From Natribaculum luteum (GTDB lineage: Archaea; Halobacteriota; Halobacteria; Halobacteriales; Natrialbaceae), in NCBI RefSeq assembly GCF_023008545.1, contig NZ_CP095399.1, positions 1-64,000 on the forward strand: 64,000 nucleotides of DNA, given 5' to 3'. Below the pieces are notes generated by a model. That model had not been told where the DNA came from. It did not search any database and was given only the letters and a program-made list of their open reading frames with translations. The translations under genes were made by a program, and so were the position numbers. Shown piece by piece: positions 1 through 64,000 of the stretch. Position 1 is the stretch's first letter. Each line of letters opens with the position of its first letter.

Positions 1-20
1 GCGGTCTGTTCTACATATGA

Positions 21-122
21 GTGCTCAAAGAGGCAGCAGAAGCAGTTTTGGAACAGTATTCGGGAAGTCAGTTGGACAGAGACCCGTCAATTGAAGCCAC
101 CATGATCTATGCCGGCGTCTAG
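21..122 (+). other. Short open stretch at the left edge, possible gene remnant
   Basis: A 33-codon open frame follows an in-frame TGA at 18-20 and could begin with the GTG at 21-23. The residues are acidic and look coding, ending in SIEATMIYAGV. It may be the 3' end of a gene that is cut by the window edge or broken by a frameshift. I do not recognise it and it may be noise. Confidence 0.2.
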
Positions 123-190
123 GTAAAGAGGTGTATTTAGGTAGACTAATCGGTTAGGCCAATCAATAAACCCACCTAGGAGGACTAGCG

Positions 191-202
191 AAAAACTATA
201 AT
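191..202 (+). promoter_or_regulatory. TATA-like promoter element of parA
   Basis: The A/T run AAAAACTATAAT is centred about 28 bases before the parA ATG at 225. That is the spacing expected for a haloarchaeal leaderless transcript, with a purine-rich stretch just upstream as a possible BRE. There is no Shine-Dalgarno sequence in front of the start. Confidence 0.5.
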
Positions 203-224
203 CAATCAGTTCATCCGATAATAC

Positions 225-1076
225 ATGCTTACTTATGCCACGTATTCGGAGGCTGGCGGCGTTGGAAAGACAACACTTGCTGCATCACTCGCTGACGAAC
301 ACACCCGCGTCGGTCGCAACGTCCTGACAGTCGACCTTGATCCACAGTACGGATCGCTGACTCACTTACTCGGCGTCGATGCCCCACGCGACGATGGCGA
401 CGCAGACAACTTGGCTCGCCATTTGATCGACCGGCCGAAAGGAGACTTCAACGAGCTCATCCTCGAGACTGATTTCGGATTCGATGTCGTCCCAAGCCAC
501 AACATGATGGAGCGACTCGGTGATCTCCTGACTCGAGCCGAGCAGATGGCCGCCGATCTCGACGAGGACTTTGATCCAACCGACCAGCTGCGACGTGTCC
601 TCCTCGAAGCTGGCGTCCCCAGCGAGTATGACACAATCATCATCGATCCGCCAGCAACTGCGGGACCACACCTCTACAACGCAGTTAACGCGACGCGATC
701 GCTAGTGATCCCGATCGAGCCGACGGGGAAAGGGATGCAAAGTATCTACGGCCTCGAAGAGCTCGTCGACGGCCTTGAAGGCACCATCTCGAACGGCGAT
801 GAGCAGGTCGAGATCGGAGTCCTCGCGGGAGTCCCGAACGGCATCGGTCGAACAAGTGACCAACAGGAGTACCTCGAGGAAATCCGTAACCGCGGCTATC
901 CAGCACCGGTCGCGATTCGTACTCGGGAGTCGCTATTCCAAGGCTGCTGGAAAGAGCAGTGTACTCCTCGCTACTACGTTGAGCACCACCGTGATCGGAA
1001 ACGCGACCATGAGATGGAGACGCTCGAGAAGTTAGAGCAACTGGCTGCAGAGATCACAGAGGTCGGTGAACGATGA
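225..1076 (+). CDS. parA: ParA/Soj-family partition ATPase
   Basis: This 283-residue protein is a P-loop ATPase of the ParA/MinD superfamily, which in plasmids drives active segregation. A deviant Walker A motif, EAGGVGKTTLA, lies at residues 9-19, the switch region VDLDPQ at 36-41, and the hydrophobic Walker B with a terminal aspartate, IIIDPPA, at 138-144. Length and motif order fit a stand-alone plasmid ParA without an N-terminal helix-turn-helix. The start is supported by the TATA-like element 28 bases upstream. The stop codon overlaps the ATG of the next gene, so the two are probably translationally coupled. The nearby origin and orc1 gene support a role in partition rather than in cell-division or flagellar positioning, but the exact role is inferred. 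Confidence 0.88.
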   Translation: MLTYATYSEAGGVGKTTLAASLADEHTRVGRNVLTVDLDPQYGSLTHLLGVDAPRDDGDADNLARHLIDRPKGDFNELILETDFGFDVVPSHNMMERLGDLLTRAEQMAADLDEDFDPTDQLRRVLLEAGVPSEYDTIIIDPPATAGPHLYNAVNATRSLVIPIEPTGKGMQSIYGLEELVDGLEGTISNGDEQVEIGVLAGVPNGIGRTSDQQEYLEEIRNRGYPAPVAIRTRESLFQGCWKEQCTPRYYVEHHRDRKRDHEMETLEKLEQLAAEITEVGER

Positions 1077-1519
1077 AGAAAGGAGCTGGCAGCGATCCGT
1101 TTAGCGATAACGTCGACGACACGGATGACCAGAACGAGGAGGACGTCGACGACGTTGTCGATAATGCCCTCAAAGAGGAACCCGAGGACGAAATAATCAC
1201 TGACGATGCCGCTATCGAGGAAGTAGTCGAGACTGCTAACGATGGAGTCGTGCCAGAGCTTCCTCAATCAGGCCGTGATGATGGCGGTGTTCCTTGGGTC
1301 TATACGCGGGATAACGTCAAACAGGACCGAGATATGGTCCAGTTCTATCTTCGCAGCAGCGTCCAAGATGTCGAGGGGAAACTCGTTGGCGCGGTCGAAG
1401 ACGAACTCGGGACCAATGTCTCGAAGACGGACGTTCGAGAGGCTGCGTATGTCGCTGCGATGCGGCGGCCAGAGATCGTTGCTGAGGAACTCGAACGCTG
1501 GGGCTTCGAGACCGAGTGA
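1073..1519 (+). CDS. Small ParA-linked protein, putative partition partner
   Basis: The gene overlaps the parA stop by four bases (ATGA), which is typical of a two-gene partition operon. The 148-residue product has a very acidic, probably disordered N-terminal half (residues 1-75) and a helical C-terminal part (about 85-148) that could bind DNA or pack as a ribbon-helix-helix or winged helix. It has no recognisable ParB nuclease or HTH motif. A centromere-binding partner of ParA is the likeliest role, based on position only. The recipient site (parS) was not identified. Confidence 0.7.
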   Translation: MKKGAGSDPFSDNVDDTDDQNEEDVDDVVDNALKEEPEDEIITDDAAIEEVVETANDGVVPELPQSGRDDGGVPWVYTRDNVKQDRDMVQFYLRSSVQDVEGKLVGAVEDELGTNVSKTDVREAAYVAAMRRPEIVAEELERWGFETE

Positions 1520-1639
1520 GGTTCTCGAGGACTGAACGGACACCCCCCATATTTCATGAGTGTTTGAGAGTGCGTTATTTTGGAGGAAATAAATTAGTAC
1601 TGTGAATCAATAACGTTCAAAGAATATAGAGTTCGACGC

Positions 1640-1864
1640 CCCCCTCCCCCCACTTTTCACGAGAGTTCGAAACAAGTGGGACGGCCAAAGAAATTGTCTG
1701 TGCTTCTCATAGAGTAAGTATCTAATGAATAGAAAGATTCTATGTCTAGTGCGGTTCTGGTTTTTTACATAGACACTTATAATTTTCTCTATTCAATACT
1801 CTCGGTCTCAGTCTTACCCATAGGCTTGATATCAAAAACACTCGTGAAAAGTGGGGGGAGGGGG
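1640..1864. other. Candidate replication origin 1: perfect 24-bp inverted repeat around an AT-rich core
   Basis: The same 24-base sequence occurs at 1640-1663 and, inverted, at 1841-1864. Each arm ends in a long C/G run (a G-string on the opposite strand) and has the inner core CCACTTTTCACGAG. The 177 bases between the arms are A/T-rich, especially 1685-1800, as expected for a duplex-unwinding element. The pair lies between parA and an orc1/cdc6 gene. Haloarchaeal origins typically have inverted origin-recognition boxes with a terminal G-string beside the initiator gene, so this fits well. No coding sequence was seen in 1520-1942. Because the adjacent initiator gene is broken, this origin may be silent or driven in trans. 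Confidence 0.65.
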
Positions 1865-2654
1865 TTGGGATGCCGACCGACAAATGAGACGAATGAAGCT
1901 CATGAAACTCGTGAACTAGTGGTTTTATTATTCCTAGTTTGAATGTTGCTTGTAATGGGACTCGAGCCATTCACTCGTGACTCGACTATCTTTCGCGACG
2001 AGAATGTCCTTCGCGATAGTTACACCCCGCAGACGCTAATTGAGCGAGATGATGAGTTAATGGCCTATCAATCCGCTCTTCGGCCTGTTGTGAACGGTGC
2101 ACAACCAAAGAACCTCTTCCTCTATGGCCAAACCGGTGTTGGGAAAACGCTCGCAACGAAGTTGGTCCTTGAACGTCTTTCCACCGATCTCGAGCCAATG
2201 GATGATGTCGATTTACACACCGTCTTTCTCAACTGTAAATCTCTTTCCTCGAGTTATCAAGTCGCTGCAAATCTTGTAAATGAATTTCGCGAACCCGACG
2301 ACAAGATCAAGACCACTGGCTACCCCTCGGGTATGATCAATCAAATGCTCTGGGACCATCTAAACGATCTCGAGGCAACCCACTGTTTGATTGTCTTGGA
2401 TGAAGTTGATTCGATTGGTAACGACGACGACATTCTCTACCAGGTTCCTCGGGCAAACGACAACAATCTAGTCGAAAATACTCAGGTCGGTGTTATCGGT
2501 ATCTCGAATGATTTCACCTTCCGAGATAATCTCTCGGCTCGAGTGAAGGATTCGCTATGCGATGAGGAGATTCTGTTTTCTCCTTACGACGCAAACCAGC
2601 TTCGGCGAATTCTGGAACAACGATCCGAACAAGCGTTTCACGATGATGTCCTCG

Positions 2655-3774
2655 TGCCTTGTTGAACGCAAGACGGCATCGGGGTGGGGTTGCTGATCTA
2701 CAATTTCACGACGTTAGAGACGGCTTTTCGACCTCAGAAGATGCAGTAGCTGTCAGTCACAGCGATTGCTGATGAGTCAAAACTATGGTACCTTGCTCCG
2801 TTGTTCCGGTGACGACGGCGATGCCTCTCCCGGATACGTCCGGAAAAGGGGAGCAGGCGGCGAGCCCTAACTCGCCGCCTGCGTTAGGTTATGCACGATG
2901 CACTTGCGAGTTAGCTCCCGGAACTGGCCGTGCCAGCTCCGGGAGCGGAGCTTCTCGCCGTCGTCTTGCTTCAACTGCGAGAAGCCGGTTTCACTCATCC
3001 AGCGCTGGTTGTAGTCATCGTTCATTCGTGCGTTGTGGGCCTTCTGCAACGGTGTCTGCTCCCTGTGCTTGATCAACGGTCGCGTTGACTCGGAGCGACA
3101 CTCCTCACGGAGGTCGCTCCACGAGTAGTTCGCGTCAGCAGACAACACACGCAGGTCTTCCGCGTTCCGGCGGAAGACCTGCATCCCGATGTGGCCGTCC
3201 CAGGCCTTCTGCGTCGTAAAATGAACGTCCTTGATCGCCAGTGAGTTCACGTCGATCAAGATCGTTGTCTTCATCGACTGGAATGAGTAGTTCGCTCGGT
3301 CGCGGTAGTGGTAGCTGGTTTGATCGCGCTGGAAGCCACTTGCATCAATCGCAGCTTCACCACTCCAGCCCGCCTGCTCCGCCGAAGCGCGGAGCAGGCG
3401 GCGCAGTTCACGCATCTGATACTCCTGCTCCCACCGACAGAACGAGCTGTAGTGCGGTGCCTCGTCGAGATCGAACACAGCAAGAACACCTGGCATCTCG
3501 TTGAGGTAGTCTTCAGTCTCACGGAGGCTCTTCTCCAGTTCGACGCGGAACAGAATTAACGCGATCTGTGTCCACTTGGCGTACCCGTCCGCGCCATCCG
3601 GCGCGGCGGGTACGTCCGGATCGTCAACGTGCTGTTTGGCAAGGTCTCGACACATTCGCGCTAGTCGTCTGAGCGATGCCATATCGCCAGACGGCGTCCA
3701 TTTCCCGGTTAATCTGACGGAACCTTCCTGTGAGAACGTCTGAAGTTGCCGTCAATCGGCGGCAAAACAAGGCA
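2655..3774. mobile_element. ISH1-type insertion sequence (IS5 family), 1120 bp
   Basis: The element is bounded by perfect 9-bp terminal inverted repeats, TGCCTTGTT at 2655-2663 and AACAAGGCA at 3766-3774. The 8-bp direct duplication TGTCCTCG lies immediately outside at 2647-2654 and 3775-3782. It carries one transposase gene on the minus strand. Length, repeat length and duplication length all match what is known of ISH1-group elements. The clean ends and intact transposase suggest a recent insertion that is still capable of moving. Confidence 0.93.
2867..3682 (-). CDS. ISH1-type IS5-family DDE transposase
   Basis: The 271-residue protein is full length for ISH1-group transposases. Candidate catalytic residues are the D in AIDASGF, the D in LSADANYSW and the E in MSETGFSQL, in the order and rough spacing of an IS5-family DDE fold. 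It catalyses cut-and-paste movement of its own element by binding the terminal repeats. It runs opposite to the interrupted orc1/cdc6 gene and ends about 210 bases from the left terminus of the element. No frameshift or premature stop was seen. Confidence 0.93.
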   Translation of the reverse strand: MASLRRLARMCRDLAKQHVDDPDVPAAPDGADGYAKWTQIALILFRVELEKSLRETEDYLNEMPGVLAVFDLDEAPHYSSFCRWEQEYQMRELRRLLRASAEQAGWSGEAAIDASGFQRDQTSYHYRDRANYSFQSMKTTILIDVNSLAIKDVHFTTQKAWDGHIGMQVFRRNAEDLRVLSADANYSWSDLREECRSESTRPLIKHREQTPLQKAHNARMNDDYNQRWMSETGFSQLKQDDGEKLRSRSWHGQFRELTRKCIVHNLTQAAS

Positions 3775-4365
3775 TGTCCTCGACGAGAACGTAATCCCGC
3801 TGGCCGCCGCATTCGCCGGCCAGAGTAGCGGATCTGCACGGCAGGCGCTTCTCCGACTCTATAAAGCAGGGGATATCGCTCGCGACGAAGGTGCAGAAAT
3901 GGTAACTGAGCGCCATGTTCGAGAGGCCGATCGAGCAGTTGAACGCGATAAGGTGTGGGAAGAGTTGTTGCGAGTACCGACGCACTCGAAGCTCACATTA
4001 TACGCGCTATTGACGCTTGAGACCGAAAATAAACTCCCCGCAAAGCGCTCCGCGATTTACAAACGGTATCGGATCGCGGCGGATCGGATCGGTATTGACC
4101 CTCGTACTGATCGGACGGTCCATGACCGACTCTCGCAGTTGACATTAAAAGGGTTTCTTGATGTTGAAGAAAAGAACAAAGGGCCGAAAGGCGGATCATA
4201 TTACCAATATCAGTTTTCAATTCGGCCAGAACTGGTTACTGAAGCTCTTTCTGAGGATTCCCGAGTTAGTGAACTATTCGACTAACCGCACCTAGCCATC
4301 GCGTTTGAGGTGGTACCTGGAATCCATAGACTCAACCCGATTGGCCCCTTCGAACTACACACCGA

Positions 4366-5784
4366 ATGCGGATCGATTTCGACGACGGGACACTCGTGCT
4401 CCAAGATGCGCCTGCCGAGGTCCCCTTTGCGGAGTGGGACGATCGCATTGATGAGTACCGCGTGCAGGCCTATCGGTATCGGAAACTTCTCGAGTGGGCT
4501 GGTGGCTGGTCCGACAGCAACGGACAGACAACACTCCAAGATGCATTACCACGTTCTATATCTCTCCACGATGCTGCCCGAAGCTATCCAGAACTCGATC
4601 TGACACCGGCGCTCCACATCGAACCGCGTGACTACCAGCAGGCCGCCCTCGACGCCTGGATCGACCACAGCCGTCGAGGGAGTGTTGTTCTCCCGACTGG
4701 CAGCGGGAAGACCTTTCTTGGACTGCAGGCAATCGCTGACGCCGGCGTGAGTGCGCTTGTCGTGACACCGACGATTGACCTGATGAATCAGTGGCACGCC
4801 ACACTCACCAACGCCTTTAGCGATCAAATCACAGAGCCGATCGGCGTTCTCGGCGGCGGCAGCCACGAAGTCACCGCGATTACCGTCACCACCTACGATA
4901 GCGCCTATCGCTACATCAACGAATACGGCGACCAGTTCGGCTTACTCGTCGTCGACGAAGAACATCACCTGCCAGCGCCGACATACCGGCAGATTCCCGA
5001 GATGACGATTGCACCGTATCGGTTGGGACTGACTGCTACCTACGAACGGCCTGACGGAAAGCATGAGCTCCTCGAGGATCTCATCGGTCCGGTTGTTTAT
5101 GAAGAGGCTGTCGACGAACTTGCTGGCGAGTACCTCAGCGAGTACGAAACCATCCACATGTCTGTCGAGCTCACGCCAGAGGAACGGGAGACATACGACG
5201 AGGAGTACCAGATCTATCGCGACTTCGTCGATAGCCACGAGTTTGATCTCTGGAAAGAGGAGGGTTATCAGGAGTTCCTCAAACGGACGTCCTACGATCC
5301 GAAGGGACGGCGGGCACTCATCGCCAAGCAGCGCGCCGAACGCATCGCCCGAACGGCAGAGAAAAAACTCGAGACGCTCGACAACCTGCTCAAACGCCAC
5401 CACGACGACCGCGCGATCATCTTCACTGCGAACAATGACTTCGCCTACGAAATCTCTCAGGAATTTATCGTCCCCTGCATCACCCATCAAACGAAGACGG
5501 ACGAGCGCACCGAGATTCTCGAGCGGTTTCGGACTGGCGAGTACTCGATGCTGGCAACGTCACAGGTGCTCGACGAGGGGATTGACGTTCCCGCTGCGAA
5601 CGTGGGGATCATCTTGTCGGGAAGCGCTTCGAAGCGGCAGTATGCCCAGCGGCTTGGACGCATCCTCCGGCCGACAGATGACCGCCAACCGGCCCGACTC
5701 TATGAGATCATCACGGCAGATACGATGGAAACGTACGTGTCCCAACAGCGCCGACAGGGGGTGACGACGAATGTTGACGGCTGA
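4366..5784 (+). CDS. XPB/Rad25-like superfamily 2 DNA helicase
   Basis: The 472-residue protein has Walker A PTGSGKT at 110-116, a DEEH box at 197-200, motif III-like TATYERPD at 223-230, and motif VI QRLGRILRP near residue 433. The small N-terminal region and an ERPD where XPB carries its RED loop fit an archaeal XPB. In archaea XPB opens DNA and works with the nuclease Bax1 in a repair-like reaction. That partner is encoded directly downstream with a 14-base overlap, so the two are probably translated as a unit. No promoter was assigned; the start ATG lies 80 bases after the orc1 remnant. A plasmid copy next to the origin may serve local DNA repair or replication restart, which is inference. 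Confidence 0.88.
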   Translation: MRIDFDDGTLVLQDAPAEVPFAEWDDRIDEYRVQAYRYRKLLEWAGGWSDSNGQTTLQDALPRSISLHDAARSYPELDLTPALHIEPRDYQQAALDAWIDHSRRGSVVLPTGSGKTFLGLQAIADAGVSALVVTPTIDLMNQWHATLTNAFSDQITEPIGVLGGGSHEVTAITVTTYDSAYRYINEYGDQFGLLVVDEEHHLPAPTYRQIPEMTIAPYRLGLTATYERPDGKHELLEDLIGPVVYEEAVDELAGEYLSEYETIHMSVELTPEERETYDEEYQIYRDFVDSHEFDLWKEEGYQEFLKRTSYDPKGRRALIAKQRAERIARTAEKKLETLDNLLKRHHDDRAIIFTANNDFAYEISQEFIVPCITHQTKTDERTEILERFRTGEYSMLATSQVLDEGIDVPAANVGIILSGSASKRQYAQRLGRILRPTDDRQPARLYEIITADTMETYVSQQRRQGVTTNVDG

Positions 5785-7102
5785 TCTGGCTCGCTCTCGT
5801 ACCACCGGCGATGCGATCAAGCCGCTGTTTATCGATCCAACGGACGAGAACTATCGAGAGACGGCACGCGAACTCATTGCGCTGTTCGATGCCCATCTCG
5901 GTGAGCCGAAAGGCGATCTCGAAGACGCGATCGACGAACTCACTGTAGCGGATACCGACTACAAGATCGTCCAGGGACTGGCGAAACTGTTTCTCGACGA
6001 GTGTGAGTTCGAAGTCATGTCTCCAGTTGAGCCTCATGAGATCCGCCAGCACTTGTTCGAGAAAGCGAACGAGCGGTATCCGGTTGTTCGCCAGCCTACG
6101 CTCGGTGACGACACACAGAGGATCGAGGTGTATAGTGCAGTTGCTGATGAGTTGGGTATCACACTCGAAGCATGCTACCGCGGGATGTATGCTGACCTCG
6201 AGGAAAACAAACGACTTGTCCAGATCGGCACACGGACCGCTGACCAGTATGCCGGTGCTGGCGAGCAATCGACTACGACCACGACACTGACTGGCAGTAG
6301 CGATGGCGAGTACGAACACACTGACCTGACGGTCGACTGGCTGGTCACTCGCTACAATCTTGCGCTCGCCCAGGCAGTCCTCTACGATGCGACCGAGATG
6401 CGAATCCGTGTCTGGGATCATTTCGGGACGGTATTCAGCTACGTCAAACTCTTCGGACTGATGCATCGGATCTATCCGATCGATTCTGATGGCAAGCGTG
6501 TCGAACGAACTGACCGTGCCGATGGCTACGAGGCCATACTTGACGGGCCAGCGTCGTTGTTCTCTCAATCGCAAAAGTACGGCATCCGGTTGGCGAACTT
6601 TCTGCCAGCATTGCCCCTCTGTGACCGCTGGGAGATGACTGCCACAGTACTTATTGATGAGACAGCGGGTGAGACACGGCAACTCAGGCTGGACGACACT
6701 GACGAACTCGATTCACACTACAGTACTGGCAAGCGGTTCGATAGCGATCTTGAGCAGACACTCGCCCAGAAATGGGAGCGAGCGACCACGGACTGGGAGT
6801 TACTACGCGAAAACGATGTGTTTGACCTCGGTGATGAGGTGATGATCCCCGATTTCGCGATCGAGCATCCGGACGGTCGGCGAGCGATTCTCGAGATCAT
6901 CGGATTCTGGACACCCGAATATCTCGAGTCGAAGCTGAAGAAAATACGCCAGGCAGATGCTGAGAATCTCCTTGTCGCAGTCTCTGAACAGTTAGACTGC
7001 TCGAATGATGACTTCGGTGAAACGAGCGAGCGGGTGCTCTGGTTCAAAACTGGGATTCACGTCTATGACCTGGTTGAACTGGCAGAAGAGTATTCGATTT
7101 GA
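5771..7102 (+). CDS. Bax1-like nuclease (DUF790), partner of XPB
   Basis: The 443-residue protein matches the layout of the DUF790/Bax1 family: an N-terminal domain, a middle region starting near YRGMYADLEENKRL and LVTRYNLALAQ, and a C-terminal PD-(D/E)XK-like nuclease core, visible as MIPDFAIEHPDGR followed by AILEIIGFW. Bax1 binds XPB and cuts the DNA fork that XPB opens. The gene begins 14 bases before the XPB stop, which supports co-translation. Its last 17 codons and the following bases recur as a second copy at 9085-9148, beyond the second orc1 gene. The nuclease assignment is from family knowledge. Confidence 0.87.
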   Translation: MLTADLARSRTTGDAIKPLFIDPTDENYRETARELIALFDAHLGEPKGDLEDAIDELTVADTDYKIVQGLAKLFLDECEFEVMSPVEPHEIRQHLFEKANERYPVVRQPTLGDDTQRIEVYSAVADELGITLEACYRGMYADLEENKRLVQIGTRTADQYAGAGEQSTTTTTLTGSSDGEYEHTDLTVDWLVTRYNLALAQAVLYDATEMRIRVWDHFGTVFSYVKLFGLMHRIYPIDSDGKRVERTDRADGYEAILDGPASLFSQSQKYGIRLANFLPALPLCDRWEMTATVLIDETAGETRQLRLDDTDELDSHYSTGKRFDSDLEQTLAQKWERATTDWELLRENDVFDLGDEVMIPDFAIEHPDGRRAILEIIGFWTPEYLESKLKKIRQADAENLLVAVSEQLDCSNDDFGETSERVLWFKTGIHVYDLVELAEEYSI

Positions 7103-7115
7103 GAACGGAACTCTC
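7052..7115. repeat. 64-bp direct repeat, left copy (3' end of the Bax1-like gene)
   Basis: This stretch covers the last codons, stop and 13 following bases of the Bax1-like gene. It recurs at 9085-9148 in the same orientation with 61 of 64 bases the same. The two copies bracket the second orc1 gene and its repeat cluster, so they look like the scar of an insertion, a recombination-driven duplication or a replicon fusion. Confidence 0.85.
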
Positions 7116-7134
7116 CAGACGAGTTCACGACTCA

Positions 7135-7156
7135 ACACCACTATGTCCGCAGTAAT
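7135..7156 (+). repeat. Outlying copy of the origin-2 repeat downstream of orc1
   Basis: The sequence ACACCACTATGTCCGCAGTA matches the repeats found at 8451-9065. It lies just past the 3' end of the second orc1 gene, so repeats occur on both sides of the initiator gene. It is probably an Orc1 binding site. Confidence 0.6.
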
Positions 7157-7169
7157 ATCAGAATCAGGC

Positions 7170-8414
7170 TCAGGTGTACCGTTCGAGCGTCGTGTCTTCA
7201 GTAAAGATATCGGCTATTGACTCATGTATACCGACCTCTGTGATAGTCTCATCAAGTGCATTAAGAATCATGTTGATATCCATATCAACAGAATATTCTC
7301 GATAAGTTCCACCACGCCGTCCTTCATTTCGTTCGACAGCGGAGATGATTCCTAACATAGAGAGTTCACCGAGATGGTCGCGCATCCGACGAGGAACAAG
7401 CGGATCAACCCCAATCTGTTTGGCAAAGCTGGTGTATCTGGGCCGAATATCTCGAGACCGAACTGGTGTCTCCTCCTCCTCTTTGTCAAGTGTGATGAGT
7501 GCATAGAGAACGAGATGACCGTGTTGAGTCAATCCGGAGATTCCTTCGCGAATTCGTCCTCGCTCAAGTTCATTTCTAGCATCTCGGACAAGATCTTCTG
7601 TAATCGTCTTGGTATCACGGTCTCGTGCAAGATCACCAGTTTTCATCAAAAGATCCAATGACTGGCGGGCGTCACCGGCGTCTTTAGCACCGTATGCAGC
7701 ACAGAGTTCAATAACACCGTCAGTGAGAACACCATCATAGAAGGCTACGTCTGCGCGCTGACGAAGGATCTGGATGAGTTCCTGGGCATCATATGCCGGG
7801 AACTGTATCTCTTCCTCACACAGGGAACTCTTGACTTTCGGCGAGAGATTATCACGAAAGGAAAAGTCGTTCGAGATCCCGATAATCCCAATTTTCGCTT
7901 TGGATAGATTTCCGTTCGCACGGGCTCGAGGAAGTTGGTAGAGAATGCTATCATCATTGATGTGGTCAACCTCATCAAGAACGATAAGGATCGTACCACC
8001 ACATTTGTCGAGTTCTTCCCATAGCATATCATAGACAGTGGAACGAGGATATCCAGTTGTAGAGATCTGATTTGATTCGTCCCTGAATTTATTGACGAGT
8101 CTTGTTGCGATTTGATAGCTGCTTGAGAGACCATCACAATTTAGCATCTTTACGGTGAGCTTGATATCATCATACTGAGCCGCGTCATCAATTAGATGGT
8201 CAAGAAGAAATCGGGTTCCTGCGGTCTTCCCAACACCGGTCTTTCCATAGAGGAAGATGTTGTTCGGTTGTTCCCCGTTGATTACCGGTTGAAGCGCCGT
8301 TTTGTATCGTTCAAGCTCCTCATCGCGACCAACGAGAGTATCGGGTTGATAGTCTTCCCTCAGTGCGTCTCGGTTCCGGTAAATATCCAGATCCCGCTCG
8401 AACATTCCACCCAT
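7170..8414 (-). CDS. orc1: Orc1/Cdc6-type replication initiator (intact)
   Basis: The 414-residue protein has an AAA+ ATPase core with Walker A GKTGVGKT at 57-64, Walker B ILIVLDEVD around residue 147 and sensor 1 IGIIGISND. Its C-terminal winged helix begins near RDIRPRYTSFAKQIG. It binds origin repeats and loads the MCM helicase. The start at 8414 is supported by a TATA-like TTTTAATATC about 30 bases upstream; an in-frame ATG at 8405 is possible. One copy of the origin repeat (8451-8480) lies directly against this promoter, so the protein may repress its own gene. It is the only complete initiator gene in the window, since the paralogue at 1955-4285 is broken. Confidence 0.95.
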   Translation of the reverse strand: MGGMFERDLDIYRNRDALREDYQPDTLVGRDEELERYKTALQPVINGEQPNNIFLYGKTGVGKTAGTRFLLDHLIDDAAQYDDIKLTVKMLNCDGLSSSYQIATRLVNKFRDESNQISTTGYPRSTVYDMLWEELDKCGGTILIVLDEVDHINDDSILYQLPRARANGNLSKAKIGIIGISNDFSFRDNLSPKVKSSLCEEEIQFPAYDAQELIQILRQRADVAFYDGVLTDGVIELCAAYGAKDAGDARQSLDLLMKTGDLARDRDTKTITEDLVRDARNELERGRIREGISGLTQHGHLVLYALITLDKEEEETPVRSRDIRPRYTSFAKQIGVDPLVPRRMRDHLGELSMLGIISAVERNEGRRGGTYREYSVDMDINMILNALDETITEVGIHESIADIFTEDTTLERYT

Positions 8415-8450
8415 CTGTTTTGGAATACATTTAGAGTGGAAGATATTAAA

Positions 8451-9065
8451 ACCACCCCCTGCCGCAGTGTCCGCCGTTTCCGCTGTTCTGGGAGTTTATA
8501 AAGATACTCAGCACACACCCACCCCACCGTGTCCGCAGTAACTCTCTCAAATAAGGACATACGCTGAGATCAGTATCTAGATAGAGAAAGATTTATTATG
8601 TAGACAGTGGTACTGTCCGAACGATATCTAGAAGCATACTAGTGGTTGTTAGGTGGTTGTATGACAATCGGTTTATCAGCACCACCTCTCCCTTAGTTTC
8701 AGAAGAACTGCGGACGTAGTGGGGTGGGTGTCTCCTTTCAATCTCATATTGTACCTAAGCCTCCTAAACCCCGTCATGAGTCTTGAGCAGGCCAATTTCA
8801 GAAGCCGATATTTTCTAACACCACTATGTCCGCCGTTCTAGTAACATGTTTTCCGAAGAACAGCGGACATGGTGGTGTGTCTGTACTCGTATAGACACCA
8901 CTGTGTCCGTCGTTCCGATAACAGGTCTTCGGAAAGGCCAGATATGATCGTTCATTGCCAGTCAGATCACACCCCTATGTCTGCTGTTATAGTAACATGT
9001 TTTTTCGAAGAATAGCGGACATGGTGGGGTGTCTGTCTTTTCTCACACCACGGTGTCCGCAGTAG
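8451..9065. other. Candidate replication origin 2: cluster of Orc1-type repeats
   Basis: At least nine copies of a repeat with consensus close to CACACCACTATGTCCGC lie here in both orientations: near 8451, 8516, 8707 (inverted), 8818, 8858 (inverted), 8893, 8968, 9012 (inverted) and 9043. The copies at 8516-8539 and 8707-8730 are an inverted pair matching at 21 of 24 positions, with an AT-rich stretch of about 165 bases between them. The pair 8818/8858 flanks ACATGTTTTCCGAAG, and 8968/9012 flanks almost the same spacer. This fits a plasmid origin bound by the adjacent Orc1. No gene was seen here. Confidence 0.8.
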
Positions 9066-9084
9066 TCTCAGTGTTTGAGAACCC

Positions 9085-9148
9085 GGAATTCACGTCTACA
9101 ACCTGGTTGAACTGGCAGAAGAGTATTCGATTTGAGAACGGAACTCTC
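9085..9148. repeat. 64-bp direct repeat, right copy
   Basis: This is the second copy of the Bax1-like gene 3' end found at 7052-7115, differing at three bases. It is not preceded by the rest of the gene; instead an origin repeat ends 20 bases before it. It marks the outer edge of the orc1/origin unit. Confidence 0.85.
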
Positions 9149-9168
9149 AGTGTGTTTTCGACTGGCAG

Positions 9169-9387
9169 ATGATTCGTGTCATACGCGGTCGCGTCCGCGT
9201 AACTGGGAATCGGGAAGAGATTGATAATGAGGACATCGAATATATCACCTGTCGCGTGATCCACTGCGCGCGACACTGCCCGGATTCAATCATCGCCCAC
9301 CCTCAGTCCCGTCCGGTGTTGATCGCTGTTCCCGATCCGCCGGACATACCGCTTTTCGAGACTCGAGACACACCGTGTGCAGAGTGA
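9169..9387 (+). CDS. Possible small cysteine-containing protein
   Basis: A 72-codon frame with mostly G or C in third positions runs from ATG 9169 to a TGA at 9385. The protein has four cysteines, including CRVIHCARHC, but no family I recognise. A short hairpin, CAGAGT-GA-ACTCTG, overlaps the stop and could act as a terminator. It lies between the origin-2 unit and the IS66 element. The codon pattern supports it weakly and it could be spurious. Confidence 0.33.
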   Translation: MIRVIRGRVRVTGNREEIDNEDIEYITCRVIHCARHCPDSIIAHPQSRPVLIAVPDPPDIPLFETRDTPCAE

Positions 9388-9417
9388 ACTCTGTGTGCGT
9401 GGGGCATCAACTACAAC

Positions 9418-10994
9418 GTAGTTGGATAGCGTGACCAGGATTCACCGGCCAGTGATGCCTCTCATCCTAATCTGAGTTCTTGCCCACCGAGGATGGACTG
9501 GAGCTGTTCAGGCGGATCAAGTCCTCGTCGTTTCCACGTGGCTAACATGGTCGTAATCGTCTCGTGAATCTGGACCCCTTCGGCTGAGCGGAGGGTCCGG
9601 AACATCTTCCGCAGCACAACTTGCTCGCGCAGAGCGCGCTCTGCGCGATTATTCGTCGAATCGACGTCTGGCTCTGTAACGAACGTCAGCCAGTGCCCTA
9701 ACCCGTTCCTGATCTTCTCGATCAGCTTCTTGACCTCCTGTGCCTCGTAGTCTTCCCTGATCAGGCCTTCCAGATGTAACGACGCCTCCGCCCGCTTTTG
9801 CTCGCGGGCGGAGGCGGACGGATCCTCCTCGTCGAACGCCGTTAAATCGTCATGGAGAGCGTGTAACTCCTCAGACAACCTCTCTGCTTCCTCGTACCGT
9901 TCAGCAACGTACTCCGCCTCCCGCAACAGATGTGCCCAGCACCGCTGGAGCTTCGTGTGATAGCTCGGATACGCTGACCAACCGTCACAGCTGAGCGTTG
10001 AGTCCTCGGCGAAGTCCTCGCCGAGGACGTCCTCTAACACCTGACTTCCACGACTCTCATCAACCCAGAACAGCACTTCTTCGTCAGTAACGAACGTCCA
10101 CGCCCAGTGTTGCTCTCCGTCAACAGGAAATCCCGTTTCATCGCAGTAGACGACGTCACTTTCCTGAATACGGGCTTTGACATCGTCATACGCGGGTCGC
10201 AGCCGGTCTGCGACCCGCTTGGTCAGGTTGTAGATCGTCCGATGAGAGATGGGTGTATCGAGTTCCCAGTCAAACAGCTCCGCCTGTTTACGGTTTGGAA
10301 GTCGCTGATGGAACCTACCGAGGGCGGTTTGGGCCATGATATTTGGCCCAAACCGCCCGGTTTCCGGGCAGTCTGGATGTTCAGCAACGACTTCGTTTCC
10401 ACAGGAACAGCGGTGTTTGCCGAGTTCGTACTCGACGACAGTGGTTGGAATAGGGAGAGGTATGTCGATAATCGTCCGTGAGATGTAGCTGTCCGGGTTA
10501 GAGAGGATTTGCTCACAGTCTGGGCAATATCCCTGATCGACTCGAATAGTCTCCTCTGGTTCCGGAGGCGGTCGAGTTGTTCCTTCGTGACCTTCGTCAC
10601 GTCCTGGAGAGGAGCCGCTGGCGGCGTCAGCGTCGCCGCCAGCGTCGTCCCCTTGGTCTTCGTTCTCTTCCTCGTCGCTGTCATCGTTGCCAGGTGATCC
10701 AGCCACGCCACCCTGCTTACTGGGAGGTGTGTTTGGGTTTTCGTACCGCTTGAGGCGAGCCTCAAGTTGTTCGATCTGCTGTTGTTTTGCAGTGATCTGA
10801 CGACGAAGAAGTCGGTTCTCAAGCTCTTTGACGACGAGTTGCTGGCGGAGATGCGTACTGTTCTCGGTGCGGATCGTGGAATCTATCGATTCCAGCGATC
10901 CGCTAACCCCCAGCGACACACTTGATTCACCATTGAGAGACCATTCATGAGACTGCTACGAAATCGGTCTGACGGCAAATCGCTATCCAACTAC
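9418..10994. mobile_element. IS66-family insertion sequence, 1577 bp
   Basis: Perfect 14-bp terminal inverted repeats, GTAGTTGGATAGCG at 9418-9431 and its complement at 10981-10994, bound the element. The 8-bp target duplication ACTACAAC flanks it at 9410-9417 and 10995-11002. IS66-family elements make 8-bp duplications, so the family call from the transposase is confirmed by the ends. It carries a single transposase gene and no TnpA/TnpB accessory genes. It looks intact. Confidence 0.92.
9462..10919 (-). CDS. IS66-family transposase
   Basis: The 485-residue protein has an N-terminal coiled coil (residues about 25-70), a low-complexity acidic linker, a zinc-binding segment with CPDC and CSCG pairs, and a DDE catalytic domain. 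Candidate catalytic residues are D in VVYCDETGF, D in LSCDGWSAY and E in NNRAERALR. The start shown is a GTG at 10919; no in-frame ATG lies close by. The helical insert with CWAHLLRE is typical of the family. It moves only its own element. Confidence 0.93.
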   Translation of the reverse strand: MSLGVSGSLESIDSTIRTENSTHLRQQLVVKELENRLLRRQITAKQQQIEQLEARLKRYENPNTPPSKQGGVAGSPGNDDSDEEENEDQGDDAGGDADAASGSSPGRDEGHEGTTRPPPEPEETIRVDQGYCPDCEQILSNPDSYISRTIIDIPLPIPTTVVEYELGKHRCSCGNEVVAEHPDCPETGRFGPNIMAQTALGRFHQRLPNRKQAELFDWELDTPISHRTIYNLTKRVADRLRPAYDDVKARIQESDVVYCDETGFPVDGEQHWAWTFVTDEEVLFWVDESRGSQVLEDVLGEDFAEDSTLSCDGWSAYPSYHTKLQRCWAHLLREAEYVAERYEEAERLSEELHALHDDLTAFDEEDPSASAREQKRAEASLHLEGLIREDYEAQEVKKLIEKIRNGLGHWLTFVTEPDVDSTNNRAERALREQVVLRKMFRTLRSAEGVQIHETITTMLATWKRRGLDPPEQLQSILGGQELRLG

Positions 10995-11062
10995 ACTACA
11001 ACTATCTATGAAGGGAGAGTTTCATCATTGCTTACAGCTGATCTCGATTTGAGGTGTTCTTC

Positions 11063-11302
11063 TCAGGAAATACGGTGTGTCTTTTGTACCGCAAGTCCCG
11101 TGTCATCGGTCGAGTTTTCCATATCAGAATCTGTACTGCCTGGTCCAGCGACTGCCTTCGCACGCTCGAGTTCACGGATCTCTCGCTGAGCCTGCCGTTC
11201 GAGCAGTTCGGCTTGCCGACACCGTTCACGAGCAATGTCGTCGACACTGTCCTCGTCACCGATCGTGAAACGCTTACCACGGTGATCGATCTGCTCGAGC
11301 AT
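11063..11302 (-). CDS. Small acidic haloarchaeal protein
   Basis: The 79-residue product is charged and mostly helical, with a probable coiled coil over residues 20-50. Its ATG overlaps the stop of the upstream zinc-finger gene (TGATG), so the two are likely made together. I do not recognise a family. The coupling to the zinc protein is the main support that it is real. Confidence 0.55.
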   Translation of the reverse strand: MLEQIDHRGKRFTIGDEDSVDDIARERCRQAELLERQAQREIRELERAKAVAGPGSTDSDMENSTDDTGLAVQKTHRIS

Positions 11303-11466
11303 CAGTATCGACCCTTGGCTTCGTCGACTGCAGCATCTCGAGCGTCCGCTTGGAGGTGCTCGTAGCGGACCTCACAGCTGTCCGAACAGAACCGACCAGA
11401 ATACCCTGTCCGATCGCGAGCAGGTTCTGAACACGTCGGCATCCGACACTCATCGCGGTCAGTCAT
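11302..11466 (-). CDS. Small CxxxC-type zinc-binding protein, 54 residues
   Basis: Translation from the ATG at 11466 gives a 54-residue protein beginning MTDRDECRMPTC and containing FCSDSCEVRYEHL. The four cysteines at residues 7, 12, 27 and 31 would bind one zinc ion. Haloarchaea carry many such tiny zinc proteins, some of which regulate transcription. It overlaps the next gene at a TGATG junction. Its function is unknown. Confidence 0.65.
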   Translation of the reverse strand: MTDRDECRMPTCSEPARDRTGYSGRFCSDSCEVRYEHLQADARDAAVDEAKGRY

Positions 11467-11623
11467 CTGGCGATCCCTCGGTTCAGGAACCGAGTTGTTT
11501 CAGTGGCTGTCGATGTGATTGCTGTCTCTCTTTGTCTCATGGGTTGCTACGGTGGGCTCCTTCGAGCCCCCGCACCCCTTTCAGGGGATACAAACCGTCT
11601 CGAGTGACGAGATCACTCGACAG

Positions 11624-12184
11624 TCAGCGGCTGAAAGTACCATCCGACGCAGGGACAAGCCCCGTGCGGATCTCGAGGTCGACACGGCGAAGATGCTTAC
11701 AGCCGTTGTCTGGCTGGCGCTGCTCGAAATCAGGACAGGTACACGTCGCTGCCTCGATATCGACCTCGTAAGTGTTCCCGCTCTCACTCTCGACTTCGTA
11801 GACCGGACCCACTGTCGCAAAGCGGACGTCCAACTTCTCGTTCAGGGCACGACGAGTTCGTGGGTCGTCAATCGAGTAGCCACCTGCCTCGAGGGCAGTC
11901 GCCGGCTGGGGGTTGTCGCAGGGGATGGTGAACTCGTCGCGATGGTTGCGTTCTTGGCTGCACTTTCTGCAGCGCCAGTAGCGTGTCCGATACTCGTAGC
12001 CATCAGTGAGATTGAGTTCGTACGGTGTTGGCTCCGCGCCTGGCAGCCACTCGTCGATCGCGACGAGTTCGTGTCCGTTCAGTCGGGCAACGTCTCCTGG
12101 ATAGCTGCGATCGCGGTCGCTCGTGTACTCGTTTGTCGGTCGATCTCGATGCGAGTCGCTCTGGAGTGGTCGATTTGTACTCAT
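11624..12184 (-). CDS. SWIM zinc finger protein
   Basis: The 186-residue protein carries the SWIM signature CxC-x(n)-CxH as TCTCPDF followed by NGCKHLRRV near residues 149-170, preceded by YEVESESGNTYEVDI, the usual strand pair. A second zinc site may be formed by CRKCSQ near residue 74 and a later cysteine at 89. SWIM domains bind DNA or proteins and occur in transposase-linked and recombination-linked proteins. No partner gene is evident nearby. A hairpin at 11554-11569 (GGGCTC-loop-GAGCCC) lies downstream and could end transcription. The role is not assigned. Confidence 0.8.
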   Translation of the reverse strand: MSTNRPLQSDSHRDRPTNEYTSDRDRSYPGDVARLNGHELVAIDEWLPGAEPTPYELNLTDGYEYRTRYWRCRKCSQERNHRDEFTIPCDNPQPATALEAGGYSIDDPRTRRALNEKLDVRFATVGPVYEVESESGNTYEVDIEAATCTCPDFEQRQPDNGCKHLRRVDLEIRTGLVPASDGTFSR

Positions 12185-12374
12185 TCGTGGCCTCGAGGCA
12201 CACGAGTGTGCGCCTCAGTCCATTCTGGTGCAAAAAACTGACTCGTCACGCTAACGCATGGGGGAAACTGATCGTCTCGTCCTAGAATTGGTCAGTAGTC
12301 AACCTGAGCCCGGTTCATCAAACAAGAAGAAAATGGATCGATATAGACTCCTTAAATATTTCTAGACAGATATT

Positions 12375-12980
12375 TTACAGTTCCTCTATGCCACCATCTT
12401 TGAGCGTGGCCTTGAGGGATTTGGCCGCGTCTAGTGCTGTTCTATAGCTCGTTGATCCAACAATGACAAATTTCCCTGTTCTATAGAGCAGAGCTGTAAT
12501 ATCTTCATTCGGTTTGTAGATAACTCCAGGAAACTGTTCAGGTTCATATTCTGTATGTTCTAGTCCTAAAAGGACAATGATAGCTTCGAGATTAAGTTCT
12601 TTCTCTAGGTCTCCCTGGACGACAATATTCTGCAACTGGAGCTTTCCTGATGCCTGCTGAATATCGATCCCGAGTGATTCAAATTCATTAAGCAGTGCTT
12701 CTGCTCCATCCAATAGATCGTCTCGCGACTTCGCTCCAGCAAAGCTGATCTTGCCATTCGCTGGAATCAGGCACGTTGGTCCTCTATCCTCAAATGGACG
12801 GTATACCAAAAACGGGGAATGTTCTGGATCATATTCTGACTCATTTAAATCAGAGGCGAGCGCTGTGAGATTCAATTCCCGTCTCAATGAGAGCGTCGCG
12901 ACGATATTACTGATCGAGAGCCCACTCTTCTGGAGCTCGCTTTCGGGAATGTCTGACGCTGCTATTGAGACGGTGCTCAT
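12375..12980 (-). CDS. tbp: Divergent TATA-box binding protein
   Basis: The 201-residue protein shows the two imperfect repeats of TBP. The first starts at SISNIVATLSLRRELNL and runs through FLVYRP and GKISFAGAKS; the second starts at LQNIVVQGDLEKELNLE and runs through GVIYKP and GKFVIVGSTS. TBP recruits TFB and RNA polymerase to TATA elements. This copy has an N-terminal extension of about 20 residues and departs from the usual archaeal consensus, and its codons are AT-richer than those of its neighbours. The start lies 2 bases after the stop of a decayed methylase gene. Haloarchaea often have several TBPs that pair with different TFBs; this may be a plasmid-specific one. Confidence 0.88.
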   Translation of the reverse strand: MSTVSIAASDIPESELQKSGLSISNIVATLSLRRELNLTALASDLNESEYDPEHSPFLVYRPFEDRGPTCLIPANGKISFAGAKSRDDLLDGAEALLNEFESLGIDIQQASGKLQLQNIVVQGDLEKELNLEAIIVLLGLEHTEYEPEQFPGVIYKPNEDITALLYRTGKFVIVGSTSYRTALDAAKSLKATLKDGGIEEL

Positions 12981-12982
12981 AA

Positions 12983-13336
12983 TTAGTCTTCTACTTTGGC
13001 GCTTTTCTTTTCTGCGTCTTCAATACGACCCACCTTCTCATTGAGTGATTCTGTAAGTGTAGCAAACCCTTCTGCACGCTTCTGGACGGCTTCGTCCAGC
13101 TCTTTGCGGAATTGGCAGGTAGAGCACCTGGTATCGATCGCTTACGTTCCAGATTAGAGTCTCATATTCATGCTTAGATTGGAGCTGGTCCGTCACGATA
13201 TCCTGCGAAAGGTGATAGAGGAGCACCGCTGGCGTCAGGTTGTAGTCATTATCTTCATCCACGCGCAGGATGTCGTTCTCTGCGCCAGAGAGCAGCGGGA
13301 TCTGTGCTGGATGGACGATTCCGACGTTGCCAATAT
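12983..13336 (-). pseudogene. Decayed 3' end of a restriction-methylation-specificity gene
   Basis: The minus strand encodes, in more than one frame, pieces that match the C-terminus of the 989-residue protein at 27064-30033: IGNVGIVHPAQIPLLSGAE, then LTPAVLLYHLSQDIVTDQL, then NVSDRYQ and YLPIPQ, and a different tail ending KKSAKVED. A frameshift lies near 13105-13130. The ISH3 element is inserted at 13336; across it, the sequence near 14776-14830 seems to continue the relic, also with indels. It therefore represents a second, older copy of that gene. Confidence 0.82.
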
Positions 13337-13404
13337 CGGTACTTCCCGACTGGTGTGAGAGCTGGAGCTAAAGCGTTGGTCTCATGAGGAAGATGTCTGG
13401 TTGA

Positions 13405-14584
13405 GTGAATGTGTTCAGTATCCCTCAGCCAGACGGTGTTCTTTCGGATTCGGACGTGAAAGATTTAGCGGAAGACGTCATCTGCCAGCTCCCCTTGCCA
13501 GGGATCGAGGGCTCGCCCCTCGATCCCGGCGATATCTGGGTTGTTGTCATTCTTGCAGCAGTCAATCAGACGTCCATCTGGGAGACGTGCAAGGACAACG
13601 ACAACGCTGCCTGTGATGATACTGTCATGGACTGGCTCCATACGCTCAACCGAGAGTGGCTTGAGCGGGTTGCTAACCGCCTTCTCAGGGAGGTGGCGAT
13701 GACGATCCTCGACCCTGATCGGTCGAGGATCGTCTCCATTGACTTCGTCGATAACCCCTACCACGGAACGTACGCCGATGAAGAAGGTGAACTCTGCCGC
13801 ATGCACGCGAAAGACGGAACAACGACGTGCCACCGGTACTGCACGGCGTATCTCGTCTCGAACGGAAAGCCAGTGACGCTGGCGATGACGTACGTCCGTA
13901 GTGATGAGAAAGAGGCCGACGCGGTCGAGCGCGTCCTCGACCGCGTCGAAGCCTATCCCTTCGAGATAGAGCTTCTGTTGGCTGATCGTGGCTTCTACAA
14001 CGAACGTATTCTGCGCCGCTCACGGGAGATTGCTGCGACTGTCGTTCCCGTCCAAAAGAAGGGCAAGCGCATGAGGAAGAAGCTGGATACGCACTGCTCG
14101 TACATGACAACCTATCGGATGTACAAAGGCCGCGAGCGGGAACTGGAATTCCCGCTCGCGGTCGCTGTATCATATCACGCCGGAGATCGCGGGAAAAGCG
14201 GCGAGGTCGTTCGAGGCTATGTGGCGTGCGATCTGGCCGATCGCACGCCGAAACAAGTCGAACGGCTCTATCGAAAACGGTCAGCGATCGAAACGAGCTA
14301 CCGTGTATTTCGCCAAGCACGAGTGGTAACGACGACACAAGACCCAATCATCCGCTTCGCGTTCGTCCTGGTTGGATTCCTGTTGGAGAACCTCTGGCTT
14401 GTGCTTCGATGGGCGGTCGTCGTCGCCCCCCCAGCGGGGCGGGCGCGACCTGCCCGAGGAATTCACGTTCAAGACCTTCTCTGACTGGATCAGACATGCA
14501 TTAGAGGAAGAGCTAGAGCGGAGTTGGGAGATCGAGATGAACGGAACAGGTGTGCCAGAAGCATACGCGCCGGCCGCGGGCTGA
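13405..14584 (+). pseudogene. ISH3-family transposase with a single frameshift
   Basis: The frame from 13405 encodes an ISH3-type transposase with candidate catalytic residues in SIDFVDNPYHG, LLADRGFYN and RSAIETSYR. It shifts frame at a run of seven C bases near 14426-14432. Downstream, the plus-one frame continues with QRGGRDLPEEFTFKTF to a stop at 14584, which is the expected C-terminus. One base in a homopolymer could be a real mutation, a programmed slip or a sequencing error. Together the two frames give a product of about 390 residues, the usual size. Confidence 0.88.
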
Positions 14585-14600
14585 CGCCAGCCCGCGGCCG
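14571..14600 (+). terminator. GC hairpin at the end of the ISH3 transposase gene
   Basis: A perfect 13-bp stem, CGGCCGCGGGCTG, with a 4-base loop overlaps the transposase stop codon. There is no T-run after it, so it may shield the transcript end or block read-through rather than act as a classical terminator. Confidence 0.35.
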
Positions 14601-14866
14601 TGGGCAAGCTCCTGGTGAGCAACAGCATTCGCCTAGAACAGCGTATCTCAGCCTTCTTACTTCACTTCTCCTCATCCGTGGATTCTATTTCCTGTTCACT
14701 CAGTTACCACACCGGCATTCGCTCTGTTCGTCCATGACTCAGCACAGTTCACGAAGCGACGTTCGGGAAGTACCGAATATAGTTTGCTCTTCCGTAGGAG
14801 ATTGTTGATACTGCTGAGCTGTCGCTGTAGAGTCGAAGAGGACAAGGGCACCGTGTTGAATGCGTC

Positions 14867-15070
14867 GTCCACGGTGAATACGCTGACGACGAGATTCACA
14901 TCAATACCTGCGAGAGCCACGCGTTGCTGATACGACGGTGGCTCTCACCACATCGAGGCATCTCGAAAGATAAGCTAACACAGTATCTCAGAGCGTTCCA
15001 ACTCTGCCGAGAGTTATATCCAAAACCGGGACGAGACGCATTCAAACACGCTATTCAAGCGACTCTCTGA
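14867..15070 (+). pseudogene. Transposase C-terminal remnant, IS1595-like
   Basis: An open stretch of 67 codons without a start encodes VHGEYADDEIHINTCESHA, then RRWLSPHRGISKDKLTQYL, and ends KHAIQATL. The pattern of HINT-x-E-x-H followed by a PHRGISKD helix resembles the end of ISXO2-like (IS1595 family) transposases. Upstream sequence is out of frame and not recognisable, so only the tail remains. The regions 14781-14866 and 15071-15287 otherwise hold no gene that I can see. Confidence 0.55.
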
Positions 15071-15287
15071 AATCAATAATGTGCTACGCAAGAGCGTCGG
15101 ACGTAGGCCGATCCCTCTACTTCTCTGGACTCCTCTTAGTGATCGAAGTCGATCGGCCTGATACGGGATGTTTTACTCTTGCTACCGAAGTTGAAGAGCG
15201 ATAGACTCATCAGAACTCTTTCTTCGGTGACTTCCTCTCCTCATATGTATACACTTTTACCATACCCTCCTAAATCAAGCAGGACAA

Positions 15288-15842
15288 ATGGATAACCAGA
15301 ACTCAATACTCTATCCCAAGGGTTTCGAAGACCTGATCGTCCAGACCAGTAGTAACGACCGTTACGACGAGATGGGAGCTGTCCTCAGTCCCGACGAACA
15401 ATATCGCTACTACCTGTGGCGCGAGTGGGACAACAGCCAACCCACTGTTGCTTGGCTCATGGCAAATCCGAGTACCGCTGACGGTTTTTCCAGTGACGCG
15501 ACGATCAATCGCGTGTACGGCTACTCCGACCGCTGGGGCTACGGTAGCTTCGTTGTTGCCAATCTGTTTGCCTACCGTTCTAGCGAACCCACCGATCTTG
15601 ACGATGTTGACGATCCAGTTGGGCCGCGTAACGACGAAATTCTTCAAGATGTCGCGTCGAAGGCCGACCTCATGGTCGGGGCCTGGGGATCCCCGGGTGA
15701 CAGGTATGGACGTCCCAAAGAAGTCCTACAAATGCTTGATATCAATATCCATGCGTTGACCGTCCTCTCAAGCGGAAATCCGGGCCATCCGCTGTTCAAA
15801 GATGGCGATCTTGAGCCAACCCCCTACGAGTACAATGACTGA
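15288..15842 (+). CDS. DUF1643 domain protein
   Basis: The 184-residue protein has the DUF1643 pattern: YRYYLWREWD, then WLMANPSTADG, a DATINRVYGYSDRWGYGS segment, the conserved NLFAYRSSEP and DDPVGPRND, and a late WGSPGDR. The family is widespread in plasmids, phages and islands and its biochemical role is not known. A TATA-like ACACTTTTACC lies about 30 bases before the ATG. The gene stands alone between remnants. Confidence 0.85.
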   Translation: MDNQNSILYPKGFEDLIVQTSSNDRYDEMGAVLSPDEQYRYYLWREWDNSQPTVAWLMANPSTADGFSSDATINRVYGYSDRWGYGSFVVANLFAYRSSEPTDLDDVDDPVGPRNDEILQDVASKADLMVGAWGSPGDRYGRPKEVLQMLDINIHALTVLSSGNPGHPLFKDGDLEPTPYEYND

Positions 15843-15889
15843 GCGACTTGTTGAACATATCATAATTCGTTAAGGGTTGGGTCAGGTGT

Positions 15890-16185
15890 AGCGCACCATT
15901 TTATTACGCCAACTCAACCAGTCCTGTAGTCGATGATGTACCAGCCGTCCTCTGGCTCGAACAGGAGGTCGATCTGGCCACGGACGTAGGTCCCAGTTGG
16001 TTCGTGGTAAGCGGTCAGCTAATACTCTGGAAAGATACCAGACGTATCGGAAGGGGAGCTCGGAAGCAATCGAAGTCCCTTCGAAGTTGTCGATGACATT
16101 CTCCAAATTATCGAGCACCTCGCCCTCGTATTGGTCGAAGAACGGGTCGACATTCAACTGGCCCTGAATGTACCGTTCTGAAGAC
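15890..16185 (-). pseudogene. Decayed fragment of the AddA-like helicase-nuclease gene
   Basis: The minus strand matches part of the C-terminal nuclease region of the protein at 19274-22843. Shared pieces include FFDQYEGEVLDNLENVI and, at DNA level, a near-identical run across 15940-16020 against 19630-19712. The frame is lost in the middle and both ends are missing. It is the second relic here whose intact partner lies in the island to the right. Confidence 0.85.
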
Positions 16186-16193
16186 GGGGCATT

Positions 16194-17192
16194 CTAATTT
16201 TCTTTTCGAAATATTAAGATATTTTGGTGTACCATCGATGGAATGTAGGAGAAAGGATAGCCGTATACGTGGAGATCTTTTGATGGATCGTACCAGATGA
16301 GGTTTGCCTTGAGTGTTAGCCCTACCTCTTGAATTGATCGCGCAAGATCTGCTGAAAGGAAGTTATAGGATTGCTCCCGGTACATATCGCCGATGAACAC
16401 AGCGATATAACCGTCTTCTTTGATCACTGGCTTGAACTTCTCGAATTTAGTCTGCATATCGTCCAGCCACTCATCCTTCGTTTGGAGTGAGTTCGTGTTG
16501 AAGCCGCCCAGTTTACTTTCCCGCGTTTTGTTCACGTTCCGGGTCTGCTCGACCTTGTCCATCGACCAGTAGGGAACATCGGTTAGGAGAAAATCAACTG
16601 AACTATTCTCAAGTTCCGTGATCAGCTCTTCGCAGTCACCATGACGGATATCTTGGCTCTGGAGTTTTCCCTTTCCTGCTGCAGCCCGATCAGCGTTCTC
16701 AGCTTCGAGTACCTCTTCGTAGACTTCGATCCACTCGTCATTGATCTCGAAGCCGATCGCCTCACGGAAGCCGCTCCCTTCGTACTCGCAGAGACTTGCA
16801 CCGAAGAGTGTCCCACCAACTCCAGCAAAGGGATCTAATATGACATCGCCAGCTTGGGTGAACCGCTGAATAATATCTGCACAGAGACGAGGGGGTTTCT
16901 GCCCGCCGTGTTGGCCCCGGAGCTCGTGCTGGAAGTCTGGTGGATACTGTTTATCGAGAACGGACTTGGTCGCAAACTTCCACTCTTTCCCCGTCAGGTC
17001 ATTAATCGGATTACGCTCGTCGTAGATCCCGCGACCTTCGATGTACGTTTGATGATCAGCCAGCTCATCTGTATTGATGACCTCGCCGTCCTCAACAGGG
17101 AGTGTATCTTCTTTCGCTCGTGACTCGTCGAATTCCCCGTCATCAGTTGTGAAGAGGCGGCTCTGTTCATGCTGGTCCGGGTCCTCGCTCAT
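16194..17192 (-). CDS. DNA methyltransferase (amino-MTase), island gene
   Basis: The 332-residue protein has an AdoMet-binding motif I, DPFAGVGGT, at 120-128, preceded by a motif X-like KPPRLCADIIQRFT. The catalytic motif IV appears as TDVPYW at 204-209, a variant of the usual D/N-PP-Y/F. The order X-I-IV and the DPF motif fit an N4-cytosine or N6-adenine DNA methylase. It is divergent from the gene at 17293, with about 100 bases between them containing TATA-like elements for each strand. It may protect host DNA while neighbouring nucleases act on foreign DNA. The modified base and target are not known. Confidence 0.85.
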   Translation of the reverse strand: MSEDPDQHEQSRLFTTDDGEFDESRAKEDTLPVEDGEVINTDELADHQTYIEGRGIYDERNPINDLTGKEWKFATKSVLDKQYPPDFQHELRGQHGGQKPPRLCADIIQRFTQAGDVILDPFAGVGGTLFGASLCEYEGSGFREAIGFEINDEWIEVYEEVLEAENADRAAAGKGKLQSQDIRHGDCEELITELENSSVDFLLTDVPYWSMDKVEQTRNVNKTRESKLGGFNTNSLQTKDEWLDDMQTKFEKFKPVIKEDGYIAVFIGDMYREQSYNFLSADLARSIQEVGLTLKANLIWYDPSKDLHVYGYPFSYIPSMVHQNILIFRKEN

Positions 17193-17292
17193 GTACTGGT
17201 AATCTTGATCGGGATCTTATAAACGATAGCATCTTACTGAGACCGGCCACCCAGCTATAGATTCATATTTATATACCACATCATTTAAGCCA

Positions 17293-18675
17293 ATGCTGTC
17301 TGTCATATCGATCACCTTGCAACAGGTCTACGCCTACTCGGATAACATCTTAGAGGGTGTGCGGTTTGCGGAAAACCTCGACGCACATAGCTCGCTACTC
17401 GATCTTACAGACGAGTCATTCGACGACCCGAGCCAGCCACGATATACGTTTTCCTCATCGGAGGGTGATACGATCGAACTCATCGTTCGAGGGCAGTATG
17501 ATCACTGGACGCTTCCGGAGAGCGTCGAGAACGCTGTCACATACATCGGTCGCCCGGATATCGTACTCGTCGATTCAACGGGCGATCCGATCCTCGGCGG
17601 CGAATTCACCGATGCAGCTCCGATCGGGAACATGATCTATCAGCGGGAGGGTCGTCAAGTCGGTCTCCTCCAGGCTGGCTTTCCGACCGTCTATGATACC
17701 GCCTATACAGCGACTGACCGAACGAAGACTCCACCAGCGCCACGATTTCCACCAGCGACAATCGTTTTGCTCAGGTTGGCCTACTGCCAAAAGTTCGGCT
17801 TGCCAGCATTCCTGTGTTTCTACAAGGACGAGACTGGCGAAGCGCGAGCGAAAGAAAAGTACGAGGGCTATCCCCCGACACGGGACTACGATACCGGGAC
17901 GAAATATCTTCACGAATACCTCAGCGCCCAACTCTTGGATGCGGTATACGGAACATATTCCGGAACGGTCGAAGATGCGCAGCGAGATATCCTGCGACAC
18001 ATGATCGAATACCTCCAGGACACGCCAGTTGTGCGCTCCAGTGCGTCGTCGAGACTTGAGAAAGACGTACCGGCATTGGCAAATCAGGCTCTAATCAATG
18101 GACAACAAGAGGAATTCATCGACCATCTCATCGAGGTGATCAACGGGCGAGAAGAACCCGATCCAGCATATGATATTACGGATATGGCCCCAGATCGGTT
18201 GGTTGAGTGGACAGGGGGCCACCACAAGAGGAAACCACTGAATGCAACCGTGTTAAACAGTAGCCTCAGCCCGAAGACCGTCGGATCTGGGCAAAACCCG
18301 TACATCGTCGCCGATACCCCTGCACTGATTGACGCAGTAAGTTCACGCTATCCTCCCCTCACGGGAGCGCTCCGTGAGCTGAATTCCGATCTTGAGACCG
18401 TCGTAATCACGATGAAGTTCTTCCAAAAGAAGCGGTCGAACTGTCTCGTGAAGGTCGATCCATACTCGGGTGCAATTGCTGCGTTTGGCGAGTGGCTCTC
18501 GCGTGATATCACCAACGAGAAAATCCGGAACGTGCTCGTGTACAGCCACTCGGGGTGCGCAGTGACCGACCTCGAAGTTAATAATAAACTCCACCGTTCC
18601 CTCGAAGAAACTGCTGACGTGGTCATCGTGTCAGTAGGCGACGACAACAACGCAGATCAATGGCACCTGATGTGA
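17293..18675 (+). CDS. Unknown 460-residue protein, possible nuclease
   Basis: I do not recognise a named family. Residues 88-106 hold PDIVLVDSTGDPILGGEFT, a strand-turn-strand with a leading PD and a later E, which is reminiscent of a PD-(D/E)XK nuclease with threonine in place of lysine. It is followed by a conserved-looking YQREGRQVGLLQAGFPTVY. A TATA-like ATTTATATACC lies about 20-25 bases before the start. The gene overlaps the next by 16 bases and is divergent from the methylase. In that setting a restriction endonuclease partner is plausible but unproven. Confidence 0.75.
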   Translation: MLSVISITLQQVYAYSDNILEGVRFAENLDAHSSLLDLTDESFDDPSQPRYTFSSSEGDTIELIVRGQYDHWTLPESVENAVTYIGRPDIVLVDSTGDPILGGEFTDAAPIGNMIYQREGRQVGLLQAGFPTVYDTAYTATDRTKTPPAPRFPPATIVLLRLAYCQKFGLPAFLCFYKDETGEARAKEKYEGYPPTRDYDTGTKYLHEYLSAQLLDAVYGTYSGTVEDAQRDILRHMIEYLQDTPVVRSSASSRLEKDVPALANQALINGQQEEFIDHLIEVINGREEPDPAYDITDMAPDRLVEWTGGHHKRKPLNATVLNSSLSPKTVGSGQNPYIVADTPALIDAVSSRYPPLTGALRELNSDLETVVITMKFFQKKRSNCLVKVDPYSGAIAAFGEWLSRDITNEKIRNVLVYSHSGCAVTDLEVNNKLHRSLEETADVVIVSVGDDNNADQWHLM

Positions 18676-19277
18676 ACCTCTCCGACGAGCCGTATCGTTC
18701 ACCAAGCGAATACACCGATGAGGCGTCACTACTCCATCTCTGGCACCAGCTGGTCCGCAAGGAAAATTGGAAAGAAGACTACCTTGTGCCGCGTGGGTCT
18801 TCCTGGCCCAATATCCGTGTCTGGAACGGGGACAGCTTTGACATCGGATACGTGAACAAAAACGATGCCCGTGTGAATCTCATCGTTCAATCGCCAGAGC
18901 CACCCTTTGACTTTGTGATTGGCTACTGTATCGGCAACGAATTGGATCGTGAGCCGTCCGATGCTCGATTGGTGAGCAAGATTAGGAAGGCATACGAACG
19001 GACAGAAGAGACCCTATCGGACATCTCTGATGTGTTTGATGACTCAACAACGGTCTACCGCGCACTCGTCATGGCAAAAGACCCTGCCGTCGGAAACCCT
19101 GAGAGTGAGGCAGATCTCTGGGAAGATATCCTGTTCAATTCGCTAAAACAACCGCAGAAATCCTTCATGTACCTCACTGTGCCTGACGATGATTCGGGAG
19201 TTGAACGCTTAGTTCGGTATCACCCGAACTTCCCTTCGGACGGGCGTTCGGAGCTCGAGTCGCTTCTTACGGACTAG
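18660..19277 (+). CDS. Unknown 205-residue island protein
   Basis: The gene starts inside the end of the preceding one (16-base overlap) and ends overlapping the convergent AddA-like gene by four bases. The product is acidic, soluble, and has no membrane segment or metal site that I can see. The part around FDIGYVNKNDARVNLIVQS and FDFVIGYCIGNEL looks like alternating strands. Its tight coupling to the 460-residue protein suggests they act together, for example as two subunits. Function is unknown. Confidence 0.75.
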   Translation: MAPDVNLSDEPYRSPSEYTDEASLLHLWHQLVRKENWKEDYLVPRGSSWPNIRVWNGDSFDIGYVNKNDARVNLIVQSPEPPFDFVIGYCIGNELDREPSDARLVSKIRKAYERTEETLSDISDVFDDSTTVYRALVMAKDPAVGNPESEADLWEDILFNSLKQPQKSFMYLTVPDDDSGVERLVRYHPNFPSDGRSELESLLTD

Positions 19278-22200
19278 TCATCCCACACGTGGCACCGGTC
19301 CATATATGGACACGTTCCACAGCGCGTCGTAATGTCGGGGTCCACGTCATCCTCAGGAGCGGGGCTCGGCTTTGCCTGTAACCCCTTCTCCCCGATGTCG
19401 AGATGCCGATCGAGCCGCGAGAGCTCCTCTTCGAACATTCCAGCATCGACATCGACCGTCTCCTCGGACACCTCTGGGTGGATGTAGATGAGATGCGTGT
19501 CCGCGAGCGTAATGTCCTCGAAGTTATTCTCGAGAAGCCACGCATAGCTCGCGAGTTGGTAACGATACGTGTCGCTCACGTATTCACCCTTCTTAGCAAC
19601 ACGACCAGTCTTGTAATCGATTACGTGCCAGCCGTCCTCTGCCTCGAATAGGAGATCGATCTGGCCACGGACGTAGGTCCCAGTGGGTTCGTGGTAGGCG
19701 GTCAGCTCGTATTCAGGCAGTATACCTGAGGTATCCCGGGGGAGGTTCGACGAGACAGCAGTACTGTCGAAGTTCTCGATGACGTTCTCGAGTTCGTGGA
19801 GAACCTCGCCTTCGTATTGATCGAGGAACTGCTCTGTACTTGACTCACCGTGCACGTAACGTTCGAGCGCTTTGTGAGCAGTATCCCCCCACGTGTCCCT
19901 TTCCAGACTTCCGGGCGGCTCTGCCCCCGGTGGAGTCGGAGAGCGGATCGTACTGACGTTCTGGAGCATTCGGTACTGGAACCGGAGGGGACACTCACTC
20001 AAGTCGTGGAGGGAGGTCGGATTGATGACCCGAGGCATGAAGTCCTCCGTAACGTCGACCACGTCGTGTGTGAGGTCCGTCTCGATCCCGGCGTTAATTT
20101 CCTCTACGCCAATCGGGTCTTCCTCGACATATTCGCCAGGGTCGATCATGTCTACGGCGATCGTCGTATGCCTGTGAACAGTCTCGCCGTCATCCTCCCA
20201 CTCAAGCGGGAGATTGTATTCACCCTGTTGCCAACCATCGGTGGGGCAGAGGAATTCTCGCATCGCTGCCGCCCACACGGTGTACTGATTAGGCCACCAT
20301 CGACTGCCGTTGCTGGTGCCGAAAATAACGTGATCCGATGCACGGGTGAACGCGACGTAGAGGGTTCGCCAGAACTCGGCCAGTTCTTCTCGAATGTGGT
20401 CATTAAGCGGGTGCGGATACTGGAGATCCCCTGTGTTGTTATTCCGATTCTGACCGATCCAGATAGTCCCCCGGTCGTCGTCCTCAATGTACGAACCCCC
20501 AGGTCCGGCACCCTGGGTTATCGCGTTATGTGGCCCGGTGACCGGATGGAGTGCCGCCCCCTGGCGGCGACTCAGTTGGAGTCGATCCGTATGTGGGAAC
20601 GCTATCCCTGGACGGATCATGTCTGGCAGCACGACGATAGAGTATTCGAGCCCCTTCGACTGGTGAACGGTCGTCAGCCGTACCGTCTCGTCAGAGTCAT
20701 CGTCCGCGATTTGGGCTACTCCGTAGTCTCCGTCGTTGTTCAGGGCACGGGAGCGAAGTCGTGTGAGCTGTCGGAGGAACTCCTGATACGAGAGTAATTC
20801 CTCTTCCTCCCAATCGTTGACGACCTCGGTCAGCAACCAGAGGTTTGCGTACTTCTGCTTCCCGCTAACGTCACCCAGGACGATCGCGTCGAAAGCCGTA
20901 TGACGGATTATATTCTGGATGAGCGAGGCCTTCGAGGACTCCCGTTCCCATCGGAGGTCGTCCCGGAGCTTGACGAGCTTGTCTAGCCGGTCTCGGTCCT
21001 CCTCTGGGAGCTCTTCTGGCCAGTCTTCGTCTTCTTTAAGAACATTCGAGAGGTAGAAACTCTCGCTGGCCAGATATCGAAGGCTTTCGTCGGAGATGGC
21101 AGTGACGGGAGACCGAAGAATTCGGATGAGCGAATCCTTGGAGTGCGGGTTGGCGAACCAATCCAGAACGTCGATGAGAAGACGCACCTCAGGCTCGGCG
21201 AAGAGGCCCTCGGAGACGTCGATGGCGCAGTCGACACCGTAATCGCGCAGCGCTTCGGCGTACTGCTCCATGTACGTTCGCCGCTGGAAAAGGAGCGTGA
21301 CATCGCCCGGAATCGGATCGCGTGGCTCCGGATCGTCGAAGACGTCCGAGTCCTCGTCAACGACCTGTAGCTGGTTCTCACTCAGAATGCCACTAATTGC
21401 CTGGGCCACGCGCTGGGGTTCTTGAGCGAACCAGTCGTCCTTCGAGCTTGCACCCCCGAGGTTGAGGACGTGAAGGTGGGACTGGTCGATGTCTGCTTCA
21501 TACCGATTCCGTCTCGGATTAAGTGGCTCGAATGGGATATTGAAACGACCAATATCGCCCCGAGCGTTGTCGTTGAAGATGCCGTCGAACAGGTGATTCG
21601 CCGACTCGACGAGATCCGGATGGCTGCGGAAGTTCGTTTGGAGTGGCAGATATGCCAGTCCATCTGCTTCCAGGAACTCGTCCGGACCTTCCGCGTCGCT
21701 ATCCGCGTGCTCGATTATATCTGCGAAGATGCCCGGCTCGGCAGACCGCCACTGGTAAATTGACTGCTTGACGTCCCCGATGAGCATGAGCTGGGTTCGG
21801 GGCGAAGTATTATCGATGAACCTGCAGAGAATCCGGCACTGCGCGTAGTTCGTGTCTTGGAATTCGTCGATAAAGAGATGGTCGAAGCGGTCACTGAGAC
21901 TTTCGGCCCACTCGCTGTCCGGGTTCTCGCTCAGATAGTTCCATACGTGGTATGTGATGTCTGTATGCGACAGCAGCCCTTCCTTTACTGTCTTTTCTTC
22001 GTACAGTCGGTCGAACTCCCGAAGCACCTCGCTGAACGCCTCGACCACTTCGAGATTCGTGTCGTAGATGTCATTCGCGTGCTCAACCAAGTCTCTGGTT
22101 GGTTGCGTATTAGTCCCTGTCAGGGATCGAATAATATCTTGGACCGCATCGTTATCGAGAGGCGGCTCGTGACCCTGGTGGATCGTGTGGACGAGCGCTG

Positions 22201-22843
22201 ACTCAAGCTCCTCAGCAGCCTCGTCAATAGTCCAGCAGAACTCCCTGCTCTTACTATGAACCGTTTCCAACAGCGTCTGGACGTTGTCCGGGGGATACGT
22301 TCTCCAGCTCTCGTCGGGGTATGCCTCGTCGAGGGTATTGATGAGGTCTGCAATATGGTCATCCTCTTGCAGCTCCTCCATTATTTCATCGTAGAGATCC
22401 TCGTCCTCCAGTCCCTCGCGAATCTCGAAGGCTGGCGAAATTCCCATCTCAACTGCGACTTCCTTAAGCAGGGTGTGAGTGAACGAATCGATAGTCTCAA
22501 TATAGCTCTCCGTTTCGATCCATCGCCAGAGATCGTTATCCAGAGAGACGTCGGCCGCCTGCTCGTGCTGTCGAAGTCGACGTTTGAGTTTGGTCTTGAG
22601 TTCGCTCGCAGCGTCCTTGGTGAAGGTCGTAACGAGGATATCGTCCATCGGGTTCCCATCTTCCTCGTGGTACTTTTCAAGGACAGCCTCGGCGACGATG
22701 TCGATGAGGGTGGTGGTCTTACCGGTCCCTGCTCCGGCTCCAACGACCACCCGACCTCCGCCATCGTGGTATTCGTCGAAGACTGGTTGTTGGTCCGCTT
22801 CCTCCAAGTCGTGCGAATCTTCCGGTGTTTCAAGATACGTCAT
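19274..22843 (-). CDS. AddA-like UvrD-family helicase with C-terminal Fe-S nuclease
   Basis: The 1189-residue protein starts with a superfamily 1A helicase: Walker A GAGAGTGKTTT at 36-46, FTKDAASELKTKL (motif Ia), LFIDEFQDTN (motif II), GDVKQSIYQWR (motif III), TVHQSKGLEY (motif V) and LYVAFTRA (motif VI). The C-terminal region is a RecB/AddB-type nuclease with GQIDLLFEAEDGWHVIDYKTG and YRYQLASYAWLL. A cysteine in LSECPLRFQYR plus CGTCPYMDRC at the very end form an AddB-type 4Fe-4S site. It would unwind and cut linear duplex DNA. Its stop overlaps the gene at 18660 and its start overlaps the AddB-like gene by four bases. Confidence 0.9.
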   Translation of the reverse strand: MTYLETPEDSHDLEEADQQPVFDEYHDGGGRVVVGAGAGTGKTTTLIDIVAEAVLEKYHEEDGNPMDDILVTTFTKDAASELKTKLKRRLRQHEQAADVSLDNDLWRWIETESYIETIDSFTHTLLKEVAVEMGISPAFEIREGLEDEDLYDEIMEELQEDDHIADLINTLDEAYPDESWRTYPPDNVQTLLETVHSKSREFCWTIDEAAEELESALVHTIHQGHEPPLDNDAVQDIIRSLTGTNTQPTRDLVEHANDIYDTNLEVVEAFSEVLREFDRLYEEKTVKEGLLSHTDITYHVWNYLSENPDSEWAESLSDRFDHLFIDEFQDTNYAQCRILCRFIDNTSPRTQLMLIGDVKQSIYQWRSAEPGIFADIIEHADSDAEGPDEFLEADGLAYLPLQTNFRSHPDLVESANHLFDGIFNDNARGDIGRFNIPFEPLNPRRNRYEADIDQSHLHVLNLGGASSKDDWFAQEPQRVAQAISGILSENQLQVVDEDSDVFDDPEPRDPIPGDVTLLFQRRTYMEQYAEALRDYGVDCAIDVSEGLFAEPEVRLLIDVLDWFANPHSKDSLIRILRSPVTAISDESLRYLASESFYLSNVLKEDEDWPEELPEEDRDRLDKLVKLRDDLRWERESSKASLIQNIIRHTAFDAIVLGDVSGKQKYANLWLLTEVVNDWEEEELLSYQEFLRQLTRLRSRALNNDGDYGVAQIADDDSDETVRLTTVHQSKGLEYSIVVLPDMIRPGIAFPHTDRLQLSRRQGAALHPVTGPHNAITQGAGPGGSYIEDDDRGTIWIGQNRNNNTGDLQYPHPLNDHIREELAEFWRTLYVAFTRASDHVIFGTSNGSRWWPNQYTVWAAAMREFLCPTDGWQQGEYNLPLEWEDDGETVHRHTTIAVDMIDPGEYVEEDPIGVEEINAGIETDLTHDVVDVTEDFMPRVINPTSLHDLSECPLRFQYRMLQNVSTIRSPTPPGAEPPGSLERDTWGDTAHKALERYVHGESSTEQFLDQYEGEVLHELENVIENFDSTAVSSNLPRDTSGILPEYELTAYHEPTGTYVRGQIDLLFEAEDGWHVIDYKTGRVAKKGEYVSDTYRYQLASYAWLLENNFEDITLADTHLIYIHPEVSEETVDVDAGMFEEELSRLDRHLDIGEKGLQAKPSPAPEDDVDPDITTRCGTCPYMDRCHVWDD

Positions 22844-25800
22844 AGGTCTGCCCTCTCAGGAACAAGGCACATGTCTTTGTACACGCAGCTATCGCAGCCA
22901 TCCAGCTGTACAAATCCTGGATCAACTTCAAATGTGAGGTCGTCCGCAGTCATCTCGCTCAGGTGGTCGCTGAGGTCACTATCTCGGGCACTCTGCCGCG
23001 AGTACCACGCTCGTCTCGATAACGGATTGGGGTCGTCCTCTAGGTGACGTTCCGGATCGTTTTGGAGCGATTCTCGGAACGCATTAATATGCCCCTGCTT
23101 GATAATCCCGTATCTACTGTCCGGACCTCGATTGTAGTGGTCCTGATAGATGACTCCCGCAAGACTCGACTCTACGTTGGTCAGGGTATGGAGACGGTGG
23201 TCGAGGGTAAATTTCGTTTTCCGGGAACAGTCGTCGACGTTCCCGCACGACTGACACAGAGAGTCGCAGTCTTCATCCCGGAATGCGCGGTCGTAGGAGT
23301 CCCAACAAGCCTTGATTGCCTTCTCTGCGTAGGAGGGATGACGAACATTTAGGACCGGTAGAGCGTAGCCATCGTCATTGTTGAGGATATCCCGTCGGTA
23401 GCCACCGATTCGAACATCCGTGCCGTCGATGGTCTCCGTCTGACTTTCTGCCCAAGTCCACTGTCGGTCAACCTCCGCAGCGCCCTCGAGCTCGTGCTGA
23501 ACCAACTCCCATTCGTTCTTCAGCGCTGGGAGGAGCTGGTAGCGTTTGCTCTGCAGGTCGTCCTGATCATCGAACCACTCCTCCAGCTCATCGAGGTCAT
23601 CGAACTGATGAGCCAGTTGATACCGATCCCGGATCTTCTCGTTGATGATGGATTCCCAGGCCTCGTCGAGATAGGGGCTGGTGTACTGGTGACGGATGAC
23701 CTGCGGTAGTCGTCCGACCCGATGGTGTGGTCGACTACTGGAGTAGTATGGGATCTCGTCCCGCTGGACTGAGTCGCCCTCGTAGTTGAACAGCAGTTGA
23801 TAGAAGTAGTATTTCAGCTGGCACTGGCTGAAGAGGTCGAGTTCGTGGGTACGAATCGGTTCGCTAACCACATCTGCCAGATCCAGATCGTTCTCGAATG
23901 CAGGCTCGTCGGTGGAGACTGAGATTTCCGTGGGAGGCCGTACATATCGATCGTATCGCGGCATCGTCTCCTGCTCCACGATATCCCGATCGGTACGAGC
24001 AGCAATTTCCCGAACGTCCTGGGTCGTAATGGCCGGGCGACGCATCGGCCAGAGACGCTCCGTGTGGTGATAGAGGAGCCGGAGCCTGTCCTTCTCGGAG
24101 ACGTTCACCGCCATGTCTTCCCACGTAGCGCCATCCGGCTCGTCCGGCGTTGCTTCCTCGGGCTGGGGCAACCACTCGTCGACTCGAACTCGCTCGGCGA
24201 GGTCGTTCGTGGGCAGCAAGTCGACGAACGGCGACCACTCCACTGTATTCCCCTCTGAGTCCTTGTAGTGGTGGAGCAGCGTTATTTCGGCGTCGCTGGC
24301 CCGCATCACGTTCTCGTAGTAGTCGAGATCGATGTTGTATTGGGTTCGGCTGGACTGGAGACGGAGGAAGGGATAATCTCCAGTCTCCGAGCGTTCTGCG
24401 ACTTCGTCTCGGAGCTCGTCATGGAGGAACGACGCTGGCTCGTTCTCAACCGGGAACTCTCCAGTCGAGACGCCGAGGAGATAGACGTAATCCGCTTCGA
24501 CGAAGTGAGCGTCGCCAGCATCCATTACACGGACAGCGTTGGCGTCGGTGTGGGTCTTCCCGATGGTCTGGCTACCGATGACCTCGGTGATTGCACGGTT
24601 GACCTCTTCCCACCCGGAATCAACGTCGAATATATCCTGTATGTATTCGTAGTACTGGCCCGCAGCTGCTGCGAGTTGGTAGACCTCGGACGCATGTGAG
24701 GTTGAGTGGGTCTCGGTGATGCGAGTTCGCTTTAGGTCGACTCCAGGCCCGTCAGGACGGTTACGTTCCCGCGTGACCGTGAGGTAGATGTGACTCCCAA
24801 GGAGGGTGCGAAGGAGACCACGGAGCTGAGGACCTGTTTCCGGGGCACCATCCCGCTGTGAGGCGATCCAGTCCATGTAGTCCTTCATAAGATCCCAGGC
24901 CATATCCCAGCCAGTTGCCGACTCAACCTCGGCTCGCCATTCCGAGAAACTCCGCCATCCGTCACTCTCCTCCCACTTGTGCAACCGCTGTTCCAAATAG
25001 AGGAAGACACGCTGAGGGAGCGGCCAAATCGAGCTGTTCGCTTCTGGGTGACAGAACCCCAGTCGGAGAGGTGCCGTCACGTCATCGTAAGAAATCTCCT
25101 GGTCCTCTGACGCTGCCTCAACCAGCCGGAACGTAGCGTCGATGAAGCGATATCCGGCGGCATGGGCGAGGGGTTCCTTGGTCTCGATGTGGTACGGGAT
25201 CTGGTTCGTTTCGAAGATGTCCTCGATAGCGGCTTGATACCGGTCGGCGCTACGAGTGAGGACGAGAATGTCCTGTGGGTCGGCACTGTCAGCCAATTTT
25301 TCGCGAATATCCTTGACAACGTACTCAACCTCCCGTCGTCGTTCCGGTGCTTCGATGAAGTCCACTGTACCAGGAAGATCCACTTCGTTCCCGACTGCTG
25401 CATCGAAGAGCGACTGGCCAGACTCGTCTGGGATAGACCACTCTGGATCGTCGTCGAAGGATTGATCTCGTATTGTTTCCAGCCGTTCCTTCTGCCGTTT
25501 GTAACTCCCTTTTCCGAGGTAGAAGTGAAGGTCAGTCCCATCGATGTTGTCCTCAATTTCCAGGAGGAGGCGTAGTGTCGGATTGTCGAAGGTGCTGATA
25601 GTAGCAACACCCAGCCAGTTGGTCTCGCCGAAAACGTCATTCCAACAGTCTTCGACTCTTTCTCGTGCAGCGCGAACCAGGTGACTCCGTGAAACGTAGA
25701 TTTGTTCTCCGAGATCCGACACCAAATCTTCCAAAACGATAGTTAGCTCCCTGAACTGATTGAGACGCCGTTGCCCAGTCTGTTGCGCGTAGACGTTCGA

Positions 25801-26256
25801 GAGATCCCTTGCGATTGATTCGAGTTCGTCGTGGTCTCGGCCCGCGTCTGTACAGCGGTAGTAGTCGTTGAGTTCGTTATAGAGAGACTCCAGCGTCTCA
25901 TCATTCGAGTATGGGACCGTCTCGGCGAACTCCTGCAGTGACTCATTATATTCGCCATCGATAGCACGGTCGAAGATCTCCTCTATCAGCCGGGTAATAA
26001 GCTCGTCAGAAAGGTCGTTTGGCTCGATTCCTGTATCCGCTTCGATGAGACGCCCCGCAATCTCGTCGATAGTGGTTAGCGATGCAGTCTCCCCAAGTTG
26101 AGTCCCTTCTCGGGTCAGTTTTTCGTGTAAGTTTCGTCGACTCAGTCCTTCGCCAACGATACATAGTCGCTCTGAACTACGTGATGGTTGGCTGGGATCC
26201 TGTGAATCCTCGATTAGAGAATCAACCGGTGGTCCGGCATGGAGGGTAACAGCCAT
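22840..26256 (-). CDS. AddB-like protein without a Walker A motif
   Basis: The 1138-residue protein overlaps the AddA-like gene at ATGA and precedes it in the operon. A UvrD-like inactive helicase body is suggested by ILVLTRSADRYQAAIEDIF, YVYLLGVSTGEFP and its length, but no GKT nucleotide-binding motif exists. The C-terminal part has LFSQCQLKYYFYQLL and, at the end, CDSCVYKDMC, the cysteine pattern of the AddB iron-sulphur staple. The nuclease centre looks degenerate: IGGYRRDILN and LPVLNVRHPS stand where G-x-DRID and DYKTG would be expected. It is probably the structural or DNA-scanning subunit of a heterodimer whose cutting is done by the AddA-like subunit. Confidence 0.82.
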   Translation of the reverse strand: MAVTLHAGPPVDSLIEDSQDPSQPSRSSERLCIVGEGLSRRNLHEKLTREGTQLGETASLTTIDEIAGRLIEADTGIEPNDLSDELITRLIEEIFDRAIDGEYNESLQEFAETVPYSNDETLESLYNELNDYYRCTDAGRDHDELESIARDLSNVYAQQTGQRRLNQFRELTIVLEDLVSDLGEQIYVSRSHLVRAARERVEDCWNDVFGETNWLGVATISTFDNPTLRLLLEIEDNIDGTDLHFYLGKGSYKRQKERLETIRDQSFDDDPEWSIPDESGQSLFDAAVGNEVDLPGTVDFIEAPERRREVEYVVKDIREKLADSADPQDILVLTRSADRYQAAIEDIFETNQIPYHIETKEPLAHAAGYRFIDATFRLVEAASEDQEISYDDVTAPLRLGFCHPEANSSIWPLPQRVFLYLEQRLHKWEESDGWRSFSEWRAEVESATGWDMAWDLMKDYMDWIASQRDGAPETGPQLRGLLRTLLGSHIYLTVTRERNRPDGPGVDLKRTRITETHSTSHASEVYQLAAAAGQYYEYIQDIFDVDSGWEEVNRAITEVIGSQTIGKTHTDANAVRVMDAGDAHFVEADYVYLLGVSTGEFPVENEPASFLHDELRDEVAERSETGDYPFLRLQSSRTQYNIDLDYYENVMRASDAEITLLHHYKDSEGNTVEWSPFVDLLPTNDLAERVRVDEWLPQPEEATPDEPDGATWEDMAVNVSEKDRLRLLYHHTERLWPMRRPAITTQDVREIAARTDRDIVEQETMPRYDRYVRPPTEISVSTDEPAFENDLDLADVVSEPIRTHELDLFSQCQLKYYFYQLLFNYEGDSVQRDEIPYYSSSRPHHRVGRLPQVIRHQYTSPYLDEAWESIINEKIRDRYQLAHQFDDLDELEEWFDDQDDLQSKRYQLLPALKNEWELVQHELEGAAEVDRQWTWAESQTETIDGTDVRIGGYRRDILNNDDGYALPVLNVRHPSYAEKAIKACWDSYDRAFRDEDCDSLCQSCGNVDDCSRKTKFTLDHRLHTLTNVESSLAGVIYQDHYNRGPDSRYGIIKQGHINAFRESLQNDPERHLEDDPNPLSRRAWYSRQSARDSDLSDHLSEMTADDLTFEVDPGFVQLDGCDSCVYKDMCLVPERADL

Positions 26257-26367
26257 GTAATAGACAGATATACCAACACCGGATAAAGATACCGTTGGAC
26301 CTACATGTCGAACGTAGCTCAGGGTTATGGTTTCAAGTACCCACTTGAAGTCTCACCCGTCCATCGA

Positions 26368-26568
26368 CTAACTTTCTTCTACTGCCTCAACGATCCGGTC
26401 GTAGAGCTCCCGGTCGTGCTGTTTTAAGATGTGGAGATCTTCCTCGAAGGATTCTATCTGTTCTTCAATGTCTGCCCGCATCTTGTTAGGGTGGTACGTG
26501 AGGTTCTTGTATTCCGATTGAACAGCCTCCCGTTGGCTTTCCGTAAGTATTCCACGACGTTTCTCCAT
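26368..26568 (-). CDS. Small helical haloarchaeal protein (RGILT-type)
   Basis: The 66-residue product begins MEKRRGILTESQREAVQSE and continues with a charged helix containing MRADIEEQIESFEEDL. Short proteins with an N-terminal RG(I/Y)LT followed by arginine-rich helices are common in haloarchaea, often beside regulators. It sits in the same direction as the AddAB-like pair, 111 bases upstream of it. Possible regulatory role; function unknown. Confidence 0.6.
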   Translation of the reverse strand: MEKRRGILTESQREAVQSEYKNLTYHPNKMRADIEEQIESFEEDLHILKQHDRELYDRIVEAVEES

Positions 26569-26600
26569 TGCTCATGATTTTACCCCCCTGCGTCAAAGGT

Positions 26601-26939
26601 CTAATTATCAATAGGCACCAGCGCTGTCTTCGATACGTCCCGCTCGAGTTTGTCCTGAACCGGGGGTGCAGGGAGGTATGCAGTCTCGCCGTCTACTTCG
26701 ACCTCCATCAGGAGCCCCTCCTCCATATACCATTGTAGTACATTAGCGAGTTGAACATCTTTCCCAGTAGTTCGACGGAGTGCCTCAGGGGATATGTCGT
26801 GGTCGTCACACCAGTCTCGCGCGGTTGAATAGAGGTACTCGTAGAGTTCGTCCGCTGTGTCTTCTTCCAGTTCCGTGAGGAGTCGAGCATAGTCAGACTC
26901 TTTGTCGTCGCTCCAGATCTCAAGCTCGATTACTGCCAT
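26601..26939 (-). CDS. Small acidic protein, possible winged helix
   Basis: The 112-residue product has a helical N-terminal half and a segment, VLQWYMEEGLLMEVEVDGETAYLP, that resembles the wing of a winged-helix protein. It is divergent from the big methylase gene at 27064 and could regulate it; the shared intergenic stretch holds two TATATGGTAA repeats. No family is recognised. Confidence 0.62.
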   Translation of the reverse strand: MAVIELEIWSDDKESDYARLLTELEEDTADELYEYLYSTARDWCDDHDISPEALRRTTGKDVQLANVLQWYMEEGLLMEVEVDGETAYLPAPPVQDKLERDVSKTALVPIDN

Positions 26940-26974
26940 AGAAGGAGAGTAACTCGCGATTCACTAATAGTTTA

Positions 26975-27015
26975 CTGTATATGGTAACTAAGCTCTCGAA
27001 ACTCTATATGGTAAT
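26975..27015. promoter_or_regulatory. Tandem TATATGGTAA motifs in a divergent promoter region
   Basis: The motif TATATGGTAA occurs near 26976 and again near 27005, 28-29 bases apart in the same orientation. They lie between the small gene starting at 26939 (minus) and the methylase gene starting at 27064 (plus). They could be TATA elements, operator sites or both. The following leader to 27064 is about 50 bases, so the large gene may not be leaderless. Confidence 0.4.
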
Positions 27016-27063
27016 GGGCCCCTCGACAAAACTAAGTGGGGGTGACTTTACAGTGAGAGATAG

Positions 27064-30033
27064 ATGCCGGATCTCTCAGATTTCACTGATGAGGGCACCG
27101 ACGATACAACAGATATGATTGAGGACTACCTGACTGGCAAAGAAATTGCGGACGAACCAGAGAACAAACTCCGAAATCGATTCATTCAGCACCTCATTGA
27201 AGAACGCGGCTTCGATGAGGACACGCTGAAGACGGTTCCAGAGTGGCGGGTTCCCCCTCGGCCGTCCGGTTCAAGGAACAGTAGTGCGGCGAAACGCCCC
27301 GATTTCGTCTATTTCGACGGCCCGAATCACAATGAGAGTCCGGACCGAATCCACACCGTCGGCGAAACGAAAACCCGAGTTACCGAGGGTGATTCGGCTC
27401 ACGAGGCGGCGGAGAGCCAGGTGAAGTGGTACCTGACGAACGAATCTCAGGCGGAGTATGGAATCGCCGTCAGCGACATGGAAGACCCGTTTAAGGTCAC
27501 TGTCTTCGCTGATACCAAGGACCAAGCGGGAAAGAAGAACGTCACTCAGGTCGACTTCGATCCACCGCTGCCGGGCGAAGAACTCGACGTAGATGCGAGC
27601 ACCACCATCGGGGATCTGGAGCCGTTTGAGGAGAACCCAAAAGAACTCACATCGGACATCCGGGACTACGTCCACTCGCATGACGGGAGTGCCACCGACG
27701 ACCTGACGATGGCAAAGCAATGGGCGTACATGATCCTCACCAAGCTGAAGGACGAGGAGAAGCCCCCGTCCGAACGGCCCGCCCTTCACATCCGCGAAGG
27801 CGATGACCCCGAATCTGTCGCTAAGCGCGTGGATCAGCTGTTCAAACGGGAAGTCCTAGACAGCCACCCAGCGGTCTTCGGGACTGCCCCCGACAAGGAT
27901 ACCTGGGAAATCCAGTTCGACGATGAGACCAAGCGGTACATCGTCAGTAAGCTCCAGGATTACTCGCTCCAGAAGACTGACGCGCTGCTAATGCGGGAGG
28001 CATTCGAGGTCTTCATTACGGACGCTGTCAAGGGCGACGAGGGGCAATTCTACACCCGTCGGAACCTCTGCGAGGGAATGGCCCGAGCGACCTCACCCAG
28101 CCCGGATGACAACATCGGTGATCTCGCTGCGGGGACTGGGGGACTCATCGGTGCAGGCATCGAGGAGGTCTCAAAGAAGATCGAAAAACGGCTCATCGAA
28201 CGTGGACAGGAAGACCGTTACGCACTGGAACTGCGACAGTTCATCCAGAGTCACGTCTTCGGCGTCGACAAGGCACACTTCGCCGTCGACCTGATGGAAG
28301 CCGAGCTGGAAGCGATGGCGGAGACAGCCCCGAACGTCTACCGGAACGACAGTCTCAGCTACCACCGCTGGGACGAACAGCCACTCCCGAAGGGACGATT
28401 CGACATTTTGTTCGCGAATTTTCCATACGGGAGTGGTCTGACGAAAAGTGATACAACTGATCTGCGGGAATACGAGCTTGGTTACAAGTGGGAAAGCACC
28501 GATGGTGACAACGGTCCACGCGAGCTGACCGACGTGACGGGTATCGGCCCCTCGACTGCTGAGGACCTCCGAGACGCCGGGTATGAAGACATCGGAGACG
28601 TGTATGAGGCGGACGTCCAAGAGCTCGGTGAGATCCAGGGAATCGGCTCGGTGACGGCCGAAAAGATTCTCAATGACATCTCCGAGGAAGACGTAGAGGA
28701 GCTCCGTGGCGAAGCTGACGATGAGAAACAGGAGCCGTTCGTCCAGACGAGCCAGATCCGCGACGAGCAAGAAATTAGCATTCTCTTCATGGAGCTATAC
28801 CACGAGATGCTGAACGAAGGCGGACGGGCGGCCATCGTCTTCCCAGAGACACACCTGGTGACGGACGACTACGTCGCCTACTGGCTTCGTCGCAATTTCC
28901 GTGTCCATGGTGTCTGGGATCTGCCGGACCAGATGTTCCAGCCACACACGCACGCGAAGATGGTCGTGCTGTTCTTGGAGAAGCCGCCCGCCGACGTGAA
29001 TCCCCGCGAGGAAGACTACCCGATCTTCATGGGGACGATTGAGCAGGTCGGCCACAACCAGCGCGGTAACTCGCTGTTCAAGCGAGACGAGAACGGTGAT
29101 ATCGTCCGTGACGAGAATGGACACCGGGTTCGGAAGGATCACATCCCGGACATGGCTGAGGTGACTCTCGACTGGTTCAGCAAGGCCAAAGATTTCGTCG
29201 AGGACGCTGAGGCCGATCGGTCTTACTTTGAGGATCCCGAGGCGGAACCGGATCTGGAAGGCACCGACCTAGACGAAGAACAGGTAACGACTATCTGGAA
29301 CAGCGAAGTCGAGGACGACACCCTCATTCCCCGTGCCTACCAGCGTCAGCCCATCGAGCGGGCTCGGAAGTGGGCCGAGGAGCATGACTGCGAACTCGTC
29401 CAGCTGAGCGAGCTAATGGAAGAGGGCGTCGTCGAGGCTTTCACCGGGCATGGCGGGGTCAAAAAAGAGTGGTATAGCTCCGACAACGAGATCCCGTACA
29501 TCAACACGAGTCGGGTCAGCAAGTTCGAGGTCGCCACTGTCGGAAACCACGTCAAACGTGTGCCTCAGGAAGTTTATGATAGCAAGAAAGAGAAACTCAA
29601 GATCCAACCCGGAGATATCTTCATCGTCAAGCGCGGAGAGAACTACATCGGCAACGTCGGGATCGTCCACCCGGCACACATCCCGTTGCTGTCAGCCGCT
29701 GAGAACGATATCCTCCGCGTGAACGAGGACAACGAGTATAATCTGACCCCTGCAGTGCTTCTATATCTACTCTCTCAAGATATTGTGACCGACCAACTCC
29801 AGTCCAAGCACGAATACGAGACCATCATCTGGAATGTGAGCGACCGCTACCAGGAAGTCTATCTGCCGATTCCGCAGGACGAAGAGTTCCGCAAGGAACT
29901 AGATGAAGCCGTCCAGAAGCGGGCTGAAGGCTTTGGGACGCTTGTCGAGTCCATAGATTCAAAAATGGAGCGTGTCGGGCAGGAGTCTGAGGAGAACACC
30001 GTAGAAGAGCAGGTGGTTCAATCCGAGGATTAA
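27064..30033 (+). CDS. Fused nuclease-methylase-specificity protein with a helix-hairpin-helix insert
   Basis: The 989-residue protein looks like a one-polypeptide restriction-modification enzyme. Residues 79-103 (RPDFVYF, then GETK) resemble the PD-ExK site of HsdR-type N-terminal nucleases. Residues 300-650 resemble HsdM, with EGQFYTRRNL, an AdoMet motif GDLAAGTGGLIGA at 352-364 and catalytic ANFPYGSG at 451-458. The C-terminal third, with IPYINTSRVSK and LKIQPGDIFIVKRG, resembles a target-recognition domain. Unusually, two helix-hairpin-helix units (TGIGPSTAEDL at 492-502 and QGIGSVTAEKIL at 525-536) are inserted after motif IV. Both methylase motifs depart from consensus (LAAG for PACG/PAAG, NFPY for NPPY). 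A broken copy of its 3' end lies at 12983-13336. Confidence 0.85.
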   Translation: MPDLSDFTDEGTDDTTDMIEDYLTGKEIADEPENKLRNRFIQHLIEERGFDEDTLKTVPEWRVPPRPSGSRNSSAAKRPDFVYFDGPNHNESPDRIHTVGETKTRVTEGDSAHEAAESQVKWYLTNESQAEYGIAVSDMEDPFKVTVFADTKDQAGKKNVTQVDFDPPLPGEELDVDASTTIGDLEPFEENPKELTSDIRDYVHSHDGSATDDLTMAKQWAYMILTKLKDEEKPPSERPALHIREGDDPESVAKRVDQLFKREVLDSHPAVFGTAPDKDTWEIQFDDETKRYIVSKLQDYSLQKTDALLMREAFEVFITDAVKGDEGQFYTRRNLCEGMARATSPSPDDNIGDLAAGTGGLIGAGIEEVSKKIEKRLIERGQEDRYALELRQFIQSHVFGVDKAHFAVDLMEAELEAMAETAPNVYRNDSLSYHRWDEQPLPKGRFDILFANFPYGSGLTKSDTTDLREYELGYKWESTDGDNGPRELTDVTGIGPSTAEDLRDAGYEDIGDVYEADVQELGEIQGIGSVTAEKILNDISEEDVEELRGEADDEKQEPFVQTSQIRDEQEISILFMELYHEMLNEGGRAAIVFPETHLVTDDYVAYWLRRNFRVHGVWDLPDQMFQPHTHAKMVVLFLEKPPADVNPREEDYPIFMGTIEQVGHNQRGNSLFKRDENGDIVRDENGHRVRKDHIPDMAEVTLDWFSKAKDFVEDAEADRSYFEDPEAEPDLEGTDLDEEQVTTIWNSEVEDDTLIPRAYQRQPIERARKWAEEHDCELVQLSELMEEGVVEAFTGHGGVKKEWYSSDNEIPYINTSRVSKFEVATVGNHVKRVPQEVYDSKKEKLKIQPGDIFIVKRGENYIGNVGIVHPAHIPLLSAAENDILRVNEDNEYNLTPAVLLYLLSQDIVTDQLQSKHEYETIIWNVSDRYQEVYLPIPQDEEFRKELDEAVQKRAEGFGTLVESIDSKMERVGQESEENTVEEQVVQSED

Positions 30034-30238
30034 GGGTGTCCTCGATTCCAGAAAAATACTCACGTCAGATTTAAATTTAAAAATAACAACTATATCTCTT
30101 CAACATTTTCGACACTCTTGATTTGGCTCTGGTGAATCGCGAGACAGCGCCGACTTGGTCCGTTACAACTAGGGAGTTGAAGCGGGAAACGGCGGATGCT
30201 TTATGTCCAAAATTTCGGTTGTGTTGGGACAGGACCCA

Positions 30239-30499
30239 CTATTTGTCGACCTCAACCGGGACAAGATCGTGGTGACGGAATGTGAGTGTGAGAGTCTCAT
30301 CTGTTTCCAGAACTCTGAGAGAGTATGAATACGCATCAAGCTCTCGTCCAGTATCTGAATCGAGATCGTCAGTATGGATATCTGTAACTTCACACCTGGT
30401 GTTATGATACCGCTCATCTGGGTCGTCAGGCCCAAGATATATTTGAACCCTCTCTCCTTGCGAATATGGTCTTGTGGCCGGTTGTGGGATATCGCTCAT
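30239..30499 (-). CDS. Small conserved-looking haloarchaeal protein
   Basis: The 86-residue product has a strand-rich pattern, starting GERVQIYLGPDDPDERYH and ending LTFRHHDLVPVE, which suggests a small SH3-like or KOW-like barrel. No partner is evident; it lies between the island and a winged-helix gene read in the same direction. Function unknown. Confidence 0.6.
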   Translation of the reverse strand: MSDIPQPATRPYSQGERVQIYLGPDDPDERYHNTRCEVTDIHTDDLDSDTGRELDAYSYSLRVLETDETLTLTFRHHDLVPVEVDK

Positions 30500-30607
30500 T
30501 GGCTTGAGATGATGTTCACAGTGGTGTCTGTACGATGACTATCCGCCATATCAATAGTGACTGACTTGGTATCGAACCAAGTTTCGAGGTCTAACAGCGG
30601 TTGCTGG

Positions 30608-30850
30608 TTACTTATCGTGATCACGCTCCGGCACTTCGTCTTCGTTGATCTCATAGATTCCATGGCCCAGTGGTTTGACAATATTGTCCTGTTTCAGACG
30701 CCCAAGTCGCTCTCGGACGTACTGCGAAGAGTAGTCCGCTTCTTCAGCGATAAGTGGTGCATTTGCACGTCCTTCGCGAAGCACGTCGAGGATCGCCCAA
30801 TCAGCGTCGCGCATATCGTCTGCGTCCATAGATTTGGTTGCTATACTCAT
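30608..30850 (-). CDS. Winged-helix DNA-binding protein
   Basis: From the ATG at 30850 the product has 80 residues and a clear winged-helix: ADWAILDVLREGRANAPLIA, then ADYSSQYVRERLGRLKQDN, and a wing VKPLGHGIYEI. It resembles haloarchaeal phage-repressor-like regulators. Upstream ATGs at 30874 are in frame, but the tandem repeats ACCTATTGG-type in 30886-30912 (ACCTACTGG, ACAACCAATAGGT) look like an operator just before the chosen start region. It probably represses its own promoter. The target genes are not known. Confidence 0.75.
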   Translation of the reverse strand: MSIATKSMDADDMRDADWAILDVLREGRANAPLIAEEADYSSQYVRERLGRLKQDNIVKPLGHGIYEINEDEVPERDHDK

Positions 30851-30950
30851 TGGTGTATGATAAGTTGGTGGCAATGGCCAAAAACCTACTGGTGATAACC
30901 TACAACCAATAGGTTTAATAGATTAGCTAATAGAGTAGTAACTGTGAGGC

Positions 30951-31012
30951 GCAGGGTGGCCGGGAGAACCGATTCTCGGCCGGGTGCTGGAACACCCGAC
31001 CTGTGTCCCAAG
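30951..31012 (+). other. Structured 5' leader with two hairpins
   Basis: Before the ATG at 31022 lies a GC-rich leader with one imperfect hairpin (GGCCGGGAGAA facing GATTCTCGGCC) and a perfect one, CGGGTG-CTGGAA-CACCCG. Most genes in the window lack such leaders. A CTGGGA-looped hairpin precedes the OB-fold gene at 52675. It may control translation or RNA stability. Confidence 0.5.
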
Positions 31013-31021
31013 GTAAGGACA

Positions 31022-31327
31022 ATGAGCATTCAACCACGAACCCAAAAGACGGTTTCGGAAGCACAGACTACCGACCCACGCGCTGACTACATCTCCGTCG
31101 GTATCGACACGGAAGGCGCACACCACGTCTACCGGACGACCGACGAGTCCGTTCACGTTATCAAGAACGGCGAGCGCACCGTCCGCTACGACCTCGAGGT
31201 CGTCGAGAAGACGATCGACGACTGGATCGACTACATTGCCGACCGCCGCGGCGGCTTCGAAGTGCAGTACCTGTTCAAGACGATGGCTGACGCGATCGTC
31301 GGCGCTGTCGAGGTGGGCGATCAATGA
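31022..31327 (+). CDS. Conserved-type haloarchaeal plasmid protein, 101 residues
   Basis: The frame is open from 30944, but the ATG at 31022 after the hairpin leader is the likely start. The product has a small strand-rich core (YISVGIDTEGAHHVYR, VHVIKNGERTVRYDL) and a C-terminal helix. Its stop overlaps the next ATG by four bases, making a two-gene unit with the C2HC finger protein. I cannot assign a function. Confidence 0.65.
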   Translation: MSIQPRTQKTVSEAQTTDPRADYISVGIDTEGAHHVYRTTDESVHVIKNGERTVRYDLEVVEKTIDDWIDYIADRRGGFEVQYLFKTMADAIVGAVEVGDQ

Positions 31328-31956
31328 CGACCGTCAATGATCACGAAGCTGTCGTAAAGCGTGCCGAACAACTCGAGCGCAAAGGCGCTCTCGAGATGCG
31401 CCTGCGAGCGGAGTCCCGCGCCGTCGCCAGCCACGAACTGGGCGACATCGAAGCGACCGACGGCTCGGAGATCATTATCGCCGACGACGATATCCGATCC
31501 CACACTCTCGAGACCGAGGACGGAATTCTGCTCATCGATGCCGATGACGATTCACGTATCGCAGCCGACGGCGGTTGCGACCAGTCCACCGAACCGACCG
31601 TCGAATTCGTGTTCGAGTACACGACGATCAACGGCCGTCGCCGCCGGGTGATGGTTGTCCCCGATACCGGTGGCGAAGCCTGGCGGATCGAACACGAACG
31701 CCGCAATAGCAACTGGAGAGAAACAGGTCGCGAACCGATTACCGAAGTCGATCTTCACGTACAGGGACGGCCCAGCGAGCACGACCCCAGTGAACTCGAG
31801 CACCAAAGACAGTCTGCCGTGCCCGATGGCGGCCACATGAACCGTGAGACGTTCCTCACCGAGCAGAGACATTACTGCGATATCTGCGAGTGTCCATTCG
31901 ACTCGCTCACCACGCTGGCAAGCCATGACTGTCGACTCCAATCCGAGGGTGGCTAG
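31324..31956 (+). CDS. Protein with C-terminal C2HC zinc finger
   Basis: The 210-residue product is acidic, with a central strand-rich part (VEFVFEYTTINGRRRRVMVV) and a C-terminal finger YCDICECPFDSLTTLASHDC, which has two cysteines spaced by two and a distal histidine and cysteine. It follows the preceding gene with a four-base overlap. Such fingers in haloarchaea generally bind DNA or protein. Role unknown. Confidence 0.7.
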   Translation: MTTVNDHEAVVKRAEQLERKGALEMRLRAESRAVASHELGDIEATDGSEIIIADDDIRSHTLETEDGILLIDADDDSRIAADGGCDQSTEPTVEFVFEYTTINGRRRRVMVVPDTGGEAWRIEHERRNSNWRETGREPITEVDLHVQGRPSEHDPSELEHQRQSAVPDGGHMNRETFLTEQRHYCDICECPFDSLTTLASHDCRLQSEGG

Positions 31957-32212
31957 CTGATCCAGTACACCTCCTCGGATCACGTTGACTTATCGAGCGC
32001 AGTAGGCCATACTCCGCCACTCGAGACGGAGCCACCAACCCCGGCAGATCGACATCGGTGTTCCTGAACACGAAGACGTCTTCCGGGGAGACGGCCACTT
32101 CGCTTCCTCGAGACGACTCTCGAGTCGGTAGTCTACTGCTCTACCAGCGTTCCCGACATCGACCAGCAGCGCGAGTCGAATCGCCCGACAATGCCACTGA
32201 ATCCAGAACCAA

Positions 32213-33079
32213 ATGAACGCGAACACAGACTGTCCCGGACCTGATGCACAGACACTCCAAACACTTGCCGACGAACTCGAGCGCCTTCGCGAGCGCGTCA
32301 CAACCCTTGAGGATGAACTCTCCCGAAAGGACGACCGCATCGGTCACCTCGAGGCCGAACTCGAGGAGGCCCACCGAGAAAACAAGGATCTCGAAGCACG
32401 GCTTGAGGACTTAGAAGAATCACAGACTCCCATCGAAGCACGGCTGGACGCCCACGAGAAGAAACTCAACGCCAACAAAGACCGTGTCGGTGAACTCCAG
32501 GCACGAGAACTCGAGAAGGGTGCACACCTCCTTGAGGAACACATCGATAATGGGGAGATCGACGTTGTGGATGGCCGCCTCGAGCGCATCCGCAAAGACG
32601 ATGGTGGGAGCTATTTCCGATTGCCTGAGAGTGACGATCCACTCGATCGTGGTGGCGATGTCTCCCTCTCGTATGGAGATCTGCTCCCACTCCAGCAGCT
32701 CGCGAAGATGGACGAGGATATGCTCCGTGCAACGACATCATCGCTTCCGTCACGGCTCGCTGCAAAGCTCTGGAAGGCACGCACCGATCCCGCGGTTGGT
32801 GACAACCCCTGGCGGAAAGGCAGCACAAGCGTTCGAGAGTACGTCACTGCCGGCGATATGAAACACTGGATCCGACGGCAGGAGAAGGGCATCAGTGACG
32901 ACTACGCGAAGAAGCTGGTCTCGCGAACGATCGATGCGTTACTCAATCTCTCGAAAAGCAGGCTGGCTGTCAAAAAGCGGACACAGCGCAAGAACGGCCT
33001 CAAGTACACGGAACGACGCGTCTTGTTGATGGACGACGTTGACATCCCCGGTGAAATGGCCGGCTCCGGAGACACCTGA
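32213..33079 (+). CDS. Coiled-coil plasmid protein, 288 residues
   Basis: Residues 15-105 form a long coiled coil with heptads (LADELERLRERVTTLEDEL and following). The C-terminal half is globular, with YVTAGDMKHWIRRQEKGIS and YAKKLVSRTIDALLNLS, and may be a winged-helix DNA-binding domain. A dimeric DNA-binding or structural role is likely. It stands alone; 33080-33366 downstream shows no gene. Confidence 0.7.
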   Translation: MNANTDCPGPDAQTLQTLADELERLRERVTTLEDELSRKDDRIGHLEAELEEAHRENKDLEARLEDLEESQTPIEARLDAHEKKLNANKDRVGELQARELEKGAHLLEEHIDNGEIDVVDGRLERIRKDDGGSYFRLPESDDPLDRGGDVSLSYGDLLPLQQLAKMDEDMLRATTSSLPSRLAAKLWKARTDPAVGDNPWRKGSTSVREYVTAGDMKHWIRRQEKGISDDYAKKLVSRTIDALLNLSKSRLAVKKRTQRKNGLKYTERRVLLMDDVDIPGEMAGSGDT

Positions 33080-33366
33080 CGTCGACGGTTGCGGGTGTCG
33101 CCGGACTACCCATAACCCCTGAGAAGGGTCTCACTCTATCCGCCCACCTAATATCCAGCACAAGAGCGGTTGTACGCAGTGTACTGTTAGTCTGTGGTAC
33201 GTCGTTTGATCGGTCGTTGTCGGTCTTCTTCCAAGGACTTCCCTGTGGGTGTGTCTGAAGACGCCAGCTGTCACCGGGACCCTGTCGTCTCGAGAATGTG
33301 AACTTGTAGATAAGAACGCAATTAGCGCTTCTCTCTACCCAAGAGCGAACTACTATTGTCCTCTGG

Positions 33367-33401
33367 ACCAATAGCCTTATTGCATTGGTCCACGTACCAA
33401 T
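33367..33401. promoter_or_regulatory. ACCAAT/ATTGGT inverted repeats, candidate operator of the toxin-antitoxin unit
   Basis: The motif ACCAAT occurs at 33367-33372 and 33396-33401, with its complement ATTGGT at 33384-33389. They sit 9-43 bases before the ATG at 33410. Such paired sites are what an autoregulating antitoxin would bind. The 33080-33366 stretch before them has no gene. Confidence 0.5.
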
Positions 33402-33409
33402 GGGCGAGG

Positions 33410-33747
33410 ATGGCCTCACTGACTGACGATGACCTCGATGGCGTGAGCGAGGGGAGGAAGTATCCCGACGGGACTGTTGTCCGCGTGTTTTGCATGCGGA
33501 CAGACCGTGACGCGTACCCGTCTGGGTGGGCCTACAAGCTCCATTCGGTGCGACGGAGCCGGACCCACCCCGCACGCTTGACGATGGGACGATTCGTCGG
33601 TACGACAACTCGCACGAGGACACCAAAGGGCACGAACTGCACGTTGCACCGGATCCCGTTCCAGATATAATCTCATTCCCCGAGATGGTCGAACTCTGGG
33701 AACGATTCTGGAGCGAAATCCCGAAATCCGAACTCGATGTCAAGTGA
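33410..33747 (+). pseudogene. DUF6516 (TumE-like) toxin gene with a frameshift
   Basis: The frame from ATG 33410 encodes MASLTDDDLDGVSEGRKYPD and AYPSGWAYKLH, then loses frame near 33545. One frame over, the protein continues FGATEPDPPRTLDDGTIRRY-DNSHEDTKGHELHV and ends SEIPKSELDVK at 33747. One missing base accounts for it. The reconstructed protein of about 112 residues has the RYDN and H-rich segment of DUF6516. It precedes a HVO_A0114-type DNA-binding protein, the partner it usually has. As read, the toxin is inactive, unless the shift is a sequencing error. Confidence 0.72.
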
Positions 33748-33771
33748 GGCCATCACACCACGGTGATACCC

Positions 33772-34221
33772 ATGAACGATACCACGCCGCCGCTACACCC
33801 GATGGAGCGTGAACAGCTTCGGGCCGAATCAACCCTCGTTGTGACTGTAAAGTCGTCCAGTGAGTTTCACGATGATGTCACCGATGGCATCAAGGCGCTT
33901 GAGCGGGGCGACGCGGTGGATACCCCGCCGACGCTCTCGTTCACTAGCTACGACGACCTCATGGAGACGCTGACGCCGCGCGTCCTCGATCTCATTGAAG
34001 CCATCCGCCAGGAAGAGCCATCCAGCATTAATGAGACCGCACGGGTTGTTGACCGGGACGTGAAGAACGTCCACGAAGAACTCAGTCGGCTCGCCCAGTT
34101 GGGCATCACCTTCTTCGAAGAAGAAGGTCAGAGTAAGCGCCCAGTCGTCTGGTTCGACGAACTCGTCATCAACCTGCCGTTTGACCCAGAGACTGGCGAC
34201 ACGGCAGCCGCCGCACCATAA
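33772..34221 (+). CDS. HVO_A0114-type winged-helix protein, putative antitoxin
   Basis: The 149-residue protein has a MarR-like winged helix: LIEAIRQEEPSSINETARVV, then VKNVHEELSRLAQLGI and a wing with FFEEEGQSKRPVVWFDELVI. It follows the DUF6516 frame after 24 bases, the arrangement of TumE/TumA-like pairs. It probably neutralises the toxin and represses the operon through the ACCAAT sites. ATG 33772 is chosen over GTG 33763. Confidence 0.75.
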   Translation: MNDTTPPLHPMEREQLRAESTLVVTVKSSSEFHDDVTDGIKALERGDAVDTPPTLSFTSYDDLMETLTPRVLDLIEAIRQEEPSSINETARVVDRDVKNVHEELSRLAQLGITFFEEEGQSKRPVVWFDELVINLPFDPETGDTAAAAP

Positions 34222-34304
34222 AATCTCACTCGATTGCGAGCAAAACCCGTATTCAACGGGTACTGTTAAGCGGATGACTGTCGAAACAACCAGATAGAAC
34301 TGCA

Positions 34305-34577
34305 ATGGCTCGCGTCACAGATCCACGGCCACCACTTCCGGAGTGGATTCTCGAGTGCTACGACCGGCTGTGTACGCAGGCATGTCGACCAGATGCTGGC
34401 GAAGACAGTGTTCCGCTGATCGATTACGACGATGCCGCTGACGTGCTGATCTCTGATGTGGAGTTAGCTCTTGAGCAACGAGACGTCGAGTACGCACTGA
34501 CGCGGCTCCTTGAACGGGGCTACTTCTACGAAGTTGAAGACGAACTTCGGGTAACGTCCCCAGATGAGCATTGTTAA
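34305..34577 (+). CDS. Small acidic protein, 90 residues
   Basis: The product starts MARVTDPRPPLPEWILECYD and has a C-terminal segment, VEYALTRLLERGYFYEVEDELRVT, that looks like the second half of a winged helix. It contains five cysteines. I do not recognise a family, but the codon usage is clearly coding. It converges on the GHKL gene. Confidence 0.6.
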   Translation: MARVTDPRPPLPEWILECYDRLCTQACRPDAGEDSVPLIDYDDAADVLISDVELALEQRDVEYALTRLLERGYFYEVEDELRVTSPDEHC

Positions 34578-34703
34578 CGGCTCTTCGAGGGGTCGTCCTG
34601 CATACCGATCTCGTGCCACTGCACTCAACTCGAGTCAGTTCGACATCTCACCGCTTCATTCACTCCATTCCCGGAATTGTCCAGAAGTGATGGCTGCGTT
34701 CTG

Positions 34704-36410
34704 CTAGAGCCCCACCTCATACTCTTCGAACACGGACTCGAATCCTTCATCGACGACCTGCTGGACAAGCTCCGCGAACGAACTTCGATTACCTGGATCT
34801 TCAACGAGTGACCGAAACGTACTCTCGAAGTGATGCCCATGAGAAGGCCGATCACGACTCGAGGTTTCGTGAGCGGCTTCGTGCAACATCACGAGATACA
34901 GGTCGTGCATCCAGATTGCACGCTGGCGGCTCGTCACTGCCGAGTCAGTGATCACGATGTACGTCCTGCCGTCGGTCCAGGCATCGGCACTCGCCTCGCC
35001 GTAGTACACGTCCCGCTCAATCCCAAGCTCTCGTGCGAGCACTCGAGCGAAGCGGAGATAGCGCTGCTGATCAGCGTTCAACTGCGATTCATCCTCGATG
35101 CGATGATAGCCCGTCCACACACCTTCTGATTCTGCTTGCTCGCCAACATCGAACGTCTCCGGTACCGCTATCGATGTGTCTCCGTCAATGGCAAGATCGC
35201 GAAGCCGTTGGGTTGCTGCATCGCTCGTATCGAGGACGACATAGCCCCGTTCAACGAGTTTGTCTGCGCCTTTCTGGGCTCCGTCACCCCATCCAATCTT
35301 TGGGGCTGCCTGGATCTCCTCAAGGCTAATGCGGGACTCCGTTGCCAGCTGGAACAGCTTGCGATCGGCCCACTGCTCGTCCGATGCATCACTGCTGTCG
35401 GATGCCATCGCCTCGATCATCACCTCCCGACTCTCGGCAGTCAGCCGGTCGTCCGAGACATTCGCATACAGGTCGTCACGTGCCTGCTCGAGTGCGTCGT
35501 CGATCCGTTGCCAGCGATCACAGCCGGATTGGATGCCGTTGCGCGCAAAGTTCAGCGTCAAGTTCCCCTTCGAGACGACCACACCACCGAGTCCGTACTC
35601 GCGCTTTGTCGTCACGTACAGCCCATTGCTGTAGATATCGAGCCCCTCGTGGGGCGTGTACTCGAGTGCGAGAATCGCATCGTCAGTTTCGCGTGTGAGT
35701 GACGGATGCGGTGAGTCCGCCACTGCTTCGAGTGGATCGCCGTTGTCGACCGATTCGCCGTTGATCACGACCGAGACGCCTGTCTGGGATTGTACGTACG
35801 CGAAGCGCTTGCGAAGATCGCGAACGTAGCGCCGCCACCGGTAACTGTCCGGATCCGGCACTTCGTCTTCGTAGTGGTCGATCTCGACAAGCATCCCCTC
35901 GAGATGATGCTCAACGTCCACGAGTTGGCCATCGCGCCCACTGACGTCTGCCCACGTTCCAGAGTCGCGTCGATCTCGATAGTCGAAACACAATGCGGTG
36001 TCGTGACTCCAGATACGAACGGCACCCTTCGCGATGATCGCACCCTTGCCGATGCCCCACTCGCCGATTGTCTCGTCGTCTGCTCGTTGCTTGCTTCCTG
36101 CACCCAGCACTGAGAGGTTTCGCCGCCCTTCGGTCGACTCGAGGTCAACGCCAGCGCCATCATCGAGGATGATCGATCGCTCAGGTGAGATGCTGACCAA
36201 CACACGGGATGACCCAGGACTGTCGATGCCGTTTTGGACAGCTTCGCGAATCGCGTCTGTGAGATCCGCCATTTGGTCTTCGATGAGGTACGTTGCAACC
36301 CGCTCGTCAGCGGTCATCGTCACGGTCTCGTCAGTCGATGGCTGACTGACCGGCCTCGAGTCAGTCGCTTCGCTCGTCGCGAACTCCGATAACGTCAGAT
36401 GATCTGTCAT
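34704..36410 (-). CDS. GHKL (Hsp90-like) ATPase with a C-terminal metallopeptidase-like motif
   Basis: The 568-residue protein begins with a GHKL ATP-binding fold: N-box AIREAVQNGID at 53-63, LDDGAGVD at 82-89 and GEWGIGKGA at 116-124. Its C-terminal third holds LVMLHEAAHETSS at about 506-518, with further histidines in SHGHH twelve residues later, the pattern of a zinc metallopeptidase. The ATG at 36410 is taken rather than the upstream in-frame start. It lies just after an ArdC-like gene that has the same HExxH type of site. A role in protecting incoming DNA or in a conflict system is possible, but not shown. Confidence 0.8.
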   Translation of the reverse strand: MTDHLTLSEFATSEATDSRPVSQPSTDETVTMTADERVATYLIEDQMADLTDAIREAVQNGIDSPGSSRVLVSISPERSIILDDGAGVDLESTEGRRNLSVLGAGSKQRADDETIGEWGIGKGAIIAKGAVRIWSHDTALCFDYRDRRDSGTWADVSGRDGQLVDVEHHLEGMLVEIDHYEDEVPDPDSYRWRRYVRDLRKRFAYVQSQTGVSVVINGESVDNGDPLEAVADSPHPSLTRETDDAILALEYTPHEGLDIYSNGLYVTTKREYGLGGVVVSKGNLTLNFARNGIQSGCDRWQRIDDALEQARDDLYANVSDDRLTAESREVMIEAMASDSSDASDEQWADRKLFQLATESRISLEEIQAAPKIGWGDGAQKGADKLVERGYVVLDTSDAATQRLRDLAIDGDTSIAVPETFDVGEQAESEGVWTGYHRIEDESQLNADQQRYLRFARVLARELGIERDVYYGEASADAWTDGRTYIVITDSAVTSRQRAIWMHDLYLVMLHEAAHETSSRDRPSHGHHFESTFRSLVEDPGNRSSFAELVQQVVDEGFESVFEEYEVGL

Positions 36411-36500
36411 GGTGTCCACCCATCTTGCACCACACAAACTTCACCGAGCGGCTACTGGGAAATTGGACCGACTGTTAGTCTGACTCGGCGAACGCCCCCA

Positions 36501-36719
36501 CTATGACACCTTGATCACGGCAACATCGGATGGTGTCACTATCACACGGCGCTCACCAATCGAGAATCGAACCTCGAGATCAGTCTGTGGGCCCGTCGAG
36601 TCTACAAGTCGCTCAAGGGCTTCGGCGTCGATCATCCGCTGTAGTTGGTACTCGTCTCGATCGAGGCCCTGTTCCTCGAGTGCAGTGATGATCTCGAGCA
36701 GAAGCGGTCGATCACTCAT
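36501..36719 (-). CDS. HalOD1 domain protein, 72 residues
   Basis: The product MSDRPLLLEIITALEEQG... has the helix-then-QLQRMIDAEALERLV pattern and late strands (VRFSIGERRVIVT) of the haloarchaeal output domain HalOD1. Its ATG lies inside the end of the ArdC-like gene (8-base overlap), so it is translated from the same message. A similar protein is at 61141-61401. Thought to act in signalling or regulation. Confidence 0.72.
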   Translation of the reverse strand: MSDRPLLLEIITALEEQGLDRDEYQLQRMIDAEALERLVDSTGPQTDLEVRFSIGERRVIVTPSDVAVIKVS

Positions 36720-37647
36720 CGTCGACCTCCTCACTGACGATGTCGATGATCTCCTGGGCGGTCGAACTGATCCGCTCAAGCCGATCGAGGATCGTTTCGG
36801 GCTCGTCACCGTGCCACGCGGCGAGGTAAAACGCTGACCCACTGGTATCCAACTCGAAGTACCGTCCAACAATGTAGCCGACCGCTTCGGCCTCGAGTTC
36901 ACGTTTCGATCGCTCAGCCTCATCGTCGACGCCATTGTGTAACAGCGCGTGGGCGTACTCGTGAACGAGTGTGACGGCGAGGTCAGCCTTGTTTTCACGA
37001 GCACGGACGGCGACGCGTGGCTGCTCTTGAGGGCGGTACTCACAGATTCCCTTGGCACTCCCATGCGACCAGTCCTGGGGTGGCACGACCTCTACGTCCA
37101 CCTCGAGGGGATCTGCTGCCTCGAGGAGCGCGGGAACCAACTCGCCAGCTTGTCCCCATGCTTCGGTCTCGAGGTCGGGCAGTGGCTCGCCATCAGTCTG
37201 TGAGATATCGAAGACGGGTGCTGGCCGAAAGCCTACGAGTCCCTTTTCCCAACTGTCCGGTGGTGTCTCGTTGTACTCACAGTCACTGCGCTCGTGGTAC
37301 GACGGCGAGTTCCCGCAGTCGGGACACTGCTTTGCGATGATGGGTGCCCAGATCCAGATCGCTGTCTCCCCTTCTTTGACGTGTCGATCAAACTCGTTCT
37401 GCCATGTTCGGTAGCCGGCAACGCATGTTGCCTGCGGACACTGAAGTTTGATCAACAGCGTATTTCGGTGCGAGTAGTCGTGGAAGCGACTCTGGACGTC
37501 TAACCACTCTGTGAACTGCTCGCTCGAGACGGCGTCATCGACCTCATCGACGAGGTCCTGGACCCATGCCTCGATCGTACTATGCATCTCATCGTGCCGG
37601 GTGTCCGAATCGTCGAACGTTTCCCGGGAGCTGCTGCTCGTAGCCAT
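36712..37647 (-). CDS. ArdC-like antirestriction protein
   Basis: The 311-residue protein has an N-terminal ArdC-type single-stranded DNA-binding region: YSHRNTLLIKLQCP, VAGYRTWQNEFDRHVKEGE and the late GFRPAPVFDISQTDG. A C-terminal metallopeptidase domain has HEYAHALLH at 229-237 and a downstream ELEAEAVGY. Two CxxC-like groups between them (CPDCG, then a further C) may bind zinc. ArdC proteins protect plasmid DNA from host restriction during transfer. Its leader has a small hairpin, ACCCC-CTGA-GGGGT, near 37710-37725. It forms a unit with HalOD1 and perhaps the GHKL gene. Confidence 0.85.
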   Translation of the reverse strand: MATSSSSRETFDDSDTRHDEMHSTIEAWVQDLVDEVDDAVSSEQFTEWLDVQSRFHDYSHRNTLLIKLQCPQATCVAGYRTWQNEFDRHVKEGETAIWIWAPIIAKQCPDCGNSPSYHERSDCEYNETPPDSWEKGLVGFRPAPVFDISQTDGEPLPDLETEAWGQAGELVPALLEAADPLEVDVEVVPPQDWSHGSAKGICEYRPQEQPRVAVRARENKADLAVTLVHEYAHALLHNGVDDEAERSKRELEAEAVGYIVGRYFELDTSGSAFYLAAWHGDEPETILDRLERISSTAQEIIDIVSEEVDDE

Positions 37648-37754
37648 ATTCGATTACTGCTTCCCGAGTCGAATCGAACCGAACTGAACTCGAGAAGACC
37701 TCCACCCCTCAGGGGGTCTCAAAAATACGTCTGTCTCGAGCAGCTGAAGAGCCG

Positions 37755-39149
37755 CTAATCAGCGGACGCTGGGGTCTCCACTTTGATCGGCGCGTCGTCT
37801 GGCGTTCCACTCTTGTTCAAGAGCGACGCTGGGTATGCATCGTACGCTGTCCCGATCAGCAGTGGTTCGACCTCTGCAAGGGTTGCGGGTGTTCCGTATG
37901 GACTGCAGTCCGCTGTCCTATTCCAGGCATGGACCCAGAGATACGTCTGCTGGGACAGCGTTCGTGAGTCGGGCTCAAAGAGTGCCTCAACCCAGTGCTG
38001 TTTGCGTTCGTCGTCACCAGTGAGTGCCTGTGAGAGTTCGCCGATATGCCAGTAGTTTCCACCACCCCACCGCGCAAAGCTTCGCGTCCCATCCCGCTCG
38101 TAGGCGATCTCTGTGAAGTTTGCACTGAGCTCTCGCTTCTTCCCGTATGCCTCTGCCTTGCCGATATACCGGGGCACGATGTCAGCAGGTGTTGCAGTCT
38201 CTGCAGGTTCCTCGAGCTGGTACATGATGTACAGCAGGCCATCGTCGCCGTCCGCACGGATGCCGTCCTCGTCGACACACTTCCGGCCTTCACGGCGAAT
38301 CCGGGTATCGATCTCTGCAGAGCGCTCGAGCGTTCCGTCGTCGCGTGTTCGAACCCGTAATTCGTCGGTCACATCAAAGAGCGGAATCGGGTCCGACTGT
38401 CCTCCGCTTTGGATATCAGCCAGTATGTACTCTTCAGCCCACGCTTCCCAACACTCGTCCTTCGTCATGGGGTTGGCCCGCGTATTTTCGCCGCCACTCG
38501 GCCACTGTCTGTCCTGTGCGGTGATTTCGTCTGCGACCCACTCCGTCCCAGCCTTGCCTATTTCGTGTAGAATTCGATTTGGAACGAACTCGCGATTGGC
38601 GAAGATCTGCTCGTATTCGGGCTGTGCGTGAACCAGTCCAACGAGTTTTGCCTCGAGTTCCTGGCGATACGTCTCGAACTCGTAGGGACCGGACTCGAGT
38701 TTGTCGACGTCAACGATCCAAACGTACAATCGGCTGTCCGCACGTTGGGCGACTGCTGCGATCTGATCATACTTCGAGAAGCTTCCCCACTCGCCATCGT
38801 CTTCCCACTCCGTAATTGGAAGCGAATCGCGGATCTTCCGGGAGTGTTGTCCGATCCGTGAGCTGATGTCGTTCGATTCGCCCACATACACAGGGATCAC
38901 GCTCTGCGCGTCTGTGACCGGCCCATCCAAGAGGTAGATCAGATAGAGGTAGTCACCGTCGTTCATCCCCCATTTGTAGCTCCCCAGTGCATCGCTCGTC
39001 TCGAGTCTGTCGTCAGTGGATTCGAAAAATGGGACCGGATCCGGTGTCTCATCAGATCGGAGGTCCGGCAAGAGCGTGTCCTCGAGCCATGCTTCCCAGA
39101 TCGCTGCTTTGCTCGTCGAACCTTCTGGGCTCTGCTCTCGCCCGTTCAT
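37755..39149 (-). CDS. Protein with two GIY-YIG-like domains
   Basis: The 464-residue protein contains two similar units. The first has DYLYLIYLLDGP and, later, VIPVYVGESNDISSRIGQH near residues 60-100; the second has GLLYIMYQLEEP and IVPRYIGKAEAYGKK near 310-350. Both match the GIY...YIG strands of a GIY-YIG nuclease fold, with the expected serine/arginine helix better kept in the first. Such proteins in plasmids may cut DNA or be inactive binding modules. The start at 39149 overlaps the DUF6884 stop by four bases, so the two are a unit. Confidence 0.78.
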   Translation of the reverse strand: MNGREQSPEGSTSKAAIWEAWLEDTLLPDLRSDETPDPVPFFESTDDRLETSDALGSYKWGMNDGDYLYLIYLLDGPVTDAQSVIPVYVGESNDISSRIGQHSRKIRDSLPITEWEDDGEWGSFSKYDQIAAVAQRADSRLYVWIVDVDKLESGPYEFETYRQELEAKLVGLVHAQPEYEQIFANREFVPNRILHEIGKAGTEWVADEITAQDRQWPSGGENTRANPMTKDECWEAWAEEYILADIQSGGQSDPIPLFDVTDELRVRTRDDGTLERSAEIDTRIRREGRKCVDEDGIRADGDDGLLYIMYQLEEPAETATPADIVPRYIGKAEAYGKKRELSANFTEIAYERDGTRSFARWGGGNYWHIGELSQALTGDDERKQHWVEALFEPDSRTLSQQTYLWVHAWNRTADCSPYGTPATLAEVEPLLIGTAYDAYPASLLNKSGTPDDAPIKVETPASAD

Positions 39150-39574
39150 AGACGCTGATTGTACCAACTGAGTCGTTCTCCGATCAGTAGTCCCTCTGTC
39201 GGAATCTGTACCGTGACGTCGTGGTCCTCGATCAACGGGAGTAGTTCCTCGTAGTATGCTTTCCCCGCATGGAACACGAGCGTGATGTCGGACTCGAGCA
39301 GACCTGCTTCTTCCAGTTCCTCGTATACCCCTTGGGACCACTCTCGCTTTCGTGCGACTCGAGCGCCGGTCAGCGTCTCGTCATACGGCTCGATCGGCGA
39401 GCCGTCTGGTTCGAGCAGCTGGTGCTTCGCTGAGAGGATATACCAGTCGTCGTGATACTGCTCACAGTATTGTCGCGCTTTGCTGAACAACGCTGATGGA
39501 GAGTAGAGTTCTGCTGGTGGTGCCGCATGTTCGCGCTTCGTTTTCGTGCAACTCACCAGTCCGATTTCGGTCAT
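39146..39574 (-). CDS. DUF6884-type protein
   Basis: The 142-residue protein starts MTEIGLVSCTKTKREHAAPP and continues AELYSPSALFSKARQYCEQ and WYILSAKHQLLEPD, the hallmark of this family of small soluble proteins related to nucleoside-processing or transferase-like folds. It overlaps the downstream GIY-YIG-like gene at ATGA. Its function is not known; it is common in plasmids and islands. Confidence 0.8.
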   Translation of the reverse strand: MTEIGLVSCTKTKREHAAPPAELYSPSALFSKARQYCEQYHDDWYILSAKHQLLEPDGSPIEPYDETLTGARVARKREWSQGVYEELEEAGLLESDITLVFHAGKAYYEELLPLIEDHDVTVQIPTEGLLIGERLSWYNQRL

Positions 39575-40347
39575 GAAACGATATTTTCACGCCAGATGGT
39601 AATTAGCCGACGATCTCTCATGAGATGACGTCTTTTGGCGAATTGGATATGGAGACCATCGTATGGCGACTCTCGGCCTGCGGTGCGTCCGTGAGCGTTT
39701 TCATCACATGAGTTACCGAAGGAAGTGAAGCACTATTACACGAAGTACGCGATATCTCTCGATAGCAACCGTTCGATAGCACATCCGAAAGTCGGTGTGT
39801 CCTAACACCGACTGTTTTGGAAGGATCAACTCGATGCATCTCCGACTGATATCGAACGCCTCAATCGAGAACTCGAAGAGACGCTTCTCAGCATCTTGCA
39901 GAGGTTGGCCTTCCACTTCGATTAGGTGCTGGTATCTACGTCGAAGATGCGTACTTCACGCCCACGAACGCCGATCGAGATCGCGACATCCTCAAGCTCG
40001 CACTGTTAAACCGAGAGAAAACCCGGGGAAGGTAGCAGGAGATCTCTCTGACCCCATTCTTATCGCAAACCGTGGATAATAGATCATATATGTGATAATA
40101 TGCGTGAGTTAGATATGAAATAATATATTTGACATAGTGTACAACAATAGTGATCTAATCAATTCCCATACCCGGTTGATATCGTGCAAATCCTTCTAGA
40201 TTTAATAGTAACATAAGACTTATAAATAGAACCCTCCCAACAGCGCGGTTTGGAAACTAGGATCTGATGTCCAACAGACTACTGGAACACTTGACAAATT
40301 CGTGGAATAGATCATAATTATTTGTTACATAGTACCCCCCTATCTAT
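39575..40347. other. Gene-poor 773-bp stretch with degraded coding traces
   Basis: No intact gene was seen. Around 39826-39924 the plus strand has an open stretch reading KDQLDASPTDIERLNRELEE without a start, and around 39930-40035 another reading GIYVEDAYFTPTNADRDRD; they look like a broken gene I cannot name. From 40080 to 40340 the DNA is very AT-rich. It marks a base-composition change before the helicase gene. Confidence 0.5.
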
Positions 40348-42582
40348 TCAGTCATCACTATAATCAACAAGATCCATGCTTTTAAATGGGCCATCATCAT
40401 CTGGCACATTGAATTGAAGCTTTGGGTCTGTACTCCTAGTATCGTTGACAACTCTATTTAGTTCACCAGCGATTTTGCTTGTCGGATCTGTCCCTGTAAG
40501 TCGACACCATCCTTGTGTTCGTGTCAGGGCAACAAACGCTTTGTTCCGCGATCGAAGATGTTGACGACGCCAATTGCTGTCCGACACATCCTTCGACACT
40601 TCTTCAGCGACACTATCTAGTCCCATTACATAGACTAAGCCAGCTTCGTTCCCACGAGCATGATGAACCTCCGAAATAGTTACTTTTCCTTTCTCTTTAA
40701 AATTTGCTCGCCGCCCCTGTTGGCTCACTGTCTCTGTCACATGATGAACAATCGAGTCACGATTTTCTTGCAAACCTCCAAGCCGTTCCTCAAGACCAGC
40801 TTTTAATTGATCAAGAGGATCTTGGCGCTTCTTATACGGCCATAGATGGGTGATCATAATCTCGTGAGGCAATACATTTTCTTCTTCGAGATTCTGCTCA
40901 ATGTCATCAATAACCCAGTTGATCTCATCTTTCCAGTTTTTTCCCCAGTAGAGCCGGAGCAGCTCGCTTGGTTCTTGAAGTTCCCAGAACGGGTGAGGTG
41001 AGTTGTCTACAGGTCGCTTAATCACCACTCTCTCCCCGACTGACGATTGTTTGAAGTCCCCGTCGGTAACTTCGTAACCGAGTCGATCCCAACCTTCCTG
41101 TGTAGTCAATGTTTGGATCACCGGCCCGTCACGATATAACCCCATACCGAATGCGTGAGCAGTCATAAGGATCGAACGAGGGGTTCGGAATGATTTCCTC
41201 ATAATGTGGGTGCTGTTAATACCTCCCGGTAGTTTGCCTGAGACTGACACTCGTGGGTTACCGTTTTCATCAACCCCGAATAGATCAACAGCTGAGAGGG
41301 CTTCAAGCGAGGCTAGATTCTGCGCTTCGTCGTATGCCCAGTAGATGCGTTTGGGCTCAGAAAGAGCTGCATAGCACATTCTGAAAAAGTGGGGCGTTAG
41401 GTCCTGAGCTTCATCGATAATAATTGTATCGTATAATTCTTCAATTTCTCCTGTCTCGATAAGATTTCGACAGCATTTATCTAAGAGCTTAGGAGTCTTA
41501 GTGTATCGACCGAACTTTCGTTTGGCGTCATCGTAACTCAATGGAGATTCGCCTGATTCCCTAGCGATTTCGTAGTACATCCCTGGACCTGTGCTACGTC
41601 CACCCCAACCGTGACGGACATGTAACTGGCTCCAGTTTGGATCATCTCCACCGGAAAAGTTCTGATAGAAGGCTGCTATCAGTTCCTCGTGACTCTGCCG
41701 GAGCCCATGCGTTCGAAATGCAACTGCGATGGTCCACTTAGGATGTTCCCAGTGTAATTTGGCCGCCCGAAGTGCACAGACGACAGTTTTTCCAGATCCC
41801 GCGATACCACGAATATGTTGTGGCGCATCCGGTGTCTGGAGCCCGATCTTTAGCTGTTTATCAGTTAAGATTTTTAAACGACGATCAAGGAAGTCAAGCA
41901 ATTCACGCTTTGACTTCGGCGTAATTGCAGCATTGAGCTGGCCACCACTGATGCTATCACTGAATTTTAAAGTTGCCAAACCGTGACGGAGTATTTCATC
42001 ATCAAGCGGAGATTCCAATAATGCCGTTAGCTTGTCCTTCAGCTCTTCACGATTGGCCAGTGTATCCTTGAAAATGAGCCGTTCAGATGCTTTGTCTTCA
42101 AAGGTTTCATGCCATTTTCTCCTCGTAATGTTTGGTAAGACGACAAAATCAGAGACTGGAATTTTTGATTGTCGGTCATCGGTTCGTAATTCATCGCGGT
42201 TTTCGAACTGCCGCCGTACCGCGATCATTGCATCGCCCACTGTGTTCTCCGGTCGAATCGATGTAGATTCTCCAGCAAGTTGCCAATCAGGCCCGGTGAG
42301 GCGTTCAATATCATCAATTTCGATATCAACAATATTCATAACAAACGCGCCAACGGAAGAAGCTAAGCCGACGACATCAATATACTCTGCATCACCGCGT
42401 CCAGTCTGCGGATACTTATAGTATAGCTGAAGAAACTGCTCTGACAGTGCTTCTTCAATATTATTTAAGACTCTTTGAGTATTCTCATTATCTGGCCGAA
42501 CATTTTCACCAATCCTACAGTTTAGGTATTTATGATCCGCTGTTTCGATCCGGTCCGGAATATCGTACGACGATTTGCTCAT
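40348..42582 (-). CDS. UvrD-like superfamily 1 helicase with a NERD-like N-terminus
   Basis: The 744-residue protein has Walker A GIAGSGKTV at 259-267, motif II TIIIDEAQDLTP around residue 395, and a C-terminal motif VI-like NKAFVALTRTQGWCRLTG. The N-terminal 100 residues resemble a NERD (nuclease-related) domain: RIGENVRPDNENTQR and EYIDVVGLASSVGAFVMNI, but the expected E-x-K catalytic residues are not evident. Such proteins are candidates for DNA repair or phage defence. Codon use is AT-richer than in flanking genes, suggesting separate acquisition. It is followed, 58 bases upstream on the same strand, by a membrane protein gene that may be its partner. Confidence 0.82.
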   Translation of the reverse strand: MSKSSYDIPDRIETADHKYLNCRIGENVRPDNENTQRVLNNIEEALSEQFLQLYYKYPQTGRGDAEYIDVVGLASSVGAFVMNIVDIEIDDIERLTGPDWQLAGESTSIRPENTVGDAMIAVRRQFENRDELRTDDRQSKIPVSDFVVLPNITRRKWHETFEDKASERLIFKDTLANREELKDKLTALLESPLDDEILRHGLATLKFSDSISGGQLNAAITPKSKRELLDFLDRRLKILTDKQLKIGLQTPDAPQHIRGIAGSGKTVVCALRAAKLHWEHPKWTIAVAFRTHGLRQSHEELIAAFYQNFSGGDDPNWSQLHVRHGWGGRSTGPGMYYEIARESGESPLSYDDAKRKFGRYTKTPKLLDKCCRNLIETGEIEELYDTIIIDEAQDLTPHFFRMCYAALSEPKRIYWAYDEAQNLASLEALSAVDLFGVDENGNPRVSVSGKLPGGINSTHIMRKSFRTPRSILMTAHAFGMGLYRDGPVIQTLTTQEGWDRLGYEVTDGDFKQSSVGERVVIKRPVDNSPHPFWELQEPSELLRLYWGKNWKDEINWVIDDIEQNLEEENVLPHEIMITHLWPYKKRQDPLDQLKAGLEERLGGLQENRDSIVHHVTETVSQQGRRANFKEKGKVTISEVHHARGNEAGLVYVMGLDSVAEEVSKDVSDSNWRRQHLRSRNKAFVALTRTQGWCRLTGTDPTSKIAGELNRVVNDTRSTDPKLQFNVPDDDGPFKSMDLVDYSDD

Positions 42583-42639
42583 ACCCTTTCGCGATTGTGA
42601 AGTGACAAATATTCTTTGTTCTGATAAATAATAAACCCA

Positions 42640-43371
42640 TCAGTTTAATTGATAACGATAGACTGACTCAGCAGTTGGGGAATCCGGTAGATCAGTTAAT
42701 TCGACAGTCATGCTATCCCCAGCAGCGCGGTCGATATCAAAGTCATCAATAACATTCGCGTTGCCGGTAATCCGATACTCAACGGTGACACTACCACCTC
42801 CATTGGATATTAATGATCGGAAACAAGTTTGAAATTCTTCTGTAATTGGCTCTGTTTCTCCCTTAGGGACTCGAGCGGTAGTAATATTCTTTGCGACGAA
42901 TGTTACTGGTTCCTCCTGGGGACGAGCGGAGGTGTCTTCTAAAACACGCTTTTCTGTGGAATCATAGCGGCGAAGAGGAGTTTGACTTGCTTCAGGCTGG
43001 AACCAGTCCGTCTCAGGGCATTCCAGAATACAATTTAACTTTAAATCCTGTGCCACGCCATGTCCATAGTTAGCAAGCTTAAGATATACATCATCATCCT
43101 CAAACCATCGATCAACGACTTCGATAGAGGGCTCGGTTTCAAATTGCATTAGCCGTTTTTCCATCTCCACTTGCCTTCGACTCAACTCGACCTGCTGCTG
43201 TGTGAGTAGGATCACAGTAGCAGTGAGCAGAGCGCTCAAGAGGGTAGTTGTCACACTGATCGGCCGTTGAACAGTAATACTTCCTGTATTGACAGCAATC
43301 ATTCCTCCAATGAGGCTGACAGCTACGATAATATATGCGATCAGCCAGCCTAGTCTGGTATTCGAATTCAT
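42640..43371 (-). CDS. Two-helix membrane protein with a cytoplasmic domain
   Basis: Two transmembrane helices are visible at residues about 8-26 (WLIAYIIVAVSLIGGMIAV) and 40-58 (VTTTLLSALLTATVILLT). A short coiled coil follows (VELSRRQVEMEKRL), then a strand-rich domain with TEPSIEVVDRWFEDDDVYLK. The family is not recognised. It precedes the helicase gene on the same strand and shares its lower GC, so the two may have arrived together. A membrane-anchored partner could act as an effector or sensor; that is inference. Confidence 0.68.
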   Translation of the reverse strand: MNSNTRLGWLIAYIIVAVSLIGGMIAVNTGSITVQRPISVTTTLLSALLTATVILLTQQQVELSRRQVEMEKRLMQFETEPSIEVVDRWFEDDDVYLKLANYGHGVAQDLKLNCILECPETDWFQPEASQTPLRRYDSTEKRVLEDTSARPQEEPVTFVAKNITTARVPKGETEPITEEFQTCFRSLISNGGGSVTVEYRITGNANVIDDFDIDRAAGDSMTVELTDLPDSPTAESVYRYQLN

Positions 43372-43567
43372 CTTGTTTCTGATACCCTACTTATCTCACA
43401 GGTTAGTATAATATCTGTGAGTTTCATTTAATCACCTAACATCTAATCAATGATTTGGCTGGTTGGAATAACTCATAATCGAATGAATCAGCAGTTGCTC
43501 GAGTAACGACCTAACGGCTGGAGTATCCTCAATCTTCAATTTCAACCTAGCGTACCTGAGTCAAACG

Positions 43568-44140
43568 TTACGCAGACTCGGCTTGCAACTCCTCGAGAGC
43601 AGTTTCCAGCGACCCCTGAAACTGCCACGAGGCTTGCTCGAACGCGCTGTCTGTCGGCCCGTCCCACCGAGGAAAGCCGGCATGGTCGCTCACCTTGACG
43701 GTCCACTCGGCCGGTTCATCGAATGGGGTTCGCGTTGGCAGTTCGACGACGTAGAGGTACTCTTCATCTCCATGAATGCCGTTGACGGGATTTTCGACAC
43801 CGTGACCGAGCAGGAACAACGGTTGCTCAAGATGTGCCATGTTCGACGGGTCCAGCAAGTCATCCGGCTGGTCTGCGCGAATACTTCGGTCACGCCCTTC
43901 GTCTATGTAGAGGCCCATACTCGAGAGCGTCTCGAGGAAGATGAACTGCGCAGCGGCGTAGCTGGGTCCACGTTCCGTTCGTGTCTTCTCGAGCAGCTGT
44001 TTGAGTTGGGCAAGGTCACGGAGGACGCTTTTCGGATAGCCGTCGGAATGCCGGTAGACCTGTGCGATGCGATTGGTTGAATTCTGTTCTGCTGCAGACT
44101 CGTTTCGGTGGACGAATCGGAGTTGACTTCGGGTTGACAT
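43568..44140 (-). CDS. Haloarchaeal plasmid protein, 190 residues
   Basis: The ATG at 44140 has a Shine-Dalgarno-like GGAGAGGAG a few bases upstream, which decides the start over longer in-frame options. The protein begins MSTRSQLRFVHRNESA and contains VYRHSDGYPKSVLRDLAQL and YLYVVELPTRTPF. I know this pattern only as a conserved haloarchaeal protein without function. Its leader has a hairpin that is shared with the gene at 48334. Confidence 0.65.
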   Translation of the reverse strand: MSTRSQLRFVHRNESAAEQNSTNRIAQVYRHSDGYPKSVLRDLAQLKQLLEKTRTERGPSYAAAQFIFLETLSSMGLYIDEGRDRSIRADQPDDLLDPSNMAHLEQPLFLLGHGVENPVNGIHGDEEYLYVVELPTRTPFDEPAEWTVKVSDHAGFPRWDGPTDSAFEQASWQFQGSLETALEELQAESA

Positions 44141-44165
44141 CGATTTCTCCTCTCCAGCGCGACTA

Positions 44166-44192
44166 CGCCAGCACCCATCACCGGCGCACAAA
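44166..44192 (-). other. Hairpin leader element, copy 1
   Basis: Read on the minus strand, CGCCGG and CTGGCG pair (one G-U) around the loop TGATGGGTG, about 25 bases before the ATG at 44140. Eighteen bases, CCATCACCGGCGCACAAA on the plus strand, recur at 48401-48418. The remaining 44193-44494 holds no gene that I can support. Confidence 0.5.
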
Positions 44193-44494
44193 CAACTCCC
44201 GCGGACAGGGTAGTCTGGCATCTAATTACTGCTATGTTAACCCTCTGTGACAGATCGGCTACGCCTGCGGATTCGTCCATGCTGTTCTTCCCGCTCTGCT
44301 CGAGAAGTTCTACTCTTAGATCGAGTCATCGAACTGTTCACCACTTCCTTCTTGGGCACTTCTGAATCGATAAGTTCAGGTAGTACAATTATCGCTGCTA
44401 AATTCCGCCTGTCCGGATGCTATCAAGATCGGCCTGCTGAATAGAGAGATTTCTTCAGCATGGGGACTACCATTATTTGAATAGAAGCCGATCC

Positions 44495-45133
44495 ATGACC
44501 CGTATCATGGTTCAAACCACATTGGAGATAATAGGCCTTATTTTCGGTCTTCTCGGGTCAATTATAGCAGTTAGTAATGAGTTTTCAACACTTCGTAAAA
44601 TTGGTATAAAGATCTCCAAAATAGCACCATGGTCACAGTGGGATCTTACCCTCTTGGATCAGGGGCTTGATACACTCCCTGAACGTCGGGTACGTAGTGA
44701 CCACGATGCATTTCTCCCGATGTTTGATTATCTCACCGAATCGGGCCAACCCACCACCAGGCCGTCATACACGGAGGAGGACTTAAAATTCATAGATGAG
44801 GTTAAGGATACAAATCTTCACAGATTAGCTGAAGATCTAATGGAATTAAAGCATCAGTCTCAAGAAGGAGATAAGGAGATGGAACAATTGTTGAATCGCA
44901 TGACAGGGTTCGTAGGTCAAATATCCGACGAAGAAATGTATTTTAGTTTATCTGATGATGGAAATGAGATTGTTTTTAATATTCCTCGCTATCCCAACCT
45001 CTCGGGCCAATCCTTTAATCGGTCGTATTACGAGGACCGATTGAATGCTGAGATTGATCGATTCTTTGTGCACACTGGCACTCTCTTGATCGGAATGGCA
45101 TTCGCTTTCCAAGGTCTTTCCCTCATATTTTAA
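44495..45133 (+). CDS. Membrane protein with two terminal helices
   Basis: The 212-residue product has a transmembrane helix near its N-terminus (TLEIIGLIFGLLGSIIAVS) and another at its C-terminus (GTLLIGMAFAFQGLSLIF), with a charged helical middle. ATG 44495 is preferred to the TTG at 44477. Codons are AT-rich, as in the helicase pair at 40.3-43.4 kb. No family is recognised. No gene was seen in 45134-45411. Confidence 0.65.
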   Translation: MTRIMVQTTLEIIGLIFGLLGSIIAVSNEFSTLRKIGIKISKIAPWSQWDLTLLDQGLDTLPERRVRSDHDAFLPMFDYLTESGQPTTRPSYTEEDLKFIDEVKDTNLHRLAEDLMELKHQSQEGDKEMEQLLNRMTGFVGQISDEEMYFSLSDDGNEIVFNIPRYPNLSGQSFNRSYYEDRLNAEIDRFFVHTGTLLIGMAFAFQGLSLIF

Positions 45134-45411
45134 TTATATAAAGCATAGAGTGATTTCATTCTCTGTCAGTCACAGCTTATTCTATACTGCATGATCCAAC
45201 CAATCTAAATTCGGATCACTTTAGCACTGACGCCTTGTATTTAGCACGACTCCGTCAACATCTCTGGTAGATGGTAGAAGTATCAACGCTAAATTCGCAC
45301 ATCTACTTACCGGCAAATTCACCGCAGCAGTCGGTGGATCAAACCAGTGAGAGAGTTCTCTGATACCCGTCGAGAACAAGGTTTAGTCAGGTCAGCGCGT
45401 AACTTCCCCGT

Positions 45412-46386
45412 ATGCCCTTTAGCGTCAGTTGGCACACGCTTCTCGAGCATCTGGATGAGCTGCCGGCGGACGCGACACTGATCACACCATTGTCGCACTC
45501 TCGCATCCATATCACAGATGCCCAAGAACACCGCGTTATCGTCCAGTTTGACGAGTCGAACGAGAAGCGTCCGCTCCAGCGCGATCAGTTCGAGACACTC
45601 TACCATCAGATACAGACCACACATGATGGGTTCGACCTCGACCGGCTCCCGCCAGATGCTGACCCGTATCCAGCGGTGTTGAGTGTTCATCCACGGTTCG
45701 AGATCGACGAAGATGCGGGTGTGATCGCAGAGACAGACGGACCGACGACGACCCAACTGGCCGACACAGCACATGAACCAGACACCGATGACGACCGAAC
45801 CGAACCCGACGGTCTGGACGTCTACTCGGATGCGCTGCTACTGATCGATGCGCTCGAGCGCCACGACGTAACTGACCTGCCTGAGTTGGAGACGGCCACA
45901 CTGGTGAATCTCTATACGCTGCTGTCGGATGTCCAGCGCGATGCTAACGACTTTCGCCAAGAGGTTGCTGACGTACTTCTCTCACGGCTTCATCACGACC
46001 GTCCTGTTGCCGGTCAGTACGGCTCCGTCCAGCGCACGAGTCGCCGTAACCGCTCGCTCAAAGATGACGAAGACGTCCTCTCCATGCTCGAGGCGGAAGG
46101 GATCGACCGCGAGCGCGTCATGAGCGTTGATCGCCAGAAGGTTGACGAAGCCCTCGAGGTAACGACGCTCACCGAGTCCGATATCTACGAGATCGATGAG
46201 AGCGAGTACGTTCGCAAGGCGGAGGTCGATGACGACGTCAAGGAGTCGCGCCTCCAGGGCTTGAAGGACCGACTTGCCGCCAGCGAGGAGACAGAAGCTG
46301 AGGAACTGCAACAGGAAATCGAAGCACTCGAAGAGCGTATCGATGATCTCACGAGCTTCCAGGCGGGGACGGAGATACAGGGATGA
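45412..46386 (+). CDS. Haloarchaeal plasmid protein with C-terminal coiled coil
   Basis: The 324-residue acidic protein has a small N-terminal domain (FSVSWHTLLEHLDELPADAT, IHITDAQEHRVIVQFDE), a linker rich in D/T, a middle helical domain (YSDALLLIDALERHDVTDLP) and a C-terminal coiled coil (about 280-318). The family is unknown to me. Its codon pattern is strongly coding. It may be structural or DNA-binding. Confidence 0.68.
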   Translation: MPFSVSWHTLLEHLDELPADATLITPLSHSRIHITDAQEHRVIVQFDESNEKRPLQRDQFETLYHQIQTTHDGFDLDRLPPDADPYPAVLSVHPRFEIDEDAGVIAETDGPTTTQLADTAHEPDTDDDRTEPDGLDVYSDALLLIDALERHDVTDLPELETATLVNLYTLLSDVQRDANDFRQEVADVLLSRLHHDRPVAGQYGSVQRTSRRNRSLKDDEDVLSMLEAEGIDRERVMSVDRQKVDEALEVTTLTESDIYEIDESEYVRKAEVDDDVKESRLQGLKDRLAASEETEAEELQQEIEALEERIDDLTSFQAGTEIQG

Positions 46387-46477
46387 CTGGTGACGGCTTT
46401 CGCGTCATCATGCACAGCGCAGGTGGTTGGCGGGATCTCTCTCAGTCGTTCTGCAATCTGACACTGGCAGTGTCGAG

Positions 46478-46705
46478 TTAGCCATTGTCCTCCTGCAAGC
46501 GGAGTTCGTTGGCCCGTCTCTCGAGCAGGCGGAGGATCGGAACACGTTGTTGGTGCTGGTTTTCATAGGCGATGCAGGCTCGAAGCGTCTCCATATCGTT
46601 GATCGTCGCGATGCTGGCATCAATCAGCCGTGTGTTTGGTGCCTCGAGCCGCTGAGCTGGTGAGAGTTCGCTCGAGTTTGGAGGTTGCTTTGGTGTATCG
46701 CTCAT
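46478..46705 (-). CDS. Small helical protein, 75 residues
   Basis: The product MSDTPKQPPNSSELSPAQ... is helical after residue 15, ending ILRLLERRANELRLQEDNG. Its leader carries a hairpin, TGCCTC-loop-GAGGCA, which ends 7 bases before the ATG and might hide or present the start. No family is recognised. Confidence 0.55.
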   Translation of the reverse strand: MSDTPKQPPNSSELSPAQRLEAPNTRLIDASIATINDMETLRACIAYENQHQQRVPILRLLERRANELRLQEDNG

Positions 46706-46829
46706 TGGATGTTGCCTCTACCCCTGTTGAGGCACGAAAAACTGCATTGCTCTCTGGTTTTTCCGCAAGTGAGAGATGACCACGTGCTACGGTAAGTACG
46801 GGGGAAGCACCGGTCGTTCGATGCAGCGG

Positions 46830-47381
46830 TTATACGGTTCGAAGGTCATCTGTCGCCTGTGACCGGATGGCGGCTGCTGCGACTTCGTCGGCTCTCTTGA
46901 TGAGTTCCGCTTCGATCGTCGCCGGCTCGACCGGCGTTCGGCTCGTATGGGAGAGCACGATGTGTGCCAGTTCGACTGGCAGGTCCACTGTTGCAACGAC
47001 GTAGACTCCGTAGTAGGGATGTCCGAGCAGGTTGTAGACCGGCGTCTCGGCCATCCCGTCGAATTCGGCGAGTTTGCTCACGTCGTGGATGAGTGCACCA
47101 GCAACTACCGTATCCACTGAGAGCGTGACCTCGCGCCGCTCAAGAAGTGTCTCTGCGAGCGCGACGGCACAGGCAGTTACGTCCCGAACGTGGCTTACCA
47201 GCCGTTCGTTCTCCAACCCTAACGCACGCTGTGTTGGAGGCAGCCACGGTACCTCGGTGAGGTCGTCGATGTCGTTCTCTTCGATGGCCGTCGCCCACGC
47301 ACTGGTAACGCCCGCTCGAAGATTGTCGTCTTCGATCACCTCGAGTTCGGGAAACGCGGCCCTGACTACATCCTCGCTCAT
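46830..47381 (-). CDS. HD-domain phosphohydrolase
   Basis: The protein shows the HD signature: a leading H in LVSHVRDVTACAVALAE, the doublet in VAGALIHDVSKLAEFD, later H residues (LLGHPYYGVY, HIVLSHTSR) and a distal D in KRADEVAAAA. HD enzymes remove phosphates from nucleotides or cyclic nucleotides. The start is placed at 47381 because a TATA-like CTTTTAGTGG lies about 27-30 bases upstream; an in-frame ATG at 47435 exists. The substrate is not known. Confidence 0.75.
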   Translation of the reverse strand: MSEDVVRAAFPELEVIEDDNLRAGVTSAWATAIEENDIDDLTEVPWLPPTQRALGLENERLVSHVRDVTACAVALAETLLERREVTLSVDTVVAGALIHDVSKLAEFDGMAETPVYNLLGHPYYGVYVVATVDLPVELAHIVLSHTSRTPVEPATIEAELIKRADEVAAAAIRSQATDDLRTV

Positions 47382-47461
47382 GTCTCTGCTGTCAGTATTG
47401 ACCACTAAAAGTACCCGCCGTGCAGTGATGCTCACTGCGCAGCTTGCGCTCTCACCTGCTG

Positions 47462-47827
47462 TTAGCGTTCTGCGCCATAGACGATTTTCGAGGGGGCTTC
47501 GTAGCCACAGTCAGGACAGGCGAACCATCGTTTGACCTTCGCACCAGCGGCAGATTTCTGGCCGACGATGACGTCGTCGTTCGGACACTCAGGACAAGCG
47601 AGTTCGGGGGCTGGTTTGTCCCGGAGTGCATCCCGAACGCTGGTCGCCTCCTTCGTCTCGAAGCCGCGCGACCACACTGGATAGCCGTCGACGAGAATCG
47701 CTGCCCGCCACTTGTACGCGTAGGAGTCCGGTGCACGATGCAGGACGGCTCGCGCTCCAGTCTCCGTGTTTCGATATGCCAGCGTGGGTGTTCGGCTCTC
47801 TCGTGTCCAGTTGGTGATTCGGGGCAT
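47462..47827 (-). CDS. Zinc-ribbon protein, 121 residues
   Basis: The product has an N-terminal strand-rich domain (MPRITNWTRESRTPTLAYRN) that resembles a small haloarchaeal family, and a C-terminal ribbon with CPECPNDDV and FACPDCGYEAPS, two CxxC knuckles that would bind zinc. It lies 6 bases downstream of the next gene (47834-48334), so they are probably one transcript. Function unknown. Confidence 0.68.
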   Translation of the reverse strand: MPRITNWTRESRTPTLAYRNTETGARAVLHRAPDSYAYKWRAAILVDGYPVWSRGFETKEATSVRDALRDKPAPELACPECPNDDVIVGQKSAAGAKVKRWFACPDCGYEAPSKIVYGAER

Positions 47828-47833
47828 GATTAC

Positions 47834-48334
47834 TCAGAAATGGACATCTGCCGGTACGATCCAGCATGTCTCGCGCTCATCAATCTCCTCGAGGAGGCGA
47901 TCGAGATGTCCGCGATGGCGGATGCCTGTCGCGTGTTGATCATACAGGCAGATCGACGGGCCACGGGAAGCACCGACCTGCTGGAAGGCGTGCCGAGCGA
48001 GGCCCTCATCGCGCATGATCTCATCGTCGCTGCGTTCCTCGAGTGCTTGCTTCACCCGATTCAGATTTCGTTGGAACGTTTCCGTCGTAGTCTCCCAGGC
48101 CCGCTCGAGGAGTTCTTCACCTTCGTCGGACGTAACGGGCGCAGCCGCCGGCAGGTCGCCCCACCGTGCTTTTCCAGCCACTGTCGTCTCCTCTTCGTCG
48201 AAGGTGACGTAGTAGTCGAACACTGCACAAGAATCCGGCTCCGTGCCAACCAGTCGGGCGAACACGGTCTTTCCGGTTGACAGTGCCTCGTCTGCTGTCG
48301 ATGCCTCTACCAGTGCGTAAATTAACATATGCAT
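47834..48334 (-). CDS. Haloarchaeal plasmid protein, paralogue of the one at 49519
   Basis: The 166-residue protein shares with the product of 49519-50403 the series MLIYALVEASTADEAL, WGDLPAAAPVTSDEGEELL and a C-terminal LYDQ...HRGHLDRLLEEI...CWIVPADVHF. Two copies a few genes apart suggest local duplication. It has no known motif. A hairpin leader shared with the gene at 44140 lies 57 bases upstream of the ATG. Confidence 0.68.
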   Translation of the reverse strand: MHMLIYALVEASTADEALSTGKTVFARLVGTEPDSCAVFDYYVTFDEEETTVAGKARWGDLPAAAPVTSDEGEELLERAWETTTETFQRNLNRVKQALEERSDDEIMRDEGLARHAFQQVGASRGPSICLYDQHATGIRHRGHLDRLLEEIDERETCWIVPADVHF

Positions 48335-48390
48335 CTGGGATACCTCACTGTCCCGACGCTCTGGTCAGTACTCGTCTGTTCTCACTCAGA

Positions 48391-48413
48391 GCGCCGGCAG
48401 CCATCACCGGCGC
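48391..48413 (-). other. Hairpin leader element, copy 2
   Basis: A perfect 7-bp stem, GCGCCGG with CCGGCGC, encloses a 9-base loop upstream of the ATG at 48334. The loop and one arm match the element at 44166-44192, and the other arm differs in a way that keeps pairing. That supports a conserved RNA structure. Confidence 0.5.
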
Positions 48414-48592
48414 ACAAAATCACGGTGCAACGCGTCTGTCTCTCGGAGGAGAACGATCCGGATCGGTAGTAGCATCAACAGCGATCGTCAGGTCGCTCGA
48501 CTCGTCGACAGCTTCGAATTGGCTGCGGGTGCCTTCCGAAACTGCACCCCTGCTTGAGCGAAGCACATCATAGAAGATTCGTGAATGATTTC

Positions 48593-48631
48593 TTTCAACT
48601 CACCTTTATTGAATCAGCCGATAAGTAGATG
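48593..48631. repeat. 39-bp dispersed repeat, copy A
   Basis: This stretch matches 57108-57146 at 33 of 39 bases and ends GCCGATAAGTAGATG. Related cores (TACTTACCG or its complement) occur at 45304, 53648 and 57454. It may be the end of a small mobile element. Confidence 0.5.
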
Positions 48632-48637
48632 TGGCTA

Positions 48638-48799
48638 CTATTTGCTTTCAATTTCGACAAGAGATTTAATCCCACACTGACAATGCGGGTACCTTCCCTT
48701 CCGTCTTATTTTCCCATCAGGAAGCCGAATCGCGGGATAAACGGCTTCACAGTTAGGACAGATGGCGACGATCTCCTGTCCAGTCCGAGTGTTGCTCAT
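48638..48799 (-). CDS. Small zinc-binding protein, 53 residues
   Basis: From the ATG at 48799 the protein reads MSNTRTGQEIVAICPNCEAV and later GRYPHCQCGIKSLVEI. The CPNC and CQC groups form a likely zinc ribbon. Typical of the tiny zinc proteins that abound in haloarchaea. It starts just after a dispersed repeat that lies beyond its stop. Confidence 0.6.
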   Translation of the reverse strand: MSNTRTGQEIVAICPNCEAVYPAIRLPDGKIRRKGRYPHCQCGIKSLVEIESK

Positions 48800-48944
48800 T
48801 CGAGATAATCGGGCCGACAACGCCCACACAGATATATCAGTGCGTATAGACTCATAACGAGAAATCACTATTATTGTCTGAAGACCTGCATCCTATTGGC
48901 CATATGTAAGGTTTTTCACCTCAGAGGTCGTGTGCTGACATGAC

Positions 48945-49139
48945 ATGGATGGAATACCTGAAAACGCCTCTTCAACCGATACTTCGGATCAAAATGAACT
49001 TATCCATGTCGTAATCGAAGACCCGGGAGAAGCTGACAAGTGTGTGTTTTTCCCAGGAAATGCAACAGCTGATGAGCTACATACAAAGTGGATTCTTGCT
49101 CTCGAGGATTCGTACGTCCACCTAAAAGATGCTCAATAG
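48945..49139 (+). CDS. Small acidic haloarchaeal protein, 64 residues
   Basis: The product includes LIHVVIEDPGEADKCVFFPG and ELHTKWILALEDSYVHLKD, a small strand-turn-helix domain. I recall similar short haloarchaeal proteins with an IEDP...CVFFP pattern but no function. A TATA-like GGTTTTTCACC is about 30 bases before the ATG. Confidence 0.6.
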   Translation: MDGIPENASSTDTSDQNELIHVVIEDPGEADKCVFFPGNATADELHTKWILALEDSYVHLKDAQ

Positions 49140-49205
49140 TCCGCTTGTACTGACCGTTCACTACAGCGTCAAATGGGTCCGTGACCGATCCTATGACCCG
49201 CTCGG

Positions 49206-49394
49206 TTAGGAATCAATGTGGGTATCAGTAGATTCACCACGCTCTGGTCGAGTGAGAAGACTCACTTCCTCCAAGAGCGCCGTTGCTGTCTCGATACGTT
49301 CTCTGTCTGCGTCAGTCAGCTGATCGCCCTCGAGATGGTTGAGTTGGCTGAGTGCACGATGCAGTCTGTATCCTGGTGTGTTTCGTGGGTCCAT
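49206..49394 (-). CDS. Small helical protein, 62 residues
   Basis: From ATG 49394 the product begins MDPRNTPGYRLHRALSQLNH and is largely helical. An in-frame extension to 49466 is less likely. No motif was found. Real coding is supported by third-position GC only. Confidence 0.5.
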   Translation of the reverse strand: MDPRNTPGYRLHRALSQLNHLEGDQLTDADRERIETATALLEEVSLLTRPERGESTDTHIDS

Positions 49395-49518
49395 TGAATG
49401 CGCCTCGGCCGATCGCGGCGCAGACAAACATGACACGATAGCACGGGCGATCGGTCTGTTAACCAACAGCCACGCTGCACCATTCCTGTCTGTTGGTTAA
49501 GACATGACGCGGAGCAAG

Positions 49519-50403
49519 TCATTCTGGGCTCGGCCCATAGCGCGGTGTCCCGCAGATCTGGCACTCCCAGATTGCGTGGCCGGTCCAGATTTCGTCGGGA
49601 ACCGATTCATGAGCGCTGAATCGATGATCGGTTGTGCGTCCACACTGGTGACACTCGAGGCGTTCTTTGGTGGGAATGCCACTGCCCTGATGCTCAGATT
49701 CACGTTCTTTAGGTGCCTGCTGGAGGGCAATTGCAGGAACTAGCCACGCATCATCACCGGCGTTGTCGAGCAGCGTCGCAAGTCGCTGCTCATCGCGAAT
49801 GCTGGACCCACCCTCGTCGTAGAGATAGGTTGTTGGTTCGCAGTCGCTATCCACCGCTGATTGGTCAGTCCACGCTGTTCGATCGCGGGCGGCCGCGAGA
49901 AGTTGCTCACCGTCAGTGGACGTGATCTGTGCTGCAGCAGGAAGCACGGGCCACTGATCTGTCAATTGGGCTGCAGGCTCGTCCTCGAGATCGTAGATGA
50001 TCGTGCAGTCGTCGACAGCCTGTTCGGTCGCACTCGAGGCAAGGAGTGTCGCAGCGGCCCCACCTTTCGCGACAGCGCCGTAGAACGTCGACGACTCGAC
50101 AAGCATGTGGACGACGCCGAAGAGTGTCCATTCTGTCGCTGGTGCGTCTGTCTCTGAGGAGGAGTTCTCGAGATGATTGGTGAGACAGAACAGGCATTTG
50201 GTCTGATCAGCTGGGATCGGTGCGTCACAGGAACGACACTCAGTGTCTGTTTCCGTTGGAGTGTCTGGATATCCAGTCGTCGCTGTTGCAACTCGCTGTC
50301 GATTTGGCTCACCCTCAGTACACTCTCTGAGTCTCTCATCTGGGATATGCGACGCTTCGCCGGTCGGACGAAGCTCCTCGAAGTCAGAATCTCGATCAGT
50401 CAT
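49519..50403 (-). CDS. Zinc-ribbon plasmid protein, paralogue of 47834-48334
   Basis: The 294-residue protein has an N-terminal zinc knuckle (CRSCDAPIPADQTKCLFC near residues 57-74), a middle domain related to the product of 47834-48334 (FGVVHMLVESSTFYGAV, QWPVLPAAAQITSTDGEQLL, AWLVPAIAL) and a C-terminal ribbon with CHQCGRTTDHR and WECQICGTPRYG. The two ribbons may hold a nucleic-acid or protein-binding surface. Function unknown. Confidence 0.7.
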   Translation of the reverse strand: MTDRDSDFEELRPTGEASHIPDERLRECTEGEPNRQRVATATTGYPDTPTETDTECRSCDAPIPADQTKCLFCLTNHLENSSSETDAPATEWTLFGVVHMLVESSTFYGAVAKGGAAATLLASSATEQAVDDCTIIYDLEDEPAAQLTDQWPVLPAAAQITSTDGEQLLAAARDRTAWTDQSAVDSDCEPTTYLYDEGGSSIRDEQRLATLLDNAGDDAWLVPAIALQQAPKERESEHQGSGIPTKERLECHQCGRTTDHRFSAHESVPDEIWTGHAIWECQICGTPRYGPSPE

Positions 50404-50488
50404 TAGTGGGTAGTGGGTTGTATTGCCTCACGTCTTGATCAGGTTCCAGTCCGGTAGAGAAGATCTCGGGAATAAGTTCACTTGGACG

Positions 50489-50626
50489 CTATTGCTGCCG
50501 AAGTCCTGCTTCTCGAGCTTCACGGTTGCTGGCACAATGAATACACGCTGGCAGATCACCATCAACAGCAAAAACCCGGTAGTAGTTCTCTGTGACATGA
50601 GAGCCACACCCATCACATTCTGGCAT
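50489..50626 (-). CDS. Tiny zinc-binding protein, 45 residues
   Basis: Translation from the ATG at 50626 gives MPECDGCGSHVTENYYRVFA, then DGDLPACIHCASNREAREAG and a stop at 50489. The CDGC and CIHC pairs form a compact zinc site. It was found by reading the strand directly and is shorter than most annotation cut-offs. Confidence 0.6.
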   Translation of the reverse strand: MPECDGCGSHVTENYYRVFAVDGDLPACIHCASNREAREAGLRQQ

Positions 50627-50701
50627 TATCCAAACCTATGTTGTTACTCCAGTAAATATCTTGTTCCAATACTTGTGTAGTTTTTCTCAATGGCATTCTA
50701 T

Positions 50702-50887
50702 CTAAGTGGGATTGACTCTTTTCTGGGTCTGGTATTGTTGCGGTTCGAGAAGGAATCCACAGTCTTCACAACGAGTTTCGACTGCGTTGGTGGTCACTCG
50801 TCCATTGCATTTGGGGCACGGACTGGCGCTCGAGTTGGGCTGGACATCTTCGTCGAATGTTGTCTCGTAAACCTCTCTGAAAGCCAT
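50702..50887 (-). CDS. Stand-alone TFIIB-type zinc ribbon protein, 61 residues
   Basis: From ATG 50887 the protein is MAFREVYETTFDEDVQ, followed by the ribbon CPKCNGRVTTNAVETRCEDC and GFLLEPQQY. The CxxC-x15-CxxCG pattern and VETRCEDCG match the N-terminal ribbon of TFB, but there are no cyclin folds. Such fragments could modulate transcription initiation by competing with TFB for polymerase. That is inference. Confidence 0.68.
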   Translation of the reverse strand: MAFREVYETTFDEDVQPNSSASPCPKCNGRVTTNAVETRCEDCGFLLEPQQYQTQKRVNPT

Positions 50888-51114
50888 GGTGTTCACGAAG
50901 GGCAATGAGCAACTCTGACTGCCCCTCACTCCACTCGTGGGGCACAGAAACCACTCTCTCAGTAGACAGTAGCAGTGTTCCTTTATTCAGGGCTCTTCGT
51001 GAAACTCGCGATAAATACCGGTGAAGGAGCGATCACGAAAGACACGGACTCAGCCGTACGAGTCTAAAAACGAAATCGTTGTTCACGGTCGCCAAGGCGA
51101 CAATGAAGTCGGAA

Positions 51115-51309
51115 TTAGTTGCGGACGACGTTCGTCGCGCGGGGACCCTTGGGGGCCTGTTCGATATCGAAGTCAATGTCTGTGCCTTCTTCGAGGTCCG
51201 GACCGCCAACGTCTTCCATGTGGAAGAACACGTCGTCGTCCGCATCGTCCGTCGAAATGAAACCGTAGCCGCCTGTGTCGTTGAAGAAATCAACCGTACC
51301 GTTTGCCAT
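51115..51309 (-). CDS. cspA: Cold-shock protein
   Basis: The 64-residue protein is a single cold-shock OB-fold: NGTVDFFNDTGGYGFIS holds RNP1 (GGYGFI) and DDVFFHMEDV holds RNP2. It binds single-stranded RNA or DNA and melts secondary structure. The acidic surface is typical of haloarchaeal CspA. A TATA-like ATACTTAACC lies about 30-40 bases before the ATG. Confidence 0.93.
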   Translation of the reverse strand: MANGTVDFFNDTGGYGFISTDDADDDVFFHMEDVGGPDLEEGTDIDFDIEQAPKGPRATNVVRN

Positions 51310-51778
51310 TACACTAACTCAAAATACGACTATACGGTTAAGTATTCCGCATTTGTTTTCAAAAGCCGCCAACAACGATTACAAAATCCTAAAATATCGT
51401 GCGTATGTGGATGCTTAACCACTATTTGGCAAGAGTTGGGCCAATAGTGTCTGGTATGTCACAATGGCGGAAGACTTTCGATGTATCCACAGTTCTCTTA
51501 GTTTGGTGTAGTCCGTGTTCTCGCGAGTAGGTGTGAACAGTCTGCCGTTCAGTTTGCACGCATAGTTACCAAACCGAGATGGGGTATTTTCACACCTGGC
51601 TTTGGATAAAGAAACTTCCTTCTAACCGCTAGGTGGCGGCAACGCCGTGGAACGGATTCATGCTGTGGCGAAAGCCCGGCAGCGCAACGGCCACCGGCCG
51701 TGAGCAGCCCGGACCGTGGAGGTGGTGGGAGGTGGCGGTGACTGCGTTCACACCAGCAAAAAAGGGGCTCAGGCCTGG
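51310..51778. other. Intergenic region with cspA promoter and a downstream terminator
   Basis: No gene was seen. The left end holds the cspA promoter. An imperfect inverted repeat, ACTATTTGGC and GCCAATAGT, lies near 51421-51451. At the right end, on the minus strand, GGGGCTCAGGCCTG-type sequence followed by TTTTTT near 51752-51765 probably ends transcription of the OB-fold gene. Confidence 0.45.
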
Positions 51779-52675
51779 CTATTCCCACCAGCGGCCGCGC
51801 TCGGGGAAGTGAATCGTCGACCACCCGGTCACGGCCAGTGAGACACGGCCTTCGTGCCAGTTCCGGGCAGCCTTGTGAATGCGCACCTGCTCGCCTTCCT
51901 CGATCCACGGTGCGTCTGATGACTTCCAGATGGTCACACGCGTCTGGCCACTGTCGTCTGCGATGAGACCAACCTGCGCGATACTCGGATGTGAGGGATC
52001 CCACAGGGTTTCGACACGCCCTTCGATGCTCACCTCCTTCCGAGAGACTTCCTCGAGTTTTCCAATGGGGATGACGTGTCCGGGTGCCGTCTGCAGCTCC
52101 TCGAACACGTTGACGACCGCACTCGTCAGGTCCTGACCACTGACGACGGACTCTCCCAACCGCCGGCTGATCGCCGCTCGAGACCAACCATCCAACCGCT
52201 TTGCGAGTCGCATCGACTGCTTGTTCACGGCCGCCAACTGCTCTTGGGTAAGTTCTGTCCGGGGATCCGCCCGCTCCGGGTCCGCCATTGGGTCCACGCT
52301 CGCCGCCCGTTTCTGGAATTCCACACGCCGCGCTTTGTTCTGGTCCGCAGCGATCGTTCGCGTTCGTTTCTCACGACCTTCTTGTGTCCCTATCTCGGCC
52401 TGTGCACTGATTCGCTCAAGTTCATCCTCTCGTGCTCGAATGCGCTCTTCCTGTTCGAGGGTCGCGCCAGAGATCCGCTCATCATCTGTATCGACGATCC
52501 CGTCTGGGTGGTTTGCATCCACCTTTGCTTGGACCTCTTGCTCAACCGTTGCCTCGAATTCCGGCGTCTCGTCGACGACCGGGAAGCCGTCTTCATCGAC
52601 CGCCTGCTCGTCCGCCTGTTTGAGTTCCTGTTCATCAACCGTAACGACCTTGCTACTCGAGTTGTTACTAGACAT
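51779..52675 (-). CDS. OB-fold single-stranded DNA-binding protein (RPA-like)
   Basis: The 298-residue protein has an acidic N-terminal half with a helical coiled region (about 70-125). A helical domain follows (LAAVNKQSMRLAKRLDGWSR), and a C-terminal OB fold starts at VSIEGRVETLWDPSHPSIAQ and includes LIADDSGQTRVTIWKSSDAPW and VRIHKAARNWHEGRVSLAV. This resembles haloarchaeal RPA-type proteins that bind single strands in replication and repair. The leader is long, with a CCGCGATG hairpin about 50 bases upstream of the ATG. Confidence 0.83.
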   Translation of the reverse strand: MSSNNSSSKVVTVDEQELKQADEQAVDEDGFPVVDETPEFEATVEQEVQAKVDANHPDGIVDTDDERISGATLEQEERIRAREDELERISAQAEIGTQEGREKRTRTIAADQNKARRVEFQKRAASVDPMADPERADPRTELTQEQLAAVNKQSMRLAKRLDGWSRAAISRRLGESVVSGQDLTSAVVNVFEELQTAPGHVIPIGKLEEVSRKEVSIEGRVETLWDPSHPSIAQVGLIADDSGQTRVTIWKSSDAPWIEEGEQVRIHKAARNWHEGRVSLAVTGWSTIHFPERGRWWE

Positions 52676-52725
52676 TGGTGTACTAACACCTGAAGGCGTT
52701 CACGCGCCTGCCACCGCGATGTCCC

Positions 52726-52747
52726 AGCATCGCGGTTTTCCGACGAC
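52726..52747 (-). other. Perfect hairpin in the leader of the OB-fold gene
   Basis: On the minus strand CCGCGATG pairs with CATCGCGG around the 6-base loop CTGGGA. A hairpin with the loop CTGGAA stands before the gene at 31022. They may be bound by the same factor. Confidence 0.5.
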
Positions 52748-53340
52748 GCCGACCGACTAGATCCATCTGCGCGCTCGCGCTCGCGCCTTCGCGAGCGCCC
52801 ATCTGGGCGCGAGCGAGAGCGCGCCTGAATGCGGTGTTCCAACCAGCACCGCGCGGCGACCCGCCCGGAGCGAGCGGCCAGCTTTAAGCCGTTTCTCGTG
52901 TCCGTCCCGGACTGCGGGTCCGTGTCCAGCGCGACTGTCGTCGAGAACGCGCGCCGCAGTGTGGCGCGCGACAGCGCAGGCGGCACCAAGCGCTGGAACG
53001 CGAAATCCCGCGAGGGGCGCAACCGAAAACGCGCTTAATGCTGGCGTCGAGACCAGATTCATTTTAGCCCGGAACGGTGAGCGACGCCAGGAGCGAACCG
53101 CAGCCCGGAATGGTCGGTCGCGAGCGATGCGGAGGGCGGCACGCGGCGAGCGGGGCGGGCCGATATCTAAGCGCGGGCAACCGACGCGACAGCAGCCCGA
53201 TCAGTCCACGTGAGGTGGGACTGAAAGGGGCTGGCGCGCTCGAGGAACCCCGCCGACGCAAGCACCGCAACCTGTGAGGAGCGCAGCGAGGCGCGGGACT
53301 CGAGCGTGACAGGGGCTTTCACCCTATTATCGAAAGCGAT
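52748..53340. other. GC-rich non-coding stretch, possible RNA
   Basis: No convincing gene lies here; frames on both strands are arginine-rich and low in complexity. The DNA is extremely GC-rich with repeated GCGAGCG and GCGCGC words. Near 53210-53330 the sequence GTGGGACTGAAAGGGGC is followed, 90 bases later, by GGGGCTTTCACCC, whose complement resembles it. This could be a structured RNA or a non-autonomous element. Confidence 0.35.
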
Positions 53341-53417
53341 GGTTGCAAGCCACTTACCGAGACCTACTCCCCTTCACAACTGTTTCAGTGACCCATCCGC
53401 ACACTACAGATGCGAAC

Positions 53418-53591
53418 TTATCGAAGAAGTCGGATCATTAACAGAGCCACCATAGGAGTTAGGAACAAAATCACACCCCCTCCGATAAGTAACAATTCCC
53501 GGGGGAGAATAAGGATAAGCAGCAGCACAAGGTTGCTAAGCAAAAGTGCGATAATCAGATTGAGGCGTAAGATGACCGGATTATTGTTCAT
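53418..53591 (-). CDS. Small two-helix membrane protein, 57 residues
   Basis: Reading from ATG 53591 gives MNNNPVILRLNLIIALLLSN, then two hydrophobic helices (VLLLILIL and LIGGGVILFLTPMVALLMI) and a basic end IRLLR. It is divergent from the small membrane protein at 53778. No family is known; it could be a toxin-like peptide or a spurious frame in AT-rich DNA. Confidence 0.5.
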   Translation of the reverse strand: MNNNPVILRLNLIIALLLSNLVLLLILILPRELLLIGGGVILFLTPMVALLMIRLLR

Positions 53592-53777
53592 TGTGTGAGT
53601 GTTTTAACTATTCCACCATATGTCTTGTCTGCTAACTACGTGCCCTGTACTTACCGCTGGTTCACGATCCCCTATCCGACCCTCTCCGATTTCTCGGACA
53701 CACGATCAGGAAGTATAGAGACATATGTCGATTCAGAGATAGCTGATTTTATGTACACCTTCTTAGAAAAGAGAAAT

Positions 53778-54002
53778 ATGTCTGGTTGGTCTCCACCAAC
53801 AATTCCCCAGAAATGGTTCATCGGAATCGGTGTCCTCTACGGGCTTTTGGTAGTATACTTATTCATCACTCAACATATAACATCTATAATCTGGCTTGGC
53901 ATACTGCTTGGGGCACTCTATCTCTCGTGGCGGTTCGTCGCTGCTGTGGAGGCGATCGCTGACGCTCTCCAACGAATTGCTTATCAACAGGAACAAAACT
54001 GA
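53778..54002 (+). CDS. Small membrane protein, 74 residues
   Basis: The start at 53778 is set by a TATA-like GATTTTATGTAC about 27 bases upstream, which itself contains the earlier ATG 53751. The product begins MSGWSPPTIPQKWFIGIGVL and has two transmembrane helices followed by a short helix VEAIADALQRIAYQQEQN. I have seen similar haloarchaeal proteins without known role. Confidence 0.65.
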   Translation: MSGWSPPTIPQKWFIGIGVLYGLLVVYLFITQHITSIIWLGILLGALYLSWRFVAAVEAIADALQRIAYQQEQN

Positions 54003-54134
54003 TCGGTTTATATCTGTACTGAGCGTTTGACAATCCACGATTCGTCATTTATCAGACGGAATTTCGGAACAGAACCAAGTGTCCACCACACGTTCTTTCC
54101 TTGAGAGCTTCTCTTCATCACCGCCAGCGTCGAC

Positions 54135-54413
54135 TCACTCCTCGCAATCAGACAACTTCTTCGACAACCGATCCAGTTTCTCCTGCGCAGACTCACGGCG
54201 TTCGCGAGTGGCGTCCAGTCGGTACTCCACCGACGTGATTTCACCATCCTCAAGCGTCACCGAAAGCACGCCACCGTCTGTTTGAGCGGGCTCAGGCAAT
54301 CGAGCCACAGGGACATCGACTTGCTCGATCACCTGCTCGTTCTCCTCGAGCAAGATGACAGCAATCTCACCGTCCTCAATTCGATCGACGACGCCAGTGT
54401 AAGTCCCATCCAT
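54135..54413 (-). CDS. DUF3006-family protein
   Basis: The product begins MDGTYTGVVDRIEDGEIAVI, the DUF3006 signature, and continues with a strand-rich domain and a C-terminal helix (residues 70-92). DUF3006 genes are regularly coupled to ComEC-like beta-lactamase-fold genes, as here, where the upstream gene ends 6 bases before this start. It probably assists that protein. Confidence 0.8.
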   Translation of the reverse strand: MDGTYTGVVDRIEDGEIAVILLEENEQVIEQVDVPVARLPEPAQTDGGVLSVTLEDGEITSVEYRLDATRERRESAQEKLDRLSKKLSDCEE

Positions 54414-54418
54414 CTTTC

Positions 54419-55867
54419 TCACCCCATAGCAGGAGCGACAGCTCCATCAATTCCACTGGCAACCAGCGGAGGAGATATCAGAGAGTTCGTCTCGTCGTCG
54501 GAATCAGGTGTTTCCGCAAGAATATCCTCAGCGTCCGTCGAGAACGACTCTTCCGTCTCTACCTCGATTGACGTGCCATCGGTGCGAACCATAATATCTC
54601 CGTGGACCCCAGTCCAGTACGTTTCGATATCCCGATCGCCAAACCGTTCGAGGACCTCGTCACTCGGATGCCCGTACTGTGAGTCGTAGGCACTCGAGAT
54701 GATGGCCGTCCCAGGAGCGATGACATCCACGAAGGCGTCACTCGAGGAGGTCGATGACCCATGATGGCCGGCTTTGTAGACGTCGCTCTCGAGGTCGCTT
54801 CCCCACTCATCGACTAGCCGCTGCTCGACGCCAGTATCGACGTCGCCGGGCGCTAAATACTGGAAGTCGCCAAACTCGAGCGCCAGCACGACACTGTTAT
54901 CGTTGACATCACTCCCAGTATCTCCAGCAGGCGGGTTCATCACCTGGGCAGAGACATCGCCCTCAAGCGGCAGTTCATCACCGCTTTCGACGATGAGAAG
55001 ATTGACGTCGTGCTCGTCGACGGTATTGAGGTAGTTCTCATAGGTAGCTGAATCCGATGGAACACCCGAATCGTACGCGGACCCAACGCCCTCGCCAGTC
55101 GTCTCGAAATGCTCGATCACGGCGGCGTGGCCACCGATGTGATCGGCATCGGCATGCGTCGAGACGAGGTGATCAATCCGATCGATCCCCTGGGCGTCAA
55201 GATAGGCGATAACCTCACTACCGTCTTGGCGCCAGTCGCCAGTATCGATCAGAATCGTCTCATTCGCGGGTGTGATGATGAGAGTCGAATCGCCTTGCCC
55301 GACATCGATGTGGTGAATCTCGAGTTCACCGTCAACAGGACTTTCGTTGACATCATCGCTCTCGTCACCAGTGCCGCTCTCTCCATCGCCGTCCGACACA
55401 GACTCATCGAGATCGCTATCGCCGTAGGCGTGCTCAAGCACGACCTGGCCACTGGCATCGACGAGCCGAACCACGTCGCCATCGTCTCGCCAGATATTCA
55501 CGTTGTATCCCCAATACAGCTCGTTGTCCGTCGGATCGCCTTCACCGGTCGTTATCTTCACCGTCTCCCCAGACTCTAGGACGAACTCACTTGGAAACGA
55601 AAACGGCGAGAGGCCGCCATCGACCTGTCCACCCTCTCGGTCTCGGAGTTCAAACCCAGACAAATCGACGGGCTCATCAGCGGTATTCTCGAGGACGATG
55701 TACTCCTCGTCGGGCGACACCTCCTTGACGTTCATGTCAACAACCTCGAGAGCGTTCCCAACGGTCTGAGAGTCGTCAATCGCATTCTCGGGGCTCCCGG
55801 TGTCGCTCGCACATCCTGCAAGAACGACGAGGAGCGCCACGGAAACGACGAGGATCACTCGGTTCAT
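54419..55867 (-). CDS. Secreted lipoprotein with lamin-tail and ComEC-like beta-lactamase domains
   Basis: The 482-residue protein starts with a signal peptide and lipobox (VVLAGCASD), so it is lipid-anchored outside the membrane. A lamin-tail domain follows (EYIVLENTADEPVDLSGFEL to about 160), then a metallo-beta-lactamase fold: IHHIDVGQGDSTLI, LIDTGDW, the zinc motif STHADADHIGGH, and later KAGHHGSSTSSS. This layout matches extracellular ComEC/Rec2-like nucleases that degrade external DNA. Its ATG overlaps the stop of a 34-residue membrane peptide frame. Confidence 0.88.
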   Translation of the reverse strand: MNRVILVVSVALLVVLAGCASDTGSPENAIDDSQTVGNALEVVDMNVKEVSPDEEYIVLENTADEPVDLSGFELRDREGGQVDGGLSPFSFPSEFVLESGETVKITTGEGDPTDNELYWGYNVNIWRDDGDVVRLVDASGQVVLEHAYGDSDLDESVSDGDGESGTGDESDDVNESPVDGELEIHHIDVGQGDSTLIITPANETILIDTGDWRQDGSEVIAYLDAQGIDRIDHLVSTHADADHIGGHAAVIEHFETTGEGVGSAYDSGVPSDSATYENYLNTVDEHDVNLLIVESGDELPLEGDVSAQVMNPPAGDTGSDVNDNSVVLALEFGDFQYLAPGDVDTGVEQRLVDEWGSDLESDVYKAGHHGSSTSSSDAFVDVIAPGTAIISSAYDSQYGHPSDEVLERFGDRDIETYWTGVHGDIMVRTDGTSIEVETEESFSTDAEDILAETPDSDDETNSLISPPLVASGIDGAVAPAMG

Positions 55868-55968
55868 ACACGGGTCATCTCACGAGACGCGTTTGAGTGT
55901 TCCGTCCAGTAGAAGAACCCCGCTAACATCATCGCAAATACTGTGTGCGAGAGGCCAATGAGACTCAC
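55864..55968 (-). CDS. Possible 34-residue membrane peptide upstream of the lipoprotein gene
   Basis: A GTG at 55968 opens a frame with a hydrophobic segment, IGLSHTVFAMMLAGFFYWTE, ending with a stop that overlaps the lipoprotein ATG (ATGA). It begins 6 bases after the preceding gene ends. The tight packing suggests a translated coupling peptide; the length is too short to be sure. Confidence 0.35.
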   Translation of the reverse strand: MSLIGLSHTVFAMMLAGFFYWTEHSNASREMTRV

Positions 55969-55974
55969 ATACCT

Positions 55975-56421
55975 TCACTGAGACCAAAGGTCCTCGAGAC
56001 GCTGCTCGATCGCAGTAAGCACCGTCGAGTACACCTCGAGGGGGTGGAGCGACGGGAGTTCAAGATCAGTGATGTCGTTCGCAGCCGGTGGCTGGTGAAA
56101 GTGCAACCGGGCATTGTGCGTGTTTGGGTGCCGATCCCAACGGCATTCCCACTGGCTCCCATCGTCGTGGTCTTCGACGTAGTGGAATGTGAAATCTCCC
56201 ATTGTGAACCACCGAATATCAAGCCGGGCTGTTGAGACTGATTCTGGATATCGCTCCATATCAAGGAACGCCTTGAGGAGTCGCGGCTCGTAAGAATCTG
56301 GATCGAATGCTGTCTCGGCGACGAGTGAATCCGATGTGAGATGTCGCTCGAGCAATCGCAACGTCTGGCGATCCGGTGGCCCTGTCGAGTCAGGGGCCGA
56401 ATCCGATGGTGGCCGACTCAT
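55975..56421 (-). CDS. Partner of the DUF7342-type regulator, first copy
   Basis: The 148-residue protein contains RLDIRWFTMGDFTFHYVED and WECRWDRHPNTHNARLHFHQP, a histidine-rich core shared with the product of 63316-63762. It lies immediately after the DUF7342-type gene. A toxin-antitoxin arrangement has been suggested by such pairings, with this as the effector; I cannot confirm it. Confidence 0.68.
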   Translation of the reverse strand: MSRPPSDSAPDSTGPPDRQTLRLLERHLTSDSLVAETAFDPDSYEPRLLKAFLDMERYPESVSTARLDIRWFTMGDFTFHYVEDHDDGSQWECRWDRHPNTHNARLHFHQPPAANDITDLELPSLHPLEVYSTVLTAIEQRLEDLWSQ

Positions 56422-56949
56422 TCAGGCAGGAATTAGATGCCCATCGTTCTGGGAGAGCTGTCGAGCAAGTTCGTAGAGCCGAATCTCTCGAATAATGCCT
56501 TGCCACTCACTGATCGCAGTCATCCGCTCATGAACCATCTCGTGGTCGTCATGCTCGACGACCGAGACCGCTGTCGGGTCAGTGGTTCCGAACTGCTCCT
56601 CATACTCTGTGAGCTGTTCTTCGAGTGCTGCCACGCGGTCAATTATCTCGTCGATGGAGAGCTCATCTGCAATTTGGCTGGCCTCCTGCCACTCGAGATA
56701 CCCATCGTTTCGTTCGTACTGCGCAGGGCGACTGTTCCGGTCTGCTCGAACGATACCCATCTCAGTCAGACGCTCGAGATGCTTTTTAGCGGCGTTCGGA
56801 GAGCAATCGGCAAGCTCCGCAATCTCAGTGTACGCGGTGGGCGATGTCACTCCAAGGGAAACATCGTAGACACGTCCAAACGTGTCCGTGCCCTCTTGCC
56901 ACCGTCGCTGAGCAGCGTCGGATTCTGGGGCCGGATCGAACTCAGTCAT
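56422..56949 (-). CDS. DUF7342-type winged-helix regulator, first copy
   Basis: From the ATG at 56949 (TATA-like CATATATT about 28 bases upstream) the product begins MTEFDPAPESDAAQRRWQEG. A winged helix follows (YTEIAELADCSPNAAKKHLERL, then MGIVRADRN), then a coiled coil (VAALEEQLTEYEEQF). It probably binds its promoter and pairs with the downstream protein. A second copy is cut by the right edge. Confidence 0.75.
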   Translation of the reverse strand: MTEFDPAPESDAAQRRWQEGTDTFGRVYDVSLGVTSPTAYTEIAELADCSPNAAKKHLERLTEMGIVRADRNSRPAQYERNDGYLEWQEASQIADELSIDEIIDRVAALEEQLTEYEEQFGTTDPTAVSVVEHDDHEMVHERMTAISEWQGIIREIRLYELARQLSQNDGHLIPA

Positions 56950-57107
56950 ATCCAACTGTACGCGGCCATGCTCAATATATGTTCGCATTTCTCAGATATG
57001 TGTGAGCAGAGGCCCGATCTGCATAGGGCTCACACCGAGAGAACAGGCTGCTAATTGTAAAACCACAGTAATCAGATCACGTCATAAAAATCCCCGCAGA
57101 CAATTTA

Positions 57108-57146
57108 TTTCAACCCGCTTTGATTGAACCAGCCGGTAAGTAGATG
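57108..57146. repeat. 39-bp dispersed repeat, copy B
   Basis: This matches 48593-48631 and ends GCCGGTAAGTAGATG. With the inverted TACTTACCG at 57454-57462 it brackets the small membrane gene at 57195-57422, making a unit of about 330 bases that could be a miniature element. Confidence 0.5.
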
Positions 57147-57194
57147 TTCGGATGTACCGACTGGATTTATTTCGACCAAAGTCAATTAGACGAT

Positions 57195-57422
57195 ATGGAG
57201 CCGTCATTTAGACGCGACTCGCTCATTTTTATCATTACATATGTGATAGGTGTCATAGCTGTCGGCGCTCTTGGAGCAGTTTTGCTCGAACGCACTCCCT
57301 CCGTGTTTCTTCGTGATTTATTCACTGACTCTATCTGGCTATTCAACTGTGTGCTACTGATAGTCCTCTGGTTTTTGATGTATCCAAAGCTCCGAAGGAG
57401 CTACGAGAGACGAACCAGCTAG
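57195..57422 (+). CDS. Small two-helix membrane protein, 75 residues
   Basis: ATG 57195 is chosen because a TATA-like GATTTATTT lies about 27 bases upstream. The product MEPSFRRDSLIFIITYVIGV has two transmembrane helices and a basic C-terminus (YPKLRRSYERRTS). It sits between inverted copies of a short repeat. Function unknown. Confidence 0.58.
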   Translation: MEPSFRRDSLIFIITYVIGVIAVGALGAVLLERTPSVFLRDLFTDSIWLFNCVLLIVLWFLMYPKLRRSYERRTS

Positions 57423-57505
57423 TTCACTGCTGCTCCGGTAACTACTTGACCTGTACTTACCGATTCGGGGAGCAAAGCAAGAATACAGATCGTTTCCGAT
57501 TTTGA

Positions 57506-57778
57506 TCAGTCGATGTACTGTAATACCCACTCACGGCGATCCTCGATCGCTTGTTCTCCCTCGTCTGTAATCGCGTAATAGTTCGTTCGTCTGTCGAGTT
57601 GTCCTTTCTCGACGAGTTCCTTATTCACGACCGTATCGAGATTCGGGTATAGCCGACCATGATTGATCTCTGAACTGTAGTACTGCTCGATCTCGTCTTT
57701 GACATCCTGTCCAGATGGTCTGTCAGCGCCCGCGATCACGTACAGCAGGTCTCGTTGGAATCCTGTGAGTTGGTCCAT
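57506..57778 (-). CDS. PadR-family transcriptional regulator
   Basis: The 90-residue protein is a minimal PadR: FQRDLLYVIAGADRPSGQDV, then EINHGRLYPNLDTVVNKELV and a wing DRRTNYYAITDEGEQAI. It binds DNA as a dimer and usually represses its own and neighbouring genes. It is very similar in layout to the PadR at 57965. The ligand or signal is not known. Confidence 0.87.
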   Translation of the reverse strand: MDQLTGFQRDLLYVIAGADRPSGQDVKDEIEQYYSSEINHGRLYPNLDTVVNKELVEKGQLDRRTNYYAITDEGEQAIEDRREWVLQYID

Positions 57779-57964
57779 GGCCCAGCCATTCAGGCGAGAT
57801 GATATTTGTTATTCCACACGTACGTAGATGTAAGCTAATACAACTAGTCGGTTTTTTATACCACTAGCTGACTCTCGTTCCATTCACGCCATCCTGAAAC
57901 TATGGTTGTAATAGAGTACTCGGGAGATCAGATCGAGCGCGCACGCTCAGTGGTCAGGGCCGTC

Positions 57965-58258
57965 TCACTCTGTACTCGAGAGTAGCTCACCGACGTACTG
58001 ATCTTCCCACTCTCGCCGGGCCTCGAGTTCGCGTTGACCACGCGCTGTAATCGTGTAGTAGTTCGTCCGACGATCGACCTTGCCTTTCTCGACGAGCCCT
58101 TTGTCGACGACCTCGTCGAGATTCGGGTACAGCCGCCCGTGGTGGATCTCGTTTTCGTAGTACTCCTCGAGTTCATCTTTGATCGCGAGGCCATGTGGCT
58201 CGTCTTGGCCGGCAATCACGTACAAGATATCACGTTGAAATTTGGTGAGATCGTACAT
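57965..58258 (-). CDS. PadR-family transcriptional regulator
   Basis: From ATG 58258 the product is MYDLTKFQRDILYVIAGQDE with a typical winged helix (IHHGRLYPNLDEVVDKGLV, NYYTITARGQRELEAR). The start is chosen over the in-frame ATG at 58339. A/T palindrome-like ACATATCTGAATGTATGT lies at the start and may be the operator. No gene was seen in 58259-58546. Confidence 0.87.
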   Translation of the reverse strand: MYDLTKFQRDILYVIAGQDEPHGLAIKDELEEYYENEIHHGRLYPNLDEVVDKGLVEKGKVDRRTNYYTITARGQRELEARREWEDQYVGELLSSTE

Positions 58259-58546
58259 ATCTGAATGTATGTATATGTATTGAGTGATGAAGGTTCCGGG
58301 ACCAGGTGACACTACAGAATTTTTCACCTTGCCATTCACAGCAATTTATAAGAAAACACAGCGTATTAGTCCTGCAGGATGTTCCGAAGTGGTGGTGGCC
58401 GGTTCGTGTGTGAAGGGGTCAGAATCGTCACCGAAGTTTGTTACGACAGTGGAGTTCAGACCGTGATCTGCCCCTCATCTCTTTCGGAGACGATTGTCAC
58501 TCCTGAAAGATAAGCAAAAGTGTTTGACAGCCGTTCCAACCAGTAG

Positions 58547-59305
58547 TTAGTCGACGAGCCAGCCACCGTCGACATCGACGGCAGTCCCATGCATGAACGA
58601 GGCGTTGTCGCTCGCGATGAAGGCGACGACCTGCGCGACTTCTTCTGGCTCAGCGTAGCGTTCAGCAGGCGTCTCCTGGACAATCTCATGGACTTCGTCG
58701 GGCGTCTGCTCGATCATGTCCTCGGTCATTCCCGTCTCGATGAAGCCTGGACAGACAGCGTTTGCTCGAATTTCAGGGCCGTAATCGTGTGCCAGCTGCT
58801 TGGTGAATCCGATCACGCCATGCTTCGAGGATGTATAGGCAGCACCACCACCACCAGCGACCTTGCCGGCAATGGAAGCGGTATTGATCACGACGCCTTC
58901 CTCGTCACCGTCCATAAGTGCTGGCAATGCTGCTTTCGTGAGGAGGAACACGCCCTTGAGATTGATATCCATGACCCTGTCCCACAGTTCCTCAGACGTC
59001 TCCCCAACTGGGGCGTAATCGTCAAGGATGCCTGCGTTGTTACAGAGGACGTCGATCGTGCCGTATTCGTCAGTTGCTTGCTCGACGACTGCCTCGACAC
59101 TATCGCGATCAGAAACGTCGCCGACAACGCCGATTGCCTCACCACCGTTGGCCGCGATCTCGCTCGTGACCTCATCGAGACTGTCTTCGTCAATGTCGAC
59201 GGCGACGACAGACGCTCCTTCACTCGCGAACTCGAGTGCCATCGATCGACCCATGCCCGATGCGCCACCGGTAACAACGACAACACTGTCAGCTATTGAA
59301 ACCAT
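58547..59305 (-). CDS. Short-chain dehydrogenase/reductase
   Basis: The 252-residue protein is a classical SDR: nucleotide motif TGGASGMGRSM at 12-22, VDIDED at 36-41 (NAD preference by the aspartate), CNNAGILDD around 88-96, and the catalytic set N, S (INTASIAG), Y and K (AYTSSKHG). It resembles 3-oxoacyl-ACP reductase or glucose-1-dehydrogenase-type enzymes; the substrate cannot be told. It stands alone. Confidence 0.9.
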   Translation of the reverse strand: MVSIADSVVVVTGGASGMGRSMALEFASEGASVVAVDIDEDSLDEVTSEIAANGGEAIGVVGDVSDRDSVEAVVEQATDEYGTIDVLCNNAGILDDYAPVGETSEELWDRVMDINLKGVFLLTKAALPALMDGDEEGVVINTASIAGKVAGGGGAAYTSSKHGVIGFTKQLAHDYGPEIRANAVCPGFIETGMTEDMIEQTPDEVHEIVQETPAERYAEPEEVAQVVAFIASDNASFMHGTAVDVDGGWLVD

Positions 59306-59423
59306 ACAAGAAACTTCAGCTCAGACACACAAAAATCACATCCCTATTTTTACGAGCTGACAGTCTCGTTGCTGGCCCGCTAACGTGACTGGCTCGGCTG
59401 TACCACCTGGAGCGGACCGATCG

Positions 59424-59879
59424 TCAGTTACCTTTGTATTCCTTCTTGAAGCCACAGAACTCAGTGCGGTGTGCTTCTTCATCAGCAAGTAGCGTTACGG
59501 CGAGATCCTCACTGACAGGATCGTTTGCGGCTTCAGCTGCATCGACTAATTCACGATACGTGCTGATCGCATCTTCTTCGGCATCAAGTACACCGTCGAT
59601 AACCGAGGCAACATCCGTGGTATCCGCGGGCGGCTGAAGTGTATCCTGATGGGCAACGAATTCTTCAGATCCTGGTGGACTGGAATCCAGTTGCTTGAGC
59701 CGCTGGCCGAGTTGTTCGGCATGGCCGAGTTCCTCCTGTACGTCCTGTTGGAGGCTTTCTTTGATTTCCTCCGCATGGATTCCATCAAGAACAATCGAGA
59801 GTGCTTGATAGTTCATCACCGTCTCCATTTCATCGTTATACGCCTGCTTGAGAAGATCAATAACCTGATCACTTGACAT
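59424..59879 (-). CDS. Ferritin-like iron protein
   Basis: The 151-residue protein has a four-helix bundle with di-iron ligands in the expected order: NDEMETVMNYQ, EELGHAEQLGQ, DAEEDAISTYRE and ADEEAHRTEF. This matches bacterioferritin/rubrerythrin-like ferritins. It probably stores iron or limits peroxide stress. The promoter was not identified. Confidence 0.82.
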   Translation of the reverse strand: MSSDQVIDLLKQAYNDEMETVMNYQALSIVLDGIHAEEIKESLQQDVQEELGHAEQLGQRLKQLDSSPPGSEEFVAHQDTLQPPADTTDVASVIDGVLDAEEDAISTYRELVDAAEAANDPVSEDLAVTLLADEEAHRTEFCGFKKEYKGN

Positions 59880-59999
59880 AGCATCTGTATTTCAGGTCAG
59901 AGCAGCATAATCCCATCGGCTATTTCATTCATCTGACCATCACGGAAGCGCTACAGTATCTCTGACATCAGTTCTCACATCGAACCCAACAAACGATCG

Positions 60000-60965
60000 T
60001 CAGTTCTGAATTCCCATAGCACTGATCTGTTCTTGATATCGGTTCCGAATAGTGACTTCTGTCACGTGAGCAACGTCAGCGACGGCTTTCTGTGTCCGTT
60101 TCTCATTACACAACAGGGAACTCGCATAGATTGCTGCCCCAGCATAGCCAGTTGGCGATTTTCCTGATAACAGTCCCTTCTCTGCAGTGGTTTCGATGAT
60201 TTCAGTTGCTTTCACCTGCACTTCTTCGGAAACCTCGAGTTCAGAGCAGAAGCGAGGAACGTACTTTTTCGGATCAACGGGCTCCATTTCAAGGGAGAGT
60301 TCCTGCGCGATATACCGGTACGTACGCGCTATTTCTATACGTTCGACACGAGAGACTGCCGAAATTTCGTCCAACGATCGTGGGATTCCCTCCATTCGAC
60401 AGGCCGCGTATAATGTACTTGTGGCAACGCCCTCAATGGAACGCCCGCGGATAAGATCTTCATCAAGTGCACGCCGATAGAGCACACTCGCGACCTCTCG
60501 AACAGATCGGGGAACACCCAGCGCGGACGCCATTCGATCAGTTTCGGAGAGAGCAAGCTGGAGATTCCGTTCGCCAGCGTCTTTTGTTCGAATCCGCTCT
60601 TGCCATTTCCGCATCCGGCTGAGCTGGAGGCGCTTCTCTGAGGACAGCGAGCGACCAGCGGCGTCTTTATTTTTCCATCCAATAGTGGTCGTCAAGCCCT
60701 TGTCGTGCATTGTTTGGGTTGTCGGTGCACCCACTCGAGATTTGGTATCCCGTTCTGCCGCGTTGAACGCCCGCCATTCAGGCCCTCGATCGATAGCTCC
60801 CTCTTCGAGAACTAACCCACACTCCGCACAGCTAATCTCACTCTCGTCCGCACTTCTCGTGAGCGCACTCGACTCACATTCAGGACATGTCTGTTCTCCC
60901 CTTTGTTTGGTTGCTTCTTGCCGTGAATGAGTTTCGTTCTCTTGCTGTCGGTTTAGACGCTCCAT
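60000..60965 (-). CDS. tfb: Transcription initiation factor B
   Basis: The 321-residue protein has the N-terminal ribbon CPEC...CAECG (cysteines 27, 30, 46, 49), the B-finger region GPEWRAFNAAERDTKSRVGA and two cyclin folds (SETDRMASALGVPRSV and ATEIIETTAEKGLLSGKSPT). The last helix carries the DNA-reading turn DVAHVTEVTIRNRYQE. It bridges TBP and RNA polymerase. With a divergent TBP at 12375 it could form a plasmid-specific pair. Confidence 0.95.
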   Translation of the reverse strand: MERLNRQQENETHSRQEATKQRGEQTCPECESSALTRSADESEISCAECGLVLEEGAIDRGPEWRAFNAAERDTKSRVGAPTTQTMHDKGLTTTIGWKNKDAAGRSLSSEKRLQLSRMRKWQERIRTKDAGERNLQLALSETDRMASALGVPRSVREVASVLYRRALDEDLIRGRSIEGVATSTLYAACRMEGIPRSLDEISAVSRVERIEIARTYRYIAQELSLEMEPVDPKKYVPRFCSELEVSEEVQVKATEIIETTAEKGLLSGKSPTGYAGAAIYASSLLCNEKRTQKAVADVAHVTEVTIRNRYQEQISAMGIQN

Positions 60966-61140
60966 CGATTAGTTAATTATCATTACTCTCAAGAGTTAAA
61001 CACTGGGTGTGATTTCTGAACTCAACAATCAAGGAATCGCTACGGGCGGCAATTTGTAATAGCTTCGAAAGGCAGATTCTCACAGTGAACAGTTACGTCC
61101 GGTATCCCACTGATCCTCGCGGTCGAAAAAAGCGATTCCG

Positions 61141-61401
61141 CTACTGATCTGACACACTGGTTGGATCATCGATTAGGACGTCCACACCGTCTGACGTCAC
61201 AGCAATCCGAATGCCTTCAACAGTGAGTCGAACTTCGGTATCATCCGTTGATGAGGCGAGCAGTTGCTCGAGTGCTTCGGGATCAACAGTGTCGTAGAGT
61301 TGGTAGTCGTCGCAATCGAGGCCACACGCTTCCAGCGTCTCGATGATTTCAACGACAAGATCCGTTGATGATCCATTCCCCGTTCGCTGTGATCGATCCA
61401 T
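61141..61401 (-). CDS. HalOD1 domain protein, 86 residues
   Basis: The product contains LVVEIIETLEACGLDCDDYQ, LYDTVDPEALEQLLASS and a strand pair VRLTVEGIRIAVTSDGVDV, the HalOD1 layout. It resembles the protein at 36501-36719. Likely regulatory or sensory output. Confidence 0.78.
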   Translation of the reverse strand: MDRSQRTGNGSSTDLVVEIIETLEACGLDCDDYQLYDTVDPEALEQLLASSTDDTEVRLTVEGIRIAVTSDGVDVLIDDPTSVSDQ

Positions 61402-61522
61402 TTGAACGCTTGAGTCTTCAGTTTAACGGGTCATAAAAGGTTTGGAGTCAACTACAGTTTCGTATCGACTCAATACTTGACTTAGCGCGTGTAGGATAGT
61501 ATCGGCGCAAGCAGAGTTGAGT

Positions 61523-61783
61523 ATGCGCTTTGATGCTGACTGGATGTCTCGCGCCGACGATCGGATTTTAGAGCATCTGTCTGATGCTGGACCCGATACG
61601 CCCAAAGAGATGGCTGACAGCGGTCGGGTTCGCTTCTCCCGGCAACATATCAATACCCGCTGCAAGACGCTAGTCACCTACGGCCTTCTTGTCCACTTGG
61701 GCAACGGCGTCTACGACATCACTCGTCAGGGAGAGCAGTACCTCGCTGGCGAACTGGATGCTCGCGACCTCGAGGCTGAATGA
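61523..61783 (+). CDS. PhiH1-repressor-like winged-helix protein
   Basis: From ATG 61523 the product reads MRFDADWMSRADDRILEHLS and continues with a winged helix (RFSRQHINTRCKTLVTYGLL, VHLGNGVYDITRQGEQYL). It is the same type as the regulator at 30608. It may repress its own gene or a nearby element. Confidence 0.8.
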   Translation: MRFDADWMSRADDRILEHLSDAGPDTPKEMADSGRVRFSRQHINTRCKTLVTYGLLVHLGNGVYDITRQGEQYLAGELDARDLEAE

Positions 61784-61870
61784 ACCCAGCTGGCGACAAC
61801 CCTAAATCGAAATTCAGCTAGTCGCGGGTCTTGAACGACTCCGCACACAGATCTCTGGAAGAAGAACTGC

Positions 61871-62041
61871 TCACTCGTCTTCGAGTGCTGCGTAAATCTC
61901 CGCGTGGCGGCGTCCGTCAAGTTTCCCCATCTCGAGGGCGATTTCGTGGCGTTCCTCATCACTCTCAGCCGACTGATATCGCTCATAGAGTCGGCGGGCT
62001 TCTTCGTCGCCCGTCGCCGAGGAATCGGTGCTGGACGCCAT
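61871..62041 (-). CDS. Small helical protein, candidate antitoxin of Doc
   Basis: Reading from ATG 62041 gives a 56-residue acidic helical protein with EARRLYERYQSAESDEERHE and GKLDGRRHAEIYAALEDE. It lies 33 bases downstream of the Doc-type gene on the same strand. Antitoxins of Doc normally precede it, so this order would be unusual. Confidence 0.6.
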   Translation of the reverse strand: MASSTDSSATGDEEARRLYERYQSAESDEERHEIALEMGKLDGRRHAEIYAALEDE

Positions 62042-62074
62042 CTCTATATTGAATATACTCGTTGTGTCCCTTTA

Positions 62075-62473
62075 TCAGTTGCGACGAGCGCACGCTCGGA
62101 AGTAAATCACTGCGGTATCGGTGTCGACAGCGGCTTCGTCGGTCGCAAAGCGGTGCAATAAGGCACGAACTTCGTCGCCGTATTCGAATGTGTGTCCGTT
62201 TAGCATATAAAAGACGACTACCGTTCGGAGTGCAGTTCGCTTGTTCCCGTCGACAAACGGATGATCTGCAACAAGCAGCCTCATCAGGTGGACTGCCTTC
62301 TCATGGATCGTCTGTGGGACCTCCCCGAAAAATCCCTCCGAAACGTACTGCAACGCAGATGCAACTGCATCTTCTGATCGAACCCCTGATTCCGTGTTGT
62401 CGCCTTCCTCGACAATCTGCTCGTGAAGGTCAAGGACCAAGTCAACAGAGGGATACGCGACGTCGTCAGTCAC
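62075..62473 (-). CDS. doc: Doc-type Fic toxin
   Basis: The 132-residue protein has the Doc catalytic motif HPFVDGNKRTA at 71-81 and the Fic helices around it (SGVRSEDAVASAL, VHLMRLLVA). Doc phosphorylates EF-Tu or its archaeal equivalent and stops translation unless bound by an antitoxin. Candidate antitoxins are the 56-residue gene downstream or the protein at 62504. Confidence 0.88.
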   Translation of the reverse strand: MTDDVAYPSVDLVLDLHEQIVEEGDNTESGVRSEDAVASALQYVSEGFFGEVPQTIHEKAVHLMRLLVADHPFVDGNKRTALRTVVVFYMLNGHTFEYGDEVRALLHRFATDEAAVDTDTAVIYFRACARRN

Positions 62474-62503
62474 AGTCTTGGTTTTCTCATGCCACCCGAT
62501 AAG

Positions 62504-62821
62504 CTATTCATTTAGCTCCTCAAGGAACCAGCCGGCCGTCGTCCCAATACGAATGCCGTCGATGTTGCGCATCTCGAGGTCAGTCGTGGCGGTACGGAAC
62601 GGATAGTGGTCGACGAGGACGCGACGGATAACCGTACGGACGGGTTCTGTCCCGTATCTGTCCACGGCGATCGCCATCGCCGCGTCGAAATGCGCGTCCT
62701 GGTGGTCCTCTCGAGGGTTCTGTGCACGCTCAAACACGAGTTCAACTACCTCGTCGACCGATGCGTGATCGGGGTTTCCGGTTCGTTCACGAACGTCGTA
62801 CAGGGCGTCGCCATCGGACAT
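62504..62821 (-). CDS. Haloarchaeal protein next to Doc
   Basis: The 105-residue product includes MSDGDALYDVRERTGNPDH and HFDAAMAIAVDRYGTEPVRT. No family is recognised. It is coupled to the upstream zinc protein (2 bases apart) and ends 30 bases before doc, so it could be a regulator or antitoxin. Confidence 0.6.
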   Translation of the reverse strand: MSDGDALYDVRERTGNPDHASVDEVVELVFERAQNPREDHQDAHFDAAMAIAVDRYGTEPVRTVIRRVLVDHYPFRTATTDLEMRNIDGIRIGTTAGWFLEELNE

Positions 62822-62823
62822 CG

Positions 62824-63180
62824 CTATTCAACCGTGGTGTCTCTGTCTGTCTCCGTGGTCGTTGGCTCAAGCCGACGCTGCCGGCGGACCTCGGCAAGAA
62901 CATCTTTGAGCGTTGCCAAACTGTCGATGGTCGAGAGTTCGTCGGTGATCTCGTTGAGGAGCACGGCTCGCTTGACAACATGGGCCTCTCCCTCGGTTAT
63001 CTCGATCGAGTCAATGGATACCGACCGTTCTTCATTCCATCCACACGCCCAGCAATTTCGGGTGACGGTGATTTGCTCGTTTTCGTCGGCAGCAAGCAGT
63101 GCATCCGCCACTGATGCTGAGAGCGGCTGGTTCGGCCCTACTTCTATCGTGACGGGGCCGCCACACGCAGGACACTCCAT
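62824..63180 (-). CDS. Zinc-ribbon protein, 118 residues
   Basis: From ATG 63180 the product reads MECPACGGPVTIEVGPNQP and later TVTRNCWACGWNEERSVSID, two CxxC knuckles of one zinc ribbon, then a helical tail. The start at 63180 is preferred to the in-frame ATG at 63210. It is in one unit with the gene at 62504. Confidence 0.68.
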   Translation of the reverse strand: MECPACGGPVTIEVGPNQPLSASVADALLAADENEQITVTRNCWACGWNEERSVSIDSIEITEGEAHVVKRAVLLNEITDELSTIDSLATLKDVLAEVRRQRRLEPTTTETDRDTTVE

Positions 63181-63315
63181 ACCGATACCGAGTACCGCTG
63201 TCGTTTTCAAAATATAGGCTCTGGCTTTATGAGAATCCTGTTTAAGCCCCTAATCGGTGAACGAATGCGCTGGGGTTGAAGGGGACCGTCTTTCAACAGG
63301 TATCCCGCTTATCTC

Positions 63316-63762
63316 TCACTCCCAAAACGCTTCGATTCGATCGTCTAAGTCGCCGAGTACGTCCGAGAGGATATCTCGCCAGTCTTCCTCATACTCTACA
63401 TCATCCCCTGGTGTCGCTGCATCCGGAGGCGGATGAAAATGTGAGCGGGTATTGTGATCGTTTGGATGGCGGTCCCACCGACACTCCCAGTGGTTTCCAG
63501 TCTCGTATTGTTCAGAGTAGTGGATGTTGAAATCGTCTGTCTCATACCATCGGACCTGAAGATACGCACGCTCTATAGCCGTTGGAAAGTACCCCATGTC
63601 GTATTCTGCGACGACTGAACTCGGTGCGTACTCCGGCTGAAAGACAGTCTCTGCAAAGCGATTGCTTCGTTCAAGATGCTGCCCAATTTGCTCGAGAATG
63701 TCGGTATCGATGCCACCGACCTCTGGGACAGTATCGTCGTCAGCTGGCCGGCGTTCAGGCAT
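63316..63762 (-). CDS. Partner of the DUF7342-type regulator, second copy
   Basis: ATG 63762 overlaps the upstream gene by eight bases, which decides the start. The product shares LQVRWYETDDFNIHYSEQY and WECRWDRHPNDHNTRSHFHP with the protein at 55975-56421. The pair is duplicated at both ends of a 7-kb stretch. Confidence 0.7.
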   Translation of the reverse strand: MPERRPADDDTVPEVGGIDTDILEQIGQHLERSNRFAETVFQPEYAPSSVVAEYDMGYFPTAIERAYLQVRWYETDDFNIHYSEQYETGNHWECRWDRHPNDHNTRSHFHPPPDAATPGDDVEYEEDWRDILSDVLGDLDDRIEAFWE

Positions 63763-64000
63763 CGACTTTGGCACCGCCACTCGAGGAATGACCGTTCTGA
63801 CGCGCTGTATCTAACAGCTCTGCACGTTGTTTGAGCGTTTTCCACTCACTCAGTGCTTCCCACACTTCTTCAACCGACGCTTCCTTGGTGCTATCCATGA
63901 GAGACACGTCTTCCGGACTGTCTGCATCGAACTGGGCACGATACTCCTCGATTCGTTTCATCGTCTCTTTGAACTCTTTGACGATCTCTGCCTCAGAATA
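63755..64000 (-). CDS. DUF7342-type protein, second copy, 5' end outside the window
   Basis: The visible C-terminal 81 codons begin at the window edge with YSEAEIVKEFKETMKRIEEY and contain EEVWEALSEWKTLKQRAELL, which matches the end of DUF7342-type proteins. The helix-turn-helix part lies beyond the edge. It overlaps the downstream partner gene. Confidence 0.68.
   Translation of the reverse strand, partial: YSEAEIVKEFKETMKRIEEYRAQFDADSPEDVSLMDSTKEASVEEVWEALSEWKTLKQRAELLDTARQNGHSSSGGAKVDA

What the first reader, a model, noticed from the sequence alone, without database searches (positions are those of the whole stretch)
16194..30033. Candidate new defence island: methylase, two unknowns, AddAB-like pair and a fused R-M-S protein
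Seen: a DNA methylase, two coupled unknown genes (the first with a PD...E-F-T motif), a large AddA/AddB-like pair and a nuclease-methylase-specificity fusion occupy one block with almost no other genes, joined by four- to 16-base overlaps. Known: methylases, helicase-nucleases and restriction subunits form defence systems such as R-M, BREX and DISARM, but I know of none with this gene set. Inferred: modification marks self DNA while the AddAB-like machine destroys unmarked linear or cut DNA.
Basis: partly seen in the sequence, partly recalled or inferred. Interest (0 to 1): 0.72.

Follow-up and report, generated by a model that had tools for sequence, protein, structure and literature searches.

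The report
Plasmid defence island of separate modules
A salt-loving archaeon's plasmid carries side by side a two-gene restriction system, an AddAB-like DNA-shredding pair and a one-protein restriction-modification enzyme; the gene set is not conserved elsewhere, so it looks like a cluster of separate defences of known kinds rather than one new defence machine.

Summary
The genes are real and at the stated coordinates, on a 93.9-kb plasmid-size contig of a natrialbacean-like haloarchaeon. The block is three modules, not one system. (1) MT332, U460 and U205: a methylase divergent from a gene pair. U460 is homologous to the N-terminal nuclease domain of restriction enzyme BsmI (profile E=5.6e-16), and its only relative sits in a complete two-methylase, split-BsmI cassette. 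U205 is an orphan of unknown role. (2) AddA/AddB-like: an obligate pair found full length in 9 of 292 haloarchaeal genomes, always B then A. AddA keeps its helicase and nuclease motifs. AddB has no Walker A, keeps four Fe-S cysteines, and has lost the nuclease D-x-K. (3) A 989-residue nuclease-methylase-specificity chain, collinear with bacterial plasmid enzymes but with a helix-hairpin-helix insertion. One twist: the left flank holds pseudogene scraps of a second, diverged AddA and 989-residue enzyme, so these two may have travelled together. Most likely mechanism: restriction enzymes cut unmethylated invading DNA and AddAB degrades the ends. Interest is moderate.

The parts
16194..17192 (-). 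MT332: DNA methyltransferase (N6_N4_Mtase, catalytic motifs in permuted order DPFAGVGGT ... DVPYW); plasmid paralogue of a MTase conserved in the host's family
   Evidence: Pfam 1.1e-20 and PADLOC MTase_II PDLC03284 1e-157; same family in 68/292 genomes, own chromosomal copy at 68%; alignment
17293..18675 (+). U460: putative restriction endonuclease, homologous to the N-terminal PD-(D/E)XK domain of BsmI
   Evidence: profile of U460 + its homologue vs BsmI structures E=5.6e-16; alone 0.13; PADLOC REase 1.6e-4; homologue lies in an R-M cassette
18660..19277 (+). U205: orphan protein translationally coupled to U460; possible small subunit of a two-subunit enzyme, unproven
   Evidence: 16-nt overlap; no family, structure, plasmid, viral or genome match
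19274..22843 (-). AddA-like helicase-nuclease: Walker A, DEFQDT (DEVQDT in one), E/D/D-x-K nuclease motif and four Cys conserved in 9 homologues
   Evidence: best solved relative B. subtilis AddA E=3e-73
22840..26256 (-). AddB-like subunit: no Walker A, four Fe-S-type Cys kept, nuclease D-x-K lost; predicted scaffold
   Evidence: B. subtilis AddB E=4e-10
27064..30033 (+). RMS989: single-chain nuclease (RPDFVYF...GETK), N6 methylase, HHH insertion (aa 485-540) and one C-terminal specificity domain
   Evidence: collinear alignment with bacterial plasmid enzymes
15908..16184 (-). Remnant of a second, diverged AddA (aa 992-1083) with two stops and a frame break, just 3' of MT332
13022..13352 (-). 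Remnant of a second, diverged RMS989 (aa 856-971), frame-broken; differences mostly at third codon positions

Best explanation
A plasmid-borne defence island assembled from three separable modules. Module 1 (MT332 + U460 + U205) is a type II restriction-modification system: MT332 methylates host sites, and U460, a BsmI-type nuclease possibly with U205 as partner, cuts unmethylated sites. Module 2 (AddA-like + AddB-like) is a processive helicase-nuclease with one motor and one nuclease, both in AddA; AddB is a structural Fe-S scaffold. It loads on double-strand ends and degrades linear or restriction-cut DNA. Module 3 (RMS989) is a single-chain type IIG-like enzyme that methylates its site through one specificity domain and cuts unmodified DNA with its N-terminal nuclease. 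Together they would give cut-then-degrade immunity, but each module is expected to work alone. Shown: homologies, motif conservation, operon structure, lack of co-occurrence. Inferred: all enzymatic activities, pairing of MT332 with U460, and cooperation between modules.
For: U460 to BsmI: 5.6e-16. Its only relative (G233) lies beside a 241-aa gene matching the C-terminal BsmI nuclease domain (8e-12) and two methylases matching the two halves of one fused methylase model. AddA/AddB pair in 9/9 loci with active-site pattern conserved. RMS989 collinear with Aerococcus and Ligilactobacillus plasmid enzymes over 83-84%. None of MT332, U460, U205 or RMS989 in the 8 other AddAB loci. G+C splits the block: MT332/U460/U205 0.50-0.54, AddA/AddB/RMS989 0.56-0.57. 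AddAB sits beside other restriction genes elsewhere: Mrr in L035, EVE-AAA_5 McrB-like in L032.
Against: Diverged remnants of both AddA and RMS989 in the left flank suggest that modules 2 and 3 were once linked in another plasmid lineage. Gene overlaps between U205 and AddA are unusually tight for independent modules. In two species of one genus AddAB sits among housekeeping genes with no restriction neighbours (L037, L038), so a defence role for AddAB is not certain. The control for defence enrichment around AddAB was not clean.
Confidence: 0.7

Rival explanations
1. AddAB and RMS989 form one linked cut-and-degrade system: RMS989 modifies self DNA and cuts foreign DNA, AddAB destroys the cut molecules; MT332-U460-U205 inserted later between the AddA remnant and AddA.
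For: Pseudogene remnants of a second, diverged AddA (82% aa in the better-kept part) and a second RMS989 (84% aa) lie within 3 kb of each other left of the island; differences are mainly at third codon positions (46 of 60 in RMS989), so the lost copies diverged while functional. Shared G+C of AddA, AddB and RMS989.
Against: No RMS989 relative near AddAB in 8 other loci; no close RMS989 relative in any sampled haloarchaeon.
Confidence: 0.15
2. The AddAB-like pair is a plasmid- or lineage-acquired recombination and end-repair nuclease, as in bacteria, and its position among restriction genes is incidental.
For: AddAB/RecBCD are repair enzymes (established knowledge); L037 and L038 carry the pair at a conserved chromosomal place among ABC transporter and other housekeeping genes.
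Against: Patchy distribution (9/292), often on plasmids or small contigs, with restriction neighbours in several loci.
Confidence: 0.25
3. All six genes are one new integrated defence system.
For: Physical clustering and short overlaps.
Against: No co-occurrence elsewhere, at least four transcription units in alternating directions, each piece falls in its own known kind.
Confidence: 0.05

Closest known systems
BsmI / Mva1269I type restriction endonucleases (type IIT single chain with EcoRI-like and FokI-like domains, PMC4081073)
   Same: U460 aligns with the N-terminal nuclease domain of BsmI (residues 3-188), including the PD...E-F-C region; the relative in G233 is a clean split of BsmI into two genes with two methylases
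   Different: U460 lacks the C-terminal nuclease domain; its partner gene U205 has no detectable similarity to that domain; methylase MT332 is of another family; specificity unknown
B. subtilis-type AddAB (PDB 3u44/3u4q)
   Same: Two overlapping genes, AddA with SF1A helicase and nuclease, AddB with helicase-like fold and four Fe-S cysteines; AddAB is the best solved relative of both profiles
   Different: AddB has no Walker A and no nuclease D-x-K; AddA itself carries four conserved cysteines; far below the AddA equivalog cut-off (273 vs 708 bits)
Single-chain type IIG-like R-M-S enzymes and MAD2 of MADS
   Same: N-terminal PD-ExK-like domain, N6 methylase, C-terminal half-HsdS domain; MAD2 model hit 7e-64
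   Different: HHH insertion after motif IV, motif NFPY instead of NPPF/Y, MAD2 score 216 vs cut-off 720 and no other MADS genes in the block
Orphan methyltransferases of Halobacteria (Fullmer 2019, PMC6471742; HVO_0794, PMC5867850)
   Same: MT332 belongs to a methylase family present once per chromosome in most members of the host family, with no restriction partner in the loci examined there
   Different: Plasmid copy sits next to a putative endonuclease; motif order differs from the beta-class CTAG enzyme HVO_0794, so it is not evidently that family

Membership tests
Type II R-M, BsmI-type | Endonuclease homologous to BsmI nuclease domain | tested here: met
   Profile hit 5.6e-16; the profile includes the G233 relative, U460 alone is weak (0.13; PADLOC 1.6e-4)
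Type II R-M, BsmI-type | Second catalytic domain or subunit | tested here: inconclusive
   Met in G233; U205 in the window shows no similarity
Type II R-M, BsmI-type | Adjacent cognate methylase with the same specificity | not testable with these tools
   MT332 is adjacent and divergent; specificities unknown
AddAB | AddA helicase motifs and nuclease active site | tested here: met
   Conserved in 9 homologues
AddAB | AddB partner in operon with AddA, Fe-S cysteines | tested here: met
   Adjacent in 9/9, C812/C1121/C1124/C1130 invariant
AddAB | Active nuclease site in AddB | tested here: not met
   D-x-K replaced by LPVF-type sequence in the homologues
AddAB | Chi recognition and end resection activity | not testable with these tools
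   Needs biochemistry
Type IIG-like R-M-S | Nuclease, N6 methylase and specificity domain in one chain | tested here: met
   nuclease assigned from motif D...GETK and alignment only
MADS | MAD2 equivalog plus the other MAD genes | tested here: not met
   216 bits vs cut-off 720; only mad2/mad5-like domains of one chain found among block proteins
Gabija | GajA nuclease with GajB helicase | tested here: not met
   AddA hits GajB as a generic UvrD relative; no GajA hit in the block
BREX / DISARM | PglZ, BrxC / DrmA, DrmB | tested here: not met
   No such hits among block proteins
CTAG orphan methylase (HVO_0794 group) | Beta-class N4-cytosine methylase close to HVO_0794 | tested here: inconclusive
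   MT332 has permuted motif order and close relatives only in the host family plus one genome; HVO_0794 itself was not compared

The most novel reading that the evidence does not exclude
AddAB-like and RMS989 are one mobile restriction-and-degradation system in haloarchaea, in which a single-chain R-M-S enzyme makes the cut and a one-nuclease AddAB without its own AddB nuclease destroys the product; the plasmid lineage once held a second, diverged version of both.
Probability: 0.13. Interest if true: 0.65.

Novelty: new variant of a known kind. Interest (0 to 1): 0.38.

Why it matters
It shows that the island is an assembly, not a new machine, and it gives three testable pieces: a haloarchaeal BsmI-type restriction system in which a family-wide orphan-type methylase has gained a putative endonuclease; a rare haloarchaeal AddAB family that has kept only one nuclease; and a single-chain R-M-S enzyme with an HHH insertion. 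If chromosomal and plasmid methylases share a target, the conserved orphan methylase would protect natrialbacean hosts from this plasmid's nuclease, an archaeal parallel to Dcm and EcoRII.

Tried and rejected
AlphaFold of U460 (2 sequences) and U205 (single) gave pLDDT 33-36, so no fold search was made. The genome-collection scan with the U460 alignment found nothing, as did plasmid and viral searches for U460 and U205. The idea that MT332 is the CTAG enzyme family was not supported (motif order). A shared two-gene ATPase + coiled-coil pair beside AddAB in two genomes was tested as part of an AddAB system and rejected: it occurs without this AddAB in four more genomes. Comparison of PADLOC hits around AddAB (63 proteins) and around arbitrary control places (102 proteins) gave 58 vs 18 families, but the counts are dominated by single methylases and the controls hold restriction hits too, so no enrichment is claimed. 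MADS, Gabija, BREX and DISARM were considered and not met.
Full report
What was checked. The window is the first 64 kb of a 93.9-kb contig in a 4.61-Mb, three-contig genome. ParA (225-1076), Orc1/Cdc6 (7170-8414), several transposases and a TFB gene mark it as a plasmid. The host family is probably Natrialbaceae: the chromosomal neighbourhood of the MT332 paralogue matches that in Natrinema thermotolerans, and the nearest plasmid DNA hits are to natrialbacean genera.

The block is not one transcription unit. MT332 (-) and U460 (+) diverge over 100 nt. U460 and U205 are coupled by a 16-nt overlap. U205 (+) and AddA (-) converge with overlapping stops. AddB and AddA (-) overlap by 4 nt. RMS989 (+) is divergent from AddB, with 807 nt and two small frames between. 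G+C divides the genes into MT332/U460/U205 (0.50-0.54) and AddA/AddB/RMS989 (0.56-0.57).

Module 1. MT332 is a DNA methylase (PADLOC MTase_II, E=1e-157) with motif I (DPFAGVGGT) ahead of motif IV (DVPYW), a permuted order visible in the split match to Pfam and to 2zie. Its family is found in 68 of 292 haloarchaeal genomes, nearly all in the host's own family. The host also holds a chromosomal copy at 68% identity. In the loci examined outside the window it sits among housekeeping genes with no endonuclease, so there it is an orphan methylase. On the plasmid it faces U460. U460 carries PD-x13-E-F-T and weakly matches a restriction-enzyme model (1.6e-4) and BsmI (0.13). Combined with its only relative (G233, 28% identity) the profile hits BsmI at 5.6e-16 over residues 3-188. 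That relative is informative. It overlaps by 4 nt a 241-aa gene with PD...IESK that matches BsmI residues 460-596 (8e-12). Beside the pair stand two methylases that match the two halves of one fused methylase model (PDLC03302), while the 509- and 241-aa proteins match the two halves of one restriction-enzyme model (PDLC03434). G233 thus has a BsmI-type system split into four genes, and U460 is a diverged large subunit of the same kind. Large plus small subunits are an established type IIT layout (PMC4081073), which makes U205 a candidate small subunit, but U205 has no detectable relative or motif. This part is inference.

Module 2. Full-length relatives of the AddB-like protein occur in 9 of 292 sampled haloarchaeal genomes, own included; the other eight are 29-48% identical to it. 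The AddA-like gene follows in all. Named carriers are Halalkalicoccus sp. CGA53, Halalkalirubrum salinum, Halorubrum vacuolatum, Halorubrum alkaliphilum and Halohasta salina, plus two MAG contigs labelled as Clostridia and Halobacteroidaceae. AddA keeps Walker A, DEFQDT (DEVQDT in one), a PD-(D/E)XK nuclease (D1063, D1076, K1078) and four cysteines in all nine. AddB has no Walker A, keeps four cysteines in AddB spacing (C812, C1121, C1124, C1130) and has lost the nuclease D-x-K. The best solved relatives are the B. subtilis AddA (3e-73) and AddB (4e-10). The predicted machine therefore has one motor and one nuclease. In other genomes the pair lies beside an Mrr nuclease (L035), an EVE-AAA_5 McrB-like gene (L032), or an unknown ATPase pair (L033, L034), but in one genus among housekeeping genes (L037, L038). 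A control comparison of neighbours was not decisive.

Module 3. RMS989 aligns end to end with N-6 DNA methylases of Aerococcus and Ligilactobacillus plasmids at 24-26% identity over 83-84%. The alignment shows a shared N-terminal D...ExK region, the methylase motifs and a single C-terminal half-HsdS domain; the 485-540 helix-hairpin-helix domain is unique to RMS989 in that comparison. It is related to MAD2 (7e-64) but far below its cut-off. No close relative was found in the sampled haloarchaea; only the two best candidates per genome were scored, so remote relatives may be missed.

Do they belong together? None of MT332, U460, U205 or RMS989 is found in the 20 kb around AddAB in the other eight genomes. 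The set as such is therefore not a conserved system. One observation points the other way for two of the genes. Left of the island lie a frame-broken scrap of a second AddA (15908-16184, directly after MT332) and a scrap of a second RMS989 (13022-13352). Their differences from the intact genes are mostly at third codon positions (RMS989, best-kept part: 46 of 60), so the lost copies diverged under selection and were not recent local duplicates. The plasmid lineage has thus held AddA and RMS989 in two versions, and the MT332 module sits between the AddA remnant and the intact AddA. This is the basis for the linked-system rival (15%).

Mechanism, most likely reading. MT332 and RMS989 methylate their sites in resident DNA. 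U460 (perhaps with U205) and the RMS989 nuclease cut unmodified invading DNA. AddAB enters at the ends and degrades the fragments. Homology, motif conservation and gene order are shown; all activities, the pairing of MT332 with U460 and cooperation between modules are inferred. A corollary worth testing: if the chromosomal MT332 paralogue has the same target, family members are pre-immunised against U460, as Dcm protects E. coli from EcoRII (described in PMC5867850).

Verdict. Interest is moderate (0.38).

Noticed in passing
L074:6253-10234 (genome G233): Four-gene BsmI-type restriction system in a haloarchaeon: two methylases and a BsmI enzyme split into 509- and 241-aa genes, the small one with PD...IESK.
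   Followed up: yes
L034:5734-10180, L033:7409-11843, L106, L107, L108, L109: A P-loop ATPase of about 950-1050 aa (GPYGAGKTQYLYEV) coupled to an about 450-aa gene, beside AddAB in two genomes and, in the other four, near genes that read as methylases, type I R-M or SIR2-like; no informative Pfam or PADLOC match for the L034 pair. Candidate unknown defence pair.
   Followed up: partly
L126:4938-9953 (Haloferax lucentense plasmid pSVX82-3): Relative of MT332 (31%) in a three-gene run with a UvrD/GajB-like helicase and a 462-aa protein with a possible D...DVKT nuclease motif; perhaps another methylase-helicase-nuclease system.
   Followed up: partly
L035:1-17497 (Halorubrum alkaliphilum): Two different AddAB-like pairs within 18 kb: a 1053-aa AddB type and the window type, the latter followed by an Mrr-type nuclease.
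   Followed up: no
L032, L033, L035, L089: Several carriers of the AddAB family are named as alkaliphiles (Halalkalicoccus, Halalkalirubrum, Halorubrum vacuolatum, Hrr. alkaliphilum).
   Followed up: no
window 28516-28684: Haloarchaeal L32e/RadA-like helix-hairpin-helix domain inserted in the N6 methylase right after motif IV.
   Followed up: partly
window 36712-37647: Protein with ArdC N-terminal (anti-restriction) and M78 peptidase domains on the same plasmid.
   Followed up: no
window 15288-15842: DUF1643 gene between the two pseudogene remnants, next to a transposase gene (13405-14484).
   Followed up: no
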